NCBI GenBank assembly: GCA_006386115.1
Contig: VFIW01000068.1
Span: 207,203-271,202 of the forward strand
Length of the DNA: 64,000 nt
Direction of reading: 5' to 3'
Source: Globisporangium splendens
Taxonomy: Eukaryota; Oomycota; Peronosporomycetes; Pythiales; Pythiaceae
Below the pieces are notes generated by a model. That model was not told where the DNA came from, did no database searches, and saw only the letters and a program-made list of their open reading frames with translations. Each line of letters opens with the position of its first letter. Position 1 is the stretch's first letter. Position numbers and translations under genes: made by a program. This document shows positions 1 to 64,000 of the stretch, one piece after another.

Positions 1-411
1 TGGTGGGTGCGACGGGGAAAAAGAGCACAGAGAAGTGAGTGAAACAACGAAAAACAACAACGCGCGTGTCCTTCGGATGTGGACAATGCGCTGGTCGTAC
101 GTTCTGCGATGGACGTTTTGTAATTGTGAAGAAGGAAAAAAATGAAATGAACTGCCGCATGTGGAGATTTTTGTTTCGTTTGCCATTTTCCGCAGAAAGA
201 TCGTGGTTCGTCACTTTGCAGGGCTTTGTGTTAAGAGAAAATACAAATAGCTACTTCCAACTCTCCTTTCACTGTGCGAAACAAGCCTTCAGTTGTTATT
301 CAAATGGAAACCCCTTTACACATCATCACCTCCCCTCTCTCATCTCGAAGGGTTCATTTTCGCCAAACTCCCTTTTTCAGAAGCGTTCTCTTTGTGAAGC
401 GGCATTTCTGC
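1..411. other. Left-edge stretch without a recognisable gene
   Basis: Open frames here are short, start without conserved sequence and show no domain I recognise. The stretch probably holds the 3' flank of the kinase gene that ends at 412 and the edge of whatever lies to the left. Confidence 0.5.
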
Positions 412-3037
412 CTATTTGATGTGAACAGAGGCGACGCACTGCTGCATCCACCGCAGCGCCTGCGTCTGCTCTGGACGCACCCCTCGCATCGCTGCTTCTG
501 CCGCTTGCGAGTCACCTTCGCTCTCCGTCTTCATGGCCGACGCCACGTCCTGCGTCATCAACAGCGCTCGGAGTGCCGTCTTAAATGCCGGATCCTCAAG
601 CATCGCCACGCTGAGCGTTGACAATGATGCATGCGCAGTGTACGCAGGTGGCAGTGGCGACGTTGCTTCTAGCACTTCTGTTGGTGTGTGAGCGGAGCTG
701 TTGTCGCCCATGTCGGCATGCCGTAGCTCCTCGTTGCCGTCCTCCTCTGTATCGTCGTCGCTGACGTCGTCCTCGAGGCTGGATGACGACTCGACCACGC
801 TCTTCAGCTGCAGCACCATGCGCTCAAACTCCAAGTTCCCAGGCGAGTATTGTTTCTGCGAATTGTCCTCATCGCCATCATCGCCGTTTTGTACCTCGTC
901 CTCTAAATCTTCACCAATGCCACCAGCATGAGCTGCCTCAAGACCCGAAGGCGTTGGCACAACAACCGCGACTGGCGCTGGAGGCGGCAAACAAAGCTGT
1001 AACGCAGCAGCCGACTCCCCTGCTGGTGGCGAAAGTGACTCGTACGCTGGCAGGTTCCGCACGAGAATCACAGAGCCGTCCAGTGGCGATCTCGCTCTCG
1101 CTCTCGTCCCCATCTTCACCACTGCTACCTTCACAGTGGCAGCGCAGTTATCTTCATTCGATGCGCCACTTTTCTTCATGAGCGCGAGTTTGCGATGGCG
1201 GATGTCTTTCCGCACGGCGTCGCGCTGCTTTGTTGCCGCTGCCTTGACGAGCACCGCGCCGCGAGTCTTGGAGGTTGGAGGAACGAAGCTCTTTTCATTG
1301 GAACTGGCAACGATGACAACAGGCATTGGGTACGCAGCAGCGTTCTTGGGGGTCGGTGCTGCAACCACTGGCGCCGGTGGTAGTGGAAGAGCTCCGCTTG
1401 GCGCATTTGGAGCTGCTGGAGGAGGAGGCAGGTTTTGCAGCAATTGCTGGCGCTGTGCCTGCCACTACATTGCAATGCAAGCACCCAGAACAAATCGTTG
1501 AGACGAGGAAGCCACAATAAACACATGCGTGAGTTCGTACCTGAGCGTTGAACGCGCTGATGCGATCACTCACACCAGCCCCCGCGTCCGCTACTGCACT
1601 GAGAGGCTTTGCTGCTGATTGCACGCGCAGCATCTCGACGGGATTGGCTTTCTGCTTTTGAGGTACGAGTCGATTCTTCAGCGCTTTGGCGGTCGGTGTG
1701 AGGCCACGAGGCGACGGTGCGGCCACAACACCACCACGCAGTGGACTTTGCTTCTTGAACGGTCGGCTCTTCTTGAGTAAAGCCGCTGCTCCCGAATTCA
1801 CTGCAGGTTTCTTTTGCTTCGCGCCAAGAAGCTTCTTCATTGCCAGCACTGCGCTCACGCGCTTCTCAACGCTCTTCGGTGGTGGTGGTGGCAAAGGTGA
1901 AGCAAGCGGGCGTGCTGCTTCTTTCTTCTTCTCCTTCAGCACGAGCTCAGCATGTCGCACGACGTGAGCTGCTGTCGCTACCACCGCATTCGGCTTCGTA
2001 ACTGGAGCAGGAGCAGGAGGAGGACTCTTGGCCGCTTCAACAGCTCGAGCCTTTGGTGGTGGTGACATTTTGTTAAGCTGCTGTTGTTTGGCAAAAATGT
2101 GGTGGCCATGCAGCACCGTGTGGTTGAGTTCGTCGGCCATAGCGCGCTCAGAGAGGAACTTTTGGATGCGCTCCATCACAACCGGCGCTTTGAGGATCTG
2201 GTTCACACTCGGTCGCTCGCGTGGAGATTTCGCCAACATGGTCGCCACGAGATCTACCAAACGCTTCGAGTAGCCTCCACCTCTAATGCCACCATCTCTG
2301 GAAACTGGAATCGGCGCGAATTTCGCGTTCACAATGTTGTCAAAGAGCTGTCGCTGGTTGCGCCCGTTGAATGCGTGCGTGAACGTCAGCAGCTCGTACA
2401 GGATGCATCCGAGGCTCCAGATGTCGGTCTTCTGGTTGTACCGCTTGCTCAGGCAGATCTCGGGCGACGTGTAGTAGGGCGTACCCGTCATCGTCGCGGC
2501 GCACGCGAGTGTGTGCGAAAGCACGGTTGCGACGCCAAAGTCGCCCATTTTGACGATCACATTTTTGGATGACGACCCAGCGCGCATGAGAAAGATGCTT
2601 TCCGGTTTCAGGTCGCGGTGCAGGATCTTGCGGTCGTGCAGGTGCTTGAGCGCGAGGCAGAGCTGCACAAACAGATCCAGGATTTCGTGCTCTAGCAGCC
2701 GCGTCCTGCGCGCGACGTGCTGCTCGAGCAACCTGCGCAAATCGCCGCCATCAGCATACTCGGTCACGATACAGAGCACTTGCGGGGCAAGACGCTGATG
2801 TGGCTGTGGCTTCACCAGAAAGCTCTCTTTGCACGCGATGATGTTGGGGTGATCAAGCGCAGCGAGCAATTTCGCCTCACGGAGCGCAGTCTGCTGGTCG
2901 TCGCGCGGATCGATGCGGATCTCCTTGATCACGTACTTCTTGGGCTGCTGCGTGTTCGGGTCGTTCTTTCGCGTCACGAGGTACGCGCACCCAAAGCTGC
3001 CCTGCCCGATCTTGGCGAGTTTTGCGTACTTGTCCAT
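412..3037 (-). CDS. NEK-like serine/threonine protein kinase
   Basis: Two exons, 3037-1541 and 1458-412, joined across an 82-bp intron (donor GTACGA, acceptor GGCAG), give about 847 aa. The kinase domain occupies roughly residues 4-290. It has the glycine loop GQGSFG, the VIKEI lysine, HRD in the catalytic loop, DFG (MGDFGVA), a GTPYYTSPE activation-segment end and DIWSLGC. Order and spacing are NEK-like, the family of mitotic, centrosomal and ciliary kinases. The C-terminal half is low-complexity (Lys, Pro, Ala, then acidic and Ser-rich) with no second domain that I recognise. The catalytic-loop Asn that normally binds metal (HRDLKPxN) is Ser here (HRDLKPES), so activity may be altered. The next gene is divergent, with about 190 bp between. 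Family assignment is fairly sure; substrate is unknown. Confidence 0.85.
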
Positions 3038-3229
3038 CGTAGCGCAGCGTGTGGCTACGAATGCTGCAACGTTGGATGTGTCTATTCGTTCTCTTTGTCT
3101 CCGTAGCTCTCCGAAGTGGAGCCAAGAAAGGCTACTGCCCTGGGCTCGCGCTGATTTCTTTCTAGTTGTGTGGTTTCATGGGATGTTGTGGCATATGCAT
3201 CAGTGCACAAATAGAAGCGGCGATCCGCC

Positions 3230-6200
3230 TTGTTACTTGCTGTCAGTCTACTGGCATGCGATGGCATTAACGCCGTGAGACCTCCAGGATCTCCGTCGCC
3301 ACCACAAGGCGCTTCTGCTTCTTTGGCCGGGGTGTTCCCTTCAGCACTTACATCTGAAGGCGTCGATGGCGTTCTGTACAAAGGCACCACGTCGCTGTCG
3401 CATCATCGCCAGGTGTTCCAGCGCAAGCCGCCACATCTCGACTTCGCGGGCGAGTACCATGCTTCCGGCAAGAAACCCACAGAAAGAAGTTACCACGCCG
3501 CGCGGTCGACGATCGACGCGCTCACAAAGCAACACCGGCAGCAGCAAATCGCACAGGAGGAAGTGTTCGATCGCGGTGCGAACGCCGCGAAGTTCACGGC
3601 GAATTTCGTCGAGACCCGGCTGGGGACATGCGGCGTGCCAACTTTGAACGATGTGGGTGTCCGCACGGCGCGGCAGCGGAGGAAAATGGAGGCGAGTGAG
3701 AGTTCACTGAAGCAGCAGTAACACGGGAAGGCTTCTGCTACCTCAGAGCGCGTTTGCGCCGCGATCCGACGCGTCTACGGCAGCCACACACTCGACCTGA
3801 AGGCGCTTGAGCTCATTCACATCCCGCGCGAGGTGGACACGACGATGCTCATGCAGCTCGCGCGCACGATCTGATGTGTCAACGTGAGCCGCAACGCGTT
3901 GCGCGAGTTGCCGCCTAAGTTCTGCGCAGCGTTCCCCGAAGTCGAAGAACTACTCCTCAAGGAGAACGCGCTCGATCAATTGCCCGCGACACTCGCAGAC
4001 TTGCGGTACGTCAAGATGCTCAATGTCGAGTGCAATCAGTTGGTGATGCTGCCTGCGCATCTCCCAGTCTCACTTGAAGCGCTTGTCGCGAGCCACAATC
4101 GACTCACTGCGATTGCAAATCTGCATGTGCTCACGAGGCTCGTGACGCTCGAGCTCGCGCGCAACCACTTGGAGGTGCTGCCACTTGGCCTCATAGCGTT
4201 GACAAAGTTGAAGATGCTCACCCTGAGTGGCAATCGGCTCGTTACGCTCGCGTTACTGCCAAAACTCGTGGTGAATTCGTCAGCATCATGTCCACAACAG
4301 GAGGACAACAACAGTAACAACGAAGGCGATGTGTCCCAGTGGCGCGTCGAAGTGGATCCACTCACGAAGGACACGATCTACTTTCATAATGCGACCAAGC
4401 GTGTCACACGCACTAAACCCAAGTGTTTCCAGATCCACTTCCTAAAGTTGGCTCTAGGCGGACAGAAGAGCAGCATCACACAGGACCAGCAGCAGACCCA
4501 GGACCAGCAGCGACGAGGTCAGAGACGTACAAAGGAGGAGGTGACTGGATTGTCCACGTTGGCGACGGCAGCAATGCGACCGACGTGCTCTGCTTTGAGA
4601 ACAAACGCACGATGGAGATTGTCACAAACAGCATCCCAGCAGAACTCGAGACGATCGGTGATTTGCGCTTATTGTAGACCCTCTCGATCGCTGGAAACCA
4701 ACTGATGGCGCTACCACCGTCCATCGTACATAGCCATTCACTACGTGAACAGACGATAGATACCTGAACATTGTCGTGACTTGGTCTCATTTCGTGTCCA
4801 CAGGGGAAGTTAGTGCACCTTCAGCGCTTGGACGCCGAGCATAACCAGCTTCTGGCTCTTCCCGATACGCTGCAGGATCTCCAAACGCTCCAGGTGCTCA
4901 AACTCGGCATGAACGCACTCTCGTCGCTCCCACAATCGTTCATGAGCCTAGCGAACCTCACCGAGTACGCCAGTCTCTTCGTTCTTGGCTCAAACGCCTC
5001 TCACTCACAACTGTGTGTGCTGCTTGTTTGCAGTTTAGATCTCAAACTCAATAAGTGGGTCGACAAAGTGGATTTCCGATACGACGGCGATCGCCCCTGG
5101 GGTCGCCATGGCGAGCTCGTAGCAGTGTACATGGTGAACCCTGCAGTCGTGTTTGAAGACCAGCCGACGCTGCCGAGCGTCCTCAGTGTTGTGTGCCATG
5201 GCTTTGACAAGGAGGCATTCACACGCACGCGACGCGACGTGCAGGACGCGATTGAGAGCTTTGTGGGTGTGTACAGCCCCATTGGAATCGCGCACGACAA
5301 CGTGCTGTTCAAGTGCGGGCTGTGAGGAGCTGCTGCGGTGCAACAAGATGCATTCACCGTGCTGGAAGTCTGGATGGGTGCTCGTGCAGGTCGTGTACAC
5401 GCAGGAGGAAGCCGATCGGCACGTAGCTGACGAGACCAAGATCGCTGATGCTGTGCAGGCGCTGCGGCCACAGATTGAGACGTTCCTGCGCACGGTCGAG
5501 AGCGAGAAGCGGTTCCACAAAGAAGTCAAAATCATCAAAGACAAATTGCGTCAGGAGCTGCGCGCACTGAAGAAGAAACTCACCAAGACCAAGGCCAAGT
5601 GGAAGGCGCGCAAACGCGCATTGGACAACCGTGTGAAGCGCGAGGACGCGCTGCGCAAGAAGGATCCAGCTGCTGCGGACGCCGAACTCGCTGCACTGTC
5701 TGTGGGCGACGTGCAGGCGCGACAGAATGAGGAAGACACCGTCAAGACGCTTGAGGAGCGCGTGCGCACATGGACAACCGAGTACGAGCACGGGAAAGCG
5801 CAGCTGAGCCACGGGTACGCTGCATTCATGGACGAAGTCGTCACGAAGCTCTTGACGAGCGTTGGCGCCCAGTTCACGATGCACTTGATCCAGCAGCAGC
5901 GTGAGAAAGTGATTGCGTTTGGATGGCGTCGGCCATGGGACGGCCACAACAGCAGCGAGTTTGAAAAATACAAACTGCTCGTGCGCCGCAAGATGCTGGA
6001 AGACGGCACGATGGAGCAGGAAGAGACACCACCACAAGCAGATGGCGATGGCGATGCTGGTGACGAGAGCGACAACAGCGAGATCAGTGACGTCTCCTTC
6101 GAAGGCTACGCGGACCTGATCAACACGATGGCAGCAGGTGGACAACCGCCAACCGACGACAATGATGATGATGAAGATGATGACGAGGATTGTGCAGGAG

Positions 6201-6307
6201 GAGAGGATCGAGCTGCAATGCTAGCCAACCTTGTCGCGAGTGACGTGAGCGACGACGATACGAATCTGGGTGAGAATAACAACGACTCAGAAGACAGTGA
6301 CCTGTAG
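3230..6307 (+). pseudogene. LRR and WW-domain protein, broken by several lesions
   Basis: The reading frame can be followed from about 3230 to 6307. It runs through a basic N-terminal part, LRRs from 3884 to about 4270 (NALRELPPKF, NHLEVLPLGL), a WW-like segment near 4335-4420 (WRVEVDPLTKDTIYFHN), more LRRs at 4810-4970 and a long charged coiled-coil and acidic C-terminus (5360-6307). It is interrupted by in-frame TAA at 3719 and TGA near 3869, a frame change between about 4430 and 4500, TAG near 4675 and another frame change near 5323. Two normal introns are visible (about 4750-4811 and 4967-5034), so it was once a spliced gene. No good in-frame ATG precedes the first segment. The parts after 5326 form a clean 300-codon frame and could still be expressed. 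Sequencing error is the alternative for some breaks, but five in one gene favours decay. Confidence 0.6.
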
Positions 6308-6436
6308 AGAAGAGCCTGAGTCACGAAAGAGCAAACAGGCACACACAACAAAGCAGGCGAGCAACAAGCAGCATGCAAAAACACAACACCCCATCTATTA
6401 CAAACGAAATCACCACCATCAACGAAATGGGAATGC

Positions 6437-8092
6437 TCACAGATGTGGGGGAGGAGGCGCCAACGTGTGCTCTCGTGCAAATGGATGGTTGGAAGGTTTT
6501 CGTGGCGCGCGCATCGCGACACCGTCGATCATTGGGTACCGTTCCGCAAAGGACGGCGTGCGCGGCGTTTTCAGCAGTGTCTGGTATACAGCATCGCGAT
6601 GACCAGGCGATTCGTGCAAGTACCGGAATTGCTTGAAGATCTTCATCGCGTACTTGGCATCAATGACCGGGTCATGGTCGGCCTCCTATTCACATTTCGC
6701 AAAGAGCGTGGGTGATATATACACGTCAGGTCAGTTGCAAACGAAATGGAGAATGTCGGAGAAGAGCTGCTCGTACCTGGATGTTATGGCCGAGGAGGTA
6801 TTTCGCGACGTGACGAAGCGAGAAGTACCGATAGCGGATCGTGCCGTTCTGCGATTGCATCGGGATCCGGAACAGATCGGCGACGTCAAACATTTGCTTG
6901 TAGTCCTTGTCCTTCTCGAGCAGGAGCCACTCGAGGTCTTTCTTGATCGATTGACCAACAATCACGCTCTCGACCGGCAGAATGCGCTTGAGCTCAACCA
7001 ACGCTTCATCCAGGCTCGGTGCGCCGACCAAGTTGCTACATCAAATCATGCGTAGAAATGGTATTTCAGCCAATTGAATCAATCATGAATGCACACATTC
7101 ACACAAAGCAAAGCGCTACAAACCTCTCTGTGATCCCTGTGAGTTGCGTGAGGTAACTCACGATATGCTTGTCGGGCTTGACGAATCGATCGTACACGAC
7201 GTTTTCGTCTTCGTCCACAATTGCGATCCGCGCGACATCCCGATCACTACCAGAGACAATACAAACAACACAAAATACATGGTTGGTTTGGCTCGTAAGA
7301 GTTCGAGCAAGCGGAACAAGAGAGTGGAAGACGAACTTGGTGCCCTTGCCAGTCGCGACGCATTCCACGTCAATCGCGAAAAACTGCACACACAAACAGC
7401 AAACAGATTAAACAATACGGTCATCAAACGACACGAAAGTAATCGCAACGTACCGGTCCTTCAATATCGCGCGTCAACACAGGAAGAATCTCGCTGATCA
7501 CCTCGTAATTGCCTGTCTTGGACGGGTTTGCTTGAATCGAAAGCGCTCTGCGAGGGGTTGTGCTGCTGCTGCTGGTGCTGCTATCGTTCCCCGCGGTGGG
7601 CGACGTGCCGCTTCCTACGCCGTTCGTATACACTGGAGGTGGTGGCGACGGGAGCTGCTGCATGTGAGGAGGCAATGGCGGATCCGAGAGCATCATGGGC
7701 GGCATCACGGGCGGCAACGACACCATCATCCCAGGCGCTACGCCCGCGTAGTACATCGAGTAATCACTCGGCTGCTGCGCTTCGTCCATTCCAAAGGACA
7801 TCATCCCCGGCGGCGCAATGTGCGCGAACGGACACTGCGGACCATTGCGGCAGCCTGTTGCCGCCGTGTAGAAGCGACACGCGCGCACGGCCGACGCCGA
7901 CGCGTTCACATTCGCGTACGGGTTCGACGCGCTGATGACGATATCGCCACCAATTCCGCCTGCGGCTGGGTCCTTCGTCGCGTCATCAGACGCTGGCTCA
8001 GTCCCAGGCGCGTACTCATGCTTGAACGTGCACGACTCGCCGCGGAAGCAGCCGTTCGGGGACTGGAAAAAACGGCACGTCGTGGCGTCCAT
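6437..8092 (-). CDS. CCCH zinc-finger protein with DEDDh 3'-5' exonuclease domain
   Basis: Five exons (8092-7454, 7383-7337, 7246-7124, 7035-6777, 6685-6437) splice in frame to about 438 aa. Two CCCH fingers of C-x8-C-x5-C-x3-H spacing lie at residues 6-25 and 72-91 and should bind RNA. After a Pro/Ser-rich linker a DEDDh exonuclease of the REXO4/ISG20 type starts at residue 214. It has FFAIDVE (first Asp and Glu), then VGQSIKKDLEWL (second Asp region), and EADHDPVIDA formed across the last splice (His and final Asp). The domain order suggests an RNA exonuclease guided by its own RNA-binding fingers; the substrate is not predictable. The exon boundaries rest on frame continuity and motif restoration, and the 47-bp second exon is the least certain. 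Confidence 0.85.
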
Positions 8093-8713
8093 GGCGCGCG
8101 GCGTATGGAGATCAACTCACTCGTTTGCCTATGAGAAATACGCAAAATACACACAGAAACATGGTGACTAATGGTTGGTGTTGCGCGCGGCGTACACGTA
8201 GCTCCCTTCCTTCCCTCTCGCCCAGCCAAAAGCACCGCGTCCTCTCTCTCTCTCTCTCTCTCTTCCATGCACGTCGCTCCATTCGAGTACTCAGCGCCAC
8301 TACATAGAGTCGCACAGGGTGCTCACGTACCTGTGTGTGTATGGAGACGGAAGCCTGCGTGACGACGGAAGCACAGCTCACCACGCGCTTCTCTTCTTCT
8401 CGTTCTTCGTCGTCGTCTTCTGTGATAAGGTGCTCTCAGCACTTGGCTCCACGCTTAGGAAACGCTCGGTATCGGACGGTACATACCGGTTCGTCACCAG
8501 TATTCCCAAGTTGTCTTTCCTTTCTGCATGGCATATCCAAATTGCTCGTGATCAGCGCATGGAGCGTGTGGGTGCGCTTGCATACATATATTTGTGTGTG
8601 TATCTTACATGTCTGTCTTGGCCAATCCTCTCCATCTTCATCTTTAACCATCGTCATAGTCGCCTCCTAGTGCCGTCCTCACACGCACTCTCTCTTCGTC
8701 AAAACTGCTCCAA
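8093..8713. other. Intergenic region with a CT microsatellite
   Basis: No gene is visible. A pure CT dinucleotide run lies at about 8242-8263. The stretch is the upstream region of the exonuclease gene and the 3' flank of nothing on its right, since the next gene (minus) ends at 8714. Confidence 0.5.
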
Positions 8714-9061
8714 TCAAGCGCTGCGCTTGACATTCTCCTGCGCGACGGCGGCTTCGGCTGCTGCGTCGCCCTCTTTCTCCAGACGGTCGTGCTCCAGGTT
8801 GCGCAGGATGTCGCGCAGCTCCTCGGACGTGTAGCGCGTGTTGAGCGTGCGGTACTTTTTGAGCTGGATCACGCCGATCATCTCTTGCACCATCCAGCGG
8901 CCCTTGTGGATCGCCTTCTTGAGCTCCACGGGGTCCGTCAGGTCGCGGTTCTTGAAAAACCCCGCCTTCACCTTCTCGCGCACGTAGGAGAGTCCCAGCG
9001 GGTAGTCCTTGCCCACGTGCAGGAAGCGCCGGTACAGATCGCGCACCTTCGGGTCCATCAT
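8714..9061 (-). CDS. LYR-motif protein, ETFRF1 (LYRM5)-like
   Basis: A 115-aa protein starting at the first of two adjacent ATGs (MMDPKVRDLY). It carries the LYR tripeptide (DLYRRFL) followed by GKDYPLG, then FFKNRDLTDP and QLKKYRTLNTRY. That pattern is typical of ETFRF1/LYRM5, a small mitochondrial matrix factor that binds electron-transfer flavoprotein and, like other LYR proteins, acyl carrier protein. Length matches the family (about 90-120 aa). An upstream in-frame ATG at 9151 would add 30 residues, but these are unlike the family. The C-terminal tail is Ala/Glu-rich and not conserved. Confidence 0.8.
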   Translation of the reverse strand: MMDPKVRDLYRRFLHVGKDYPLGLSYVREKVKAGFFKNRDLTDPVELKKAIHKGRWMVQEMIGVIQLKKYRTLNTRYTSEELRDILRNLEHDRLEKEGDAAAEAAVAQENVKRSA

Positions 9062-9735
9062 TGCGCTCGTCTTGTATGCGCTTCCGATGTTTGCAGTTGC
9101 AGTTGGCGAACGCTCACGTCGGACTCGCACGTCGGGTCCGGAATGCGACAATCACTCGGAGTGGATGTTGCACGAAGCTTCGCGTCACATTAGTGGCTAG
9201 CTGCCCACACGCCAATCATTCTTGCAACCAGCTGTTTTTTTTTACCTTTGAAGAGCTCTTTTGGAGATCTTGACGAGCAAAATGGACTCAAACGTTCGAT
9301 TTTTCTTTTGGTGGTGGCGGCTTTGGTTTCAAGTGGTGCTTGCCATTGGTTTCATAAGTTACGTCTTCTTGCTGTTCATTTCATTTGTGGCCGTTGGCTG
9401 TTGGAGAGTCATTGCTGCTCGATGATTATTGTTTGCTTTCCTACACGCTATGTTTCTTGCTTGCTCTTGCTCTTGCTCTTGGCTGCAAAAGGCTTCTAAC
9501 TGCTATCCATACTCTTCCTTTTGCTGCATATCTTTTCTGCATTCGCTCCACGGCACTGTGCTCATCCCATCTACTAAAGTTACTGCCGAGAGCAGCAACG
9601 CACTCACACACACGAATATATCCTATTTGCTAAAGCTGTCTACACTACCTACCTATCATATCGTACCTCCACCGCCAGCCCAAAGAAAGCAAACCAATCG
9701 TCTGTTCCTCTTCTCCATTGCAACTCCACAGCCCA
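9062..9735. other. Intergenic, no gene seen
   Basis: The stretch is T-rich in places, with only short unsupported open frames on both strands. It lies between the start of the LYR gene and the 3' end of the CCT-motif gene. Confidence 0.5.
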
Positions 9736-11090
9736 TTATGACGTGCTCGCAACGAGAGACGCAATCGCTGCCGTCGACGCCGCGAGGAGCGACTGGACCG
9801 GAGTAATTGCTTGCACTGGTGCAGCCGCTGGCACAACGACGGGAGCTGGGACTGGCGCTGGTACAGCCACTGGCATCACCACCATCAAGCTGGAAGCCAT
9901 CGATGGAATCTCAGGGGATGCTGGTTCAGGAGACGACATCGGCGTCACCGGCGGGGTGAACGATGACACCGACAACGGCGACATCTCCCCTGTTGGCGAC
10001 ATGGGCTCGTCATCCTTCATATCACACATGTTCTCGAGCACGCGAACGAAGCGACCCTTGATACGAGGGCGATCATCCGCGAGCTTCTTCCTGCAATCGT
10101 ACTTGATGCTTTTCTTCCACGTGCGATTCTTGCGCTTCTCGTGGAACTTTTGGATGCGCAGCTTCCGCGCCGCTGGGCTGTACGAGCCGATCTTCTTGGT
10201 GTTGTCGCTTCCAGACAGCAAACCGCGCTCGCCGTTTGGCGCAGTGATGCTAAGAACACCAAGGAATGGATCTCCCGCAGTGGCACCTGTCAGCCCCGAT
10301 TTCGAGGCACCTTGCAATGCTTCGTCCTGCGAGTCTTCACCAGCTACTGCACGAGCGCTGACCTTAAGCGACGGACTCATCGATCCCTTCGCCGCCGCAT
10401 TCGAACCATTCGCCAACGTCGCCGCACCACCCATTGTCGACTCTTTCTTGCCAAACAGATTCGTTCGTCTCTTCTTACTGGAACTGCTCGTTGGCGACGG
10501 GATCGTGAAGTTCATCGTGTCAAAACTCATTAGGAGCTTCTCTGCGTCCTTGGTCTGATGTCCTGGAAGCTCCATTTCCACACACTCTGAAGAGAGAGAA
10601 GAGAGAAGAAGGGAGAGATAGAAGGTATCCCCGCCCAGACATATATGTCAGAGACTTTTTGCCGATTTCAACAACAACAACATCAAAACGACGTCCACTA
10701 ACCAAAGCTGGAGGACACCTCGGACGAGTCATCAAATGTGAATATCTCGCTCCCGCGCAGCGGTGACAAGAACGACGACGGACCAAAGCCAAAGTCGCTC
10801 GCGACGTCGTGGTCGTGTTCAAACTCCTCCATCTTAAGCGACAGCTCCAGATCGTCGTCGGCGTCGTGCACGACCCAGTCGATGTCTTGGTTCAGCGACT
10901 CGTCCAAGTCCATGGCGCGCAGGTTGTCGTCGCTGATCCAGCCGCTGTCCATGTCGACGTCCATGACTTCCTTCTTGACGACCGCGACGGCATCGTGGAC
11001 CTTCTTGCGTTGTGCGAGACTGCCCTTGAGCTTGTCCTGCGGCGACAAGCACATCGACAGCTTGGTGCTGTCGTCCCGCATGAGATTCAT
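9736..11090 (-). CDS. CCT-motif protein (paralogue 1)
   Basis: Two exons, 11090-10703 and 10586-9736, joined across a 116-bp intron with a pyrimidine-rich acceptor, give about 412 aa. Residues around 269-311 form a CCT motif: a basic stretch RKLRIQKFHEKRKNRTWKKS followed by KYDCRKKLADDRPRIKGRFV. This is the CONSTANS/CO-like/TOC1 type found in plant and protist transcription regulators, where it mediates nuclear localisation and NF-Y or DNA contacts. The N-terminus is acidic, the C-terminus Pro/Val/Ala-rich. A role as transcription regulator is inferred from the motif only. Confidence 0.8.
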
Positions 11091-13761
11091 GACTCACTCA
11101 GCGATCCAAACGACGATGACGGGTGGTGGAATTGTCCGACGCGCACACTCGACCAGTGGACGCGGCAGACAGACAAACGGACGGGGACAGTGCACCGAAG
11201 CAGAAAGATACGCAGACGCCCACACACTCACGATAATTACGCAAGTGGTGCACGCGCGCGGATCAATGCGGAGAGGAATCCGCCGGAATGGTTCGGTTTT
11301 TCTCGGCTTTGGGTTTGGAAAATGGCACAAAAACTCAGGCCAGCGGCGCATGATCGCTCGACCGCATCACCCAGGAAAAGAACCACTCACTCGACCTGAA
11401 AACGCAATGTTCGAGACAGCGGCATACAAAAACGAGGTGCAAATATCCAAGTATACAAATCCCAAGAGAACCGCCTCGCGCAACAAGCAAGCAACGTGCA
11501 GGCAGTACTCGACCGCCCCGACTATGGACACACAATCGTGAATAAAACATGTTTTAAACTGAGACGCAAGCCGACGAATACGAGAGGAGACAGCCATAGG
11601 AAAGAGGCGGTTGCCATCATTTTAGCCAATAAAAGTGACGGATTCGCTCATCGGGTCTGTCTCTTGGTCGAGGAAAAGGATCACGCGTACAGTTTACGCG
11701 CAGCAAAGTTGAGCGGTCTTTTCCGTGCACATTGGCGGTGTTGGTAGGGAGCGCAGTCGGCTCGCTCGTTTTAACACCCAGCACGCTGCAATTTGTGCTC
11801 TTTTGTCATGTCGTGGCGTCGTGTGCGCAGTCTGCAACGCTTTGCACCGGTGTTGCGGAGTTTTTGGCGTGGAAATGCGGCTCGTGCTTTCGATTCATGT
11901 TGGCGCTGCTTGGAGTCCTGAAGATACTTGAATTAGTTTAGAAGGTTACTGGCGGAGAAGATGGTTTAGTTTCGTTGGTGGATGGATCCTCAGTTTGAAA
12001 GAGGAGGGTACAGTAGGATGCGAGTACCGTACCGTATCGTCAGCAGCAATGAGTTTGTCATTGCTGAAGGGATCCACTGTGAATGCGACAACACAAACCC
12101 ACACCTGCAGAGCGAGCGATCAGATGATGGATGGAAGATGATGATGTCTTGTCAACCAAATCGGGTTCGAAATGCGAGAAGATTGCGCCACGAGGGCGTT
12201 GATGGCGTCGTGCGAAGCCATGATAATCACATCCAGAGCCAATTGTCCAAAACTGCTGCTGACGTACTGTGCGCGCTTCTTGTTGAGTGAACTGAGTCAG
12301 TGAGCTCAATGATCACACGAGTCGTTGTCATTAGGGGCACAAAGACTCGCAATCGTTCTATTTTTCTGTGGCACTTTGGCAACTGCTGACCGAGTTTTTC
12401 AGTTCAAAAGTCGCCATGTGCGCACCGCCAGAAGCAAGCAAACAAGCAACCGGGAAGTCCGAAAGTACAGTAGGCAAGATGTTGGGTGGGGGAATAGGGC
12501 GGGGGTGGGGTGAAGGAGGGACCAAAAGAGCTGACGGACCCTGCGTGGCAAAGGGTCGCTTGGACCTCAACGACCGTTTGGCCAATCGCGCGTTTCACAC
12601 GCATTTTGTCCAATGCAAGAGCATTAAATGAAGAATCAGTTGCATTATTGGTTGAGAACTGTTGTTTCTTTTGATTTGAACAGTCCTGTGAAGAAGCATA
12701 TTCTATTACATAGGTAAACATCAAGATTCGATTTTTGAACTCTTTTGTCCAATCCAGTCTCACTATCTGAAAATAATAGTGTTTCATTGGCTGTGAATCA
12801 AGATTCTTTGGCTGCTTTTCTCTCCTATGGAACAGCATATGCTATTAGAGAGCGGAGAAAATCGTAAACTCACCTGCAAAATTCGAAGGCAATGGGTGAG
12901 TGTGTCTCTTGGCAACTCGACCCATCCTGAAATTTCGTCTTGAAGACAGCTTTACCCAATTTATTCACATATCAGGAGTCCGTGGTCTCGATTGTGAACC
13001 TCTCTTTGCAGGTGGCTCGCGTCTTCTCACGATTCAGCCGCGTCTGCTTCATTTTCTGGCCATTCACAGAATTAGACACCATCAAATGCAAGGATGCTTT
13101 CTCTTTTTTGCACCAAATTCTATTATTCACTACCCACAATGGTCGTAAAAACTTTAAACGCCGACTGAATGGGCGGACCGCACTTAACGCGCGCACGAAA
13201 ATTTTGGAACCCATTTGGGGCCGACCGACGGCTACACATGAGAGAACGAACCAGCTGCTGGCGCGGCATTTGGTTGGCGCCAATCACCAACCCGCATTCC
13301 CGATTCCGCGCTCTTTCCCTCACGTCCGACCGCTCTCTCTCGCGCACGATTCTCTATCAGCGCCACACACGGCGCTCGAGAATTGTGGTTTCCTTCCAGA
13401 CTTCTCTTCCTTCAGCGTCGACGTACGCGCGTGCGTGTCGTGTCTCCTTCTGGTGAGATTCCCCCTCGGTTCTCCCCCCGTTCTTCCTTCTTCTAATTGC
13501 GTCTCTCTCTAGTGGATTGAACTGGGAGAAGCATCTGGCCGCCCGCGTGATTTTTTTGCGTGTCACGCCGACCTCGCGACAGGCACAAAGGGGTCGGTGC
13601 GCACTGCCAGCCGAAGCATTAGCGCTTGTTACAACTCGCGCGTGCTGCCCTGTTACACAGCGCAGCGGCAACGCTCGACGGCGGCGCAGTTTCCACACGA
13701 CGGCAGTTTGCAAGGACGAGGTGACCGCTCCCATCGAAAAGAGCGATTTCCCTTTCCGGCA
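11091..13761. other. 2.7-kb region without a recognised gene
   Basis: Only short, unsupported open frames are present. The region serves as the upstream flank of both the CCT gene (minus, ends 11090) and the FYVE gene (plus, starts 13762 or 13597), so both promoters should lie here. A GC-rich, CT-rich stretch just before 13500 looks like the proximal promoter or 5' leader of the FYVE gene. Confidence 0.4.
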
Positions 13762-15915
13762 ATGAAGACGTCGCACTTGCATCTGTCGCGCGATCGCGAG
13801 CAAACGGTCAAGATGCACCACCGCGCGATCCACCAGATCAATCAGGTGCTCGAAGTGTGTCTGAACTCGTCGCGAACGAAAGACCAGTGGACGTGTCTCC
13901 GCAAAGAGAAGCACCTGGCGATGTACGCGAAACGGCACGCACTGCCCATGGCCTCGTTGTATCTGCTCGGCGTGAACGAAGCGAAATGCGGCTTTGACGA
14001 AGTGTACGACCTGCTGAGTTTCGACTCGACCGAGAAGTTCCGGCTGATGATGGCGCTGATCTACGGCAAGGACTGCAAAGACGCAGGACTGATCTCGATG
14101 CGGCCGCGAAACGACCGGCTCAGCGAATGGTCCCTGAACACACAGCACGCGGCGATCTGGTTTGCGCTGCAGAATCGACGAAAAGCTGCGCTCGTGCGCG
14201 AGAAATCGTTCACGTTTTTCCAGACCCTGAAGATCATCTTACCCGAGCAACGCCCCAGTGGAATGACAATTGCTGGCCGGCCAAGTGAATGCGTGCAGAA
14301 GCGCACTATGGCGCTCAACTGGCTGCCATTCCCGGAGGCTGACGAGTTTGACTTCGATGACGCGAACGATGCAGTCAACTTGCAATACACTTTAATTATT
14401 GAGGAGCTCGAACGCGACCGGCTGCGGATCTCAAGCGTCACGAGCTCCTTCCATGATGGTGATGCACCCAGCGCGTCGTCACGGTGGACAGCACGTGCGG
14501 TCGCGCGCCGCCTCGTGCATCGCTCGATTTCGCGGTTAGAGGCAGCCGTCATCACATCCCGGATCAGTGACCAAGAAGTTCTCGCTCAGAATCAGTGGGT
14601 ACAGAATGAAGAGCGTGTGGCGTGTGTCATCTGCTGGAAGCAATTTAACGCGCTCTATCGCCGTCGTCACCACTGCCGTCTTTGTGGAGACGTGATTTGC
14701 GGATCGTGCTCCTCTATGCGACGAACCAGTGCGGTCTCGAAGAAAGACGTTGACAAAGTCCGAATCTGCCACCTGTGCAGCAACAAGGGTCGCGTGAAAG
14801 CTGACTCGTTTGCGTCAACGACCGACACGTTCCCAGGTCACCACACTACTGACGAAGAACTGCCGACCACCAAGTTCCCTCGAGCTGGCTTCTACCCGAC
14901 GCCATCTCTCCGAGCCATGGTCTCGTATGTTGACGAGGATGGTAAAGAAGACGAGTCCGGTTACGATGACTACATGGACGATACGGACGATGGGTACGAA
15001 GGATACATTGGGTGGGGTCCAGACTCGCTGCTTAGCGACATTTACTCGAGCCAAAAAGTGATTTCGATCAAATCAATCACTCGAAGTGACCTGAAGGTAC
15101 GATCCCTGGTCAACTTCTCAGTGGGGACGAAGCAAAGCTTAGCGAAACGATCCAACAGTGGCAGCGAAATCCAGACGAGGATGAACGACCAAGCGCGCTT
15201 TTCCGTGTCGTTTCTGCATCCTGCTGCGTTGGCACCGCCTGACGAGCACGCGCTGCAGCCCATTGTAGCCAACTACGGAAGCTATGAAGAGTATGCATTG
15301 ACCGGCAGCGACAGCGAAAATTCCAGCAACCGTCAAACGTCCGTATCGAGCTCCATTTTCAGACTCTCCGACCGCTACTACGTGGACGAAGGGTACTTCC
15401 TGCCAAAGTTGGATCCAGCGCGTGAGCAGCAACGTCTGAAGCTAATGAAAGTAGTGTGCTCGCCAGCGTGTACCTTGATCGACCCGCTGTTGATGAAGAA
15501 ATGTTGCGAAGTGGCAGCGTCTGCATTTGGCGTCACGGGTGCTTTCATTGCTCGCGTCGACGAACATCATGTCGGCATTGAACAATCTGTGGGAGTGCAG
15601 AAGCTGTACACCCATAATCAGTACTTGCGGCATGAAACGCTTTGCGACTTCGTGCTCGTGCAACTCGAGCATCATCCACTCGTGATCCTGGATTGCATGA
15701 TCGATCCGCGCACGCGGGACATCCCCATGGTGCAACAATTGGGGATACGCTTTTTCGTTGGAACGTGCATTCTCGTGCGCGGCTTGCCCATTGGCTGTCT
15801 GTGCGCATTCGACCAAGAAAGTAGCGATGATCAATTGATTACAACAAGATACGATCTTACTATCCTCGAGAACGCTGCAAGAAGCATTGAAGCGGAGCTC
15901 GAGAAACTTCTGTAG
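13762..15915 (+). CDS. FYVE zinc-finger protein with C-terminal GAF-like domain
   Basis: A single-exon frame of about 717 aa from ATG 13762 (MKTSHLHLSRDREQ). The frame stays open upstream to an ATG at 13597, but those 55 residues look non-conserved. A FYVE finger lies at about residues 285-342, with CVICWKQFNALYRRRHHCRL and then CGDVICGSCSS. The R(R/K)HHC core predicts binding to phosphatidylinositol 3-phosphate on endosomes. The N-terminal 280 residues resemble the helical and START-like region common in oomycete FYVE proteins, which I recognise only loosely. From about residue 566 to the end is a GAF-like fold (DFVLVQLEHHPLVILDCMID, GLPIGCLCAFDQ). FYVE plus GAF is a recurrent oomycete architecture. 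Ligand of the GAF part is unknown. Confidence 0.85.
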   Translation: MKTSHLHLSRDREQTVKMHHRAIHQINQVLEVCLNSSRTKDQWTCLRKEKHLAMYAKRHALPMASLYLLGVNEAKCGFDEVYDLLSFDSTEKFRLMMALIYGKDCKDAGLISMRPRNDRLSEWSLNTQHAAIWFALQNRRKAALVREKSFTFFQTLKIILPEQRPSGMTIAGRPSECVQKRTMALNWLPFPEADEFDFDDANDAVNLQYTLIIEELERDRLRISSVTSSFHDGDAPSASSRWTARAVARRLVHRSISRLEAAVITSRISDQEVLAQNQWVQNEERVACVICWKQFNALYRRRHHCRLCGDVICGSCSSMRRTSAVSKKDVDKVRICHLCSNKGRVKADSFASTTDTFPGHHTTDEELPTTKFPRAGFYPTPSLRAMVSYVDEDGKEDESGYDDYMDDTDDGYEGYIGWGPDSLLSDIYSSQKVISIKSITRSDLKVRSLVNFSVGTKQSLAKRSNSGSEIQTRMNDQARFSVSFLHPAALAPPDEHALQPIVANYGSYEEYALTGSDSENSSNRQTSVSSSIFRLSDRYYVDEGYFLPKLDPAREQQRLKLMKVVCSPACTLIDPLLMKKCCEVAASAFGVTGAFIARVDEHHVGIEQSVGVQKLYTHNQYLRHETLCDFVLVQLEHHPLVILDCMIDPRTRDIPMVQQLGIRFFVGTCILVRGLPIGCLCAFDQESSDDQLITTRYDLTILENAARSIEAELEKLL

Positions 15916-15929
15916 GGCATTCAGATCTC

Positions 15930-17302
15930 TTAAATTGGTTCGTCACGTGGTTCAATGAGGATCTCGTTCACCGCGACGTATGGAGGTTGTGTCACGGCAT
16001 AAAGCACTGCGTTGCCAATGTCTTCGGCTTTGAGCACCTCGTATCCTATTCGAACCCATCGTAAGATAGCAAAACACAAAAACGTAGCATATAAGAAGAA
16101 ATGAACCAACCGCCATTTAGAAAGTGAACCAAAGCCAACACGCCTACCAGATTCACCGCCGTAGAGCTTCATCGCTTCCTCGTCCACGCCTGAGGCAGCA
16201 TTCCCGTGGTTCACCAGCTCTGTCGCGACGTTTCCAGGCTGGATCGTCGTTACGCGCAGCCCCGAGCCAATGTTTTCAAGACGCAGCGTCTGCGCGAGAC
16301 ACAAGAGAAAAATAGACACAACACCATTTTCTATTAATCAAATGATATGAGTGAGGTAAATGAAGAAAACATGCAGTGAGTGTACCTGCGAGACGGCTTC
16401 GACGAACATTTTCGACGCCGAATACACGCCGAGCCCAGCAAACACTTTGCGGCCGGCGTCGGACGAGATGTTGACGATGTGGCCCGACTTCCGCTCCAGC
16501 ATCTTCGGAAGCACGGCTGCGATGCCGTTGAGCACGCCCTTGCAGTTGATGTCGATCGTCTGGAGGTGGATCAATACAAAGTCATTAGAGAGTCCAATGT
16601 GGAAGCAACAAACAAATGAAGGAAGGCAGCAGCTACGTACGCGATCCCAGCTGTCTTGGTTCACGTTCTTCAGCAATTCAAACGGCATCACACCAGCTAA
16701 ATGCAAATCGTGTGAGTAAATCCACAGAAGCTACTATGAAAGCATCAGTCAGCCAAAAGCCAAAACGTACCGTTGTTCACGAGGATGTCCACTGGCCCAA
16801 AGCTTTCCTCCGCCTTGCCTACGAGGCGGTGGAGCTGCTCAAGTAACAGAATCAAAAGTCGTCAGGCATGCATGCTGCATTTGCTACGCGGACGACAGCA
16901 GGCGCCAGTACGTACATCTTCGCGCTTGGTGACGTCGGTCTGCACGATCACGACCGAGTCGCTCGAGCCAAACTTGGCGCCGATCGACGCACGTACTTCC
17001 TCCAGCGCATCCACACGCCGCGCACCCAGCGCCACTTTGGCGCCGGCGCTAACGAGGCTCTCAGCGATGGCTTTAGTGGCATACGATTGCACATGTTCAA
17101 CCAGTGACACACGCGCACAAAACATCGTCAGATCAGCTCCACTCTCACAAGACACCAGCATACCAGGCACTGCAATTAATGACAAGCATATGGAAGAGAC
17201 GTAGCGCAGCTTTGTGTGCGGCCTCGTACCTGCGCCGATGCCTCCGGACGCGCCCGTGATCACGGCCACTTTGCCACTCAACTTGTCCGACGTGCTGCTC
17301 AT
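15930..17302 (-). CDS. Short-chain dehydrogenase/reductase (SDR), seven exons
   Basis: Exons 17302-17230, 17070-16916, 16837-16771, 16696-16641, 16559-16386, 16289-16148 and 16045-15930 splice in frame to about 260 aa, the usual classical SDR length. Motifs in order are TGASGGIG (cofactor binding), NNAG (assembled across an intron), NISSDAG (catalytic Ser) and YSASKMF (catalytic Tyr and Lys). It resembles NAD(P)-dependent 3-hydroxy-acid or serine dehydrogenases of the YdfG kind, though substrate cannot be fixed. The start at 17302 was chosen because the longer frame to 17545 would overlap the first exon of the divergent gene. Six introns in 260 codons is dense for this window. Confidence 0.88.
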
Positions 17303-17443
17303 TTCGCTGCTTCTTGGTGTTTCTACCAGAGGTTGCTTCTCTTCGCGATTCGTACTTAACAGAAGCACGTCACTAAAATGGAGTGGACCACGCTGTTTTA
17401 TGTTCGCATTCAAATGACACATTTTGCTGGCCAAATGGACGCC
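17303..17443. promoter_or_regulatory. Short bidirectional promoter region
   Basis: Only about 141 bp separate the start codon of the SDR gene (minus) from the chosen ATG of the dehydroquinase-like gene (plus). Both promoters must share or overlap this space. No specific element is identified. Confidence 0.4.
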
Positions 17444-18799
17444 ATGCGAGTGATGATGAGCCGCAGCATCGGTTCTGCACGGCGTCTTGCGTGCAGCGTT
17501 GGGAGCCACAGCCAGCACCAGAGCCTGCAGCGATGGACACAGCACATGCGCTGTTGTCCTGCGACGCTGCTACTCAGAACGCAGTGTTTTCATTCTGGTG
17601 GCCGTCCACCAGCGAAGAACCCGTTTGAGATCCAATTCGACCCGGAAGACGAAGCCACGATCTTTAAGGTGTCCAAGGCAGTTAAAGTGCAGCAGCCGCA
17701 GGACGAAGCGCTCGATAGTGAGATCCAAAATCTACATGCAGGTATGAGTCTAAGACCGCTATTGATGCTCAAAGCTTACTGCTATAGCTGACGAACTGCG
17801 TGTGAGCTGGAATTAATTAGAGCTCGCGGGCATCTTTGGCGAGGAACTGGAGGAATACGATGGAAACGGCAGCTCCATGGACGACAGCAGCACACCATCG
17901 GGTGCTCTTCACAATAACCAATCGAGCATCTCACCTTTCTCATTCAAAGAAAAATACTCTCAGTCATCAATGCTGCAATCCAACCTGCGAACGACCAACG
18001 ACAGAACAACTTTGCACCAACAAACAATCGCCATGAAAGGTGAAAGATTCAATCTCGACAAGGTGGATCACGCCCACACGCCCTCCCATGAAACCAACGT
18101 GCTCTCCAGCTTGAGCGGAAAGACTCCAAGTGTACTCGTCATCCATGGACCATGCAGCTTTGCACGCGACAACGCGATCGGGTAGCTCAGAGGAAATGCT
18201 GGTTCTTTGCTATTGTACATACGCTCACATTGTGCTATTGCAAAACAATTGACTTGGTTTGTACCTCCAGCACGACGAAAACCAAGCAAGCGCTGTGGCG
18301 TGAGATGCACGACACTGCCGCGCAACTGGGCATCGCAATCTCATGCCACGAATCGAACCTCGAAGGCGAGATCCTGGACTTGTTGCTCAACGCCGACCCA
18401 ACGACCAGCAGCATCCTTCTGTGCTTGAATGGTATCAAATGCATGTATAACTATTTATCATGGAATGACCAGCTGATTAATCTCCTTGTGCTGCATGGTG
18501 TGATGGCACAAAAAATAGGTCCACTATCAGAAACGCCATTGATCCGTCGCGCATTAAGTCATCTGAGCGATAACCAAGTCATCCTGGTGTCACCAGTGGG
18601 TATTGAGCACGGACCCGTACCAACGAGCGTACAAGGCGTTCTCACAGGTACACGAGATGCTTGACCATGGTGTAACTCATCCCTTTGGCTACGCTCTGAA
18701 ATGGTTGCCCTTCCTCTTTCTGTTTTGTATACGACAGGTTTCGCCTCTGCGCGGTTTGAAATCGCTCTCCAGGCAGCAGCTACTGAGATGCGCGAATGA
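17444..18799 (+). CDS. Type II dehydroquinase-fold protein, probably mitochondrial
   Basis: Five exons (17444-17741, 17821-18181, 18271-18431, 18519-18647, 18738-18799) give about 336 aa. The N-terminus (MRVMMSRSIGSARRLAC) is Arg/Ser-rich with no acids, like a mitochondrial presequence. The C-terminal 150 residues follow the type II 3-dehydroquinase (AroQ) pattern: VLVIHGP, ESNLEGEILDLLLNAD and a final segment TGFGSASFE-like joined across the last intron (TGFASARFEIALQAA). The loop that carries the catalytic Tyr and Arg in true AroQ enzymes is missing or unrecognisable, and the EVH catalytic His position reads LVS. It is therefore probably a non-shikimate relative or a divergent enzyme. Exon 1 acceptor choice (17820 rather than 17786) avoids a stop. 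Confidence 0.7.
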
Positions 18800-19461
18800 G
18801 TTTTTTTACTTTCGCATGCAAGAAGGTTATCATGTCGTTTAACGTTGTATGTAACCCGCATGTGCACACATCTGCGGATGTGTTGAGGTTATGAACGCAG
18901 CATGCTAGCGCAGGCAACACAATCCTTCGCTTGTTTGTTTAGACAGCCACATGGTTGCATTTTGTGTGTGGAAAAAGACGGAAAGAAAAGTCACACATCC
19001 ACAGCAAAAATAGAGCCAACATATGGACACGAATCCATGTGTTGAGATCCCAACAAGCCAATAAATCCACTTTTTACACTGCGTTTTTGTATACCAGCAG
19101 ACCTGTGGTCCTGACGCAAACTGTGTGAGGAGCGTAGCCAAATCGAGTCAGCCAGCGATTGGTGGCCGGGATTGGATCCTCAAAGGGTGCGTGTGGTTCA
19201 GAACACAGAGGACGTCGTCCCCAGATTCCGTCCGCCAGCCATCCGCTGTTCCAATGAAAGGTCGCAGATCGTGGATACGAGGTTTTTTGTCAAGCTGCCG
19301 AGGTTTTTGTTTCCTCCCGTCGTTTGACACCACACACAGGTCGAGGTTTTTCCGTTTGGCGTAGGGATCGGGGAGGTGGATGGTAGCGAGCGAAGCCAAA
19401 CATACACTAGGGGGAAGGAAACGTCGTTGAGAAGAACAATTGGCAACAGCAACCACAAACA
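18800..19461. other. Intergenic, no gene seen
   Basis: Short frames only. The stretch is the 3' flank of the dehydroquinase-like gene and the upstream flank of the second CCT-motif gene. Confidence 0.5.
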
Positions 19462-20542
19462 ATGACAACGACAGCAAGCAGCCACGTACGCCCTATTAGC
19501 CCCACACATTCGCCAACTACCAACACAGCAAGCAAGCGAGGGATGCTGGTGTCGCGCAAGCGCACGCGCGACATGGCCGACGCGCCACTGGGACACCACC
19601 ACCACATGAGCGAGCGCCACATCGACGAGAAGTGGTTCCTGCGCGACCTGCTAGACGCGTACGGCGGCGCGTGCACGCAGGAGGAGCAGCGCGCGCGCGC
19701 ACGCCGCCAAGTCGTCGACTTTCTGCATCGCCACAACCGCATCTCGCCCCACGAGGCGCATGCCGACCCCACAAGCGACAATTCGCTGCAGGTACGCATG
19801 TTTGTGCAGCAAACAAAGACATGCAAAGTTCGCAAAACACGTTGTGTATATATGCGCAATTTGTTTAGCCATCGTATGTGCTCGATTTGTTTTATTTATT
19901 TGTGAACATAACAGCTCTCACGCGCGCGAATGAGCTCTCAAGAGCTCTTCTTGAGCGTCGTGCTCGAATGGCAGCGCGCTGAGGAGACCCACGTCACGCA
20001 CCACAAGCACGTGGCTCGACGCATGAACAGCAACAGCGCGCATCTGTTGCACCACTCGCTATCTTCCTCTTCTAGCTCCTCGTACGGATCCGCGTCGTCG
20101 GATTCCGAATCGGAGGACACGCGCGAGCATCGCAAACAGAAACACGGCGAAGAGATCAGCCCCACAAGGTTCGCCTGTCATTTTTGTACCCATGTTTGCT
20201 GCGGCATAGTGTCGTCTAACTTGCTGTGTTTGTCCCTCACTTAGCGTCCACATCGTGCCTCGAGACCTGACGCCGTTGAATCTCGATTTCACCGCGTCGT
20301 CGCCGCGCGCATCGATGAAGAAGATCGGCATCTATTCGCCTCGGTCGCGACAAGAGCTGCTGCGCAAGTATATGGCCAAGCGCGCGAAGCGGCTGTCACA
20401 GAACACGGTGCGCTACCGCGTCCGCAAGACGCTCGCGAACGCTCGGCCGCGTGTTAAGGGCCGTTTTGTCAAGACGGAGCAGCCGCTCACGGCCGCGCTC
20501 GTGGAGTCCATGGTCGACGCGCCTGCCTCCAGCTCAAACTAA
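19462..20542 (+). CDS. CCT-motif protein (paralogue 2)
   Basis: Three exons (19462-19791, 19915-20168, 20245-20542) splice in frame to about 293 aa. A CCT-type basic motif lies near residues 229-271: RQELLRKYMAKRAKRL followed by VRYRVRKTLANARPRVKGRF. The core NARPRVKGRFVK matches the signature of CONSTANS-like regulators. The middle is Ser-rich with an acidic patch. It shares the motif and general layout with the CCT protein at 9736-11090 but little else, so the two are distant paralogues. Function as transcription regulator is inferred from the motif. Confidence 0.8.
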
Positions 20543-21047
20543 GATACTCCGATTTGCTCTTGCATCCAAACCGCCGGCCACACGCACACGCTAGAAAATC
20601 GGAGCCACCGATATTATTATTTGCTCGATTTTGTGTTTTGTAGTTTATGCAATTTTTACCATTATAATAAAACAGCGATCCATTGCCAATTGCTGAACAT
20701 ATTATGGGATTCATGCGCACCTTCAAAGCCCACAAAGTATTGTACTTCTACATTGAGTGGCATTCAAAGAGTGTTCTACTAAGCAAACGCGGTGTAAAGT
20801 GGGTTCAAATATTGTGCTCAAAATACACTGACCAAGCGCAACGCACAGCTGACAATCGAGCAACCAACCTTGACAGCAAGCATTCACTTATGATCCTAAA
20901 TCGGAAGAATACTGCAAAATACTGCCATCTGATTGGATAAAATTGGTTAGAAAAGCTTAATAGCCAATTAAGCACCGTTAACCCGAAATTATTGATTAAG
21001 TGAATTTGACAGGCATAACCGGTTACTATTAGATCACAGGAGACATC
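20543..21047. other. AT-rich intergenic flank of the retrotransposon
   Basis: No gene seen. The stretch is noticeably AT-richer than the genes to its left and ends at the 5-bp target duplication GAATC of the Ty3/gypsy element. Confidence 0.5.
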
Positions 21048-21052
21048 GAATC

Positions 21053-21475
21053 TGTAACGGGACTCGTTACACGACGTACACGTGCGTTGAGGAAGCGCAG
21101 GTGAAAGGAAGGGCACAGTGATAACACTGTGTCCAAGGAGAAGGGAGGGAGCTTTGCGCGTTACCGTGCAAATTGAGAAGTGAATTAAAACGTTAAAGTG
21201 CTAACATGCAATCGTAGTGACTGAAACCTACGGTGTCTCTCATTGGTAGATAATCGGATGTCCAGTCCGACTATCATCCAATGGGATTAAATCTTAACGG
21301 CTTAGTCTTATTGGCTAATATGCAAATGGCTACGTACAGTGTTCATGAGTGACACATATTAATGTGTCTCCAACTGTACGACGTGGGTGGGTTCGGAAGA
21401 GGTGGTAAAACCCATGTGGGAGAAAACCCACACTCTCCTGACCCGGGAACCCATGTAATGGGAGGCCCCATTACA
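21053..21475 (-). repeat. 3' LTR of the chromovirus
   Basis: 423 bp, from TGTAACGG to CATTACA on the plus strand. It is the left LTR and lies 3' in element orientation. It differs from its partner at four sites that I can count (near 21236, 21333, 21464 and 21470). Confidence 0.95.
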
Positions 21476-21487
21476 TCATCCCCCCGT
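21476..21487 (-). promoter_or_regulatory. Putative polypurine tract
   Basis: On the minus strand the sequence just before the 3' LTR is ACGGGGGGATGA. It is purine-rich and correctly placed for plus-strand priming of an LTR element. Confidence 0.6.
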
Positions 21488-21685
21488 AAAGCGATTGGTC
21501 ACGTAGAAACGCGCGCGACCAATCCATCTTGTGTTCTTCTGTGTTCTTTGGTGTTCTTCCGTGTTCGGAGGAACTGGTCACAGAAGGCAGAGCACTGAGT
21601 CTTGCGGGCTCAGTTCTCAGTGTGCGCCGTGCCCAACAGAGAGCTTTCCAGACGCCGCAAGCTGTGCGAGGTGAACCTCGTACAA

Positions 21686-22189
21686 ATGTCTTCAATCGAC
21701 AGTGATGCTGTTGACTACGAGTCGAGTAGCGAGGAGGTGACTCCTTGCAACACTCCAATGAGTAGCACCACGACGAATGTCGTGCGTGACGATCGGGAGG
21801 AAGAAGCCGAGTCTTCTTCCGTTGACCGTTCGAATCTCAAACGAAACGAAGCGAAACGTTCGTCGTCCGCGGCCCTCTTGAATGAGCCTACGCGGAAGAA
21901 GCGTCGTGAGGAGGGATCTCCTCACGGAGAAACGAGCGGATCCACCGTGGCGGTTGCCATTTCCGACGTCGGAGCGTCGGAAAGCGCGGCATCTGCCAAC
22001 ACGATGGAAAATCTCGGTCGGGAAGGATTAGCGTCAGCTGATCCCGACCTGGTGAATGCAGCGAGAAATATCCTTCTCTCGCTGGACGCGTCCAATTGTG
22101 AACTGGAAGCTGTCGATCCACTCGAGGACTTGCTCTTCGATGTGGAATCCGAATCTGATGCGCAGGTTACTGCGTCATCGGGGGAATAG
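21686..22189 (+). CDS. Antisense accessory ORF of the chromovirus, part A
   Basis: A 167-codon frame from ATG 21686 (MSSIDSDAVDYESSSEE), running opposite to gag-pol in the space between the pol stop and the 3' LTR. The protein is acidic and Ser-rich with a basic patch TRKKRRE that could be a nuclear localisation signal. No known domain is recognised. It overlaps the next antisense frame (part B, from 22056) in a different register. The two may form one protein by an intron, a frameshift or after a mutation. Confidence 0.5.
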   Translation: MSSIDSDAVDYESSSEEVTPCNTPMSSTTTNVVRDDREEEAESSSVDRSNLKRNEAKRSSSAALLNEPTRKKRREEGSPHGETSGSTVAVAISDVGASESAASANTMENLGREGLASADPDLVNAARNILLSLDASNCELEAVDPLEDLLFDVESESDAQVTASSGE

Positions 22190-23384
22190 CGAGTTGCCAC
22201 GCCATCTTGCCTTTCCGGCGGAGGAGAAGGATCCGGTGACGGGTCCTTCTGAAGGGATGGATTTCGTCCCTTCTAGCTGGAGTCACTTATGGGCGCCCAA
22301 ACCCAATTGGGTTCGTGCACATCGTGGCACCCAGCGTGCGGGCACTCACGCGCTGTACGATGTTAGTACCATCAAGGATGATGACTTCGTCCTTCGACAG
22401 AACTTCCATCCCAAGGCGCGCGAGGAGTTTTACATCGACCTTTTCCATTCGATGCGGTACTTCGATGGTCGATCGAAGTCAAAGAAGTCTCACAGCGCTG
22501 AGAAACAAGCGCTGTTCCTTTCGCAAGCGTGGGGTGCCTTCGTTGTGAATTTCAACGAAGACGCTGCGAAGTGTATCTCTCGATTGCGAGATAATCGGGA
22601 TAAGTTCCTCCGGCACAATGCCGTTGGAAAGTTGTTGGCGATCCACGAGGAATGCGTGGATCTTGGGGTTCCGTGTGGAGTCAAGACCACACCGAGGGGT
22701 TGCCGCATCTGCACCAGCGATGATCCTCAGTTGACTGAGGAGCACCTTCGTGGTTACAACGGTGTGGTGCTTCCTCGCGGATTGCAAGATCGAATCCGCG
22801 AGTTGTGGAAGCGAGAGTCGATTAGCGTCGGCTCTCGTGCTGCTGCACCAAGCCAGGAACATCGGCTTGGAGCATCGCGGCCGGTTCCCAGGTATCTCGA
22901 TCTGGCGGGTAACCAAGCCAACGAACGCGATAGACGCGCTCCTTCTTCCCTCGCGACGATCGATCGCGATGAGCAAGTATCTTCTCCACGATCCAGCGTT
23001 GGTTCCCCTCGGAGTCTCGCAACGGAGGAGCCGGAGGAGGGAAGATCTGCTCGTGACTCTGAGGCGCATCCTCAGAGTAATCAGCGTCTTCTTGATCGGC
23101 TGAAGTACGCTGAGCGGGAGAACGAGGTTCTCCGACTTCGGGCCGAGCTAAGCGAGATGATCGCGAAGCACGAGCGGCTCGAGGGACGGCTTTCGAGGCT
23201 CGAGGCTGACCACAAGCTTGTGCTTGGGATCCTTCGCGACCACGGTCTCTTGAAGAGGAAGAGACCAACGAGTCATCGTGGCGATGATACGCTTGGAGTC
23301 GTCCGACGTAGGACGTCGTGTGCAGGCACAGAGCTGGAGGAAGCTCCAACGCATATGCGTCTCCAATCCTTTCAAGGACCTTGA
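22056..23384 (+). CDS. Antisense accessory ORF of the chromovirus, part B
   Basis: A 442-codon open frame antisense to pol, overlapping the last 563 bases of pol. The first about 50 codons lie under part A and are probably not native. From about 22200 the protein looks real: a globular stretch (SSWSHLWAPKPNW, REEFYIDLFHSMRYFDG, FLSQAWGAFVVNFNEDA). It is followed by a Ser-rich linker and a heptad-rich coiled coil near the end (RLLDRLKYAERENEVLRLRA). It matches no family I know. Antisense extra ORFs between pol and the 3' LTR are known in some plant Ty3/gypsy elements; I know of no description in oomycetes. Part of the length could be a by-product of codon bias opposite pol, but the 620 bases beyond the pol stop cannot be explained so. 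Confidence 0.55.
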   Translation: MQREISFSRWTRPIVNWKLSIHSRTCSSMWNPNLMRRLLRHRGNSELPRHLAFPAEEKDPVTGPSEGMDFVPSSWSHLWAPKPNWVRAHRGTQRAGTHALYDVSTIKDDDFVLRQNFHPKAREEFYIDLFHSMRYFDGRSKSKKSHSAEKQALFLSQAWGAFVVNFNEDAAKCISRLRDNRDKFLRHNAVGKLLAIHEECVDLGVPCGVKTTPRGCRICTSDDPQLTEEHLRGYNGVVLPRGLQDRIRELWKRESISVGSRAAAPSQEHRLGASRPVPRYLDLAGNQANERDRRAPSSLATIDRDEQVSSPRSSVGSPRSLATEEPEEGRSARDSEAHPQSNQRLLDRLKYAERENEVLRLRAELSEMIAKHERLEGRLSRLEADHKLVLGILRDHGLLKRKRPTSHRGDDTLGVVRRRTSCAGTELEEAPTHMRLQSFQGP

Positions 23385-26300
23385 AAGGGCCAATGTATCT
23401 TGGCAGCAACTTGTCGCTGTCACTGCTCACCACTCTGTTAGGTAGGTTAGCAGTCGATAATAAAACAAACGAATTTCGTTGAAACTCGTTCGTGTTTTTG
23501 CGGCCACTCTTGTCCGCTTGTTCTTTCTGACCATCCACTGCGTCGGCGATTGAATCGCGGATGAAGCGGGTGACAGCTTGCCGCTGCAACACTGTTGTAA
23601 CGATGTCTTTGTCGACGATCGCCGCATGAGCAGTTGCCTGCCCATGATGGTGCGAGATCTCCGCGCTCTTCGCTTGTTCCGAAGCAGCTGCTTCGCGGAC
23701 TCCTCCCCCACTCAAGGGAGATGTCACCGACGGAGGGGACATCCCACCGAGGATGGACGGAACACGTGGGTGCCTGAGGGCGTTCACGTAGAATGGCGTG
23801 TGCCCGGTTGAGGCATGCACAGAGTTGTTGATTGCAAACTCTGCGAGAGGGAGACATTCATTCCAGTGAGTGAATGAATGCGCATAGCTGCGCAGAATAT
23901 CCTCGAGCGTGCGATTTACACGCTCGGTCTGACCATCTGTCTGCGGATGATCAGCTGTCGACATCTTGAGTTGAGTGCCCAAGAGTCGGAAGAGTTCTTG
24001 CCAAAAGGCAGCTGTGAATCGTGGATCTCGGTCCGACACGATTTCTGTTGGCATTCCGTGTAGTCTGAACACGGAATCCAGGAATATCTGCGCCGTCTGC
24101 TTTGCGGTGACAATAGCAGGGACAGCGTTGAGGTGGATCATCTCGCTGAAGCGATCCACGATGACGAGGATGCCAGTCTTCTTGCTGGAGTCAGCAGGAA
24201 GCCTGAAGATGAAGTCCATTGAGACTGACTTCCAACAGTCCGTCGGGACTGGCAGAGATCGCAGCGGTGCGTTGGTCACCGGTGCTGGCTTGACGCGCTG
24301 GCAAACCTCGCATGCGCGTACGTATTTGCGGACCCACTTGTATTGGTGGGACCAATAGAAGTCGCGGGAAAGCGCGAGATATGTTTTCTCGCGTCCTGGA
24401 TGGCCGCGGAAAGGCGCATCGTGGTACTCGAAGAGCACACGATTGCGAAGGTCACTGTCGTTTGGAACGACAGCGCGTGGCTCATCGCTGTCATCTATAC
24501 GGTAGTAGAGAACATCGTTGCGCATCTCGCAACGATGTAGACGAGCGCGTTGAGCCGGATCCAACGCCTTGAGCGACTTATCAGACGGGTCTGACAAGTG
24601 GGCAACAAGTCGACTGATGTCGCTATCTGTCGCATACGCTCTTTTGATATCGTCGAGGAGCGACGATGTCGGCGTGCTTTCCCGTGTGATTACCATCACA
24701 CGGTCTTCCTTTGAGTCGTTTGCTTTCGACTCAAAGTCTGGGCGACGTGATAATGCATCCGCGATCACGTTGAACCGTCCGGGTTTGTACTCGACGTCAA
24801 ACTCGTACTCCGCAAAGAAAGAAAGCCATCGGGCCATTCTTTGCGACAGATGTGGCGACTTCACTGCGGTGCGCAGCGAAGCGTGGTCAGTGTAAACAGT
24901 GAACCGTTTACTTCCGAGCAAATACACTCTGAACTTCGTAAGAGCGTACTTCATGGCAAGCAACTCCTTGTCATGAACCGGATAGTTGCGCTCAGCTGGC
25001 TTCAGCTGACGCGACGGATAGCAGATCACGCGTTCTCGATCTGCATCGTCGCGCTGCATGAGCGCGCATCCGATTGCAAAGTCGGATGCATCACAGACCA
25101 CATAGAATGGTCGCTCGTGATCGGCGATCGCGAGAACCGGAGCCTCCATGAGACTGCTTTTCACCTTGACGAATGCATCTTGACATTCGTCGGACCACTT
25201 CCAGTCGACGTCTTTCTTCAGTAATGATGAAAGAGGTCGGATGATACCCGCATAGTTCTGCGAGTACTTATGGAGATACGTCGCAAGACCGAGGAACTTG
25301 CGAAGATCCTTTTGGCTTGTTGGGACGGGCCAGTCGTTGATCGCCTTGATCTTTTCGGGATCAGGACGCACTCCGTTCTTGCCGACAAAGCAGCCGAGAA
25401 CGGGGATCTCATGAACACCAAACATACACTTTTGTATGTTGGCGCACAGCTTGTACTTCCGCATCAAGTCCAATAGCTGTCGGAGGTGCTCTTTGTGCAC
25501 TTCCACATCCGATGCAGCATCCGATGCACGACTGTGTATGAACACGTCGTCAAAATAGCTTGGTGCGAAGTCTCGCACTGGACGTAATAGTTGCGTGACG
25601 CATCTATTGAACGTGGCGGGAGCATTTGTTAGCCCCTGTGGCATTACGAGCCACTCCCACAGCATCCCGCTCGGGGTGCTGACTGCTGTGAAAGGGATAC
25701 CCTTTTCACGCATCAAGATTTGATAGAACCCATCTCTCAAATCGATCGTACTAAAGATAGTACTACCTTGCATGCTGTCAATGATGACATCTTTGCGAGG
25801 TATCGGCGTTTGCGCCGGGATTGTTGCCGCATTCAACTTGTTGAACGCATGCACGATCCTCCAACCTCCTGTTGCGTTTTTCACACAGAAGGTGGGGCTG
25901 CAGTGCGGAGAATTCGACTCGCGCACTTGGCCCGCTTTACGACGAGCTTCAAAGAACTCGTCGATCACCTTGACTTGCTCTCGAGGCAGTGGCCATTGCC
26001 TCGTGACGCAGTACTTTGTTCCCGGCTTGAGATCAATCTCATGCCGAACTCCTTTGTCTGTCGGAAGACGACTGGGAACTTCTTCTGGGAATACGTCTTC
26101 GTATTCCTTCAATAGTCCGTAGAATGGACTGTCCTTCAGGGATTCCCATCCCTGAGCCTGGAATCGTTCCTTCTTCGTTGGCTCGTCGAGCACATCAGTG
26201 TCCATCACTGATGACGACGCAAGGAAACATTCATCGAGTGGGTGTCTCTGTACTGCCGACTCGGCATTGCTCGATTCCTGAGGAGCAATGTAACATATCT

Positions 26301-27417
26301 GCTCGAGGGTGCCTCGATGCAGTTCTTTCATGAACCGTTTCTGGCTCATGACGGGTAGCGTTACCACTTCCGAAGCGTCCTTCGGAGGGTCTTCTAACGC
26401 CATCTCATGAATATGAGATCCATCCTCATCAGTGACCATGACACTGATGACTTCGCACGAGGAGCCTTGATCAGAGGTCTCCATTGGCGGTACCTTTCCT
26501 TCGTCATCGCTCTTCAGTACAGAGCGATGAGCAACCGAAGTCTGTCCTTTAGACTTTCGGGCGGCTTCTCCATCGAGCATCGTGCTAAGGGGGCCATCGT
26601 ACACCCTTGCATCATGTTCGTTAACCGACAGCGCGTTGCGCGCCGACGGGCGGTTAGCCTTGTTCCGCTTCATAGCGGGGTAACTGATCGATTGTCGATT
26701 CCAATCGATGATCGGCTGGTACTTCTTCAGCCATGGCATTCCAAGGATGACATCGACCTTGTCATCTAAATCCAGCCAAATGAAGTCTCCTTCCATTTGG
26801 CGTCCATCATGCGTGACACGAAGCCGTGTCACGTGTTTCTCCGTCGTGACGGTGGCACCTGTTGCCAACCGCACAGTAATCTTCGACTCGGAGGAACGTG
26901 ATTCCTCCGAAATTACTCTCGCTAGTGCACGGGCGACATGCGATCGAACAAAGTTGTTCGACGCACCCGTGTCTAGCAGTGCCCGCTGAGGGGTCGTAAA
27001 TCCCTCTACGGTTATCTCAAGTTGGATGAGCCGATCTCTCGGCTCCTCCGCAGTCGTGGTAGTCCAGCAGCGCGCGTCATGCACGCTGGGGGCTTGCGTC
27101 TCGTGCACCACGATCACACCAGACGCATATTCGCCAGTAGAGCGCCCCGCGTCTACTGCTGGTTGACGTTTTTTGATTCTTCGCGCGTTGGACGCGAAGA
27201 AGTCGTCCGATGTGTGTCTCGGACGCGGGGAGCGGACTGCGCCGCTCGGCACTCGTATTGAAAGTGCCCCAGTTTCTGGCAGCGGTGGCACCGCAGCTTG
27301 CGCTTGTCGACGGGTCTCTTTGGAGCCGCCGAAGCTTGAACCAACGAGAGATCCATTGGTTCGGATCCACTGTAACGTGGAGGAGGTCTCGCGTGCCGGA
27401 ACTGCGCGGCGCGGCAA
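22822..27417 (-). CDS. pol: pol polyprotein with C-terminal chromodomain
   Basis: One uninterrupted frame of up to 1,531 codons, probably entered by frameshift near 27168. Domains in order: aspartic protease (ALLDTGASNNF), reverse transcriptase (catalytic YFDDV), RNase H (VVCDASDFAIG), zinc-binding integrase N-terminus (HHCC), catalytic integrase core ending HPQTDGQTERVNRTLEDILR, and a chromodomain at the end (RVYRVRWLGYPPDRDTWEP). The chromodomain places it among chromoviruses, where it is thought to guide integration toward modified chromatin. All catalytic signatures I can check are intact. The last 560 bases are overlapped on the opposite strand by another open frame. Confidence 0.92.
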   Translation of the reverse strand: MPRRAVPARETSSTLQWIRTNGSLVGSSFGGSKETRRQAQAAVPPLPETGALSIRVPSGAVRSPRPRHTSDDFFASNARRIKKRQPAVDAGRSTGEYASGVIVVHETQAPSVHDARCWTTTTAEEPRDRLIQLEITVEGFTTPQRALLDTGASNNFVRSHVARALARVISEESRSSESKITVRLATGATVTTEKHVTRLRVTHDGRQMEGDFIWLDLDDKVDVILGMPWLKKYQPIIDWNRQSISYPAMKRNKANRPSARNALSVNEHDARVYDGPLSTMLDGEAARKSKGQTSVAHRSVLKSDDEGKVPPMETSDQGSSCEVISVMVTDEDGSHIHEMALEDPPKDASEVVTLPVMSQKRFMKELHRGTLEQICYIAPQESSNAESAVQRHPLDECFLASSSVMDTDVLDEPTKKERFQAQGWESLKDSPFYGLLKEYEDVFPEEVPSRLPTDKGVRHEIDLKPGTKYCVTRQWPLPREQVKVIDEFFEARRKAGQVRESNSPHCSPTFCVKNATGGWRIVHAFNKLNAATIPAQTPIPRKDVIIDSMQGSTIFSTIDLRDGFYQILMREKGIPFTAVSTPSGMLWEWLVMPQGLTNAPATFNRCVTQLLRPVRDFAPSYFDDVFIHSRASDAASDVEVHKEHLRQLLDLMRKYKLCANIQKCMFGVHEIPVLGCFVGKNGVRPDPEKIKAINDWPVPTSQKDLRKFLGLATYLHKYSQNYAGIIRPLSSLLKKDVDWKWSDECQDAFVKVKSSLMEAPVLAIADHERPFYVVCDASDFAIGCALMQRDDADRERVICYPSRQLKPAERNYPVHDKELLAMKYALTKFRVYLLGSKRFTVYTDHASLRTAVKSPHLSQRMARWLSFFAEYEFDVEYKPGRFNVIADALSRRPDFESKANDSKEDRVMVITRESTPTSSLLDDIKRAYATDSDISRLVAHLSDPSDKSLKALDPAQRARLHRCEMRNDVLYYRIDDSDEPRAVVPNDSDLRNRVLFEYHDAPFRGHPGREKTYLALSRDFYWSHQYKWVRKYVRACEVCQRVKPAPVTNAPLRSLPVPTDCWKSVSMDFIFRLPADSSKKTGILVIVDRFSEMIHLNAVPAIVTAKQTAQIFLDSVFRLHGMPTEIVSDRDPRFTAAFWQELFRLLGTQLKMSTADHPQTDGQTERVNRTLEDILRSYAHSFTHWNECLPLAEFAINNSVHASTGHTPFYVNALRHPRVPSILGGMSPPSVTSPLSGGGVREAAASEQAKSAEISHHHGQATAHAAIVDKDIVTTVLQRQAVTRFIRDSIADAVDGQKEQADKSGRKNTNEFQRNSFVLLSTANLPNRVVSSDSDKLLPRYIGPFKVLERIGDAYALELPPALCLHTTSYVGRLQAYHRHDDSLVSSSSRDRGREGSQAQACGQPRASKAVPRAARASRSSRLARPEVGEPRSPAQRTSADQEDADYSEDAPQSHEQIFPPPAPPLRDSEGNQRWIVEKILAHRDRSSRGKKERVYRVRWLGYPPDRDTWEPAAMLQADVPGLVQQHESRR

Positions 27418-28221
27418 GGGAACGCGTGAAACCGTGCTTGCTTCGCGCTAAGTCTTCCTGAAGCGCCAGAGCGATTGCTTGCTCTAGCGTTTCCGGGTAT
27501 TCCCGGAACAGGTAGGTCTTGACGGGACCATCCACCAAACCTTTCATGAACGTGGCGACTTGCGTCGCCATGTCGATTGGCTCAGACACGATACTTGATA
27601 CCAAGTATCGGGCATGCTGGATATACGCGTGGAGATCGCGTTTATCCTGTCGGATTTCGAGAAATTCCGTGCGAGTACGGAATTCCGACTTTGGTGGCTC
27701 AAAGGCGGCACGGATGTCGCCTTTAAACTCCGAAAGTGTGGAGAAACAACCATGGTCGGCCATTCGGCGACCAAATGCCCAGCTCTTGGCTCTCCCAGCG
27801 AGCTTGGACATTGCGAAATCGACCTGCTGCTCCGGGTCGTAGATTTGTCCGGAGCGAATGGCGGCATCGATTTCGACAAACCATCGGAGGAGAGGCTCAT
27901 TGTCTCCTCCGCCATACTTCGCGACTTCAAGCCTCACAGGCTTTTGTCGTGGGAACTGTACCTGCGCAGGAGCTGCGCGGGTTGCTTCTCTTCCACGGTC
28001 TTCTGCCTCCTTCTGCAGGAACCCGATCGCCGTGAGGCGATGTTGATCCTGCGACAGGGTGGGAAGGATGGCGAACACGGCCTTTTCGCCGATGATCGTC
28101 CTCATCCGTTGGAAGGCACTCCACTCGAGACACTCAAGTGGAGACAATCCTCCCGGTTGATCGTCGCACTCGCGGTTTCCGCGGGTTCGAGATTCATCAT
28201 CGGTTCTTCGTCAGTACTCAT
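27153..28221 (-). pseudogene. gag: gag of the chromovirus, frame broken
   Basis: The gag reading frame starts at ATG 28221 (MSTDEEPMMNLEP). It changes frame near 28110 and continues as a long capsid-like segment (KLAGRAKSWAFG, FMKGLVDGPVKTYLF). It changes frame again between about 27360 and 27445 before SEPMDLSLVQA and a CCHC zinc knuckle (CHRCQKLGHFQYEC). It ends at the TAG at 27153-27155. Retrotransposon gag forms the particle and binds element RNA through the knuckle. The two internal frame changes look like lesions. The final change into pol looks programmed instead (see 27168-27174). Confidence 0.75.
27168..27174 (-). promoter_or_regulatory. Candidate -1 ribosomal frameshift site, gag to pol
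   Basis: The minus strand reads A AAA AAC in the exact X-XXY-YYZ register of the zinc-knuckle frame (codons TCA AAA AAC), about 13 bases before the gag TAG. Slipping back one base enters the pol frame (KKRQPAVDAG). The heptamer and register are seen; function is inferred. Confidence 0.65.
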
Positions 28222-28261
28222 TACTGACGGCTCCCGCTCTGTGGTTGGACGGACCACAAAG

Positions 28262-28269
28262 TGCTACCA
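28262..28269 (-). promoter_or_regulatory. Putative primer-binding site
   Basis: Two bases inside the 5' LTR the minus strand reads TGGTAGCA. That is complementary to the 3' end of a tRNA finishing TGCTACCA, as initiator tRNA-Met does in many eukaryotes. Only eight bases fit, so the primer identity is tentative. Confidence 0.5.
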
Positions 28270-28271
28270 GG

Positions 28272-28694
28272 TGTAACGGGACTCGTTACACGACGTACAC
28301 GTGCGTTGAGGAAGCGCAGGTGAAAGGAAGGGCACAGTGATAACACTGTGTCCAAGGAGAAGGGAGGGAGCTTTGCGCGTTACCGTGCAAATTGAGAAGT
28401 GAATTAAAACGTTAAAGTGCTAACATGCAATCGTAGTGACTGAAACCTACGGTGCCTCTCATTGGTAGATAATCGGATGTCCAGTCCGACTATCATCCAA
28501 TGGGATTAAATCTTAACGGCTTAGTCTTATTGGCTAATATGCAAATGGCTATGTACAGTGTTCATGAGTGACACATATTAATGTGTCTCCAACTGTACGA
28601 CGTGGGTGGGTTCGGAAGAGGTGGTAAAACCCATGTGGGAGAAAACCCACACTCTCCTGACCCGGGAACCCATGTAATGGGTGGCCCAATTACA
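28272..28694 (-). repeat. 5' LTR of the chromovirus
   Basis: 423 bp, same ends and length as the left LTR. It is followed directly by the second GAATC target copy. It should hold the element promoter for the minus-strand transcript. Confidence 0.95.
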
Positions 28695-28741
28695 GAATCA
28701 GCGGCTTTGGCAGAGATGAAGCACATCGAAACAAAAAAGAA

Positions 28742-28821
28742 GCGGGCAGTGGGGTTTGAACCCACGAGTGCGAACACAGTAGAACTTGAGTCTACCCCTT
28801 AGATCGCTCGGGCGCGCTGAC
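28742..28821 (-). pseudogene. Degenerate tRNA-Leu(CAA)
   Basis: Matches the tRNA-Leu copies to its right through the D-arm, anticodon arm (CAA) and T-arm. The 3' acceptor strand differs at several positions, leaving two or more mismatches in the seven-pair stem, and one base is missing near the D-loop. It marks the left end of the tRNA array and lies 47 bp from the LTR. Confidence 0.7.
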
Positions 28822-29499
28822 GATCATGATCCAACCAACACACAAAACACATCACAAAATAAACACCAACTAACGCAAACAAAATACAACAACACAACAA
28901 CAAAACAACACACACAACCCTCCTCCACCACATCCACGCGCGCTCGCACTGCCTCTGCCACCGCCTTTCGCGTTTCATCTTCAGAACCTTGGGACGCGAG
29001 CGGGACACAGCGAGCCACGTCCCAACCGCCACTCTTGGTTGGCGTTTGTTGTTTGGAACCGGCTACACCTCGCGCGGTCGGCTCCAAACAACAAACACGC
29101 AGAATTCAGACTCCTCCCGTCGACCTCCGCCGCGCGCGCTGTGGCGGGTCCTTGGCGCCAAGACGTTCCAATGCTAGGCGCCTTTTCGAGGACAGCAACT
29201 CGTTCGGTCGCTGTGTCGCTGGCACACCAGCGGACTGGACCCCTGTCAGAGGCCACAAGTCGCAGGGCCATCAACGAAACCCCCCATAGCCCATACCTCC
29301 TGCGTCAGCGCGCGCGTCCATGTCTCGATGGCGGCGAGGTGCGAAGGCAGGCAGGTAGGCAAGCAAGAGGACAGGTGTGTTCCGGGAGGGTGGACAAGCA
29401 GATGATTGGGGAGTGCGCGTGTATGGCGCGGGGTTCGGTGGGGAAAGAGAAGAGAAGAGACGAAGCGCGAGCAACAGCAAAAGCAAAAGCAAAAGTGAT

Positions 29500-29580
29500 G
29501 TCAGCGGTGGGATTTGAACCCACGAGTGCGAACACAGTAGAACTTGAGTCTACCCCCTTAGACCGCTCGGGCACGCTGAC
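29500..29580 (-). tRNA. tRNA-Leu(CAA)
   Basis: 81 nt. Acceptor stem GTCAGCG/CGCTGAC, anticodon loop CTCAAGT in a perfect five-pair stem, long type II variable arm, T-arm GTGGG-TTCAAAT-CCCAC. The internal B box GGTTCAAATCC is intact, and T-runs (TTTT) follow about eight bases downstream as Pol III terminator. Confidence 0.93.
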
Positions 29581-30281
29581 GATCATGATCCAACCAACAC
29601 ACAAAACACATCACAAAATAAACACCAACTAACGCAAACAAAATACAACAACACAACAACAAAACAACACACACACACACAACCCTCCTCCACCACATCC
29701 ACGCGCGCTCGCACTGCCTCTGCCACCGCCTTTCGCGTTTCATCTTCAGAACCTTGGGACGCGAGCGGGACACAGCGAGCCACGTCCCAACCGCCACTCT
29801 TGGTTGGCGTTTGTTGTTTGGAACCGGCTACACCTCGCGCGGTCGGCTCCAAACAACAAACACGCAGAATTCAGACTCCTCCCGTCGACCTCCGCCGCGC
29901 GCGCTGTGGCGGGTCCTTGGCGCCAAGAGTTCCAATGCTAGGGAACACTTTTCGAGGCAGCCAACTCTTGCGGTCGCTGTTTGGTCGCTGGCCCACACCA
30001 GCGCGACGGGACCCCTGTCAGAGGCCACAAGTGCAGGGCCATCAACGCGAAAACCCCCATAGCCCTTACATAATGCGCAGCGCGGGGCCTGTCTCGATGG
30101 GGCGAGGTGGCGAAGGCAGGCAGGTAGGCAAAGCAAGAGGACCACGGTGATGTTAAGCGGAGGGTGGACACAAGCAGATGATTGGGGAGTGCGCGTGTAT
30201 GGCGCGGGGTTCGGTGGGGAAAGAGAAGAGAAAGAGAAGAGACGAAGCGCGAGCAACAGCAAAAGCAAAAGCAAAAGTGAT

Positions 30282-30362
30282 GTCAGCGGTGGGATTTGAA
30301 CCAACGAGTGCGAACACAGTAGAACTTGAGTCTACCCCCTTAGACCGCTCGGGCACGCTGAC
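30282..30362 (-). tRNA. tRNA-Leu(CAA), T-stem variant
   Basis: Same 81-nt sequence as the copy at 29500 except one base in the 5' T-stem strand (GTTGG instead of GTGGG), which creates a mismatch. It may be weakly functional. Confidence 0.85.
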
Positions 30363-31056
30363 GATCATGATCCAAACAACACACAAAACACATCACAAAA
30401 TAAACACCAACTAACGCAAACAAAATACAACAACACAACAACAAAACAACACACACAACCCTCCTCCACCACATCCACGTGCGCTCGCACTGCCTCTGCC
30501 ACCGCCTTTCGCGTTTCATCTTCAGAACCTTGGGACGCGAGCGGGACACAGCGAGCCACGTCCCAACCGCCACTCTTGGTTGGCGTTTGTTGTTTGGAAC
30601 CGGCTACACCTCGCGCGGTCGGCTCCAAACAACAAACACGCAGAATTCAGACTCCTCCCGTCGACCTCCGCCGCGCGCGCTGTGGCGGGTCCTTGGTGCC
30701 AAGACGTTCCAATGCTAGGCGCCTTTTCGAGGACAGCAACTCGTTCGGTCGCTGTGTCGCTGGCACACCAGCGGACTGGACCCCTGTCAGAGGCCACAAG
30801 TCGCAGGGCCATCAACGAAACCCCCCATAGCCCATACCTCCTGCGTCAGCGCGCGCGTCCATGTCTCGATGGCGGCGAGGTGCGAAGGCAGGCAGGTAGG
30901 CAAGCAAGAGGACAGGTGTGTTCCGGGAGGGTGGACAAGCAGATGATTGGGGGAGTGCGCGTGTATGGCGCGGGGTTCGGTGGGGAAAGAGAAGAGAAGA
31001 GAAGAGAAGAGAAGAGACGAAGCGCGAGCAACAGCAAAAGCAAAAGCAAAAGTGAT

Positions 31057-31137
31057 GTCAGCGGTGGGATTTGAACCAACGAGTGCGAACACAGTAGAAC
31101 TTGAGTCTACCCCCTTAGACCGCTCGGGCACGCTGAC
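31057..31137 (-). tRNA. tRNA-Leu(CAA), T-stem variant, next to LINE 1
   Basis: 81 nt with the same T-stem mismatch as the copy at 30282. Its 5' end is 20 bp from the insertion point of LINE 1. Confidence 0.85.
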
Positions 31138-31142
31138 GATCA

Positions 31143-31157
31143 TGATCCAACCAACAC
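31143..31157. repeat. Target-site duplication of LINE 1, left copy
   Basis: The 15 bases TGATCCAACCAACAC recur exactly at 38675-38689. The first T may belong to the element end. Confidence 0.9.
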
Positions 31158-31239
31158 TTCTCAATTTGCCGGCTACCCCTCAAGTTGAATCCAAGAACCC
31201 CCTCCAAGCTCTCAAGCCCCCTCAGCCTCAAGTTTCCCC

Positions 31240-33858
31240 ATGGAAAGCCCAGCTACCCCAACCCTCCCCCAACCCTCGACTGTCGCACCAGCCTCGATTT
31301 CTGGGTTCACACCCAGTACCTCGACTGGTACCACTGTCGACCCATCCCCGTCCGAAAATTTGGACCTCGCCGATCCTCGCCCAAGCGAAAGCGTGCTTGC
31401 GCTCCCAGCGATGGATCCTGTTTCTGGCGACCAATCTCCTGTGACCGACCCAGCCGCCGGCGCTTCCACTGATTCGGAAGAAAAAGTGGACGAGCCGATG
31501 GATCCTGCAGTGAATGCAAGCGTGTCGAACGACGACGGCTCTGGCGATGTCCCGATGTTGCCTCCGTCTGCGAACTGGACTCGTCCTGAACACCATGCCG
31601 GCAATTCGGTGCCGACTCCTCCTGCATCCTCGGCTTCTGCTGCGGACACGCGCCTGAGCATGGCCGACGTCCTTCGCCTGCAAGAAGACCTCCGCCGCGA
31701 CCGAGCCGTCGTTGACGCTTCTCGTCGCCGCGTGGAAACTCCGAAGCCCCTCGCTGTCGACATCGAGGCCATTGAACGCCAGTACACTGTTGGTGGTGAC
31801 TGGTCCAACATTGCGTCACGATTGGAGCAAGCGCGTCCTTACCAGCTTCCGAGAGCCAAGTATGACATGGTGATCGAGACTGGTAGGGCCCTCGCGAAGA
31901 CTCCCGTGCAAAAGATCTTGGCGTCGCTTGCGAGTTCCGGTCACGGCAACGCAGCGCTCGAAGAGCTGTACAAGCGATTCGAGATCGGCCAGATCTCCAA
32001 GCTTCCTGGTGGCAACTTGCGCGTCAAGGTCAAGTCGAAGGATGCCTGCGTGCGTTTGGAGCGCACCAAGGTGAACATCCTTGGAGGTGTCTTCACCTTC
32101 AAGGAGTTCGACATCCTCGGCGACAAGTACTACCTCGACATCTCGAACGTCGACTCGGACACGAACACAGACCTCATCCTTGAACGTCTGTTCATTCTCG
32201 GATGCAAGCCTGTGTACGACACCTTCCGCGAAGTGAACCTCGCAACGGGTGTAACGTCAGCGACGTGGCGTGTGTACTTCTTGTCAAGTTCGTGTCCAAG
32301 TGCGCTGATCATCAACAGCGGTGTCTGCGATCAAGTGATCTTCGACAACAAGCTTCATCCTGCCCACGGCAAAAACGCACCGTTCCGCTCGGAGCGTCTG
32401 CCTTTCGGCTATCGCTCTGCACAGGCTCTTGAGCTTGGAGTGCCTGGTGGCGTGTTTCCGTTCCCTGGCTCGTTGTCTGAGCCAACCCTCAGAAGTCAGA
32501 AGCCAAACCAGCACGGTTCTGAGAAATCGTACGCCCAAGCCGCAGCAGCTACTCCGAAGCAACCTTCGCCGCCGAGTGCGACCAAGGGACAAGTGAATGG
32601 AGATTCTCAGCCCCAGCGAGGAGCCCAGCATGGCCAGATTTCTGGTCTAATTGTGCCGAGAAAACCTGGCAGTACTGCCTCGGGTTTATCCGTGGGTACC
32701 TTCAACGGATCAACGGGGAAGATCACACCGCCTGCCAGCCCTCGAGTTGGTCCGCAGAAGCCTCTTCTCTTGACCAACGGCGACAGTGATGGGTTCCAAC
32801 CCGTGACCAAGAAGAACAGCAAGAAGCGATCGAGGAACGGCGCCGACTTCGCCAACATGGTTGCCAAGCAACAGCCGCAGCCTCTTGACGGAATCGCGAC
32901 GTCCAACTACTTCAACGTACTCCAATCGGTGGAGGTGGCTTTCGAAGCGAAGAAAGTGACCGCGGACAAGAAGTACGGCATTCGATACCAAGTTCTGCCG
33001 ACTGAAGTCAAACGACCAGAGGCGTTGAAGGAGTCCAAGGAATCGGCCTTCTTCATCGAGAAGCACCACACGAAAGTGAGGAAGTCGCCGAAAGCTTCTC
33101 ACATCGTGGAAGTGGCCGAGTCGATGGCGAACGATGAGAACACTGCTCTTCTCAGCGTTCTACCAGACCGATTGACCCACGCCGACACGAAGGTTGACGC
33201 TGCGTGCAAGATCGTTGCGAACGCCACCAACGCTGATCATGTGACCAAACACGCTGTCGAGAACCCGCTCGCGTTCAACAGTGCTCTGTCGCTCAAGATG
33301 GCAGGGACTGGACACGAGATGCAGGAGCTCGCTCAGCTTCACATGATCAACCGCGTCTTGAGTGCTTCCGACCCAAGTGAAGACACGACGTTCAGCACGA
33401 AGTGGAAGAAGTTTATGAAAACCAAGGTTCCGTCGACGCGAGGGGATCTGTTCCACACCGCTGCAAAGTGGTGGACAACGTCGGAGCCAGTCCGAGAACT
33501 GTCGCGAGCGACCAAGGCACTGAGTCTCTTTGAGCTCATGCTGATGTCCATCGCCCCGACAATCTTCGCGAATGACCACTGGATCCAGTACCTGACTGGG
33601 ATGCCGGTGCCGTGGATCCCTGCACACCACACCCGTCTGCTGCATCCCAACACGCTGCTGATGCTGCTGCGCTCAGAGCTTGGAGCGTTGTGCATGAAGC
33701 AATGGGCCGAAGTGCAGTGGCAAGGACGCATTCTTGAGGACCTGGAAGCTCTTCGCGACCTCGAAGACTACTACCCAGATGACGCGTCGGTCTTGAAGCT
33801 CCAGGTGGTCGATGGAAGCGTGGTGATGGTAGCGGGCAGCCTCGCTGTCAGTTGCTAA
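31240..33858 (+). CDS. LINE 1 ORF1 protein
   Basis: A clean 872-codon frame from the first ATG of the element. The N-terminus is Pro/Ser/Thr-rich. The middle (RPYQLPRAKYDMVIETGRAL, GGNLRVKVKSKDACVRLE) is conserved in the second LINE of this window, which supports coding. The C-terminal part (WWTTSEPVRELSRATKALSL, GMPVPWIPAHHTRLLHPNTL) is also shared. ORF1 proteins of LINEs bind RNA and chaperone reverse transcription; no named RNA-binding domain is evident here. Confidence 0.85.
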   Translation: MESPATPTLPQPSTVAPASISGFTPSTSTGTTVDPSPSENLDLADPRPSESVLALPAMDPVSGDQSPVTDPAAGASTDSEEKVDEPMDPAVNASVSNDDGSGDVPMLPPSANWTRPEHHAGNSVPTPPASSASAADTRLSMADVLRLQEDLRRDRAVVDASRRRVETPKPLAVDIEAIERQYTVGGDWSNIASRLEQARPYQLPRAKYDMVIETGRALAKTPVQKILASLASSGHGNAALEELYKRFEIGQISKLPGGNLRVKVKSKDACVRLERTKVNILGGVFTFKEFDILGDKYYLDISNVDSDTNTDLILERLFILGCKPVYDTFREVNLATGVTSATWRVYFLSSSCPSALIINSGVCDQVIFDNKLHPAHGKNAPFRSERLPFGYRSAQALELGVPGGVFPFPGSLSEPTLRSQKPNQHGSEKSYAQAAAATPKQPSPPSATKGQVNGDSQPQRGAQHGQISGLIVPRKPGSTASGLSVGTFNGSTGKITPPASPRVGPQKPLLLTNGDSDGFQPVTKKNSKKRSRNGADFANMVAKQQPQPLDGIATSNYFNVLQSVEVAFEAKKVTADKKYGIRYQVLPTEVKRPEALKESKESAFFIEKHHTKVRKSPKASHIVEVAESMANDENTALLSVLPDRLTHADTKVDAACKIVANATNADHVTKHAVENPLAFNSALSLKMAGTGHEMQELAQLHMINRVLSASDPSEDTTFSTKWKKFMKTKVPSTRGDLFHTAAKWWTTSEPVRELSRATKALSLFELMLMSIAPTIFANDHWIQYLTGMPVPWIPAHHTRLLHPNTLLMLLRSELGALCMKQWAEVQWQGRILEDLEALRDLEDYYPDDASVLKLQVVDGSVVMVAGSLAVSC

Positions 33859-33898
33859 ACCAACCTCGACTCAGCCCTCGTGGAACAACATCAGTGTC

Positions 33899-36800
33899 TT
33901 GACCGTGAACACTAATGGCATCAAAAACAACGGTCATCTGTTTATCGACAACATGGTATCGAAATATTCGATATCGTGTGTCCAGGAAACCAAGTTCAGC
34001 GACAAGCAACACCTCTCGACCTTCAAGTTTCACCTCGACTCAAGCTTCAAGCACCGAGTCTTTGTGAATGACCCGAACTCCCAGTTGGATCGACCCACAC
34101 GCGGGCGTAGTGGCGGTGTTCTCACTGTTCTTCGCTCTGACGTGCCGGGTTTCAAAACGGCTGCGGAACAACCAAGCCTCGCCGTCCCAGGTCGGTACCT
34201 CGTAGTGAAGCTGATGGTGAGCGACGCTCCCGTCTACATTCACAACGTGTACGCTCCAGTAGACCGACAGGAAAAGCAACAATTCTTCTCGAGTCTCTCG
34301 ACCGAAGGCTTTGAAGATCAAGCGACACACCTTGTGTTGGGAGATCTGAACACGCCGTTGGATCCCAGACTCGACTCTTCGTCTCCAGATCTGCGCTACG
34401 ACCCGGCGCGATCGAGCTGCCTTGCGTGGCTTGCTCGTCTTGGCGTTGTGGATGCGTGGCGCGTCCACCATGACACGAGGCGAGTCTTCACTGGTCCCTT
34501 GCCTCGCAAGAACCGGTTGGACTATATTCTTCTCTCGGAGGCGTTCTATGAACGTTTCTACGACGACTCCAAATACTTCGTTCCCCAGAACGCTGGTGAC
34601 CACCTTGCTCACTGTGTGAGTATCAAGACTGGCTCCCAGCTGCATGGACGCGGGTACTGGAAGTTTCCCCGTTACCTGCTGGAGTACCCAGTGGTTGTTT
34701 CTGCGATCGAGAAGGAAGCGGAAACAGTCCGAGATCAGCTCCGTGGCTCTGCCAGTCCTGGTCAAATCTGGGAGAGGTGGAAGACGAGAATCAAGACCCA
34801 GCTGCAAGATGTCCAGAAGAAGCTCCGCATGCAAGACACAGCCGCGGTTGAAGAGGCTCGTGCTTCGCTCGACCAGGCTGCTGCACGCTACCGTGAGTCT
34901 TCCACCGAGAACAACCGCAGCCAGTTCGACGACGCGATGAAGATTTACAAGGAGACAGTCACCAGAACCAGCCAGTTTAACCAAGACAATGCGTTTGACT
35001 TCCAGGCAGCCAACTCCGAGAAATCGACCAAGCACTTCTTCCGTCCGCTGGACACGAGTCTGAGGAAGGTATCGATTGAAGAGGTGGTGACACCGAGTGG
35101 CAGTGTCTCGTCGAACCCTCAAGAGATATCTCTCCGATTCCTCGAGCACTAGGGATCCGAGATGGGAGATCCCGACAGTCCAGCAGGAACAGCTCCTCCA
35201 CCAGACGAAGCCAAGCAGCAAACTCTCATTGACTCGATCATCCGTGTGCTGTCGGAGCTGGAACGGGAGATCTTGAATGCTCCTGTGACGGCTTCCGACC
35301 TTGCGGACTCGATTAAGCACATGAAGGCGAGCTCGGCACCTGGTATGGACGGCTTGACAGCTGGCTTTTACCAGGTCGCTCCCGACGTGTTCGGTGAATG
35401 TCTCAGCATTGTCTTCAACGACCAGCTTCGTCGTGGCATCCTCCTGCCATCCCAACGCAAGTCAGCGGTCGTGCTCCTCTACAAGAAGGGATCAAGAGCC
35501 GAGCCTGGCAACTACCGACCGATCACGCTGATGCCAGTCGACGTGAAAGCTCTGTCCAAGACTCTCACGTTCCGACTCCAGTCCGTTGTGTGTAGTCTCA
35601 TCCACACGGACCAGAAGGCATTCGTGAAAGGCAGGTCGATCCACCATCACGTTCGCTTCCTCGCTGATCTCCAGGACTTGATCACGAACCTCGACGACGA
35701 AGCGTACGCGATGTTCCTGGACTTCGAGAAGGCTTTCGATCGTGTGAACTGGGACTACATGTTCCGAGTGCTTGAGAAGATGGGATGCGGCTCTGCGTTT
35801 ATCCAGTGGGTGAGGCTTCTGTACACGCGACCGCAAGCACACCTTCTCATCAACCAGAACATCCAACCCGCGCTTCATCCGGCGCGAGGTGTCAAACAGG
35901 GTGATCCTCTGTCGGCATTGCTCTTCCTTCTGGCAATTGAGCCTCTTGGGAACTTGCTGCGATCGCACGAAGAGTATGGCGTGTGCCTCAACGCAGACCA
36001 CACTGCCACCAGCATGTTCTTTGCGGACGACACCACACTTCTTGGCGGTTCAATCCCGAGTGTCCAAGCACAACTGGAGCTCGTGGATGACTACTGCAAG
36101 GGATCCGGTGCGAAACTCAACCTCAGCAAGTCGATGCTGATGGCGCTGAATCGCAACCAAGACTGCCCTCGCCTGCCTGGCGTCCAAGTGCTGGGTCGTG
36201 CAGAGTCGGTGAAGTTCCTTGGTATCCCGTTCAGCCAGTCTCCAGTCAATGACGCCATCGTGTCTTTCCTCGATAACCGCTTCTACGACGGCTTCAAGGC
36301 GTGGTACAGGCGAGCTCGAACACTGCGAGGGCGACTTCTGGTGGCTCAGACAATGGTCCTGTCTCGACTGTGGCACTACGCGCAGCATGTAGTGGTCCCT
36401 CGGCAAGTCGTGAAGAGGTGGCAGTCGATGTTGAACAAGTTTGTCCTGAGTCGGAAGCACGACCGAGAAGACACACACATCCAGCTGATCCCGAAGGAGT
36501 TTCTCTACTTGCGGCGAAGTGACGGTGGTCTGGGCATCCCGAGCATCGAAGCTCATCTGAAGCGGCAACGACTCCAGCTGCTGCTTCAGTTTGTGCGTGC
36601 AGCCACGACTCCCGAGGAGAGAAACTGGACGACAGCAAGCTGTGAGGTGGTCAAGTCTGTTCTACCACCCGTCGGAAGGTGCAGAGCGCTCGACTTTCTC
36701 ACAGTATCGCCGCTGCGGCATGGCTCGATGATCAAGTGGCAGAAGACTTCAGGGTGGTGGCGAGCGACCTGGACGATGTGGTACACGGTCAGCTGGGAGA

Positions 36801-37969
36801 TCACGTGGCGCAACCTTCCGCCAGACGAAGGCGTGAGGGAGTGCCTCGCTCAGCCGATTTGGTTCCATGCAGATGCGCACCTCCACTACGAGCAGACTCC
36901 TCGGACTGCAACCGCCAACGCTCATCGGAGGTGCCTTGGTATGTGTCCCGAGCCGCAGCGAAGCTTCCGGCTCCACATCTCGAGAGTCTTCGGTTTGCGA
37001 TCACTGGCGGACTTCATGCGTGGTGGAACGACATGGCCAAGCTGCAACGACTTTGTAGCAGCTCACCTTGATCGCACGCTGGCTCACATCTCTGTCGGCA
37101 TCCAGTCGCAATGGCTTCGGTCGTTGTACAAGGAAGCGACACAGATTGTGGACCGACTGGGAACACTACCACCGCGAGTTGACTCAAGTCTTCGTCTCCT
37201 TCCGCATCTTGGTTGCACCAGTGGCACGAAGGTGTGTGTGTTTCCGGCCATTCCGAGAAGCTCGCTTCTTCGTCTGGTGTGGACACCAACGCCACCGTCG
37301 AAAAGCCACCCAATGACGCTTCACAGTCAGAGCGTTGACGAAGACGAAGTGAAACGGTTCGTGAAGTACGGCAAACACCTTCGCCAGCTCCTGCTTCCGA
37401 TCTTTGAAGACCTGCAGTTTCGCGTGGCGTTCCGACTGCTTCCTGTGCGCTCTCGGTTCTTCTTTCTGCGAGACACCGACCCAGGCATCACGTACTGCAT
37501 CCAGGACGGCTGCAACGCAGTTGAGACCGAGCAGCACTTGTTCTTTGAGTGTGCGCTTGCCTCGCGAGTGTGGGAGCACCTGTTGCTTCTGATGCGGCCA
37601 TTCTTTCGAAGTCAGCCAACGTGGACGATGATAGCAACGGCGCGGAAGCCGTCGATTCACGAAGACTGGAAGGAATGCGAAGACGTCATCTGTGACGTTT
37701 GGCACACTCTCCGCGCAGTGGCCCTCCACTTCCTCTGGACGGATCGCAATCGGTGCTTGTTCGACGGAAGACAACCCACTCCGACTGCTCCTGCGCTGTC
37801 GGTGATCTTCGCAACGATGAGTGCGCATACCCGCCACTACATGAGGAAAAAATACGAGTCAGTGCAAGTGACAACACTGCAAAAGATCATTCAAGAGATG
37901 AAGACGTACCAGCCATTTGGAGATTTCGTGGCAACTCATACAACCACGTTCGAGATTCGGCAACGGTAA
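33899..37969 (+). pseudogene. LINE 1 ORF2: endonuclease and reverse transcriptase, one nonsense codon
   Basis: One frame from about 33860 to 37969, interrupted once by TAG at 35150-35152 (context LEH*GSEMGDP). The endonuclease has VNTNGI, QETK, GDLNTPLDPR, LDYILL and AGDHLAH, so all catalytic positions of the APE type are present. The reverse transcriptase has SSAPGMDGL, FLDFEKAFDRV, GVKQGDPLSALLF and the catalytic FADDT. A zinc-binding zf-RVT region lies near 37500 (CIQDGCNAVETEQHLFFECA). There is no ATG at the start. The frame is already open across the ORF1 stop, so translation probably depends on reinitiation after ORF1. L1/Tx1-like affiliation is likely. Confidence 0.88.
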
Positions 37970-38674
37970 GCCGCCAACTCTGCCTCAAAGCTCCAATCTC
38001 GACCTCCACAGCTGTTGCCGTAGTCTCATCAGCAGCGTCGCCGCTTGCTCCTTCCTCGCTGGAGGAGCCCCTTGAGGACTCCTCATCGGATGCTGACACC
38101 ACTGAAGAGCTGCTCTCTGATTCTCCTGAGTCGGAGATCTCACGTTGGGAATCCCCATCAATCGAGCCTATGCCCTCCGACACCTCCGCCTTACGGCGCG
38201 GCTCAGCCGATTGCACTATGGACACGGTATCAGGTTCCTCCCTCCCTGAGTACTCTTCCTCAGAAGCACCAGCGACCATCACTCTCCAGTCGGCACCTGC
38301 TCTCGACGACGCAAATTGACGAATGAGCCCAAGCCTGCAAGAAACAGATAAATTACGGATTCACAGCGGTTAAATTACGGAAGTTTTTCTGTGATTTCCA
38401 AGTTTGGCCATGGCGGGGATCGAACCCGCGACCTCCAGGTTGGGAACCCGGTACTTTACCATTTGAGCTGCATGACCATTCGCAATCAGCGATCATTTGC
38501 TCAAACCTGGTTGTTCCAAGAAAAAAAAAAAAAAATTCGACGGTCCACAGGTATACACCCGCGGTATCCAGGAGTATACATATTTAGTGTATAGTATGAT
38601 ATTTAAATAGTCTTCAGCTAAGTAGATTGAGTAGTCACTCTGTCTAATTCTAGTAATATAGACAACCTTTCAAC
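37970..38674. other. LINE 1 3' region
   Basis: Noncoding end of LINE 1: a Ser/Glu-coding remnant to about 38319, a tRNA-Gly on the opposite strand, a run of 15 A at about 38521-38535, then 140 bp of AT-rich sequence up to the target duplication. Confidence 0.6.
38406..38477 (-). tRNA. tRNA-Gly(CCC) inside LINE 1
   Basis: 72 nt. Acceptor GGTCATG/CATGGCC, D-loop with GG, anticodon stem CCGGG/CCTGG around TTCCCAA (anticodon CCC), T-arm GCGGG-TTCGATC-CCCGC. One D-stem pair is mismatched. B box GGTTCGATCCC is good, but no T-run follows within about 20 bases, so termination and function are unsure. Confidence 0.75.
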
Positions 38675-39363
38675 TGATCCAACCAACACACAAAACACAT
38701 CACAAAATAAACACCAACTAACGCAAACAAAATACAACAACACAACAACAAAACAACACACACACACACAACCCTCCTCCACCACATCCACGCGCGCTCG
38801 CACTGCCTCTGCCACCGCCTTTCGCGTTTCATCTTCAGAACCTTGGGACGCGAGCGGGACACAGCGAGCCACGTCCCAACCGCCACTCTTGGTTGGCGTT
38901 TGTTGTTTGGAACCGGCTACACCTCGCGCGGTCGGCTCCAAACAACAAACACGCAGAATTCAGACTCCTCCCGTCGACCTCCGCCGCGCGCGCTGTGGCG
39001 GGTCCTTGGCGCCAAGACGTTCCAATGCTAGGCGCCTTTTCGAGGACAGCAACTCGTTCGGTCGCTGTGTCGCTGGCACACCAGCGGACTGGACCCCTGT
39101 CAGAGGCCACAAGTCGCAGGGCCATCAACGAAACCCCCCATAGCCCATACCTCCTGCGTCAGCGCGCGCGTCCATGTCTCGATGGCGGCGAGGTGCGAAG
39201 GCAGGCAGGTAGGCAAGCAAGAGGACAGGTGTGTTCCGGGAGGGTGGACAAGCAGATGATTGGGGAGTGCGCGTGTATGGCGCGGGGTTCGGTGGGGAAA
39301 GAGAAGAGAAGAGAAGAGAAGAGACGAAGCGCGAGCAACAGCAAAAGCAAAAGCAAAAGTGAT

Positions 39364-39444
39364 GTCAGCGGTGGGATTTGAACCCACGAGTGCGAACACA
39401 GTAGAACTTGAGTCTACCCCCTTAGACCGCTCGGGCACGCTGAC
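39364..39444 (-). tRNA. tRNA-Leu(CAA)
   Basis: Identical to the copy at 29500, with an intact T-stem. It lies right of the LINE that splits the array. Confidence 0.93.
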
Positions 39445-40132
39445 GATCATGATCCAACCAACACACAAAACACATCACAAAATAAACACCAACTAACGCA
39501 AACAAAATACAACAACACAACAACAAAACAACACACACAACCCTCCTCCACCACATCCACGCGCGCTCGCACTGCCTCTGCCACCGCCTTTCGCGTTTCA
39601 TCTTCAGAACCTTGGGACGCGAGCGGGACACAGCGAGCCACGTCCCAACCGCCACTCTTGGTTGGCGTTTGTTGTTTGGAACCGGCTACACCTCGCGCGG
39701 TCGGCTCCAAACAACAAACACGCAGAATTCAGACTCCTCCCGTCGACCTCCGCCGCGCGCGCTGTGGCGGGTCCTTGGCGCCAAGACGTTCCAATGCTAG
39801 GCGCCTTTTCGAGGACAGCAACTCGTTCGGTCGCTGTGTCGCTGGCACACCAGCGGACTGGACCCCTGTCAGAGGCCACAAGTCGCAGGGCCATCAACGA
39901 AACCCCCCATAGCCCATACCTCCTGCGTCAGCGCGCGCGTCCATGTCTCGATGGCGGCGAGGTGCGAAGGCAGGCAGGTAGGCAAGCAAGAGGACAGGTG
40001 TGTTCCGGGAGGGTGGACAAGCAGATGATTGGGGAGTGCGCGTGTATGGCGCGGGGTTCGGTGGGGAAAGAGAAGAGAAGAGAAGAGAAGAGACGAAGCG
40101 CGAGCAACAGCAAAAGCAAAAGCAAAAGTGAT

Positions 40133-40213
40133 GTCAGCGGTGGGATTTGAACCCACGAGTGCGAACACAGTAGAACTTGAGTCTACCCCCTTAGACCGCT
40201 CGGGCACACTGAC
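40133..40213 (-). tRNA. tRNA-Leu(CAA), next to LINE 2
   Basis: As the copy at 29500 but with one change in the 5' acceptor strand that leaves a G-U pair. Its upstream flank is cut after five bases by the second LINE. Confidence 0.9.
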
Positions 40214-40404
40214 GAAAGGGGGGGGGCAGCGAGATCGGGTATCCAGCACACGTTCCAACTTCTGGTACGGATCAGGGAAGTGGCCCTGTCTCTGTGCCAA
40301 CTCAACCCAAGAATCCAGCACGGTCGCCAGCGACATGCGTACCCACGACCGATGATGGGATGACAATCCAGCTACGCGCCAAGACCACGCATGCAACCAA
40401 CTGC

Positions 40405-40560
40405 AACGACACCCAGGCAACAGCGTATCCCGACTCACGTCAGGATACACAGGCAGCTATGAACCCAGACGCACGTCAGGATACACAGGCAGCTGTGAAC
40501 CCAGACACGCGTCAGGGGTGCGCAAGCAGCTGTGAACCCAAACGCACGACAGGGTACGCA
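40405..40560 (+). repeat. Tandem repeats of about 36 bp in the LINE 2 leader
   Basis: Three to four degenerate units of the form CGTCAGGATACACAGGCAGC plus TATGAACCCAGACGCA. They sit just before and into the ORF1 start. Such arrays are common in LINE 5' regions as promoter modules; that role is inferred. Confidence 0.7.
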
Positions 40561-42700
40561 GACACCTACCTTGCGTTCCCTGCTTCAACGGACCAAAGAG
40601 ATTCGACGCGACCACGTTGAACCTCCGGAAAAGAAGCGGGTTGAACTGCCGAAGCCGCTTGCTGCAGACATCGAAGCCATCGATGCGCTGTATGAAGCGG
40701 GAGGTGACTGGAGCGCGCTTGCGCCACGGATCGATCTAGCCCGTCCGTATGTGTTGCCCCGAGCACGCTACGTGATGGTGATCGAGACTGGACAAGCTTT
40801 CCAGCGCACCTCGCCCAACAAGCTCCTTGCATCTTTCTCTAATGATCACGGCAACGAAGTCGTCCAGCACCAGATGGACTTGAATCAACTTGGTCAGCTC
40901 ACCAAGATGCCGGGAGGAAATCTCCGCATCAAAGTCAAGACCAAGGAAGCCTGTTTCCGCCTGGAACGCCAAGAGGTCACCATTCTCGGAGGCAAGTACC
41001 GGTTCAGGGAGTTTGACATCCTTGCCGATCGCTTCTACATCGATGTGTCCAGTGTCGACAGTGATGTGGATGCGGATCTCATGCTCAAGCGTTTCTACGA
41101 GCTTGGTGCGCAACCGATCTACGGTACGTTCCGAGACGTGAACCTCGAAGCGGTGATGACGACTGCCACCTGGCGCGTGTACTTCCGTTCGAACGAATGT
41201 CCGTCGCAACTCTTCGTGGATGGCTCTGTTTGCGACCAGCTCGCGTTTGCTGGACGCATCCACCCCGTCCACGCGAAGGATGCACCGTTCCCAGCCCAGC
41301 GCATGCCGTTTGGATACCGCTCACGATATGCGCTGGTACTCCAAGAGCCGGTGACGGCAGCCAGCACACGGACAGCCACGCAACAGCGTCAGTCACCTCC
41401 GCAGCAAGTGCGGACGTTTGCTGATGTCGTTGCCCAGCAACCGAGAGCGACGTCGTTGCAGCTCGCGATTCGGCAAGATGCCATCGTCCAGCAAGATGCA
41501 TCGTCAACTCGGCCACCGACGAATCGAACACCCAGTGAACTCTCGCTGAGCACGAGCGGGTCGGTGATGTTGTCGCCGTCTGGGAGTCCAAAGCCCACGC
41601 TCAAGCAACTACCGCCACCACCTCCTCCTTCCAGCGAGAACACTGCTGGCTCCAAGAAGAAGGGCAAGCGGACGCGTAGTGCAACGGACTTTCCCAACGT
41701 GCTCATGAAGAGTCGACCGAAGCCTCTTGTGGGAGTTGCGACGAGCAACTACTTCGACGTGCTCAGTCAAGTCGAGGTTGATTTCGACTGTTGTTCAGCC
41801 ACTCTAGATGAGAAACTTGGTCCGCGCTTCCAGATCGTGCCTCGCAAGGTGAAGGCTCCGGCCCAGCTCAGCGAGTCGAAGGAAGCCAGCCACTTCCTTA
41901 CCAAACACCACACCAGTGTCGTGAAGACCGAGAAGCCAACGCCAATCCAAGAGATCGTCGCGGAAATGGAGACGACTGAAGAGACAGCCGATCTCCAGCT
42001 CCTACCGGATCGTCTTGCGGTTGCTGACTCCAAGGTCTCGGGATCGCGCAAGGTGTTGCGAAACACCAACAACGCGGACGTGGTGGTGTACTATGCGTCG
42101 TGCTCGACGCCCCTCGCTTTCAATACCGTGCTACTCCAAGAGATGGCTGCCACCAGTTCCCATGTCAGCGAGTTGGCACATCTGCACCTGATCAACCGCG
42201 TACTGAGCGCGACAGATCCGGGTGAGTCGACCACGTTTGCGAACAAGTGGGCCAAACATCTCGGTGACAAAGTTCCAAAGAAAAGAGAGGAACTGTTCCA
42301 ACGTGTGGCTCAGTGATGGAAAGTGTCGTCAGACAGCACAAAGGAGCTTGTGCGCGCAACCAGAGCGCTGGCTCTCTTCGAGCTCATGCTCATGTGCACG
42401 GCACCGCGAGTGTTCGAGAAGGACTACTGGCTCCAGCATGTGACCGGTATGTCAGTCGCATGGATCCCAGCGCACAACCGCCGCCTGCTTCATCCCAACT
42501 TGCTCTTGGTATTGTTGAGATCCAAGCTCGGTGCGATCTGCTTCCAACTGTGGAAGGATATTCAGTGGCAGGGCTCCTTGCTGGACGACCTCGAAGCCCT
42601 TCGTACCGGGGACGGCTTTTATCCGGATGACGCAAGCGTGCTCCAACTACAGAAGGTGGACGATCAGCTCACACTCGTGGCTGGTCCACTCAGTCTGAAT
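40532..42700 (+). pseudogene. LINE 2 ORF1, one premature stop
   Basis: Open from 40532 to the TGA at 42314-42316, then open again in the same frame to about 42700. The protein parallels LINE 1 ORF1 (RPYVLPRARYVMVIETGQAF, GGNLRIKVKTKEACFRLE, SVAWIPAHNRRLLHPNLLLV). The TGA stands where LINE 1 encodes Lys in AAKWW. The frame ends by running into unrelated sequence, not at a native stop. Confidence 0.75.
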
Positions 42701-43264
42701 TCCTACAGTGCTGTTCTTTGCAAATTTGGGCCACTTGATTTGGTTCCACAAAGATTTCATATTTGGCCCTAAAAGAGACAGAAATTCTCAAATTTGTCCT
42801 TATTTCTGTCTGCAACGGCGCGTCCCTTCACACGTTGAAGTGCGCGAGCCGTCGCCCTCGTATAATGCCAACAGCAGACAGAGGCAATGGGACCCACGCA
42901 TGCGCCAGCGACGCCGCGGACCAAGGAGGCGGTGCTCTTCTCGTCGGACGCGCACGCACCGCTGCCGCTCAAGTACGTCGTGCTGCTGCTGTGCAGCGCT
43001 CTGGCGCTCGGCTCCACGTACTGCTACCACAACCCGTCCGCGCTCAAGAACCAGCTTCAGCAGCACTTCAGCGCCACGCTGCAGAAGGACCAGTATGAAG
43101 TTCTCTTTGTATCCTTTCCCTCGTCGCTTTACATGCGTGTGTTGTACTCGGCACATGCATCCATGTGCATGCTTGATGATGTGTTTCCTATGATCATTAC
43201 GTTATCCTTTCATCATGATTTGCTTTCTCCGATGTCTTCTGTGTGCCATCTTGTCACTCTTTCT

Positions 43265-43537
43265 GTAATGGGGCCTCCCATTACATGGGTTCCCGGGTCA
43301 GGAGAGTGTGGGTTTTCTCCCACATGGGTTTTACCACCTCTTCCGAACCCACCCACGTCGTACAGTTGGAGACACATTAATATGTGTCACTCATGAACAC
43401 TGTACGTAGCCATTTGCATATTAGCCAATAAGACTAAGCCGTTAAGATTTAATCCCATTGGATGATAGTCGGACTGGACATCCGATTATCTACCAATGAG
43501 AGACACCGTAGGTTTCAGTCACTACGATTGCATGTTA
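43265..43537 (+). repeat. Truncated LTR fragment of the chromovirus family
   Basis: Reverse complement of the last about 273 bp of the chromovirus LTR, starting TGTAATGG and breaking off at CATGTTA. At every site where the two full LTRs differ it agrees with the left one. It lies within the first intron region of the MFSD1-like gene. Confidence 0.9.
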
Positions 43538-44843
43538 TCTTTATCTTTATAAGGTGAGGTATATTTAGGTTCATCGTCGCGACCTACAATATCCATTCTC
43601 CTAACTAATCTTCATTACGAATTTCATAAAGGAGTGCAAATGTGTCTATAGCGCGGATTGCACTAGATCACTTCTAAGTGCTAAATAATCTTTGACCAGG
43701 ATGGCATGTTCTCTTGGTCCTATGTGAGGCTGCCTTCTGTTGTCCAATGACCTTGGGTCTTCCGAACATCTCACAAGCCAATGCATGACGTCGTTGTCAA
43801 GATCCTGGGTGAGATTGTTGAAAGCAGCTCTTTGAGTTGGGAAGTGAACCTGCGTTGAGGTTCTGGTGTCCATGGCTAGGTTGGCGGCTGAGTCCGTCAT
43901 CTTGTTGAAGGCACGGTAGTGATGGTACCATCCTCGGATGTCGATGCAATCCGCGAGTCGTCGACTTGTCTGGTATAAACGTGCCAATCGGTGCTGTCGA
44001 GGGGACCGATGCATTCGCTGTTGGGAGATAATGAGTGCACTGTCTCCAATCACGTACAACGGTTCGAAGTGACTGCGTTGGGCTTCTCGGAGTCCGTGTA
44101 TGAGACCCCAGTACTCGGCAAAGTTGTTGGTCGTGTCCTTCCTGCTATACGCCATGCTGGCGGCCCAAATTAAACTGGCTGTGTGCGAGTCCTTATGGAC
44201 ACGCACGATAATGGATCCAGTCCCTCCTGGTCCTGGATTGCCGCGTGATCCACCATCGAAAAACAACAGGTAAACGCCGCGAATATCACTTGGAGTCAAG
44301 GGGATGGCGTCGGTTTGGCTGAGAAAGCAGTCGACATAGACCTTGAGAACTGCTGCAACCGTGTGACCGTCAGAGTCTCCAGCTTGCGCTTCAGCGAGTC
44401 GTGTGAGGTTTCGCATTCCTGCCTCTAATCTGGTCATCATGATCGCCATCTCAGCAGTCGATTCGATTGGATCCGAATCCATGCGTCGCAGATGCGCACA
44501 CCAAATGGCTTGTATGAGCGACGCGCTCATATATCGCCACAGCATGTGTGCGACGGGATAGAGATGATCTTGGAGATGTTCATTGGAGAACTTGTGTCCG
44601 ATAATGTGTCTCTTGATCGTGGTCCATGCATGCCTTGGAGTATCTGGTAGATCCAGACTGAAGATCCAGATTGCGGGGTCGTGACCAGGAGTGATTCCGA
44701 TCTTCGCCCATAGCGCATAAAAGTAGTTCCACACGAGTTTGGCTTTCGGACACTCCCAGAATAGATGTTGAACAGAAGATTGGACAACTTGGGAGCATTC
44801 GGAGATCAGCGATATCAAGCATTTCAGGTTCGCCGATGCGTAG
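43538..44843 (-). mobile_element. LINE 3: 5'-truncated LINE with RNase H
   Basis: A minus-strand frame of 390 codons (44818-43646) with a zf-RVT end (SSVQHLFWECPKAKLVWNYF) and a complete RNase H domain (FFDGGSRGNPGPGGTGS, NNFAEYWGL, IGDSALI). The 3' end carries a short tail of ATAAAG-type repeats that abuts the LTR fragment. Encoded RNase H separates it from LINE 1 and LINE 2, which lack it. Its 3' end is shared with the SINE at 45739. Confidence 0.8.
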
Positions 44844-45641
44844 CAAAGTTGCTGTCTACTACTGCCGACATTTGTGGCATTTTTGGGATTGACTGTGTGT
44901 ATGCTTTACGTGCTTTGCGCTGCTTCCATTCGTGACAGCATGGTGTTTTGGATGATTCTAGCCGCAAGTGTTTCAGTCTGGGGATCCGTCGTGCCGTTCC
45001 AGACCGTTGCTGGGAACATTCTCTTGGAGCGCGACTTTTTCCGGTATCCACCGCCCACATGTCGACGATGTGGAGAGGGCAATTACGCGAGTTACACCGA
45101 TTGCCATGAGATTGTGCCTTCGTGTCCGGCGTTCCCACCGTGCGCGTGGCCGCTCCCGAACCTCTCAGTGTCGTGCAAGATCACGCGGGCAATCGATCAG
45201 CTCTACTGCAATACGGATCCGCTGTTCATTGCAGATAGCGAGATTAATTGCGACAACCCGATCTGGAGAAATGATCCGAAAACGCAATTGTTTTGCGAGA
45301 AAAAGGTTATCGCCGAGAGAAGTGCGTCTCGTGTGATGAGCCTCCCATCACTCATCTCACTGCTTGCTTTATCGCTTCGATCAAATGGATGGTCGAGTGT
45401 TAAATCCGCCGACGCCACGGATACTCACAAAAGCGCAAGCAGTAGCCCGATCATTTGATGAAAGCAACTACTTGCTGGATTTCCATGATTATCGTGAGCC
45501 CAAGAAGGCGACACGGACCAAGTCCGCTCGCGGGAAAAAATCCTAGAGAAGAGAAACAAATTACAGAAAAATCGCGTCATACGATTGAGCTTTCAGGGGT
45601 TTCGAGGTCACAGAGATCGTATGAACCAACTCGAGATTTCC

Positions 45642-46913
45642 CTATTTGCGCTTTACATTGCACTTGCATTCTTCGCTCTCTGCATGATCTCCAGGTCTCA
45701 ATTCTGCCGATCGATCTCGGTGCAGATTCAGCAGTCGGTGGCGCGGTTCTAGTGGGGTAAGCTTCTGACCTCTACGCTGTTGATTGCGGGTTCGAGTCCC
45801 GTTCGGAGCGGGATTTTCAACAAGCGGAAATTCGAAGTTCTTCGGGCCCAATCAGGGGTAGCGGTGGGACCCCATGGGGGGCAATAAGACCCAGCCCTGT
45901 AATTCCTACTCATCAATAATATTCGGCTATTGTAGGTCACAACGATGAACCTAAATATACCTCACTTTCAAAATCAAAATCAAAAATCGGTGCAGATTCA
46001 GCAGTCGGATCTGAGATGCAATGCCGCTGCTGTCGCTCGAGGATTCGTCATTGTGGTGGGGTTGCAGAGGTTGAGGAAAGAGTTGCGCCATCAGAGTAGT
46101 GTGGACAGTGTCCCCCTCGTAGCACTGGTAGCTTCCAAGTTGCGGCTGATACAGATTCATCTGGGACGCAAGCTGAAATTGTTGCTGTTGCTGATGCGCT
46201 GCTGCATGGCTGCTGTTTGATTGACTCGGTGCAGAGTTGCTGCGATTCTTGCTTGCCATCCATTCTTGCACGCTGAAGCGCTGGGCTTTGTCATGGGAAA
46301 CACCTGACGCGAGGAACTCGGGGTCGCCGTCGAGTTCCGTTGCCCCCGTCGTGTGGTGCTGGGAACTGCTTGGGAAAGAAGCTCGAGAGGTCGGATCTGC
46401 TACTTGACGCTGCGTAAATGGCAATGATCCAGATGCAAAACCGGAGACTTGTGGGGTCGAAATCGAGCTCATCAGCATTGACAAATGGGGTTGTTGCTGC
46501 GAAGATGATTGAGACGGGAATGGAGCGACTGCTGAGGGTGCAGTAAATGCGAATGAGGAGAACGGCTGTGGCTGCTGCGTAAACGCTGAGATATGTTCTG
46601 GCACAGTAGATGCACGAGTTCCTTGGGCAGTTGGGTAAAACGCTGCTGTGGTTGAAGCAAACAATGGAGCCTCGGGTGCAGCGCTGAGCATCGCTGAAGG
46701 TGTCGTGGTCGCTGCAAGAGATGGCGCAACAGCTACATGAGCCCTGAGACCGCAGACGAGTGCGGCGACGCTGGAGCCTCCATGGCGTCTCGTTTGGTCA
46801 CTTGAGCTCTTTGCGCTTACTTCACCTCCCACCGCACCTCCAGGCTGTACAGACGCTTTAGAGAGGCCTCTCGTCCGACGCGACTGAACAACAGCGAGTT
46901 CGCGAATTCTCAC
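45642..46913 (-). pseudogene. Gln/Ser-rich reading frame disrupted by the SINE
   Basis: A minus-strand frame rich in Gln, Ser and Ala (for example HAAAHQQQQQFQLASQ). It has no recognised domain and no ATG at its left-most start (46913 is GTG). The SINE sits near its 3' end. With the SINE the frame now stops at 45951 after 14 SINE-derived codons. Before insertion it would have run on to the TAG at 45642 with a charged Cys/Lys tail. A missing upstream exon is likely. It could be a transcription-factor-like low-complexity protein, but nothing proves that. Confidence 0.4.
45739..45986 (+). mobile_element. tRNA-derived SINE with 22-bp target duplication
   Basis: 248 bp. The head has Pol III box-like sequences (TTCTAGTGGGGTAAGC and a perfect B box GGTTCGAGTCC). 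The body is unique. The last about 45 bases before an AAAATC repeat tail match the 3' end of LINE 3. A perfect 22-bp direct repeat flanks it (45717-45738 and 45987-46008). Confidence 0.85.
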
Positions 46914-46991
46914 GCCGCGAGCGCGAGGTGCCTGCGTGGTGAGCAGCAGAACGACGGCGCACGAGGTGCTATTTTCGCCGCGATGCTTCCC

Positions 46992-47276
46992 CTAAGAAAC
47001 CGTTTCGCGAACGAACTGCGGTATTTCTGACAGCGATAACATCGCGTCAAGACGTTCGCGCAAGTATCGCACTTGTGGGATGCATGCAGAAAGAGCTCTT
47101 CGCGCAGCAACCCATTCGCCAGCAAGCTTCTTCCATCGTACATATCCATCTGGTGCCAATGCTTGTTGATGTTGAAAATCCAATCGAGCCGAGCCATACT
47201 TGAAAGCAAATTGCCACTTTGGTATCAAGTCCGTTTTATGGTATCTCCAAGTCGAATCGAGCTGTCCTAATCGCAA
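46992..47276 (-). other. Possible helicase-associated-domain-like coding fragment
   Basis: A 94-codon minus frame with evenly spaced Trp and aromatic residues (DLIPKWQFAFKYGSARLDF, LAGEWVAARRALS). It loosely recalls the helicase-associated repeats common in oomycete gene families. A diverged copy of its start region recurs near 47500-47560. It may be an exon upstream of the Gln/Ser-rich frame or a gene relic. Confidence 0.3.
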
Positions 47277-47829
47277 TCAGAACACATAAAAACAGGTACC
47301 AGAGCCACAAAAAACACCTGGCTATTATTGTAGCTGTGACAGTTGCCGCGAATTACTTGCGTGCGTACTGATTGCACGCAAGGACGAGGGCCCTTCACTA
47401 GCACATCATACAAGATCGTGCTCATGCTGCATGTGTGCAGCATGCACCGTTGCGGATAATATGAGCAACGAGTGAAGCCAATCCAAGCCAACAACAAAAG
47501 CGTTCCGCCACTTTAGTATCAAGTTCGTTTTTTGGCGAACCATCCCTCAAGCCGAGCCGATCCCGCTGACGTAATCAGCATGCAACAAACCACCTGATTG
47601 TGCATGCAGCTGAGTTTCGGAACCCATTATCGTGAACAAACACCCGCGGATTTTGGGTCTTTTCTTCTGGGTGGTCGCGAATGGTGAGTGAAGTGTCGCG
47701 GCTGCCACAGACGTATCCAACACTGCGTGTGTGGAGCTCTTCAGACGCGAAAAGGACGACCAGAAGCAAAGAAACACGCGATCGAGTGCGTGCCGTCCAT
47801 CCATACAAACGCACATACAAACTGTGACA
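47277..47829. other. Intergenic, with a diverged duplicate near 47500
   Basis: No gene seen. Bases 47505-47560 repeat the pattern at 47211-47262 (GCCACTTTxGTATCAAGTxC), suggesting an old local duplication. Confidence 0.4.
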
Positions 47830-49468
47830 ATGGCTGGAGGAGGCGCCAGTGCGGCGCTGCTCGTGGTTACGGGTCTGCTCAGCGTCGGGCTCGCGGCCGT
47901 CGGCTACTACTACTTGCAGGCGGGTGCGACTGGCGGCGGCAATGCTCAGGATGCGTCGTCGAAGAAGAACCAGGAGAGCTGTCCTGGCGCGATGGTGCTA
48001 AGCGAAGAGGAGAAGAAGAAGTATGGCGGCAAGTGTCCTGTAACGCAGGTGCTCGGACTCGGTGGAGGTGCAAGCGCAAACAAGTCTCCACCGAGTTCGC
48101 CTGCGAAGGCGAAGGCACCGGCAGTGGAGAGCCCGAAGCAGCCCGTCGCAAGCCCAAAGAAGGCTGTTGCTGCTCCTGTGAAGACACCGCCAGCGTCGCC
48201 GAAGATTGAATCGCAAGCAAGTACGCCTGTTGTTGCGTCGCCAAAGAAGGTGGCGAGCTCGATGAAAGTGGTAGAGAGCGCGAAGCAAGGGGAGAGTCCA
48301 AAGAAGGAAGTCGTGTCGGCAGCGAGTGCAGAAATTCAAAGCCCAAAGAAACCTGAAGCGGCGAAGAAGATCGATAGCCCGAAGAAAGTGGAGGATGTGA
48401 ACCCGAAGAAGGTCGAGAGCCCAAAGAAAGCTGCTGCTCCAGCTGTGTCGAGCGACGCAGAGAAGAGTCCAGCGGAAGCTACTGCTGAGAAAAGCCGAAA
48501 GGAGATCGAGTCGCCAAATTCGCCAAATACTGGTCTTGTTGCGTATGTCATTCTCCTTTTTCCCTTTCCCCTGTGCCTCAAGTAGACCTAGTCTCTTTCT
48601 CCTCCGAACACTCTGCGCGCCTCCTTCACCACAAAACCGTAATTCTCTGTTGTGCCAAGTAGTCTTGATGACCGACACCTCTTCTGTTCTTGGCGGGGCG
48701 GGCGGTGACAAGAGTCGCTCGTTTCGTTCTTTCTTTCCAGCTCGCGCTTTCCTCTTCTCCACCCACGCCCCGTTTCGTTCGGTGTACCTCACGATCCACT
48801 GTCTCTTGGAGCTTTGTCTCGGTACGTCTGCCCAAACGCGTTCGTTGTCTCGTCTTCGGACTCTGCAAGACGAGTACGTTCAAGTGGAGTTGACTGCATC
48901 GACGGAAAACCTTCGTGAAATCCCGCTCGTCAAAGAGGTCGTCCCTGTTGCGAATGACGAGGAGGAAGAAAAACCCCCCGTCGTTCCTGCCAGCCGTGTG
49001 AAGAGTCCATCCAAGCCACTATCGCGAAAGAACTCGAGCGCATCGAACAAATCTGCAAGCGATAAGAACGTCACTGCCACGCCACCAGCTTCACCAGCTA
49101 AGACTGTCGCTAAAGCAGCGTCGCCACCAGCGTCACCAGTGAAGACTGTCGCTCTAGTAGCGTCACCACCGCCATCGCCAGAAAAGAGTGCTGCGAAGAC
49201 TGCGTCGCCACCAGCGTCACCAGTGAAGACCGAAGCAAAGAGTGCATCACCACCATCATCGCCAGCGAAGAGTGACACAGTCGAATCCCCAAAAGAAGGT
49301 GAGAGCTCTACGCCTCCATCCAGTCCAAAACCATCCTCTGCGCAAGAAGGAGCTGACGACAATGCGGCTTCACCTCAGAAAGATGCGCCATCGTCCCCCA
49401 AGGACGACGCGCACGCCGGAAAGAAGTCGAAGAGCAAGAAGAAGAAAGGAGGCAAGAAGCGTCGTTAA
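47830..49468 (+). CDS. Membrane-anchored SPKK/Ser/Pro/Lys-rich protein
   Basis: Two exons, about 47830-48532 and 48870-49468, give about 433 aa. The N-terminus has one hydrophobic segment (ALLVVTGLLSVGLAAVGYYY, about residues 9-28), a likely signal anchor. Then come ESCPGAMVLSEEEKKKYGGK and a long tract of SPKK and SPAK repeats, ending in a lysine-rich tail (KKSKSKKKKGGKKRR). Such tails on an ER-type anchor recall ribosome- or microtubule-binding p180-like proteins, but no homology is claimed. The splice uses donor GTCTTG at 48533, chosen because the more canonical GTATGT at 48543 gives the wrong phase. The 337-bp intron is the longest proposed in this window. Confidence 0.6.
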
Positions 49469-49736
49469 CCTTCGTATAGTCTAGAGAAGAAGAAGCGTCC
49501 TGACAAGGCAAACGCATTCTCAAGGAAGTTGAATAGTCAGATTATAAAGCAAGAATCCATGCATATTGAAAAACAAAACCAGAGCAGAAGAAAGGTTAAA
49601 AGTCGGCAGAGTGAGACGTAATGGCTTGCGCTCCAAGTTATTGATGTTTTTGATCTCACTCCCGTCATTTCAACATGCTTATTTCGTGCTCGTATTTCTT
49701 GTGGGAAGATTAATACATTGATAGGAGATGCTATGC

Positions 49737-50401
49737 TCATACAAACAGCGTCTTGGAGCTTTGCAGCAGCAGAAACTCGCGCACAGCTATATCGTCCGTG
49801 ACGCCCGGGATAACGAGCAAGTCGTGCAGGAATTTCTCCAGTTGCGTCTTGCGGACCGACAAAAAATCGGGGTTCAGATCCCGACAGCAGAATGTTTTCG
49901 GAGGCTACAATCACATTGGGGAACGTTGCTCATCGTCAGGAAAACGCTATGTGCGTGTCATAAAATGCAACGTGGCATTCCGTTTCTCACCAGATTGGGG
50001 ATGCGGTCTCCACCTTTATAGCGAACACTATATCACAAAAGCATAACGCAGTAAATATTCACGTCAACACAGTGTATCATCTCTCTCCCTCGTGAACAAT
50101 TGGACTCTGCCGTACTTCCATCTCAGCCGGTCGAATTCGCTGAATCTCCGCAGCAGCGTCCAATTTCGCTTGCCGTTTTGCACCTGCAGCTCGTACTGCG
50201 CAAACGCGCTCTCGTGGAGTTTGTATCCAATGATCGCGACCGTGAAGTAGTCCGATCCTGGAGTTCACGCAGCATAATAAAAGAAGAACAGCGACAGCAG
50301 CAATAACAGTATGAGCACCGTTATTGCGGAAGAAGCAGCAGTGCGTGGCACTTACCATATCGCGTCGACCACACCTTCTCTGGGAGGTACACGAGTGCCA
50401 T
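49737..50401 (-). CDS. Small PX-domain protein, four exons
   Basis: Exons 50401-50356, 50257-50116, 50027-49991 and 49904-49737 splice in frame to about 130 aa starting MALVYLPEKVWSTRYGSDYF. The whole protein is one PX domain: YELQVQNGKRNWTLLRRFSE (RRFSEF is the signature with the lipid-binding Arg), GGDRIPNLPPKTF (the proline loop) and the C-terminal helices (LEKFLHDLLVIPGV, AVREFLLLQSSK). PX domains bind phosphoinositides, usually PI3P, and recruit proteins to endosomes. Every exon is short, yet all phases agree and the PX pattern is complete. It is divergent from the myosin gene. Confidence 0.85.
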
Positions 50402-50787
50402 GATGGCTTGTCTTGCAGTTGCGTGCGCGTTCGCTCGTCGCAGACGAAAAATGGTCACGCGAGCTCATTTCTGAGTCGCGCGATCTTTGTTCTGTGGCAT
50501 CATTTCCAGCCAATCATCATCTCCAACGGTCCAGAAAAACCAGCTCTCGGGAAGTCGGTTGGACTAATACGGTTATATTTTCAACCAATGGAAGGTCGTC
50601 ACTCTGTAGCCTGTTCGCGGTTTGTTCTCTGAGAAAGCAGGAGTGAATGCGGCAACATGTTGGACCTAGTCGCAGGAACTTTTGCCTCGAGCGCCAGACA
50701 GGAGACAGCCCGCCGCGGATGCGCGCGAAGGGAAGACATTCAGGAGAACTCTACTACCAAGAGAGCTATTGCATACAGGACAGGAGC
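50402..50787. promoter_or_regulatory. Intergenic region between divergent PX and myosin genes
   Basis: About 390 bp, or 245 bp if the myosin starts at the upstream ATG 50647. It must hold both promoters; no element stands out. Confidence 0.4.
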
Positions 50788-53700
50788 ATGCAGGTGTACG
50801 TGCGTCTGCGCGACGCGTCGGACGAGTACGAGTGGCAGCGCGGCGAGGTGTTGCGCCGCATCAATGACAGCACCACCAGCAACAATAATGGGGAGCAGCG
50901 CGTGGTCGTGAGGCTGAAGGACGGTCGGCTCGTGGAGGTGAACGAAGAGCAGGACGTACTCATCGCGAACGAGATCCCCGTAGGCATGAACTCGCTCGCC
51001 GACGTCGAGAACCTCGACGCGCTCACGCACTTGCACGAAGCGTCGTTCGTCGACTACCTCAAGCATCGATACGAAGTGGACCAGGTGTACTGCAAGTCCG
51101 GCGCTGTGCTCATCGCCGTGAACCCGTTCAAGGAGGTTGTGGGATTGTATGATATGAACGCCTACCGTGCGCGGATAGGAGGGGTATCGATCCAACCGTC
51201 ACGTGAAGAAGAAGAAGAAGTCACGTCGCGTCCTGCAGGTCCGAGTAGCTCGTCGTCGTCGTCGGTGCTCCCGCCGCATGTCTTTTCCATCGCGGAAAGT
51301 GCGTACAGGTCATTGCGGCAAGGACGGAAACTGAGGTCCAAAGACGCGAAGCGAGACCAAACGATCCTTGTAAGTGGCGAGAGTGGCGCTGGAAAAACCG
51401 AGACGACCAAGTTTGTCATGAACTATTTAGCAGAATGCAGCGGAGAAGTGGCTGAGGGGTCAGATGAGTGTTCACACAAGGGAGAAGGCATGAGCGGAAG
51501 TCAGTTGATGAGCGCAAACCCGATCCTCGAGTCCTTCGGAAACGCTCGGACGCTGCGGAATGACAACAGTAGTCGCTTCGGAAAGTTCGTGCGGATGTAC
51601 TTTGATTCGGTGAACAAGGACGCTGGTGACGACGCGTTGGTGATGATCGGGACGTCCGTGGAAACATACCTGCTGGAAAAGGTGCGCGTGATTCACCAGA
51701 CCCAGGGAGAGCGGAATTATCACATTTTCTACGAACTGCTGGCGGGCGCCGACGACGAGCTCAAAGCGAAGCTGCACCTGACAGGATTCAAGGCCAAAGA
51801 TTTCCAGTACGTGAAGGGAGGCAATTGCTTTCAGAGGAACGATGGGGTTCAAGATGGGAAGCAATTTCAGCGTGTGCTGGAGTCGATGAACACTCTCGGG
51901 TTCACGAGCGCAGAACAGGACAACCTTTGGAAAACGTTGAGCGCATTGCTGCATCTTGGAAACATTGCCTTTCTCCCATCTACAGACGAGGATGATGAAG
52001 CCAATTCCAGCTCACCAGCGCCATGTCGAATCTCTCCGAAGTCTCCGTCTTCGCTTCCAGCAGAGAAGCATTTAGAAGTCGTTGCAGACTTGCTCGGCGT
52101 TGAGCATGATCAATTTCGATCGGCGCTGACAACAAGGAAGATCAACATTAGTGGTGAGTGCTTTCATGTGAATCTCAGTCAAGCGCAATGCGGTGATGCA
52201 AGAGACGCGATGGCGCGCTCTCTGTACGGCTTCCTGTTCCAGTTTTTAGTGAACAAGATCAATGTGCATTCACCCCAGCAGCAGAAGTCTCCGTTCCAGT
52301 CGACAAGCTTTTCTGACGATGACGATGCGAGTTCCCTGTTGTGCATTGCTGTGCTCGATATTTTCGGGTTTGAGGAGTTTGATGTGAACTTGTTTGAGCA
52401 ATTTTGTATCAATTATGCAAACGAGAAGCTCCAGTACCAGTTCATTCAAGACATCTTGCTCACGGAACAACAAGCGCATATCCAGGAAGGGATCAAGTGG
52501 AACGCTGTGGATTATCAAGACAACTCGATGTGTCTTGAGATGCTTGAGCAACGACCGAACGGCATTTTCTCGCTATTGGATGAAGAATGCATCATTCCGA
52601 AAGGCAGCGACCCTGGTTTTGCACGGAAGATGTACTTGCAATTACAAAGCAATAGTTACTTCAGTGCTTCCCGGAAGGATCAAGCGGACTTTTCATTCAA
52701 CATTCATCATTACGCTGGCGAAGTGCGATACGATGTCCGTGGATTTTGCGAAAAGAACAAAGACCAACCCAATGCAGAGCTGTTCAGTTTGCTGAATGAT
52801 TCTCGCGATGAGCATCTCTCCGAATTGTTTCGCGTGTTCATGGAGAATGAATCACAGCGGATGCAACAACAGCAGGGACCAAAACTGCGGCGCCGATCAT
52901 CTGTGATTGGTGCTATAGGCATCGCGTCTCAATTCAAGCAGCAACTAGCGGGGTTGATAGAGGTTGTGCAACAGACGCAGACTCATTATATTCGTTGTAT
53001 CAAGCCCAACGATGTAAGCGCCAAGAATCGATTTGATCTTGCGAAGGTTGCAAGCCAGCTGAGGTATGGTGGTGTGCTGAAAGCTGTAGAGATCATGCGC
53101 CAATCCTTCCCAGTGCGGATGCCTCATGGAGAATTTGTTAAGCAGTACAAGATTCTGGTACCGCGCTTGAAAGTTTACGATGACAACGTTGCCGAGCTAG
53201 TAAAGATGTTGAAGGTGAATCAAGTCGAGGTCGGCAAAACGCGGGTGTTTTTGAGACAACCTGCATTCGACGAACTTGAGCAGCGTCGTGACCGACTGCG
53301 AGTGAGTTGTGTGATCATAATTCAGAGCAACTGGAAAAGGATGATCCAGCGCCAACGATATGTGAGACAACTGACGGTGCTCTGGAGCGTTCAAAAGCGG
53401 TGGAAGGCTATTTTCGAGCTCAAGAAGTTAAAGCTTCGTCGTGATAATGCAGTTCAGGTACTGCAGAAAGCTTGTCGCTGTTGGATCGCGCGACTTCGGT
53501 TTGTGCGTCACGAGGCTGCGACGATTATCCAACGAGTTGCTCGTACATGGTCTCAAAATCTGACTGCTGAAAGGCGCATGGACAGAAGTATCGCAAACAC
53601 TCCCGTTGAGCAAGCTGTGGGTAAGAAGCTGACTCCCTTAGCTATGCCTAAAGCTATCAGCGTCGAACCAGTGGAACGATACTCAAGTGCTGCTACCTAC

Positions 53701-55046
53701 TCGATCGAGTCGAGTTCATATTCTGAGGATCCCGTTGACGATCTCGCGTTTGATACTTTGAGTATGCGATCTGTGAATGCGTACTCAAGTGCATTCGATG
53801 AAGTAGCTCGAGCACCGGAAAACATCATGCTGAGGCATGCGTTGGAGGAGCTGGAGCGACTTCGGCATCGAGCAGAGGCTGCTGAAGCTGCATTGGCTCA
53901 AATGGCATCCGATGGTGGTCGCTCTCGCATTCCAGGCGCTCGTAGGGGCTCGATCACTTCTGGTATGCCAGTTAGACAAGGACTGCCAGTTGTTCGAGAG
54001 ACAGCGAATATGATGCGCCTCTCGAGTATATCTGCAAGTGATCGGTCTACTTCTTCGCGTGCTGATATTGAAGTGGATTGCTATGGAAATACTGCGTTGC
54101 ACCAAGCAATCGCGGACGGAGATGTCGAGGGTACTTTAGAATTGCTGACAATGGACGCAATCGGAATTGAAATGCTCAAGTGCGCAGAAAGCCAGCAAGG
54201 GCTCACTCCGCTTCACATGGCAGTCAAGAGCGGGAATGCTGAAATGGTCGGCCTGTTTTTCCGCCCCGACGTTCTTCCACACGTCGATCTGAATTGTGGA
54301 GATCGTGATGGCAATGCACCTCTGCATCTCGCGTCACAGCTCAATTTTGAGCTCGCAGATAGGGTCATGGAGCTGCTTTTGTGCTTTGGTGCGGATTCGA
54401 ATGCGACCAACTTTCTAAAGCAGACACCCCTTCATCTGTGCGCGATGATCAAGCGAAGTGGGACGTCGAATGTTGAGCTGATGGAAAAACTATTACGGTA
54501 CAAGAGTGACCCGTTGAAGATTGACTTCATGAAGCGAACTCCGCTGCACTACTGCATGGAGAAAGGTAAGCAGCTGTCATGATGTAATTTTTCCTTTGTC
54601 GCTGGATGCAAAGAGCTAAATCGTTGGTGTTTGGTATTCCTTGTGTTTAGGAATGGAGGAGGAAGCGATTGTGCTCATGCGTCACGGAGCCGATATGAAT
54701 ATTCCAGATGGAGAAGGCGTCCGTGTGGTTGTGCATCCAAAGGCAACAAATGTGAGTACAAGACGACGATGCGCAACTTTGACTTCATGTCTTCATGGAT
54801 ACTAAAATGGTCCAATTTGTTTTGTTGCTGCTGTAGCTTTTGCGCTATTTGAGTGTGACGCCATCGTGGATCCCAGATGGCGATATCCACGAATGCATGA
54901 TTTGCCTGGAGCCATTTCCGTTCTTCTCGCGAAAGCATCACTGCGATCGGTGCGGTCGCATCAGCTGCTCCGACTGCAGTTCGGCGAGTTCGTCCTGGAA
55001 GGGCCGCTTCTGCTTTGACTGCAAGCATTATCAACACGCGACGTAG
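50788..55046 (+). CDS. Myosin motor protein with ankyrin repeats and C-terminal FYVE finger
   Basis: Three exons (50788-54565, 54651-54751, 54837-55046) give about 1,362 aa. Motor domain: P-loop GESGAGKTETTKFV, switch I NDNSSRFGKF, switch II LDIFGFEEFDVN, FEQFCINYANEKLQ and a converter region. IQ-type helices follow near 53310-53560 (IIQSNWKRMIQRQRY, VLQKACRCWIARLRF). Then comes a low-complexity linker with a short coiled coil (about 53835-53900), ankyrin repeats from about 54085 (GNTALHQAIADGDVEGTLEL, GLTPLHMAVKSGNAEMVGLF) and a FYVE finger at the end (CMICLEPFPFFSRKHHCDRC). Motor plus PI3P-binding finger suggests actin-based endosome transport. The frame is open back to ATG 50647, but those 47 residues are not myosin-like. 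Confidence 0.92.
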
Positions 55047-55549
55047 GCGACGAGAACGAGAGAGCGGAATGGCGAAACCAGAAAAGAAGAAGAGACCGAC
55101 AGACTGCAAGAGCGTTGGTGCAGTTTCTGGAACGACTGATTTGATGAAGAGGAGGAGCTGGTGCAAGAATGAGAAACGAGAGTAGCCGATGGTGGTGTGT
55201 ATATAGTATATAGCATAGAAGATAAGTAGAATGGTCCGACAAGTAAATAATGCATCGGCACATGTTGTGTGCCGTCAACGACCAATGAACATGACCCACT
55301 GGTTGTGTGAGACTGAGTTGCTCTGCAGTGTGTCAGGTTGAAGTGAGCCGAAAAAACGCTCCTGACAGTGTTCAGATCACAATCGTACCCAAGATGCATA
55401 AAACCTCGTTTAGTCCTGAGGTTTTTTCGCTGACGAGGGGCAAACGAAGGGAAAAATGCGTGTGTGAGTTTGGAAAAAGAAACGCCGAACGAACAGCTAC
55501 AAAAAGAAACGCCGAACGAAGAGCAACAGTCAGAGGAAGAGCAGAGACG
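55047..55549. other. Intergenic, no gene seen
   Basis: 3' flank of the myosin gene and promoter of the E1 gene. An imperfect repeat of AAAAAGAAACGCCGAACGAA near 55474-55520 lies just upstream of the E1 start codon. Confidence 0.5.
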
Positions 55550-58500
55550 ATGGCGACGCAACTGGAGAAGGACGCGGGCTTCATGGACAAGTACAGTCGC
55601 CAGATCGGCGCCTTCGGGCTCGAGACCATGGCCAAGGTGCGTCTGCGTACATAAGCGCTGTATGGGCTGTCAGTTGCTTGAGAGCGACGTGGTTGCCTGC
55701 CAACGGCGACGCAAGAGGAAAGCGAGAAGGGTCGATGGACGACTGATTGTCTTTGGCTGTTTGCTGCTTGTTTGTCGTAGTTGGTCAAGCTGCGCGTGCT
55801 GATCGTCGGTTTGCAAGGTGTGGGTATCGAATGCGCGAAGAATCTGATCCTCGCGGGTCCCGGCGCGATTACGCTGCACGATGGTATGTGGAACATCACT
55901 CGTGAGAAAAGCACCCATCTTGTCTTTCGAGTGCTGGAGTCTCACCACCATGGACGCTTGTTATTGTGTGCTTTGTATTTTAGATGGTATTACCGAGGTG
56001 AAAGATCTGGGCACCAATTTTTTCCTGTCGGAACACGATATTGGCCACCCACGCGCCACTGCTGTGTCGCATAAGCTCGCGGAATTGAACAAGATGGTCA
56101 CGGTCTCGGTGCACACAGGTCCGTTGACGGAGGAGGTCGTGGGTTCGCACAACGTCGTCGTGTTCTCGCACACGTCTCGCTCGGAGCTCTTGCGATGGAA
56201 CCGCTTTTGCCGTCAGCAATCGCCTGCGATTGGGTTCATTTTCTGTGATATTCGCGGCGCCATGGGGTATGCGTTCACGGACTATGGGGACAACTTCTAC
56301 GTGCACGATGCCACGGGAGAAGCACCGATCACGCGCATCATCACGGACATCACGAACGACAAAGACGGCATGTTGTCGATCTTGGGTCCTGATGAGGATG
56401 GGAAGATGCACGAAATGCCCGACTCGGTCCACGACGGATGGATCGAGATCAGTGAAGTGCAAGGCATGCAGTTGAAGAGCGATCCAGAGAAAAACATCAA
56501 CAACATGGGACCACGACGCATCAGTTTTGCGAACAAGAAGATGTTCCGCAACGGCAAGCAAGTCGATGTATTCGATCCATACCGTCTGAAAATCGGCGAC
56601 ACGTCCGAATTCACGCCTTATGAAGGTGGTGGCATTCTGACGCAGCACAAGAAGCCGTTTGCGATGCATTTCCGCTCGTTGGAGGAGAACCTGGTGGATC
56701 CTGTGGCGCCTGGTGATTTTGGCCTCATGTTTACGGATGGCGCAAAGTTTGGACGTGCTGAGCAGCTGCATCTTGCGATGTGGAGTCTTCTCGAGTTTGA
56801 GGAGCGCCACGGCCACTTGCCAGGACCGCACAACGATGAACATGCCGAAGAAGTTCTCGCGATCGCAAAGGCTGGCATCCAGCACTTGTCGGACGAGACC
56901 CGCTTGCAAGGCAAAGAACCATTCCAACTGGACGAGATCGATGAAGATGTCGTGAAGCAAACGGCGCTGTATGCGGCTGTGGAGCTCCACCCGCTTGCTG
57001 CATTCTACGGTGGTGTCATTGCGCAGGAAGTTGTGAAGTTCACGGGCAAGTTCACGCCATTGAAACAGTGGCTTCACTTGGATGCCTTCGAAGTGCTCCC
57101 TGATGAACGCCCGACTGATGCGCAGCCGATTGGATCGCGATACGATCACATTATCACTGCCTTCGGTCTCGAATTCCACCAGCACCTCGGCAGCATCCGA
57201 ACGTTCCTTGTTGGTTGTGGTGCGCTTGGCTGTGAGTATTTGAAAAACTTCGCCATGATCGGTCTCGCGTGTGGTGAAAAGGGTCTGGTCACGGTCACCG
57301 ATAACGATCGCATTGAAGTGAGCAACCTGAACCGTCAGTTCCTTTTCCGTGAGCACAATGTTGGCCAACCAAAGTCGGTGGCGGCTACGAACGCGGTTCG
57401 CCAAATGAACTCGTCGCTCAAGGTCAAGACTCTAGAGCACTTGGTTGCGCCGCACACGGAGAACGTGTTTGATGATGACTTTTGGACGGATCTCGATGTC
57501 GTCACGAACGCGTTGGACAACGTGAAGGCGCGTGTGTACGTCGATGGTAAATGCGTTTTCCACAAGATCCCGCTCTTGGAGAGTGGCACCTTGGGCACGA
57601 AATGCAATGTGCAGGTGGTGATTCCATACTTGACGCAGAGTTACGCCGACGGACCAAAGGATGCGGAGGACGACAACATCCCAATGTGTACCTTGCGCAA
57701 CTTTCCATCGCTGATTGAGCACTGTATTGAGTGGTCGCGTGCGCAATTTGAGGACATGTTTGTGGTCCCAGCCGCCGAGGCGAAGAAGTTCATCCATGGT
57801 CGCACCGAGTACTTGAACAAGATCAAGCACGACACGTTGGAAAATCCAAACCTGAAGGTGGCGCAAGCGGCGATTGTGCAAGAGCTGGAACGCCTCCAAA
57901 GCTTGAAGAAGACATTAGAGACTGCCAAGGGCATTACGTTTGATGATTGCATGAGGATCGCGGTGGAGATCATGACGTCTCGTTTCCGCGACCGCATCTT
58001 GCAGCTCATTCACAACTTCCCAGAAGACCACTTGACGAACTCGGGCGAGAAGTTCTGGTCTGGCGCAAAGCGTTTCCCTCGCGCCGTCGAAGAGTTTGAT
58101 CCACAGGATCCTCTGCACTTGAACTTCGTGTGTGCGACTGCAAACATTCTCGCTGTTTGCTACGGTATTCAAGCTCCTCCAGAGGAAGAGCTGGTGCCAG
58201 CGGACTCGGAATGGAGAGACCTAGCTACGTACGAAGCGCTTGCGCGTGACTACACGCTCCCAGAATGGAAGCCGTCGGATGAAAAGATCGCAGCGGATTC
58301 TGACGAAATCAAGCGCCTAGAAGAAGAAAAGGTGAAGAACTCGAACGACTCGGACAGAGAGCAATTGATCCAGCTGCTGGACGAATTGGAAAACATGGAC
58401 TTGACTGGACTGTCCTTTGAGCCAGCGGACTTTGAGAAGGACCAGGACTTGAACTTCCACATCGATTTCATCTACGCGGCGTCGAACCTGCGTGCTTTGA

Positions 58501-59156
58501 ACTACCGCATCCGCCAAGCGTCTCGTCACAAATGCAAGATGATCGCTGGTAAGATTATTCCTGCGATCGCGACGACTACTGCATCGGTCACTGGGTTGGC
58601 GATGATTGAGATGCTCAAGTTGTTGCAGCAAAAGAAGCTCGAAGCATATAAGGATTCGTCCAACTCGTTGGGTCTGAACATGTACCTGATGCAAGAGCCT
58701 GCGCCTCCAGAGAAGGCCAAGGATGAGTACGATGTCGTGGAAATGTCGGAAGTCAAGTGCAAGCCACCTGGGTTCACCAAGTGGGACTCGACGCTGATTG
58801 AACTCTCGTCGGAAGCGACGTTGGCGGAATTCTTGCAAAAGTTCAAGGACCAAACCGAACTCAACTGCGACTTGCTGTTCCACGGCGTCGCTGAGATGGG
58901 CAACACGAGTGCGGCCAAGGAAGACTTGCGCTACGCGAGCGTCAGTGGACTGATGCTTTACGACCGCAACGCGTTCGGGAAGGCATTGAAGCAGCTGTAC
59001 GAGGACCAAATGGATATGCCACTTCGTGCATGGGTCGAGACCCGCTACGAGGGGCTCGTCGACTGCAGCCGCAAGTACATTGAGTTCCAGACGTCGTGCT
59101 CGGACGACAATGGCGATGTGTACAAGGTGCCGACCGTGATCTGCAAGTTCGTGTGA
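55550..59156 (+). CDS. UBA1: Ubiquitin-activating enzyme E1
   Basis: Three exons (55550-55636, 55781-55883, 55984-59156) give about 1,120 aa. The N-terminal inactive adenylation half starts YSRQIGAFGLETM and LIVGLQGVGIECAKN. The active half has VGCGALGCEYLKNFAMIG (ATP site). The catalytic cysteine lies in DNIPMCTLRNFP near 57690. The C-terminal ubiquitin-fold domain ends VPTVICKFV. The enzyme adenylates ubiquitin, forms the Cys thioester and hands it to E2s. Length fits the family (about 1,050 aa) with an insert of Asp/Glu/Lys-rich residues near 58300-58400. Both introns lie at the very 5' end. Confidence 0.95.
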
Positions 59157-59560
59157 TCGAAAGAGAGTGCGTTCTCAGTTGGCAAGCACACAACTGAGAG
59201 ATTTGCGACGACACTTTTTTTTTTGAAATAAATACGTTTTACTGAGGGGACAAGATGACAAAAAGACAGAAGCTCCACCGTGTGGATGTAAATGTCTGTC
59301 CCCATGTATCCAAAGTGCACCCATCTCGCTGTTCCATTTGTGCTCGAAATATAGAAGTACACTGGATCTTCTCATACTTTATGATTTGTTACTTCACACA
59401 TGTGTGACTGATCCGTGAGTGAAAATCTGATTCCGAGTGGTCAGATCCCATCTGAATCCGACTGGAATCGACATGGCTCTAAAACGCATTGAGGCCACCG
59501 AACAATACGTCAAACGCCAATCCACCCGCAGAAGCAGCGCGCGAAGGACAAGAAGACAAA
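59157..59560. other. Intergenic, no gene seen
   Basis: 3' flank of the E1 gene, with a T-run at about 59215-59224 and a AATAAAT signal near 59227, and the upstream flank of the CDKAL1-like gene. Confidence 0.5.
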
Positions 59561-61784
59561 ATGGCGGATCTGGACGACATCGAGGACATGATCACGGAGG
59601 AGGAGCTCAACCGCTCGGCCATGGGCGCCATGCGCGAGCCCATCGTCGCGCCCAAGAGCAGCAGCGCCTCGAGCGCAACGACGACTGCCGATGCTGGCGC
59701 CAATGTGCCTGGCACGCAGCAGATCTGGTATGTTGCATGCCCTACTTGAGTGCACAACAGCTAATTTAATGGTCATAGCCGAGAGCGCGTTGAATAGCTA
59801 TCGGCGTTCACATATTAGAGAATGCATTAAGCTTCTTGGAGCAGAGCAGTAGGGCTCTCTTGGCTGTTGGGAAGATCTGTGACAATATACCCTGCTAACC
59901 ATCTCTGTGTGTCTTTGTTGTAATATATAGGCTGAAAACGTATGGGTGCTCGCACAATGTGAGCGACTCGGAGTACATGCAGGGTGTGCTAACGAGTTAC
60001 GGCTACCGCTTCACGCAGAACCCCGATGACGCGCAGCTCTGGTAAGGCTGTTTGTCCAAATTTCGACCATTTCCTCCCTTTTCGTTTTCACTTGCGTCGT
60101 CTAATTTTGCTGGTTGCTGTGGAAACGTTGGGTATGCAGGCTGTTGAACAGCTGCACTGTAAAGGATCCGTCGCAGGCCGCGTTCATGCACTTGGCGATC
60201 AAGGGCAAAAGCCAGGGCAAGGCCGTCGTCGTCGCCGGGTGCGTCCCTCAAGCGGATCGCCACATCAAGGGACTGGAAGACGTCAGTATCGTCGGCATCC
60301 AGCAGGTGGATCGCGTTGTGGAAGTCGTGGAAGAGACGCTCAAGGGCCACACGGTGCGCTTGCTTTCTAAGAACCGCTTGCCCGAGTTGGATTTGCCGAA
60401 GATCCGCAAGAACCCCATGGTTGAGATCATCCCACTGAGCACGGGCTGCCTCGGCGCTTGCACGTACTGCAAGACGCGCCATGCCCGCGGCAAACTGGGG
60501 AGCTACACGCTCGAGGCCATCGTGGCGCGTGCCCAGAGCGTGATCGCTGAAGGTGTGACGGAGATCTGGCTGTCGAGTGAAGACACCGGCGCGTATGGTA
60601 TCGACATTGGCACTGACTTGCCGACTTTATTGCGTGCGCTGCTCGCGGTCGTTCCCGATGGCGTGATGCTCCGTGTCGGCATGACCAACCCGCCGTACAT
60701 CCTCGAGCACCTGGACGCCGTCGCCGACGTGCTCAACCACGACAACGTGTTCAGCTTCCTCCATGTGCCTGTGCAAGCGGGAAGTGACGACGTGCTGCTC
60801 GCGATGAACCGCGAGTACACGTCGGGCGAGTTCTCCCGCGTTGCTGATGTGCTGTTGGAAAAAGTGCCCGGGTTGACGCTCGCAACAGACATCATCTGCG
60901 GATTCCCAGGCGAGACCGAGGAGCACTTCGACGAGACCATGGCGCTGGTCGAGAAGTACCACTTCCACATCATGAACATCTCGCAGTTCTACCCTCGACC
61001 AGGCACGCCTGCCGCGAAAATGAAGCGTGTGCCGACGCAAGTCGTCAAGAACCGTAGTCGCAAGCTCACCAAGCTGTTCGAGACGTTTGATCCGTACCCT
61101 GCGCTCGTTGGCACGACCCAAAAAGTGTGGATCAACACGGAGGTCTCGGACGACCAGAAGTACACCGTCGCGCACACAAAGAACTACACCAAGGTGTTGC
61201 TTCTACGCGACGACACGCTGATCGGGTGCACGGCGCAGGTAAAGATCTTGGCGTCGGCGCGCTTCCACGTCACGGGCAAGGTTCTATCGCGGTCTGAGCC
61301 AGCGACCACCGCAGCGGCTGCGATCCGAGACGCCATCATCAGCCGAGGTCGTCTCTCGCTCGCTGAGCAACAGTTGCCGACGGTCAAGAGTGACTCGGCG
61401 GCTTCGTGTGGCGGCGACGGCGGGTGCACAGGTGCAGAAGATGATGAGGGGACGTGCTGCTCGTCAGAAGGATCGAGCTGCTGCGGGGGATCTGGTGGTG
61501 ATGGCGAGTGCTGTGGAGGATCTGGCGGAGATGGTTGCTGCGGTGGTGGCGGCTGCTCTTCTGGTTCGTCTCATTCACATGCATCAAAGTCCAAGAAAAC
61601 GGAGCACACCACGTCGACAAGTTTCAGTAGTTACAGCGCAGCGAATGATCCGAAGCCAGGTTCGTTCGTTGCTGCCAAGTTTTGGGAACTGTGCGAAGAC
61701 CGCGTGGCGCTGACCGCCGTCGCGACGATCATTGCTTCGACGACATTGGTCGCTGCGCGATTGCTTTTCAACGCGCGCAAGTAA
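59561..61784 (+). CDS. CDKAL1: CDKAL1-like tRNA (t6A37) methylthiotransferase
   Basis: Three exons (59561-59727, 59931-60041, 60140-61784) give about 640 aa. MADLDDIEDM opens the protein as in animal CDKAL1. The MTTase domain has TYGCSHNVSDSEYM and NSCTVK. The radical-SAM cluster motif is CLGACTYCKTRHARG (C-x3-C-x2-C). A TRAM-like domain follows. It converts t6A to ms2t6A at position 37 of tRNAs decoding ANN codons. Near residues 555-590 there is a Cys/Gly-rich insert (CCSSEGSSCCGGSGGDGECC). The last 25 residues form a hydrophobic tail anchor (ALTAVATIIASTTLVAARLL), consistent with the ER location of the animal enzyme. The Cys-rich insert is unusual. Confidence 0.93.
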
Positions 61785-61923
61785 GAACCAGAAGGAGTAT
61801 GATCCTATAGGGAAAAATACACCAACAACATATCACAATTGTTCAAATGCAAACACAAGTTCTCACTTGCATCACATTGTTGCTATGAGGCGAGCACGAT
61901 TTCTTGGGCTTTGCTTTCGGGTT

Positions 61924-64000
61924 TCAGTAGCAGCGTCTGCATAGTTTCTTCCGCTGGCTGTTTGGTGGTAGTTGCGCTTCCGATTGAACCACTTGCGTCG
62001 CGCGCATCGAGAAGCTCAGACTGCCCTGCGCCGGCAATTTGTCGTCGCTGGTCCACGTTTTCCACTCGTCGCTGTCGACTGTGGTCTCATTGTTCAACAC
62101 CACATTGGTCAGCTCAGCTTCGCCGCTTATCGCGAGCTTGAGCACCACGAGCACGAGCTGCCGCTGGTCAAACACGTCGAGCAACAGGTGCTCATACGTC
62201 TCGTTGCTCTGCATCGGGTGGAAGCAGTTGAGGCATCCGATCCTGTCGAGCACCTGGGTTTTCATGATAAGATCGAGCAGCGCGAGCGACTCGCCGAACT
62301 TCCATTCGTCCACGATGCGACTGAACAAAATGATAAACACCTCGGCGGGGAAGAGACTTCCCGTCTGTGGATCGCGCTCAAACGTGCCAAAGTGCTCCAT
62401 CACGCGCTGTGCCTGGTTGCACGTGAAGTAGTACAGCGTCAAGATCGACCGCAGCCTGACCAGTTTCATCTCGGCGCTCGCATCGAGCTGCTTGAACTCC
62501 TTGAGGAATGTCTCAAACGCGGCGTCGTTCAGCGCTGTGCAAATGGAATACGGTCGCCTGGTCATGACAAAGTCGAACTCGAGGATCCCAAGTCGCGGGA
62601 ATTGTCAAGTTGCATCCATGAGCACGGGCAAGCGGTTCAACTTCACGTTCCGGAAATTGCCCGCGAGCGGCTGCGCTTTCTTGCCATACTGCGAGACGTC
62701 CATGAGCTTCCGCTGTTGTCGCAGCTTCTTTTCGTACTTGTTGACTTCCAGGATCCGCATGAGGATGCGCCGGTTAATGGAGCTCGTCATGTTCAAGCGG
62801 TACTTGCCCGTCGGGTTGTTGACATTGAACGAGATTCATTTCCCTACTTTCTGTTCCACGTACCCTTGTTCGATATCCGGGAGGTTCTTGAGCCCAATCA
62901 CCATGCAGATGTCGCCGCACACGTCGATCTTGCCGTCTTTGTCCTTGTCCTCGAAAAACTCGACGGGCGTCTCCATGGACGCGCAATCGTACACGTCTTC
63001 CTTCATTGTGGTCGCGGCGCCAGCAGAGTAGATCTGGGGGATCAATACCGCAGCCGCAGTCGCTTTCTCGACTTGCGACGTGTGTGACTTGAAAAGCGCC
63101 AACAGCGTATTCGCCTGGTCGATATCAAAACAGTACTCTTCGGCTAACAGGCGGATGCAAAACAGCTTCGATTCTTCCTCGTTTTCGCCTTTCATCTCAC
63201 CAAATGAGCGCTCCACTAATGCCACAGTGCGCGCAAACCAATGGGGCGAGATACTCTCTTCGTGACGATCATAGTTTGGTTGGATCTTCAGTTGCATCAC
63301 GCCACTCGACGACGTCGCATTGAGAAACGATTTTTCGTCTTTTCGGTTGAACGTGTACGCGGCGCCATTGTGGAGTGATTCGATGACTTCGGTCTTGTTC
63401 TTCCAGCAGAGAGCGAGGAGCTCTCGCAGCAAGATCACGCAGCGAGGTTCAGTGTGTAGTTGCCGCCAGTGTAGATTGCCGACTGCTGTTGACTACTTGT
63501 GCTGCTCGTTTCTTGGATCTCCAAGTTGCATTCGCCGATATCAAGTTGGCATTTTGCAATCGACCCCGAGGCAACGGCGCGCAGAATCGCCTCGGCACCC
63601 AGACTTCCGATGGGGTTCCCTCGAACGACCAACGTCTCAAGCACCGTGTTCTGCTGAAGTCCGTGGACGTAGATGAGCACCGATTTCCCGTGGATGTGGT
63701 TGTTCGAGACGTCGAGATACTTAAGCGACTTGTTGGTAGCAAGGCACGCACCGAGCTCGGCATCTGCATTGCCATTGCTGCCGAGCGTGTTATCCGACAA
63801 GTCCAAATGCGTCAGCGTCAGGTTCTCCATCATGCATTTCGCCAAGTACTGCGCTGGTTTGCCGCGGATGTTGTTCCACGAGAGGTTGAGCGATGTCAGC
63901 GGCGTCGTGATGCGCAGCAGCTCTCCGGTGGCTTTGGCTGCATGACAGATCTGATTGCGGCGCAGATCCAGATGCTCCAGCGTACACCGGTTCAGCAGGC
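61924..64000 (-). pseudogene. LRR protein with helical C-terminal domain, damaged, cut by the window edge
   Basis: From the right edge a minus frame encodes ribonuclease-inhibitor-type LRRs (LTHLDLSDNTLGSNG, LKYLDVSNNHIHG, LETLVVRGNPIG). It breaks by a frame change near 63437 and continues in another frame (LLALCWKNKTEVIESLHNGA) with further in-frame TGAs at 62836 and 62605. Between the stops the protein stays coherent (FNVNNPTGKYRLNM, then YFTCNQAQRVMEHFG and NCFHPMQSNETYEHLLLDVF), ending at 61924. The C-terminal helical part recalls domains following LRRs in large ciliate and oomycete proteins but I cannot name it firmly. Three breaks suggest decay; sequence errors are possible. Confidence 0.55.

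Follow-up and report, generated by a model that had tools for sequence, protein, structure and literature searches.

Sister lineages of L1-like LINEs and their probable insertion at one nucleotide position of tRNA genes in Globisporangium splendens

In the oomycete G. splendens, two sister lineages of L1-like LINEs, of the AP-endonuclease type, very probably use a single nucleotide position of tRNA genes as their insertion site, a reading to which we give a probability of about 0.9 on the basis of sequence comparisons. In the orientation of the LINE, an on-target copy consists of a complete antisense tRNA, the LINE from ACTTCTCAATTTGC to CTTTCAAC, and nts 14 to 1 of the tRNA in antisense, followed by the original 5′ flanking sequence of this tRNA or by an older LINE. 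The initial annotation of the window (the whole stretch of 64,000 nts analysed here) had suggested that LINEs may target the flanks of tRNA genes. Targeting was supported, whereas the site was found to lie inside the tRNA gene, in the A box, with the 5′ end of the LINE normally at +1.

LINE ends and tRNA genes across the genome

LINE ends were collected with LINE-derived queries in contig searches across the genome, covering the best 40 of 80, 40 of 59, 40 of 43, 40 of 85, 40 of 81 and 40 of 75 candidates, while a first look at the tRNAs of the genome returned 1890 candidates, the best 63 of which were scored. Among the matches listed, an antisense tRNA gene called by ARAGORN lies directly before the LINE 5′ end in 42 of 57 cases, representing 14 isoacceptors, with a gap of 0 bp in 33, 1-2 bp in seven, 5 bp in one and 18 bp in one (LINE 1 of the window). 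In 10 of the 57 listed 5′ ends, the tail of another LINE and a tRNA-derived 14-mer precede the element. At the 3′ end, an antisense tRNA-start 14-mer follows the LINE in 61 of the 66 matches listed (55 exact to a called tRNA, four with one mismatch and two by A-box pattern only), the other five being off-target. Perfect duplications of 14-16 bp were found in 12 of 15 two-ended copies, the three copies without a duplication being L019 (flanked by Thr and by Ala), L020 and L085. Hence the junction counts at both ends, together with the duplications, point to the tRNA gene itself as the target, and not to its flank. The clustering that the initial annotation had expected under targeting is strong, involves diverse tRNA genes on many contigs and is mostly at a gap of 0 bp.

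By simple arithmetic, even with all 1890 candidates counted as tRNA genes, chance would place an antisense junction 0-5 bp from a tRNA 5′ end in about one of 9,000 insertions, compared with 41 of 57 observed. Independent insertion events are fewer than copies, because array copies are partly duplications or possible alleles. Empty array units with best matches of 99-100% were found for Leu-CAA, Ile, Asn, Thr-AGU, two Ala array types and Leu-UAA, and 38 of the 42 LINE-adjacent tRNAs are identical to their reference copy. No tRNA was seen at the 5′-truncated copy L035 or the late-starting family-2 match L073, and both the 5′ motif and a tRNA are absent from four stretches chosen as guesses for the 5′ ends of other family-2 copies (L087-L090).

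These data bear on two other explanations. LINEs could insert at many places and survive chiefly within tRNA arrays, in which damage does no harm, and the initial annotation had cautioned that its two insertions might reflect such a permissive array. Many copies do lie in tandem tRNA arrays, some having been amplified along with them (as in the C111 duplication). However, the same tRNA position with near base-exact junctions in 14 isoacceptors contradicts this caveat and makes survival bias alone very unlikely, a duplication of nts 1-14 is not expected from it, and no tRNA was found within ±400 bp of nine copies of an unrelated LTR element (a small control, from the best 40 of 240 candidates). 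Even less credible is that the LINE carries and spreads its 5′ tRNA instead of finding tRNA genes: although a tRNA-Gly-like gene does travel in the 3′ region of some copies, close LINE copies have different adjacent tRNAs, equal to those of neighbouring uninserted array members, and empty sites exist. Both explanations were rejected, the first on the exact junctions and the second on the empty sites.

The two LINEs of the window

Both LINEs of the window (Table 1) are head-to-head with a tRNA-Leu(CAA), in agreement with the initial annotation. LINE 1 belongs to family 1, with its insertion in the flank of a tRNA-Leu, and accounts for one of the five off-target 3′ ends; the example that had suggested targeting is thus itself off-target, while targeting holds across the genome. 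It does lie just upstream of the tRNA 5′ end, at a measured distance of 18 bp and not the 20 bp first given. The exact duplication of 14-15 bp reported in this flank is a perfect one of 15 bp, TGATCCAACCAACAC, the final two bases of the 5′ copy being equally assignable to the LINE. The use of an intact array unit to prove the junction was also upheld, since uninserted units match the joined flanks of LINE 1 over 119-120 bp at up to 100%. The block at the 5′ end of LINE 1 fits the FPR and the LINE part of the INR, as defined in the relevant sections of PMC3599244, with the difference that the first base of the INR is not Y in LINE 1.

Table 1. Features at LINE 1 and LINE 2, numbered from the first base of the window
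Feature	Position	Strand	Remarks
tRNA-Leu(CAA) genes	29499-29580, 30281-30362, 31056-31137, 39363-39444, 40132-40213	-	ARAGORN
tRNA-Leu(CAA) adjoining LINE 1	31056..31137	-	ARAGORN; Rfam 45.2 bits
Target duplication (15 bp), 5′ copy	31143..31157	+	TGATCCAACCAACAC; off-target site in tRNA flank
Initiator-like block at LINE 1 5′ end	31154..31169	+	ACACTTCTCAATTTGC; LINE base 1 = A at 31156
LINE 1, family 1	31156..38674	+	begins ACTTCTCAATTTGC; ends uncertain by 2 bp
LINE 1 ORF1	31240..33858	+	872 aa; without Pfam domain
LINE 1 ORF2 region	33899..37969	+	split by in-frame stop at 35150-35152
tRNA-Gly(CCC)-like gene in LINE 1 3′ region	38405..38477	-	Rfam 55.5 bits; anticodon from relatives L016 and L028
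LINE 1 conserved 3′ tail	38617..38674	+	ends ...CTTTCAAC
Target duplication (15 bp), 3′ copy of LINE 1	38675..38689	+	TGATCCAACCAACAC
Intact unit of the array (LINE 1 empty site)	39405..39524	+	100% to joined flanks
LINE-free array unit	29541-29660		100% to joined flanks
Further LINE-free unit	30323-30442		99% to joined flanks
Further LINE-free unit	28783-28901		97.5% to joined flanks
tRNA-Leu(CAA) adjoining LINE 2	40132..40213	-	ARAGORN, Rfam
LINE 2, family 2	40214..42710 (end approximate)	+	96.5% to full-length relative L084, match from 40213

As judged from its alignment to L084, LINE 2 is a 5′-truncated family-2 element at +1 of a tRNA-Leu(CAA), its 5′ end being short by about 262 bp and its 3′ part missing. 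Because the match to L084 starts at the terminal base of the tRNA, LINE 2 directly adjoins the 5′ end of the tRNA, at a distance of 0-1 bp; its position next to the gene was correctly recognised, the gap of about 3 bp was not. Separately, a tRNA-Gly-like gene is carried within the 3′ region of some LINE copies.

Two lineages and a proposed mechanism

ORF2 of the intact relative L014 contains the Pfam domains Exo_endo_phos (AP endonuclease) and RVT_1 (reverse transcriptase, RT), and its best solved relative is human L1 ORF2p (E 7e-58; R2, 2.5e-24). This combination, with an RT closest to L1, is that of L1-like APE LINEs, and the fixed nucleotide position within a multicopy gene, for which empty sites occur, is that of target-specific LINEs with site specificity of the R1/Tx1 type. 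No RNase H match to Pfam was found in L014 ORF2 at E 0.01, nor any Pfam match in ORF1 at the curated cut-off. In a tree made up of the LINE family and its database relatives, which has long basal branches, family 2 (f2_L084, P0047 and P0051; 100/99) falls outside a 19-row group (100/99) that includes family 1, P0037 of Peronospora matthiolae and P0023. Protein searches for relatives, in which 7988 and 7994 best-sharing candidates were scored, gave ORF1 relatives in Phytophthora, Peronospora, Plasmopara, Pythium and Globisporangium among the matches listed, which suggests that the LINE family is widespread in oomycetes; a search of viral contigs gave no relative with DNA context. Among the matches listed, four of five family-2 3′ ends are at class II A-box 14-mers, while family 1 has 57 of 61 at GCTCA-type 14-mers and none at class II. 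LINE 2 represents the sister lineage, which was found at tRNAs of class II (Leu/Ser). A 3′-terminal stem-loop, for which GTCTA/TAGAC or CCGTA/TACGG pairing is possible in both tail types, is not claimed because shuffled sequences fold with similar energies (z -0.9, -1.7 and -0.5).

We infer that the endonuclease makes a nick in the sense strand of the tRNA gene that separates A14 of the A box from residue 15, at TRGCTCA/R for family 1 and GCCCGA/G or GGCCGA/G for family 2 (the slash marking the nick). The freed 3′ end at A14 would then serve as the primer from which the LINE RNA is copied into DNA (target-primed reverse transcription), and a cut of the other strand at +1 would produce the 14-bp duplication. 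Since this duplication corresponds to tRNA nts 1-14, the tRNA gene would be rebuilt whole and open to new insertions, so that head-to-tail LINE stacks with the 14-mer between them would arise. The LINE RNA would probably be made from an oomycete INR+FPR-type initiator at the first base of the LINE, beside the tRNA start.

A more elaborate reading, which we put forward tentatively at somewhat less than even odds, is that the LINEs read the A box as a two-letter code, which directs one lineage to class I tRNA genes and its sister to class II. The LINE promoter, too, would be completed on insertion, with the C that precedes the initiator A coming from the complement of tRNA G1. The RNA of every copy would then start exactly at its first base, each tRNA would stay a landing site gathering ordered stacks, and some elements would carry tRNA-Gly as a portable landing pad.

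TFIIIC binds the A box of tRNA genes, and TFIIIB sits next to +1. Hence these Pol III factors might bring the LINE complex to tRNA genes, the geometry of the complex setting the position, an explanation that we consider rather unlikely. It accords with the constant position of insertion relative to the gene across isoacceptors, and with a predicted nick in the TFIIIC-bound A box and a second cut at +1, near TFIIIB. However, family-1 off-target 3′ ends retain a slight likeness to the A box (in 4/4, the tail is followed by TGA or TG), which, like the division of A-box classes by lineage, favours direct reading of the DNA. Tethering and direct reading may also act together. Tethering has been proposed for the Dictyostelium element TRE5-A, which is reported to require the B box and to interact with TFIIIB (sections of PMC5006619).

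Comparison with known systems

LINEs that target tRNA genes are already known, while isotype-general, gene-preserving A-box insertion by LINEs was not found in the literature searched. According to parts of PMC5006619, the TRE5 elements of Dictyostelium are, similarly, APE-type non-LTR retrotransposons found at many kinds of tRNA genes, with the difference that they insert about 50 bp upstream, whereas in G. splendens the LINE joins the tRNA gene at +1 and the duplicated bases belong to that gene. The gap is 0-2 bp in 40 of 42 tRNA-adjacent 5′ ends and 5 and 18 bp in the others; with a site in the A box and a 5′ end normally at +1, the targeting is unlike the flank targeting of TRE5. The nearest published position found, in the same source, is that of the non-LTR element Dp_NLTR-A of Dictyostelium purpureum, which lies 2-6 bp ahead of the tRNA, counted from the first nucleotide. 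Dp_NLTR-A has an RNase H domain, in contrast to L014 ORF2, and the phrase “target site duplication” is absent from the main text of PMC5006619.

According to parts of PMC3706591 and PMC4640811, Dewa, NeSL-1_TV, LIN15_SM and LIN25_SM are likewise non-LTR elements with specificity for a tRNA gene or a tRNA spacer (tRNA-Leu spacer, tRNA-Pro, tRNA-Arg and tRNA-Glu), and NeSL/LIN relatives are treated there with restriction-like-endonuclease elements. Each is reported at a single kind of tRNA, whereas in G. splendens one family, with an AP endonuclease, uses many isotypes. Dada DNA transposons share A-box insertion, at tRNA nts 8-13 (portions of PMC8869645 and PMC3706591), and differ in having a DDE transposase, a 6-7 bp duplication and a location inside the tRNA gene; the G. 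splendens LINEs have only endonuclease and RT in ORF2, and an ORF1 without domains. The Utopia elements are also site-specific LINEs in small-RNA genes of oomycetes, with the difference that they use a restriction-like endonuclease and target U2 snRNA genes, the disrupted U2 genes lacking the first 38 bp (part of PMC4640811). The junctions found here are at tRNA genes, and no U2 was detected in the window at Rfam gathering scores.

By rebuilding the tRNA gene, the LINEs may be able to proliferate while harming the host little. Site-specific LINEs offer natural models of both target-primed reverse transcription and RNA-templated gene insertion, and the G. splendens LINE would combine an L1-like endonuclease with access to many isotypes through a short, nearly universal motif, the target gene being kept whole. 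Because the sister lineage has a different target class, specificity could be mapped by comparison, and the LINE stacks may record the order of insertion.

LINE ends at tRNA genes across the genome

LINEs that target tRNA genes have already been described (PMC5006619, PMC4640811, PMC3706591), and Dada DNA transposons are known to target the A box (PMC8869645). The chromosomes of P. infestans carry large tRNA arrays, alongside which the accessible portions of the report make no mention of LINE targeting (PMC9584435). In the open-licence PMC literature, as far as its accessible text extends, neither an oomycete LINE targeting tRNA genes nor a LINE cutting at A14 across isotypes was found.

The 53.3-Mb assembly (195 contigs) was searched for LINE ends with queries of LINE sequence, without selection for tRNAs; two of the queries also took in some 25 bp of tRNA or flanking sequence. 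The resulting set of ends is large but incomplete, and counts are among the matches listed. The LINE 5′ motif had 60 matches in the retrieved DNA, of which 57 were kept and three were discarded because no LINE follows them (C164:228383 and C164:235602, both inside LTRs, and C119:665404). The initial annotation had raised possible targeting from two LINEs lying head-to-head with tRNA-Leu(CAA) genes, and this is borne out genome-wide, as an antisense tRNA called by ARAGORN directly precedes 42 of the 57 5′ ends. These tRNAs are Ala-AGC (11), Met (6), Asn (5), Thr-UGU (4), Thr-AGU (3), Ile (3), Lys (2), Thr-CGU (2) and one each of Arg, Tyr, Ala-CGC, Leu-UAA, Leu-CAA and Ser. The gap between tRNA and LINE is 0 bp in 33 cases, 1 bp in four, 2 bp in three, 5 bp in one and 18 bp in one (LINE 1 of the window); for all of them, the ARAGORN 5′ boundary may be off by 1-2 bases.

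Among the other 5′ ends, 10 are preceded by the tail of another LINE and a tRNA-derived 14-mer (tRNA nt 1-14), two lie at +1 of a tRNA-Gly-like gene (Rfam) itself within a LINE, two follow a bare tRNA-start fragment (C111:1853, C182:148634) and one follows a Tyr-like sequence (locus L040) called by neither ARAGORN nor Rfam. Outside the 57, two 5′-truncated copies (L016 and L022) are found at +1 of tRNA-Phe, and no tRNA was found at truncated copy L035 or at family-2 copy L073, whose match starts late. In a small control, no tRNA (ARAGORN, Rfam) lies in nine LTR copies of an unrelated Ty3/gypsy element of the same genome or within 400 bp on either side of them.

The 42 tRNA-adjacent ends represent 22 contig-by-isotype combinations, and independent insertions are fewer than copies, some of which are duplications or may be alleles. 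On contig C111 (1853-28385), LINE 5′ ends recur at about 17.8 kb (1853/19688, 10549/28385), which suggests a segmental duplication including the LINEs.

Target duplications and the proposed insertion mechanism

Of 67 listed tail matches, 66 were kept; the sequence at C70:59354 is not a LINE tail. An antisense tRNA-start 14-mer, ending at A14 in the A box, immediately follows the tail at 61 of the 66 3′ ends. There are 15 distinct 14-mers, and the ends divide into Phe (20), Ala-AGC (10), Met (5), Ile (5), Lys (4), Thr-AGU/CGU (4), Asn (3), Leu-UAA (2), Tyr-like (2) and six singles. Most (55/61) exactly match the beginning of a tRNA that was called in the retrieved loci, four have one mismatch (two Tyr-like, a Thr variant and a Leu-like), and two, TCTGGCTTGGCCGA and GCGCGAGTAGCTCA, were counted from the A-box pattern only. 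The five off-target ends are C114:29880, C129:578006, C151:90400, C46:8683 and LINE 1 of the window.

Perfect duplications of 14-16 bp flank 12 of 15 two-ended copies, one LTR match in the window having been removed from this set; none was found in two-ended copies L020 and L085. The third exception, L019 (C122:24065), has a tRNA-Thr(CGU) on its 5′ side versus an Ala 14-mer and flank on its 3′ side, and is likely a recombinant of two LINE copies from different arrays. When the joined flanks of 11 copies were compared with uninserted units, the best match reached 99-100% for Leu-CAA, Ile, Asn, Thr-AGU, Ala (two array types) and Leu-UAA; the L023 comparison is uninformative, its flank being another LINE.

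Judging from these junctions, the sense strand would first be nicked between A14 and residue 15, this nick would prime reverse transcription, and a second cut would fall at tRNA +1, duplicating nt 1-14 and thereby restoring the tRNA. Outer two bases per end excluded, 38 of the 42 LINE-adjacent tRNAs are identical to the reference copy of their isotype, which for isotypes without a free copy is itself LINE-adjacent. A rebuilt tRNA would permit further insertions, giving LINE-14-mer-LINE stacks as seen at the ten 5′ ends behind another LINE's tail; alternatively, stacks could arise when a new LINE enters an older one at its A-box-like 3′ junction. A tRNA-Gly-like gene is present in the 3′ region of LINE 1 and in that of LINEs at five of ten loci scanned (L012, L013, L015, L016 and L028), and at L012 and L015 another LINE lies at +1 of the carried gene.

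Two lineages and a putative core promoter

The element is classed by sequence as L1 type. In some copies (e.g., L014, L018, L025 and L028) both ORF1 and ORF2 are long and open, which makes recent activity plausible. Family 2 (LINE 2) shares its 5′ end with family 1 (LINE 1) and has a similar tail (...ACACTTTAAC). Family-1 3′ ends lie at GCTCA-type (class I) 14-mers in 57 of 61 cases; the remaining four are off-target, and no family-1 end lies at a class II 14-mer. The five known family-2 3′ ends lie at Leu-UAA (two, on one contig), a Ser-like start, a Leu-like start and one off-target site, and its two full 5′ ends at tRNA-Leu(UAA) in L084 and tRNA-Ser(GCU) in L085. In the RT tree, family 2 stands apart from family 1, which clusters with Peronospora matthiolae proteins, among others; hence the split probably predates the host species. 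One family-1 subfamily (8 tree rows, 100/100) has copies at Ala, Asn, Phe and Thr, therefore targeting is not tied to isotype.

The oomycete INR+FPR core promoter consists of YCAYTYY, 2 nt and MWTTTNC (PMC3599244). LINE bases 1-14 match this pattern, with the INR adenine as base 1, and the motif match marks a putative initiation site. The LINE's own part fits 56 of 57 5′ ends and the complete 16-mer only 19; C at -1, mostly the complement of tRNA G1, occurs in 50.

The tRNA-Leu(CAA) array of the window

In the window, which spans C164:207203-271202, the array comprises five genes on the - strand. The initial annotation correctly placed LINE 1 near a tRNA-Leu 5′ end, at an offset of 20 bp that is in fact 18 bp, and its 14-15 bp duplication proved to be 15 bp, with intact LINE-free units. 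LINE 2 likewise lies at a tRNA-Leu(CAA) 5′ end, that of the fifth gene, which it abuts rather than leaving the gap of about 3 bp described; compared with its full-length relative L084, it lacks about 262 bp of the 5′ end and also its 3′ part.

Features of the window
Feature	Position	Strand	Detail
Ty3/gypsy-type LTR element with chromodomain	21053-28694	-	LTRs 423 bp, 99% identity
Array unit without LINE 1, intact	28783-28901		97.5% match
Array unit without LINE 1, intact	29541-29660		100% match
Array unit without LINE 1, intact	30323-30442		99% match
LINE 1 target duplication, 15 bp	31143-31157 and 38675-38689
LINE 1	31156-38674	+	18 bp past 5′ end of third tRNA-Leu(CAA)
tRNA-Gly-like gene in LINE 1	38405-38477	-
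Array unit without LINE 1, intact	39405-39524		100% match
LINE 2, match to L084	40213 to about 42710	+
LTR-like stretch	about 43265-43640		by eye
tRNA-like stretch	about 45733-45812		B-box-like GGTTCGAGTCCC

The tRNA-like stretch, for which Rfam made no tRNA call, resembles by eye the flank after the Met 14-mer at L059 and is perhaps a tRNA-derived SINE. The Ty3/gypsy element adjoins the array, and its LTRs contain TCACTTCTCAATTTGC, an INR+FPR-like 16-mer common to the LINE 5′ end. Downstream of the truncated LINE 2, the LTR-like stretch resembles a further copy of this LTR.
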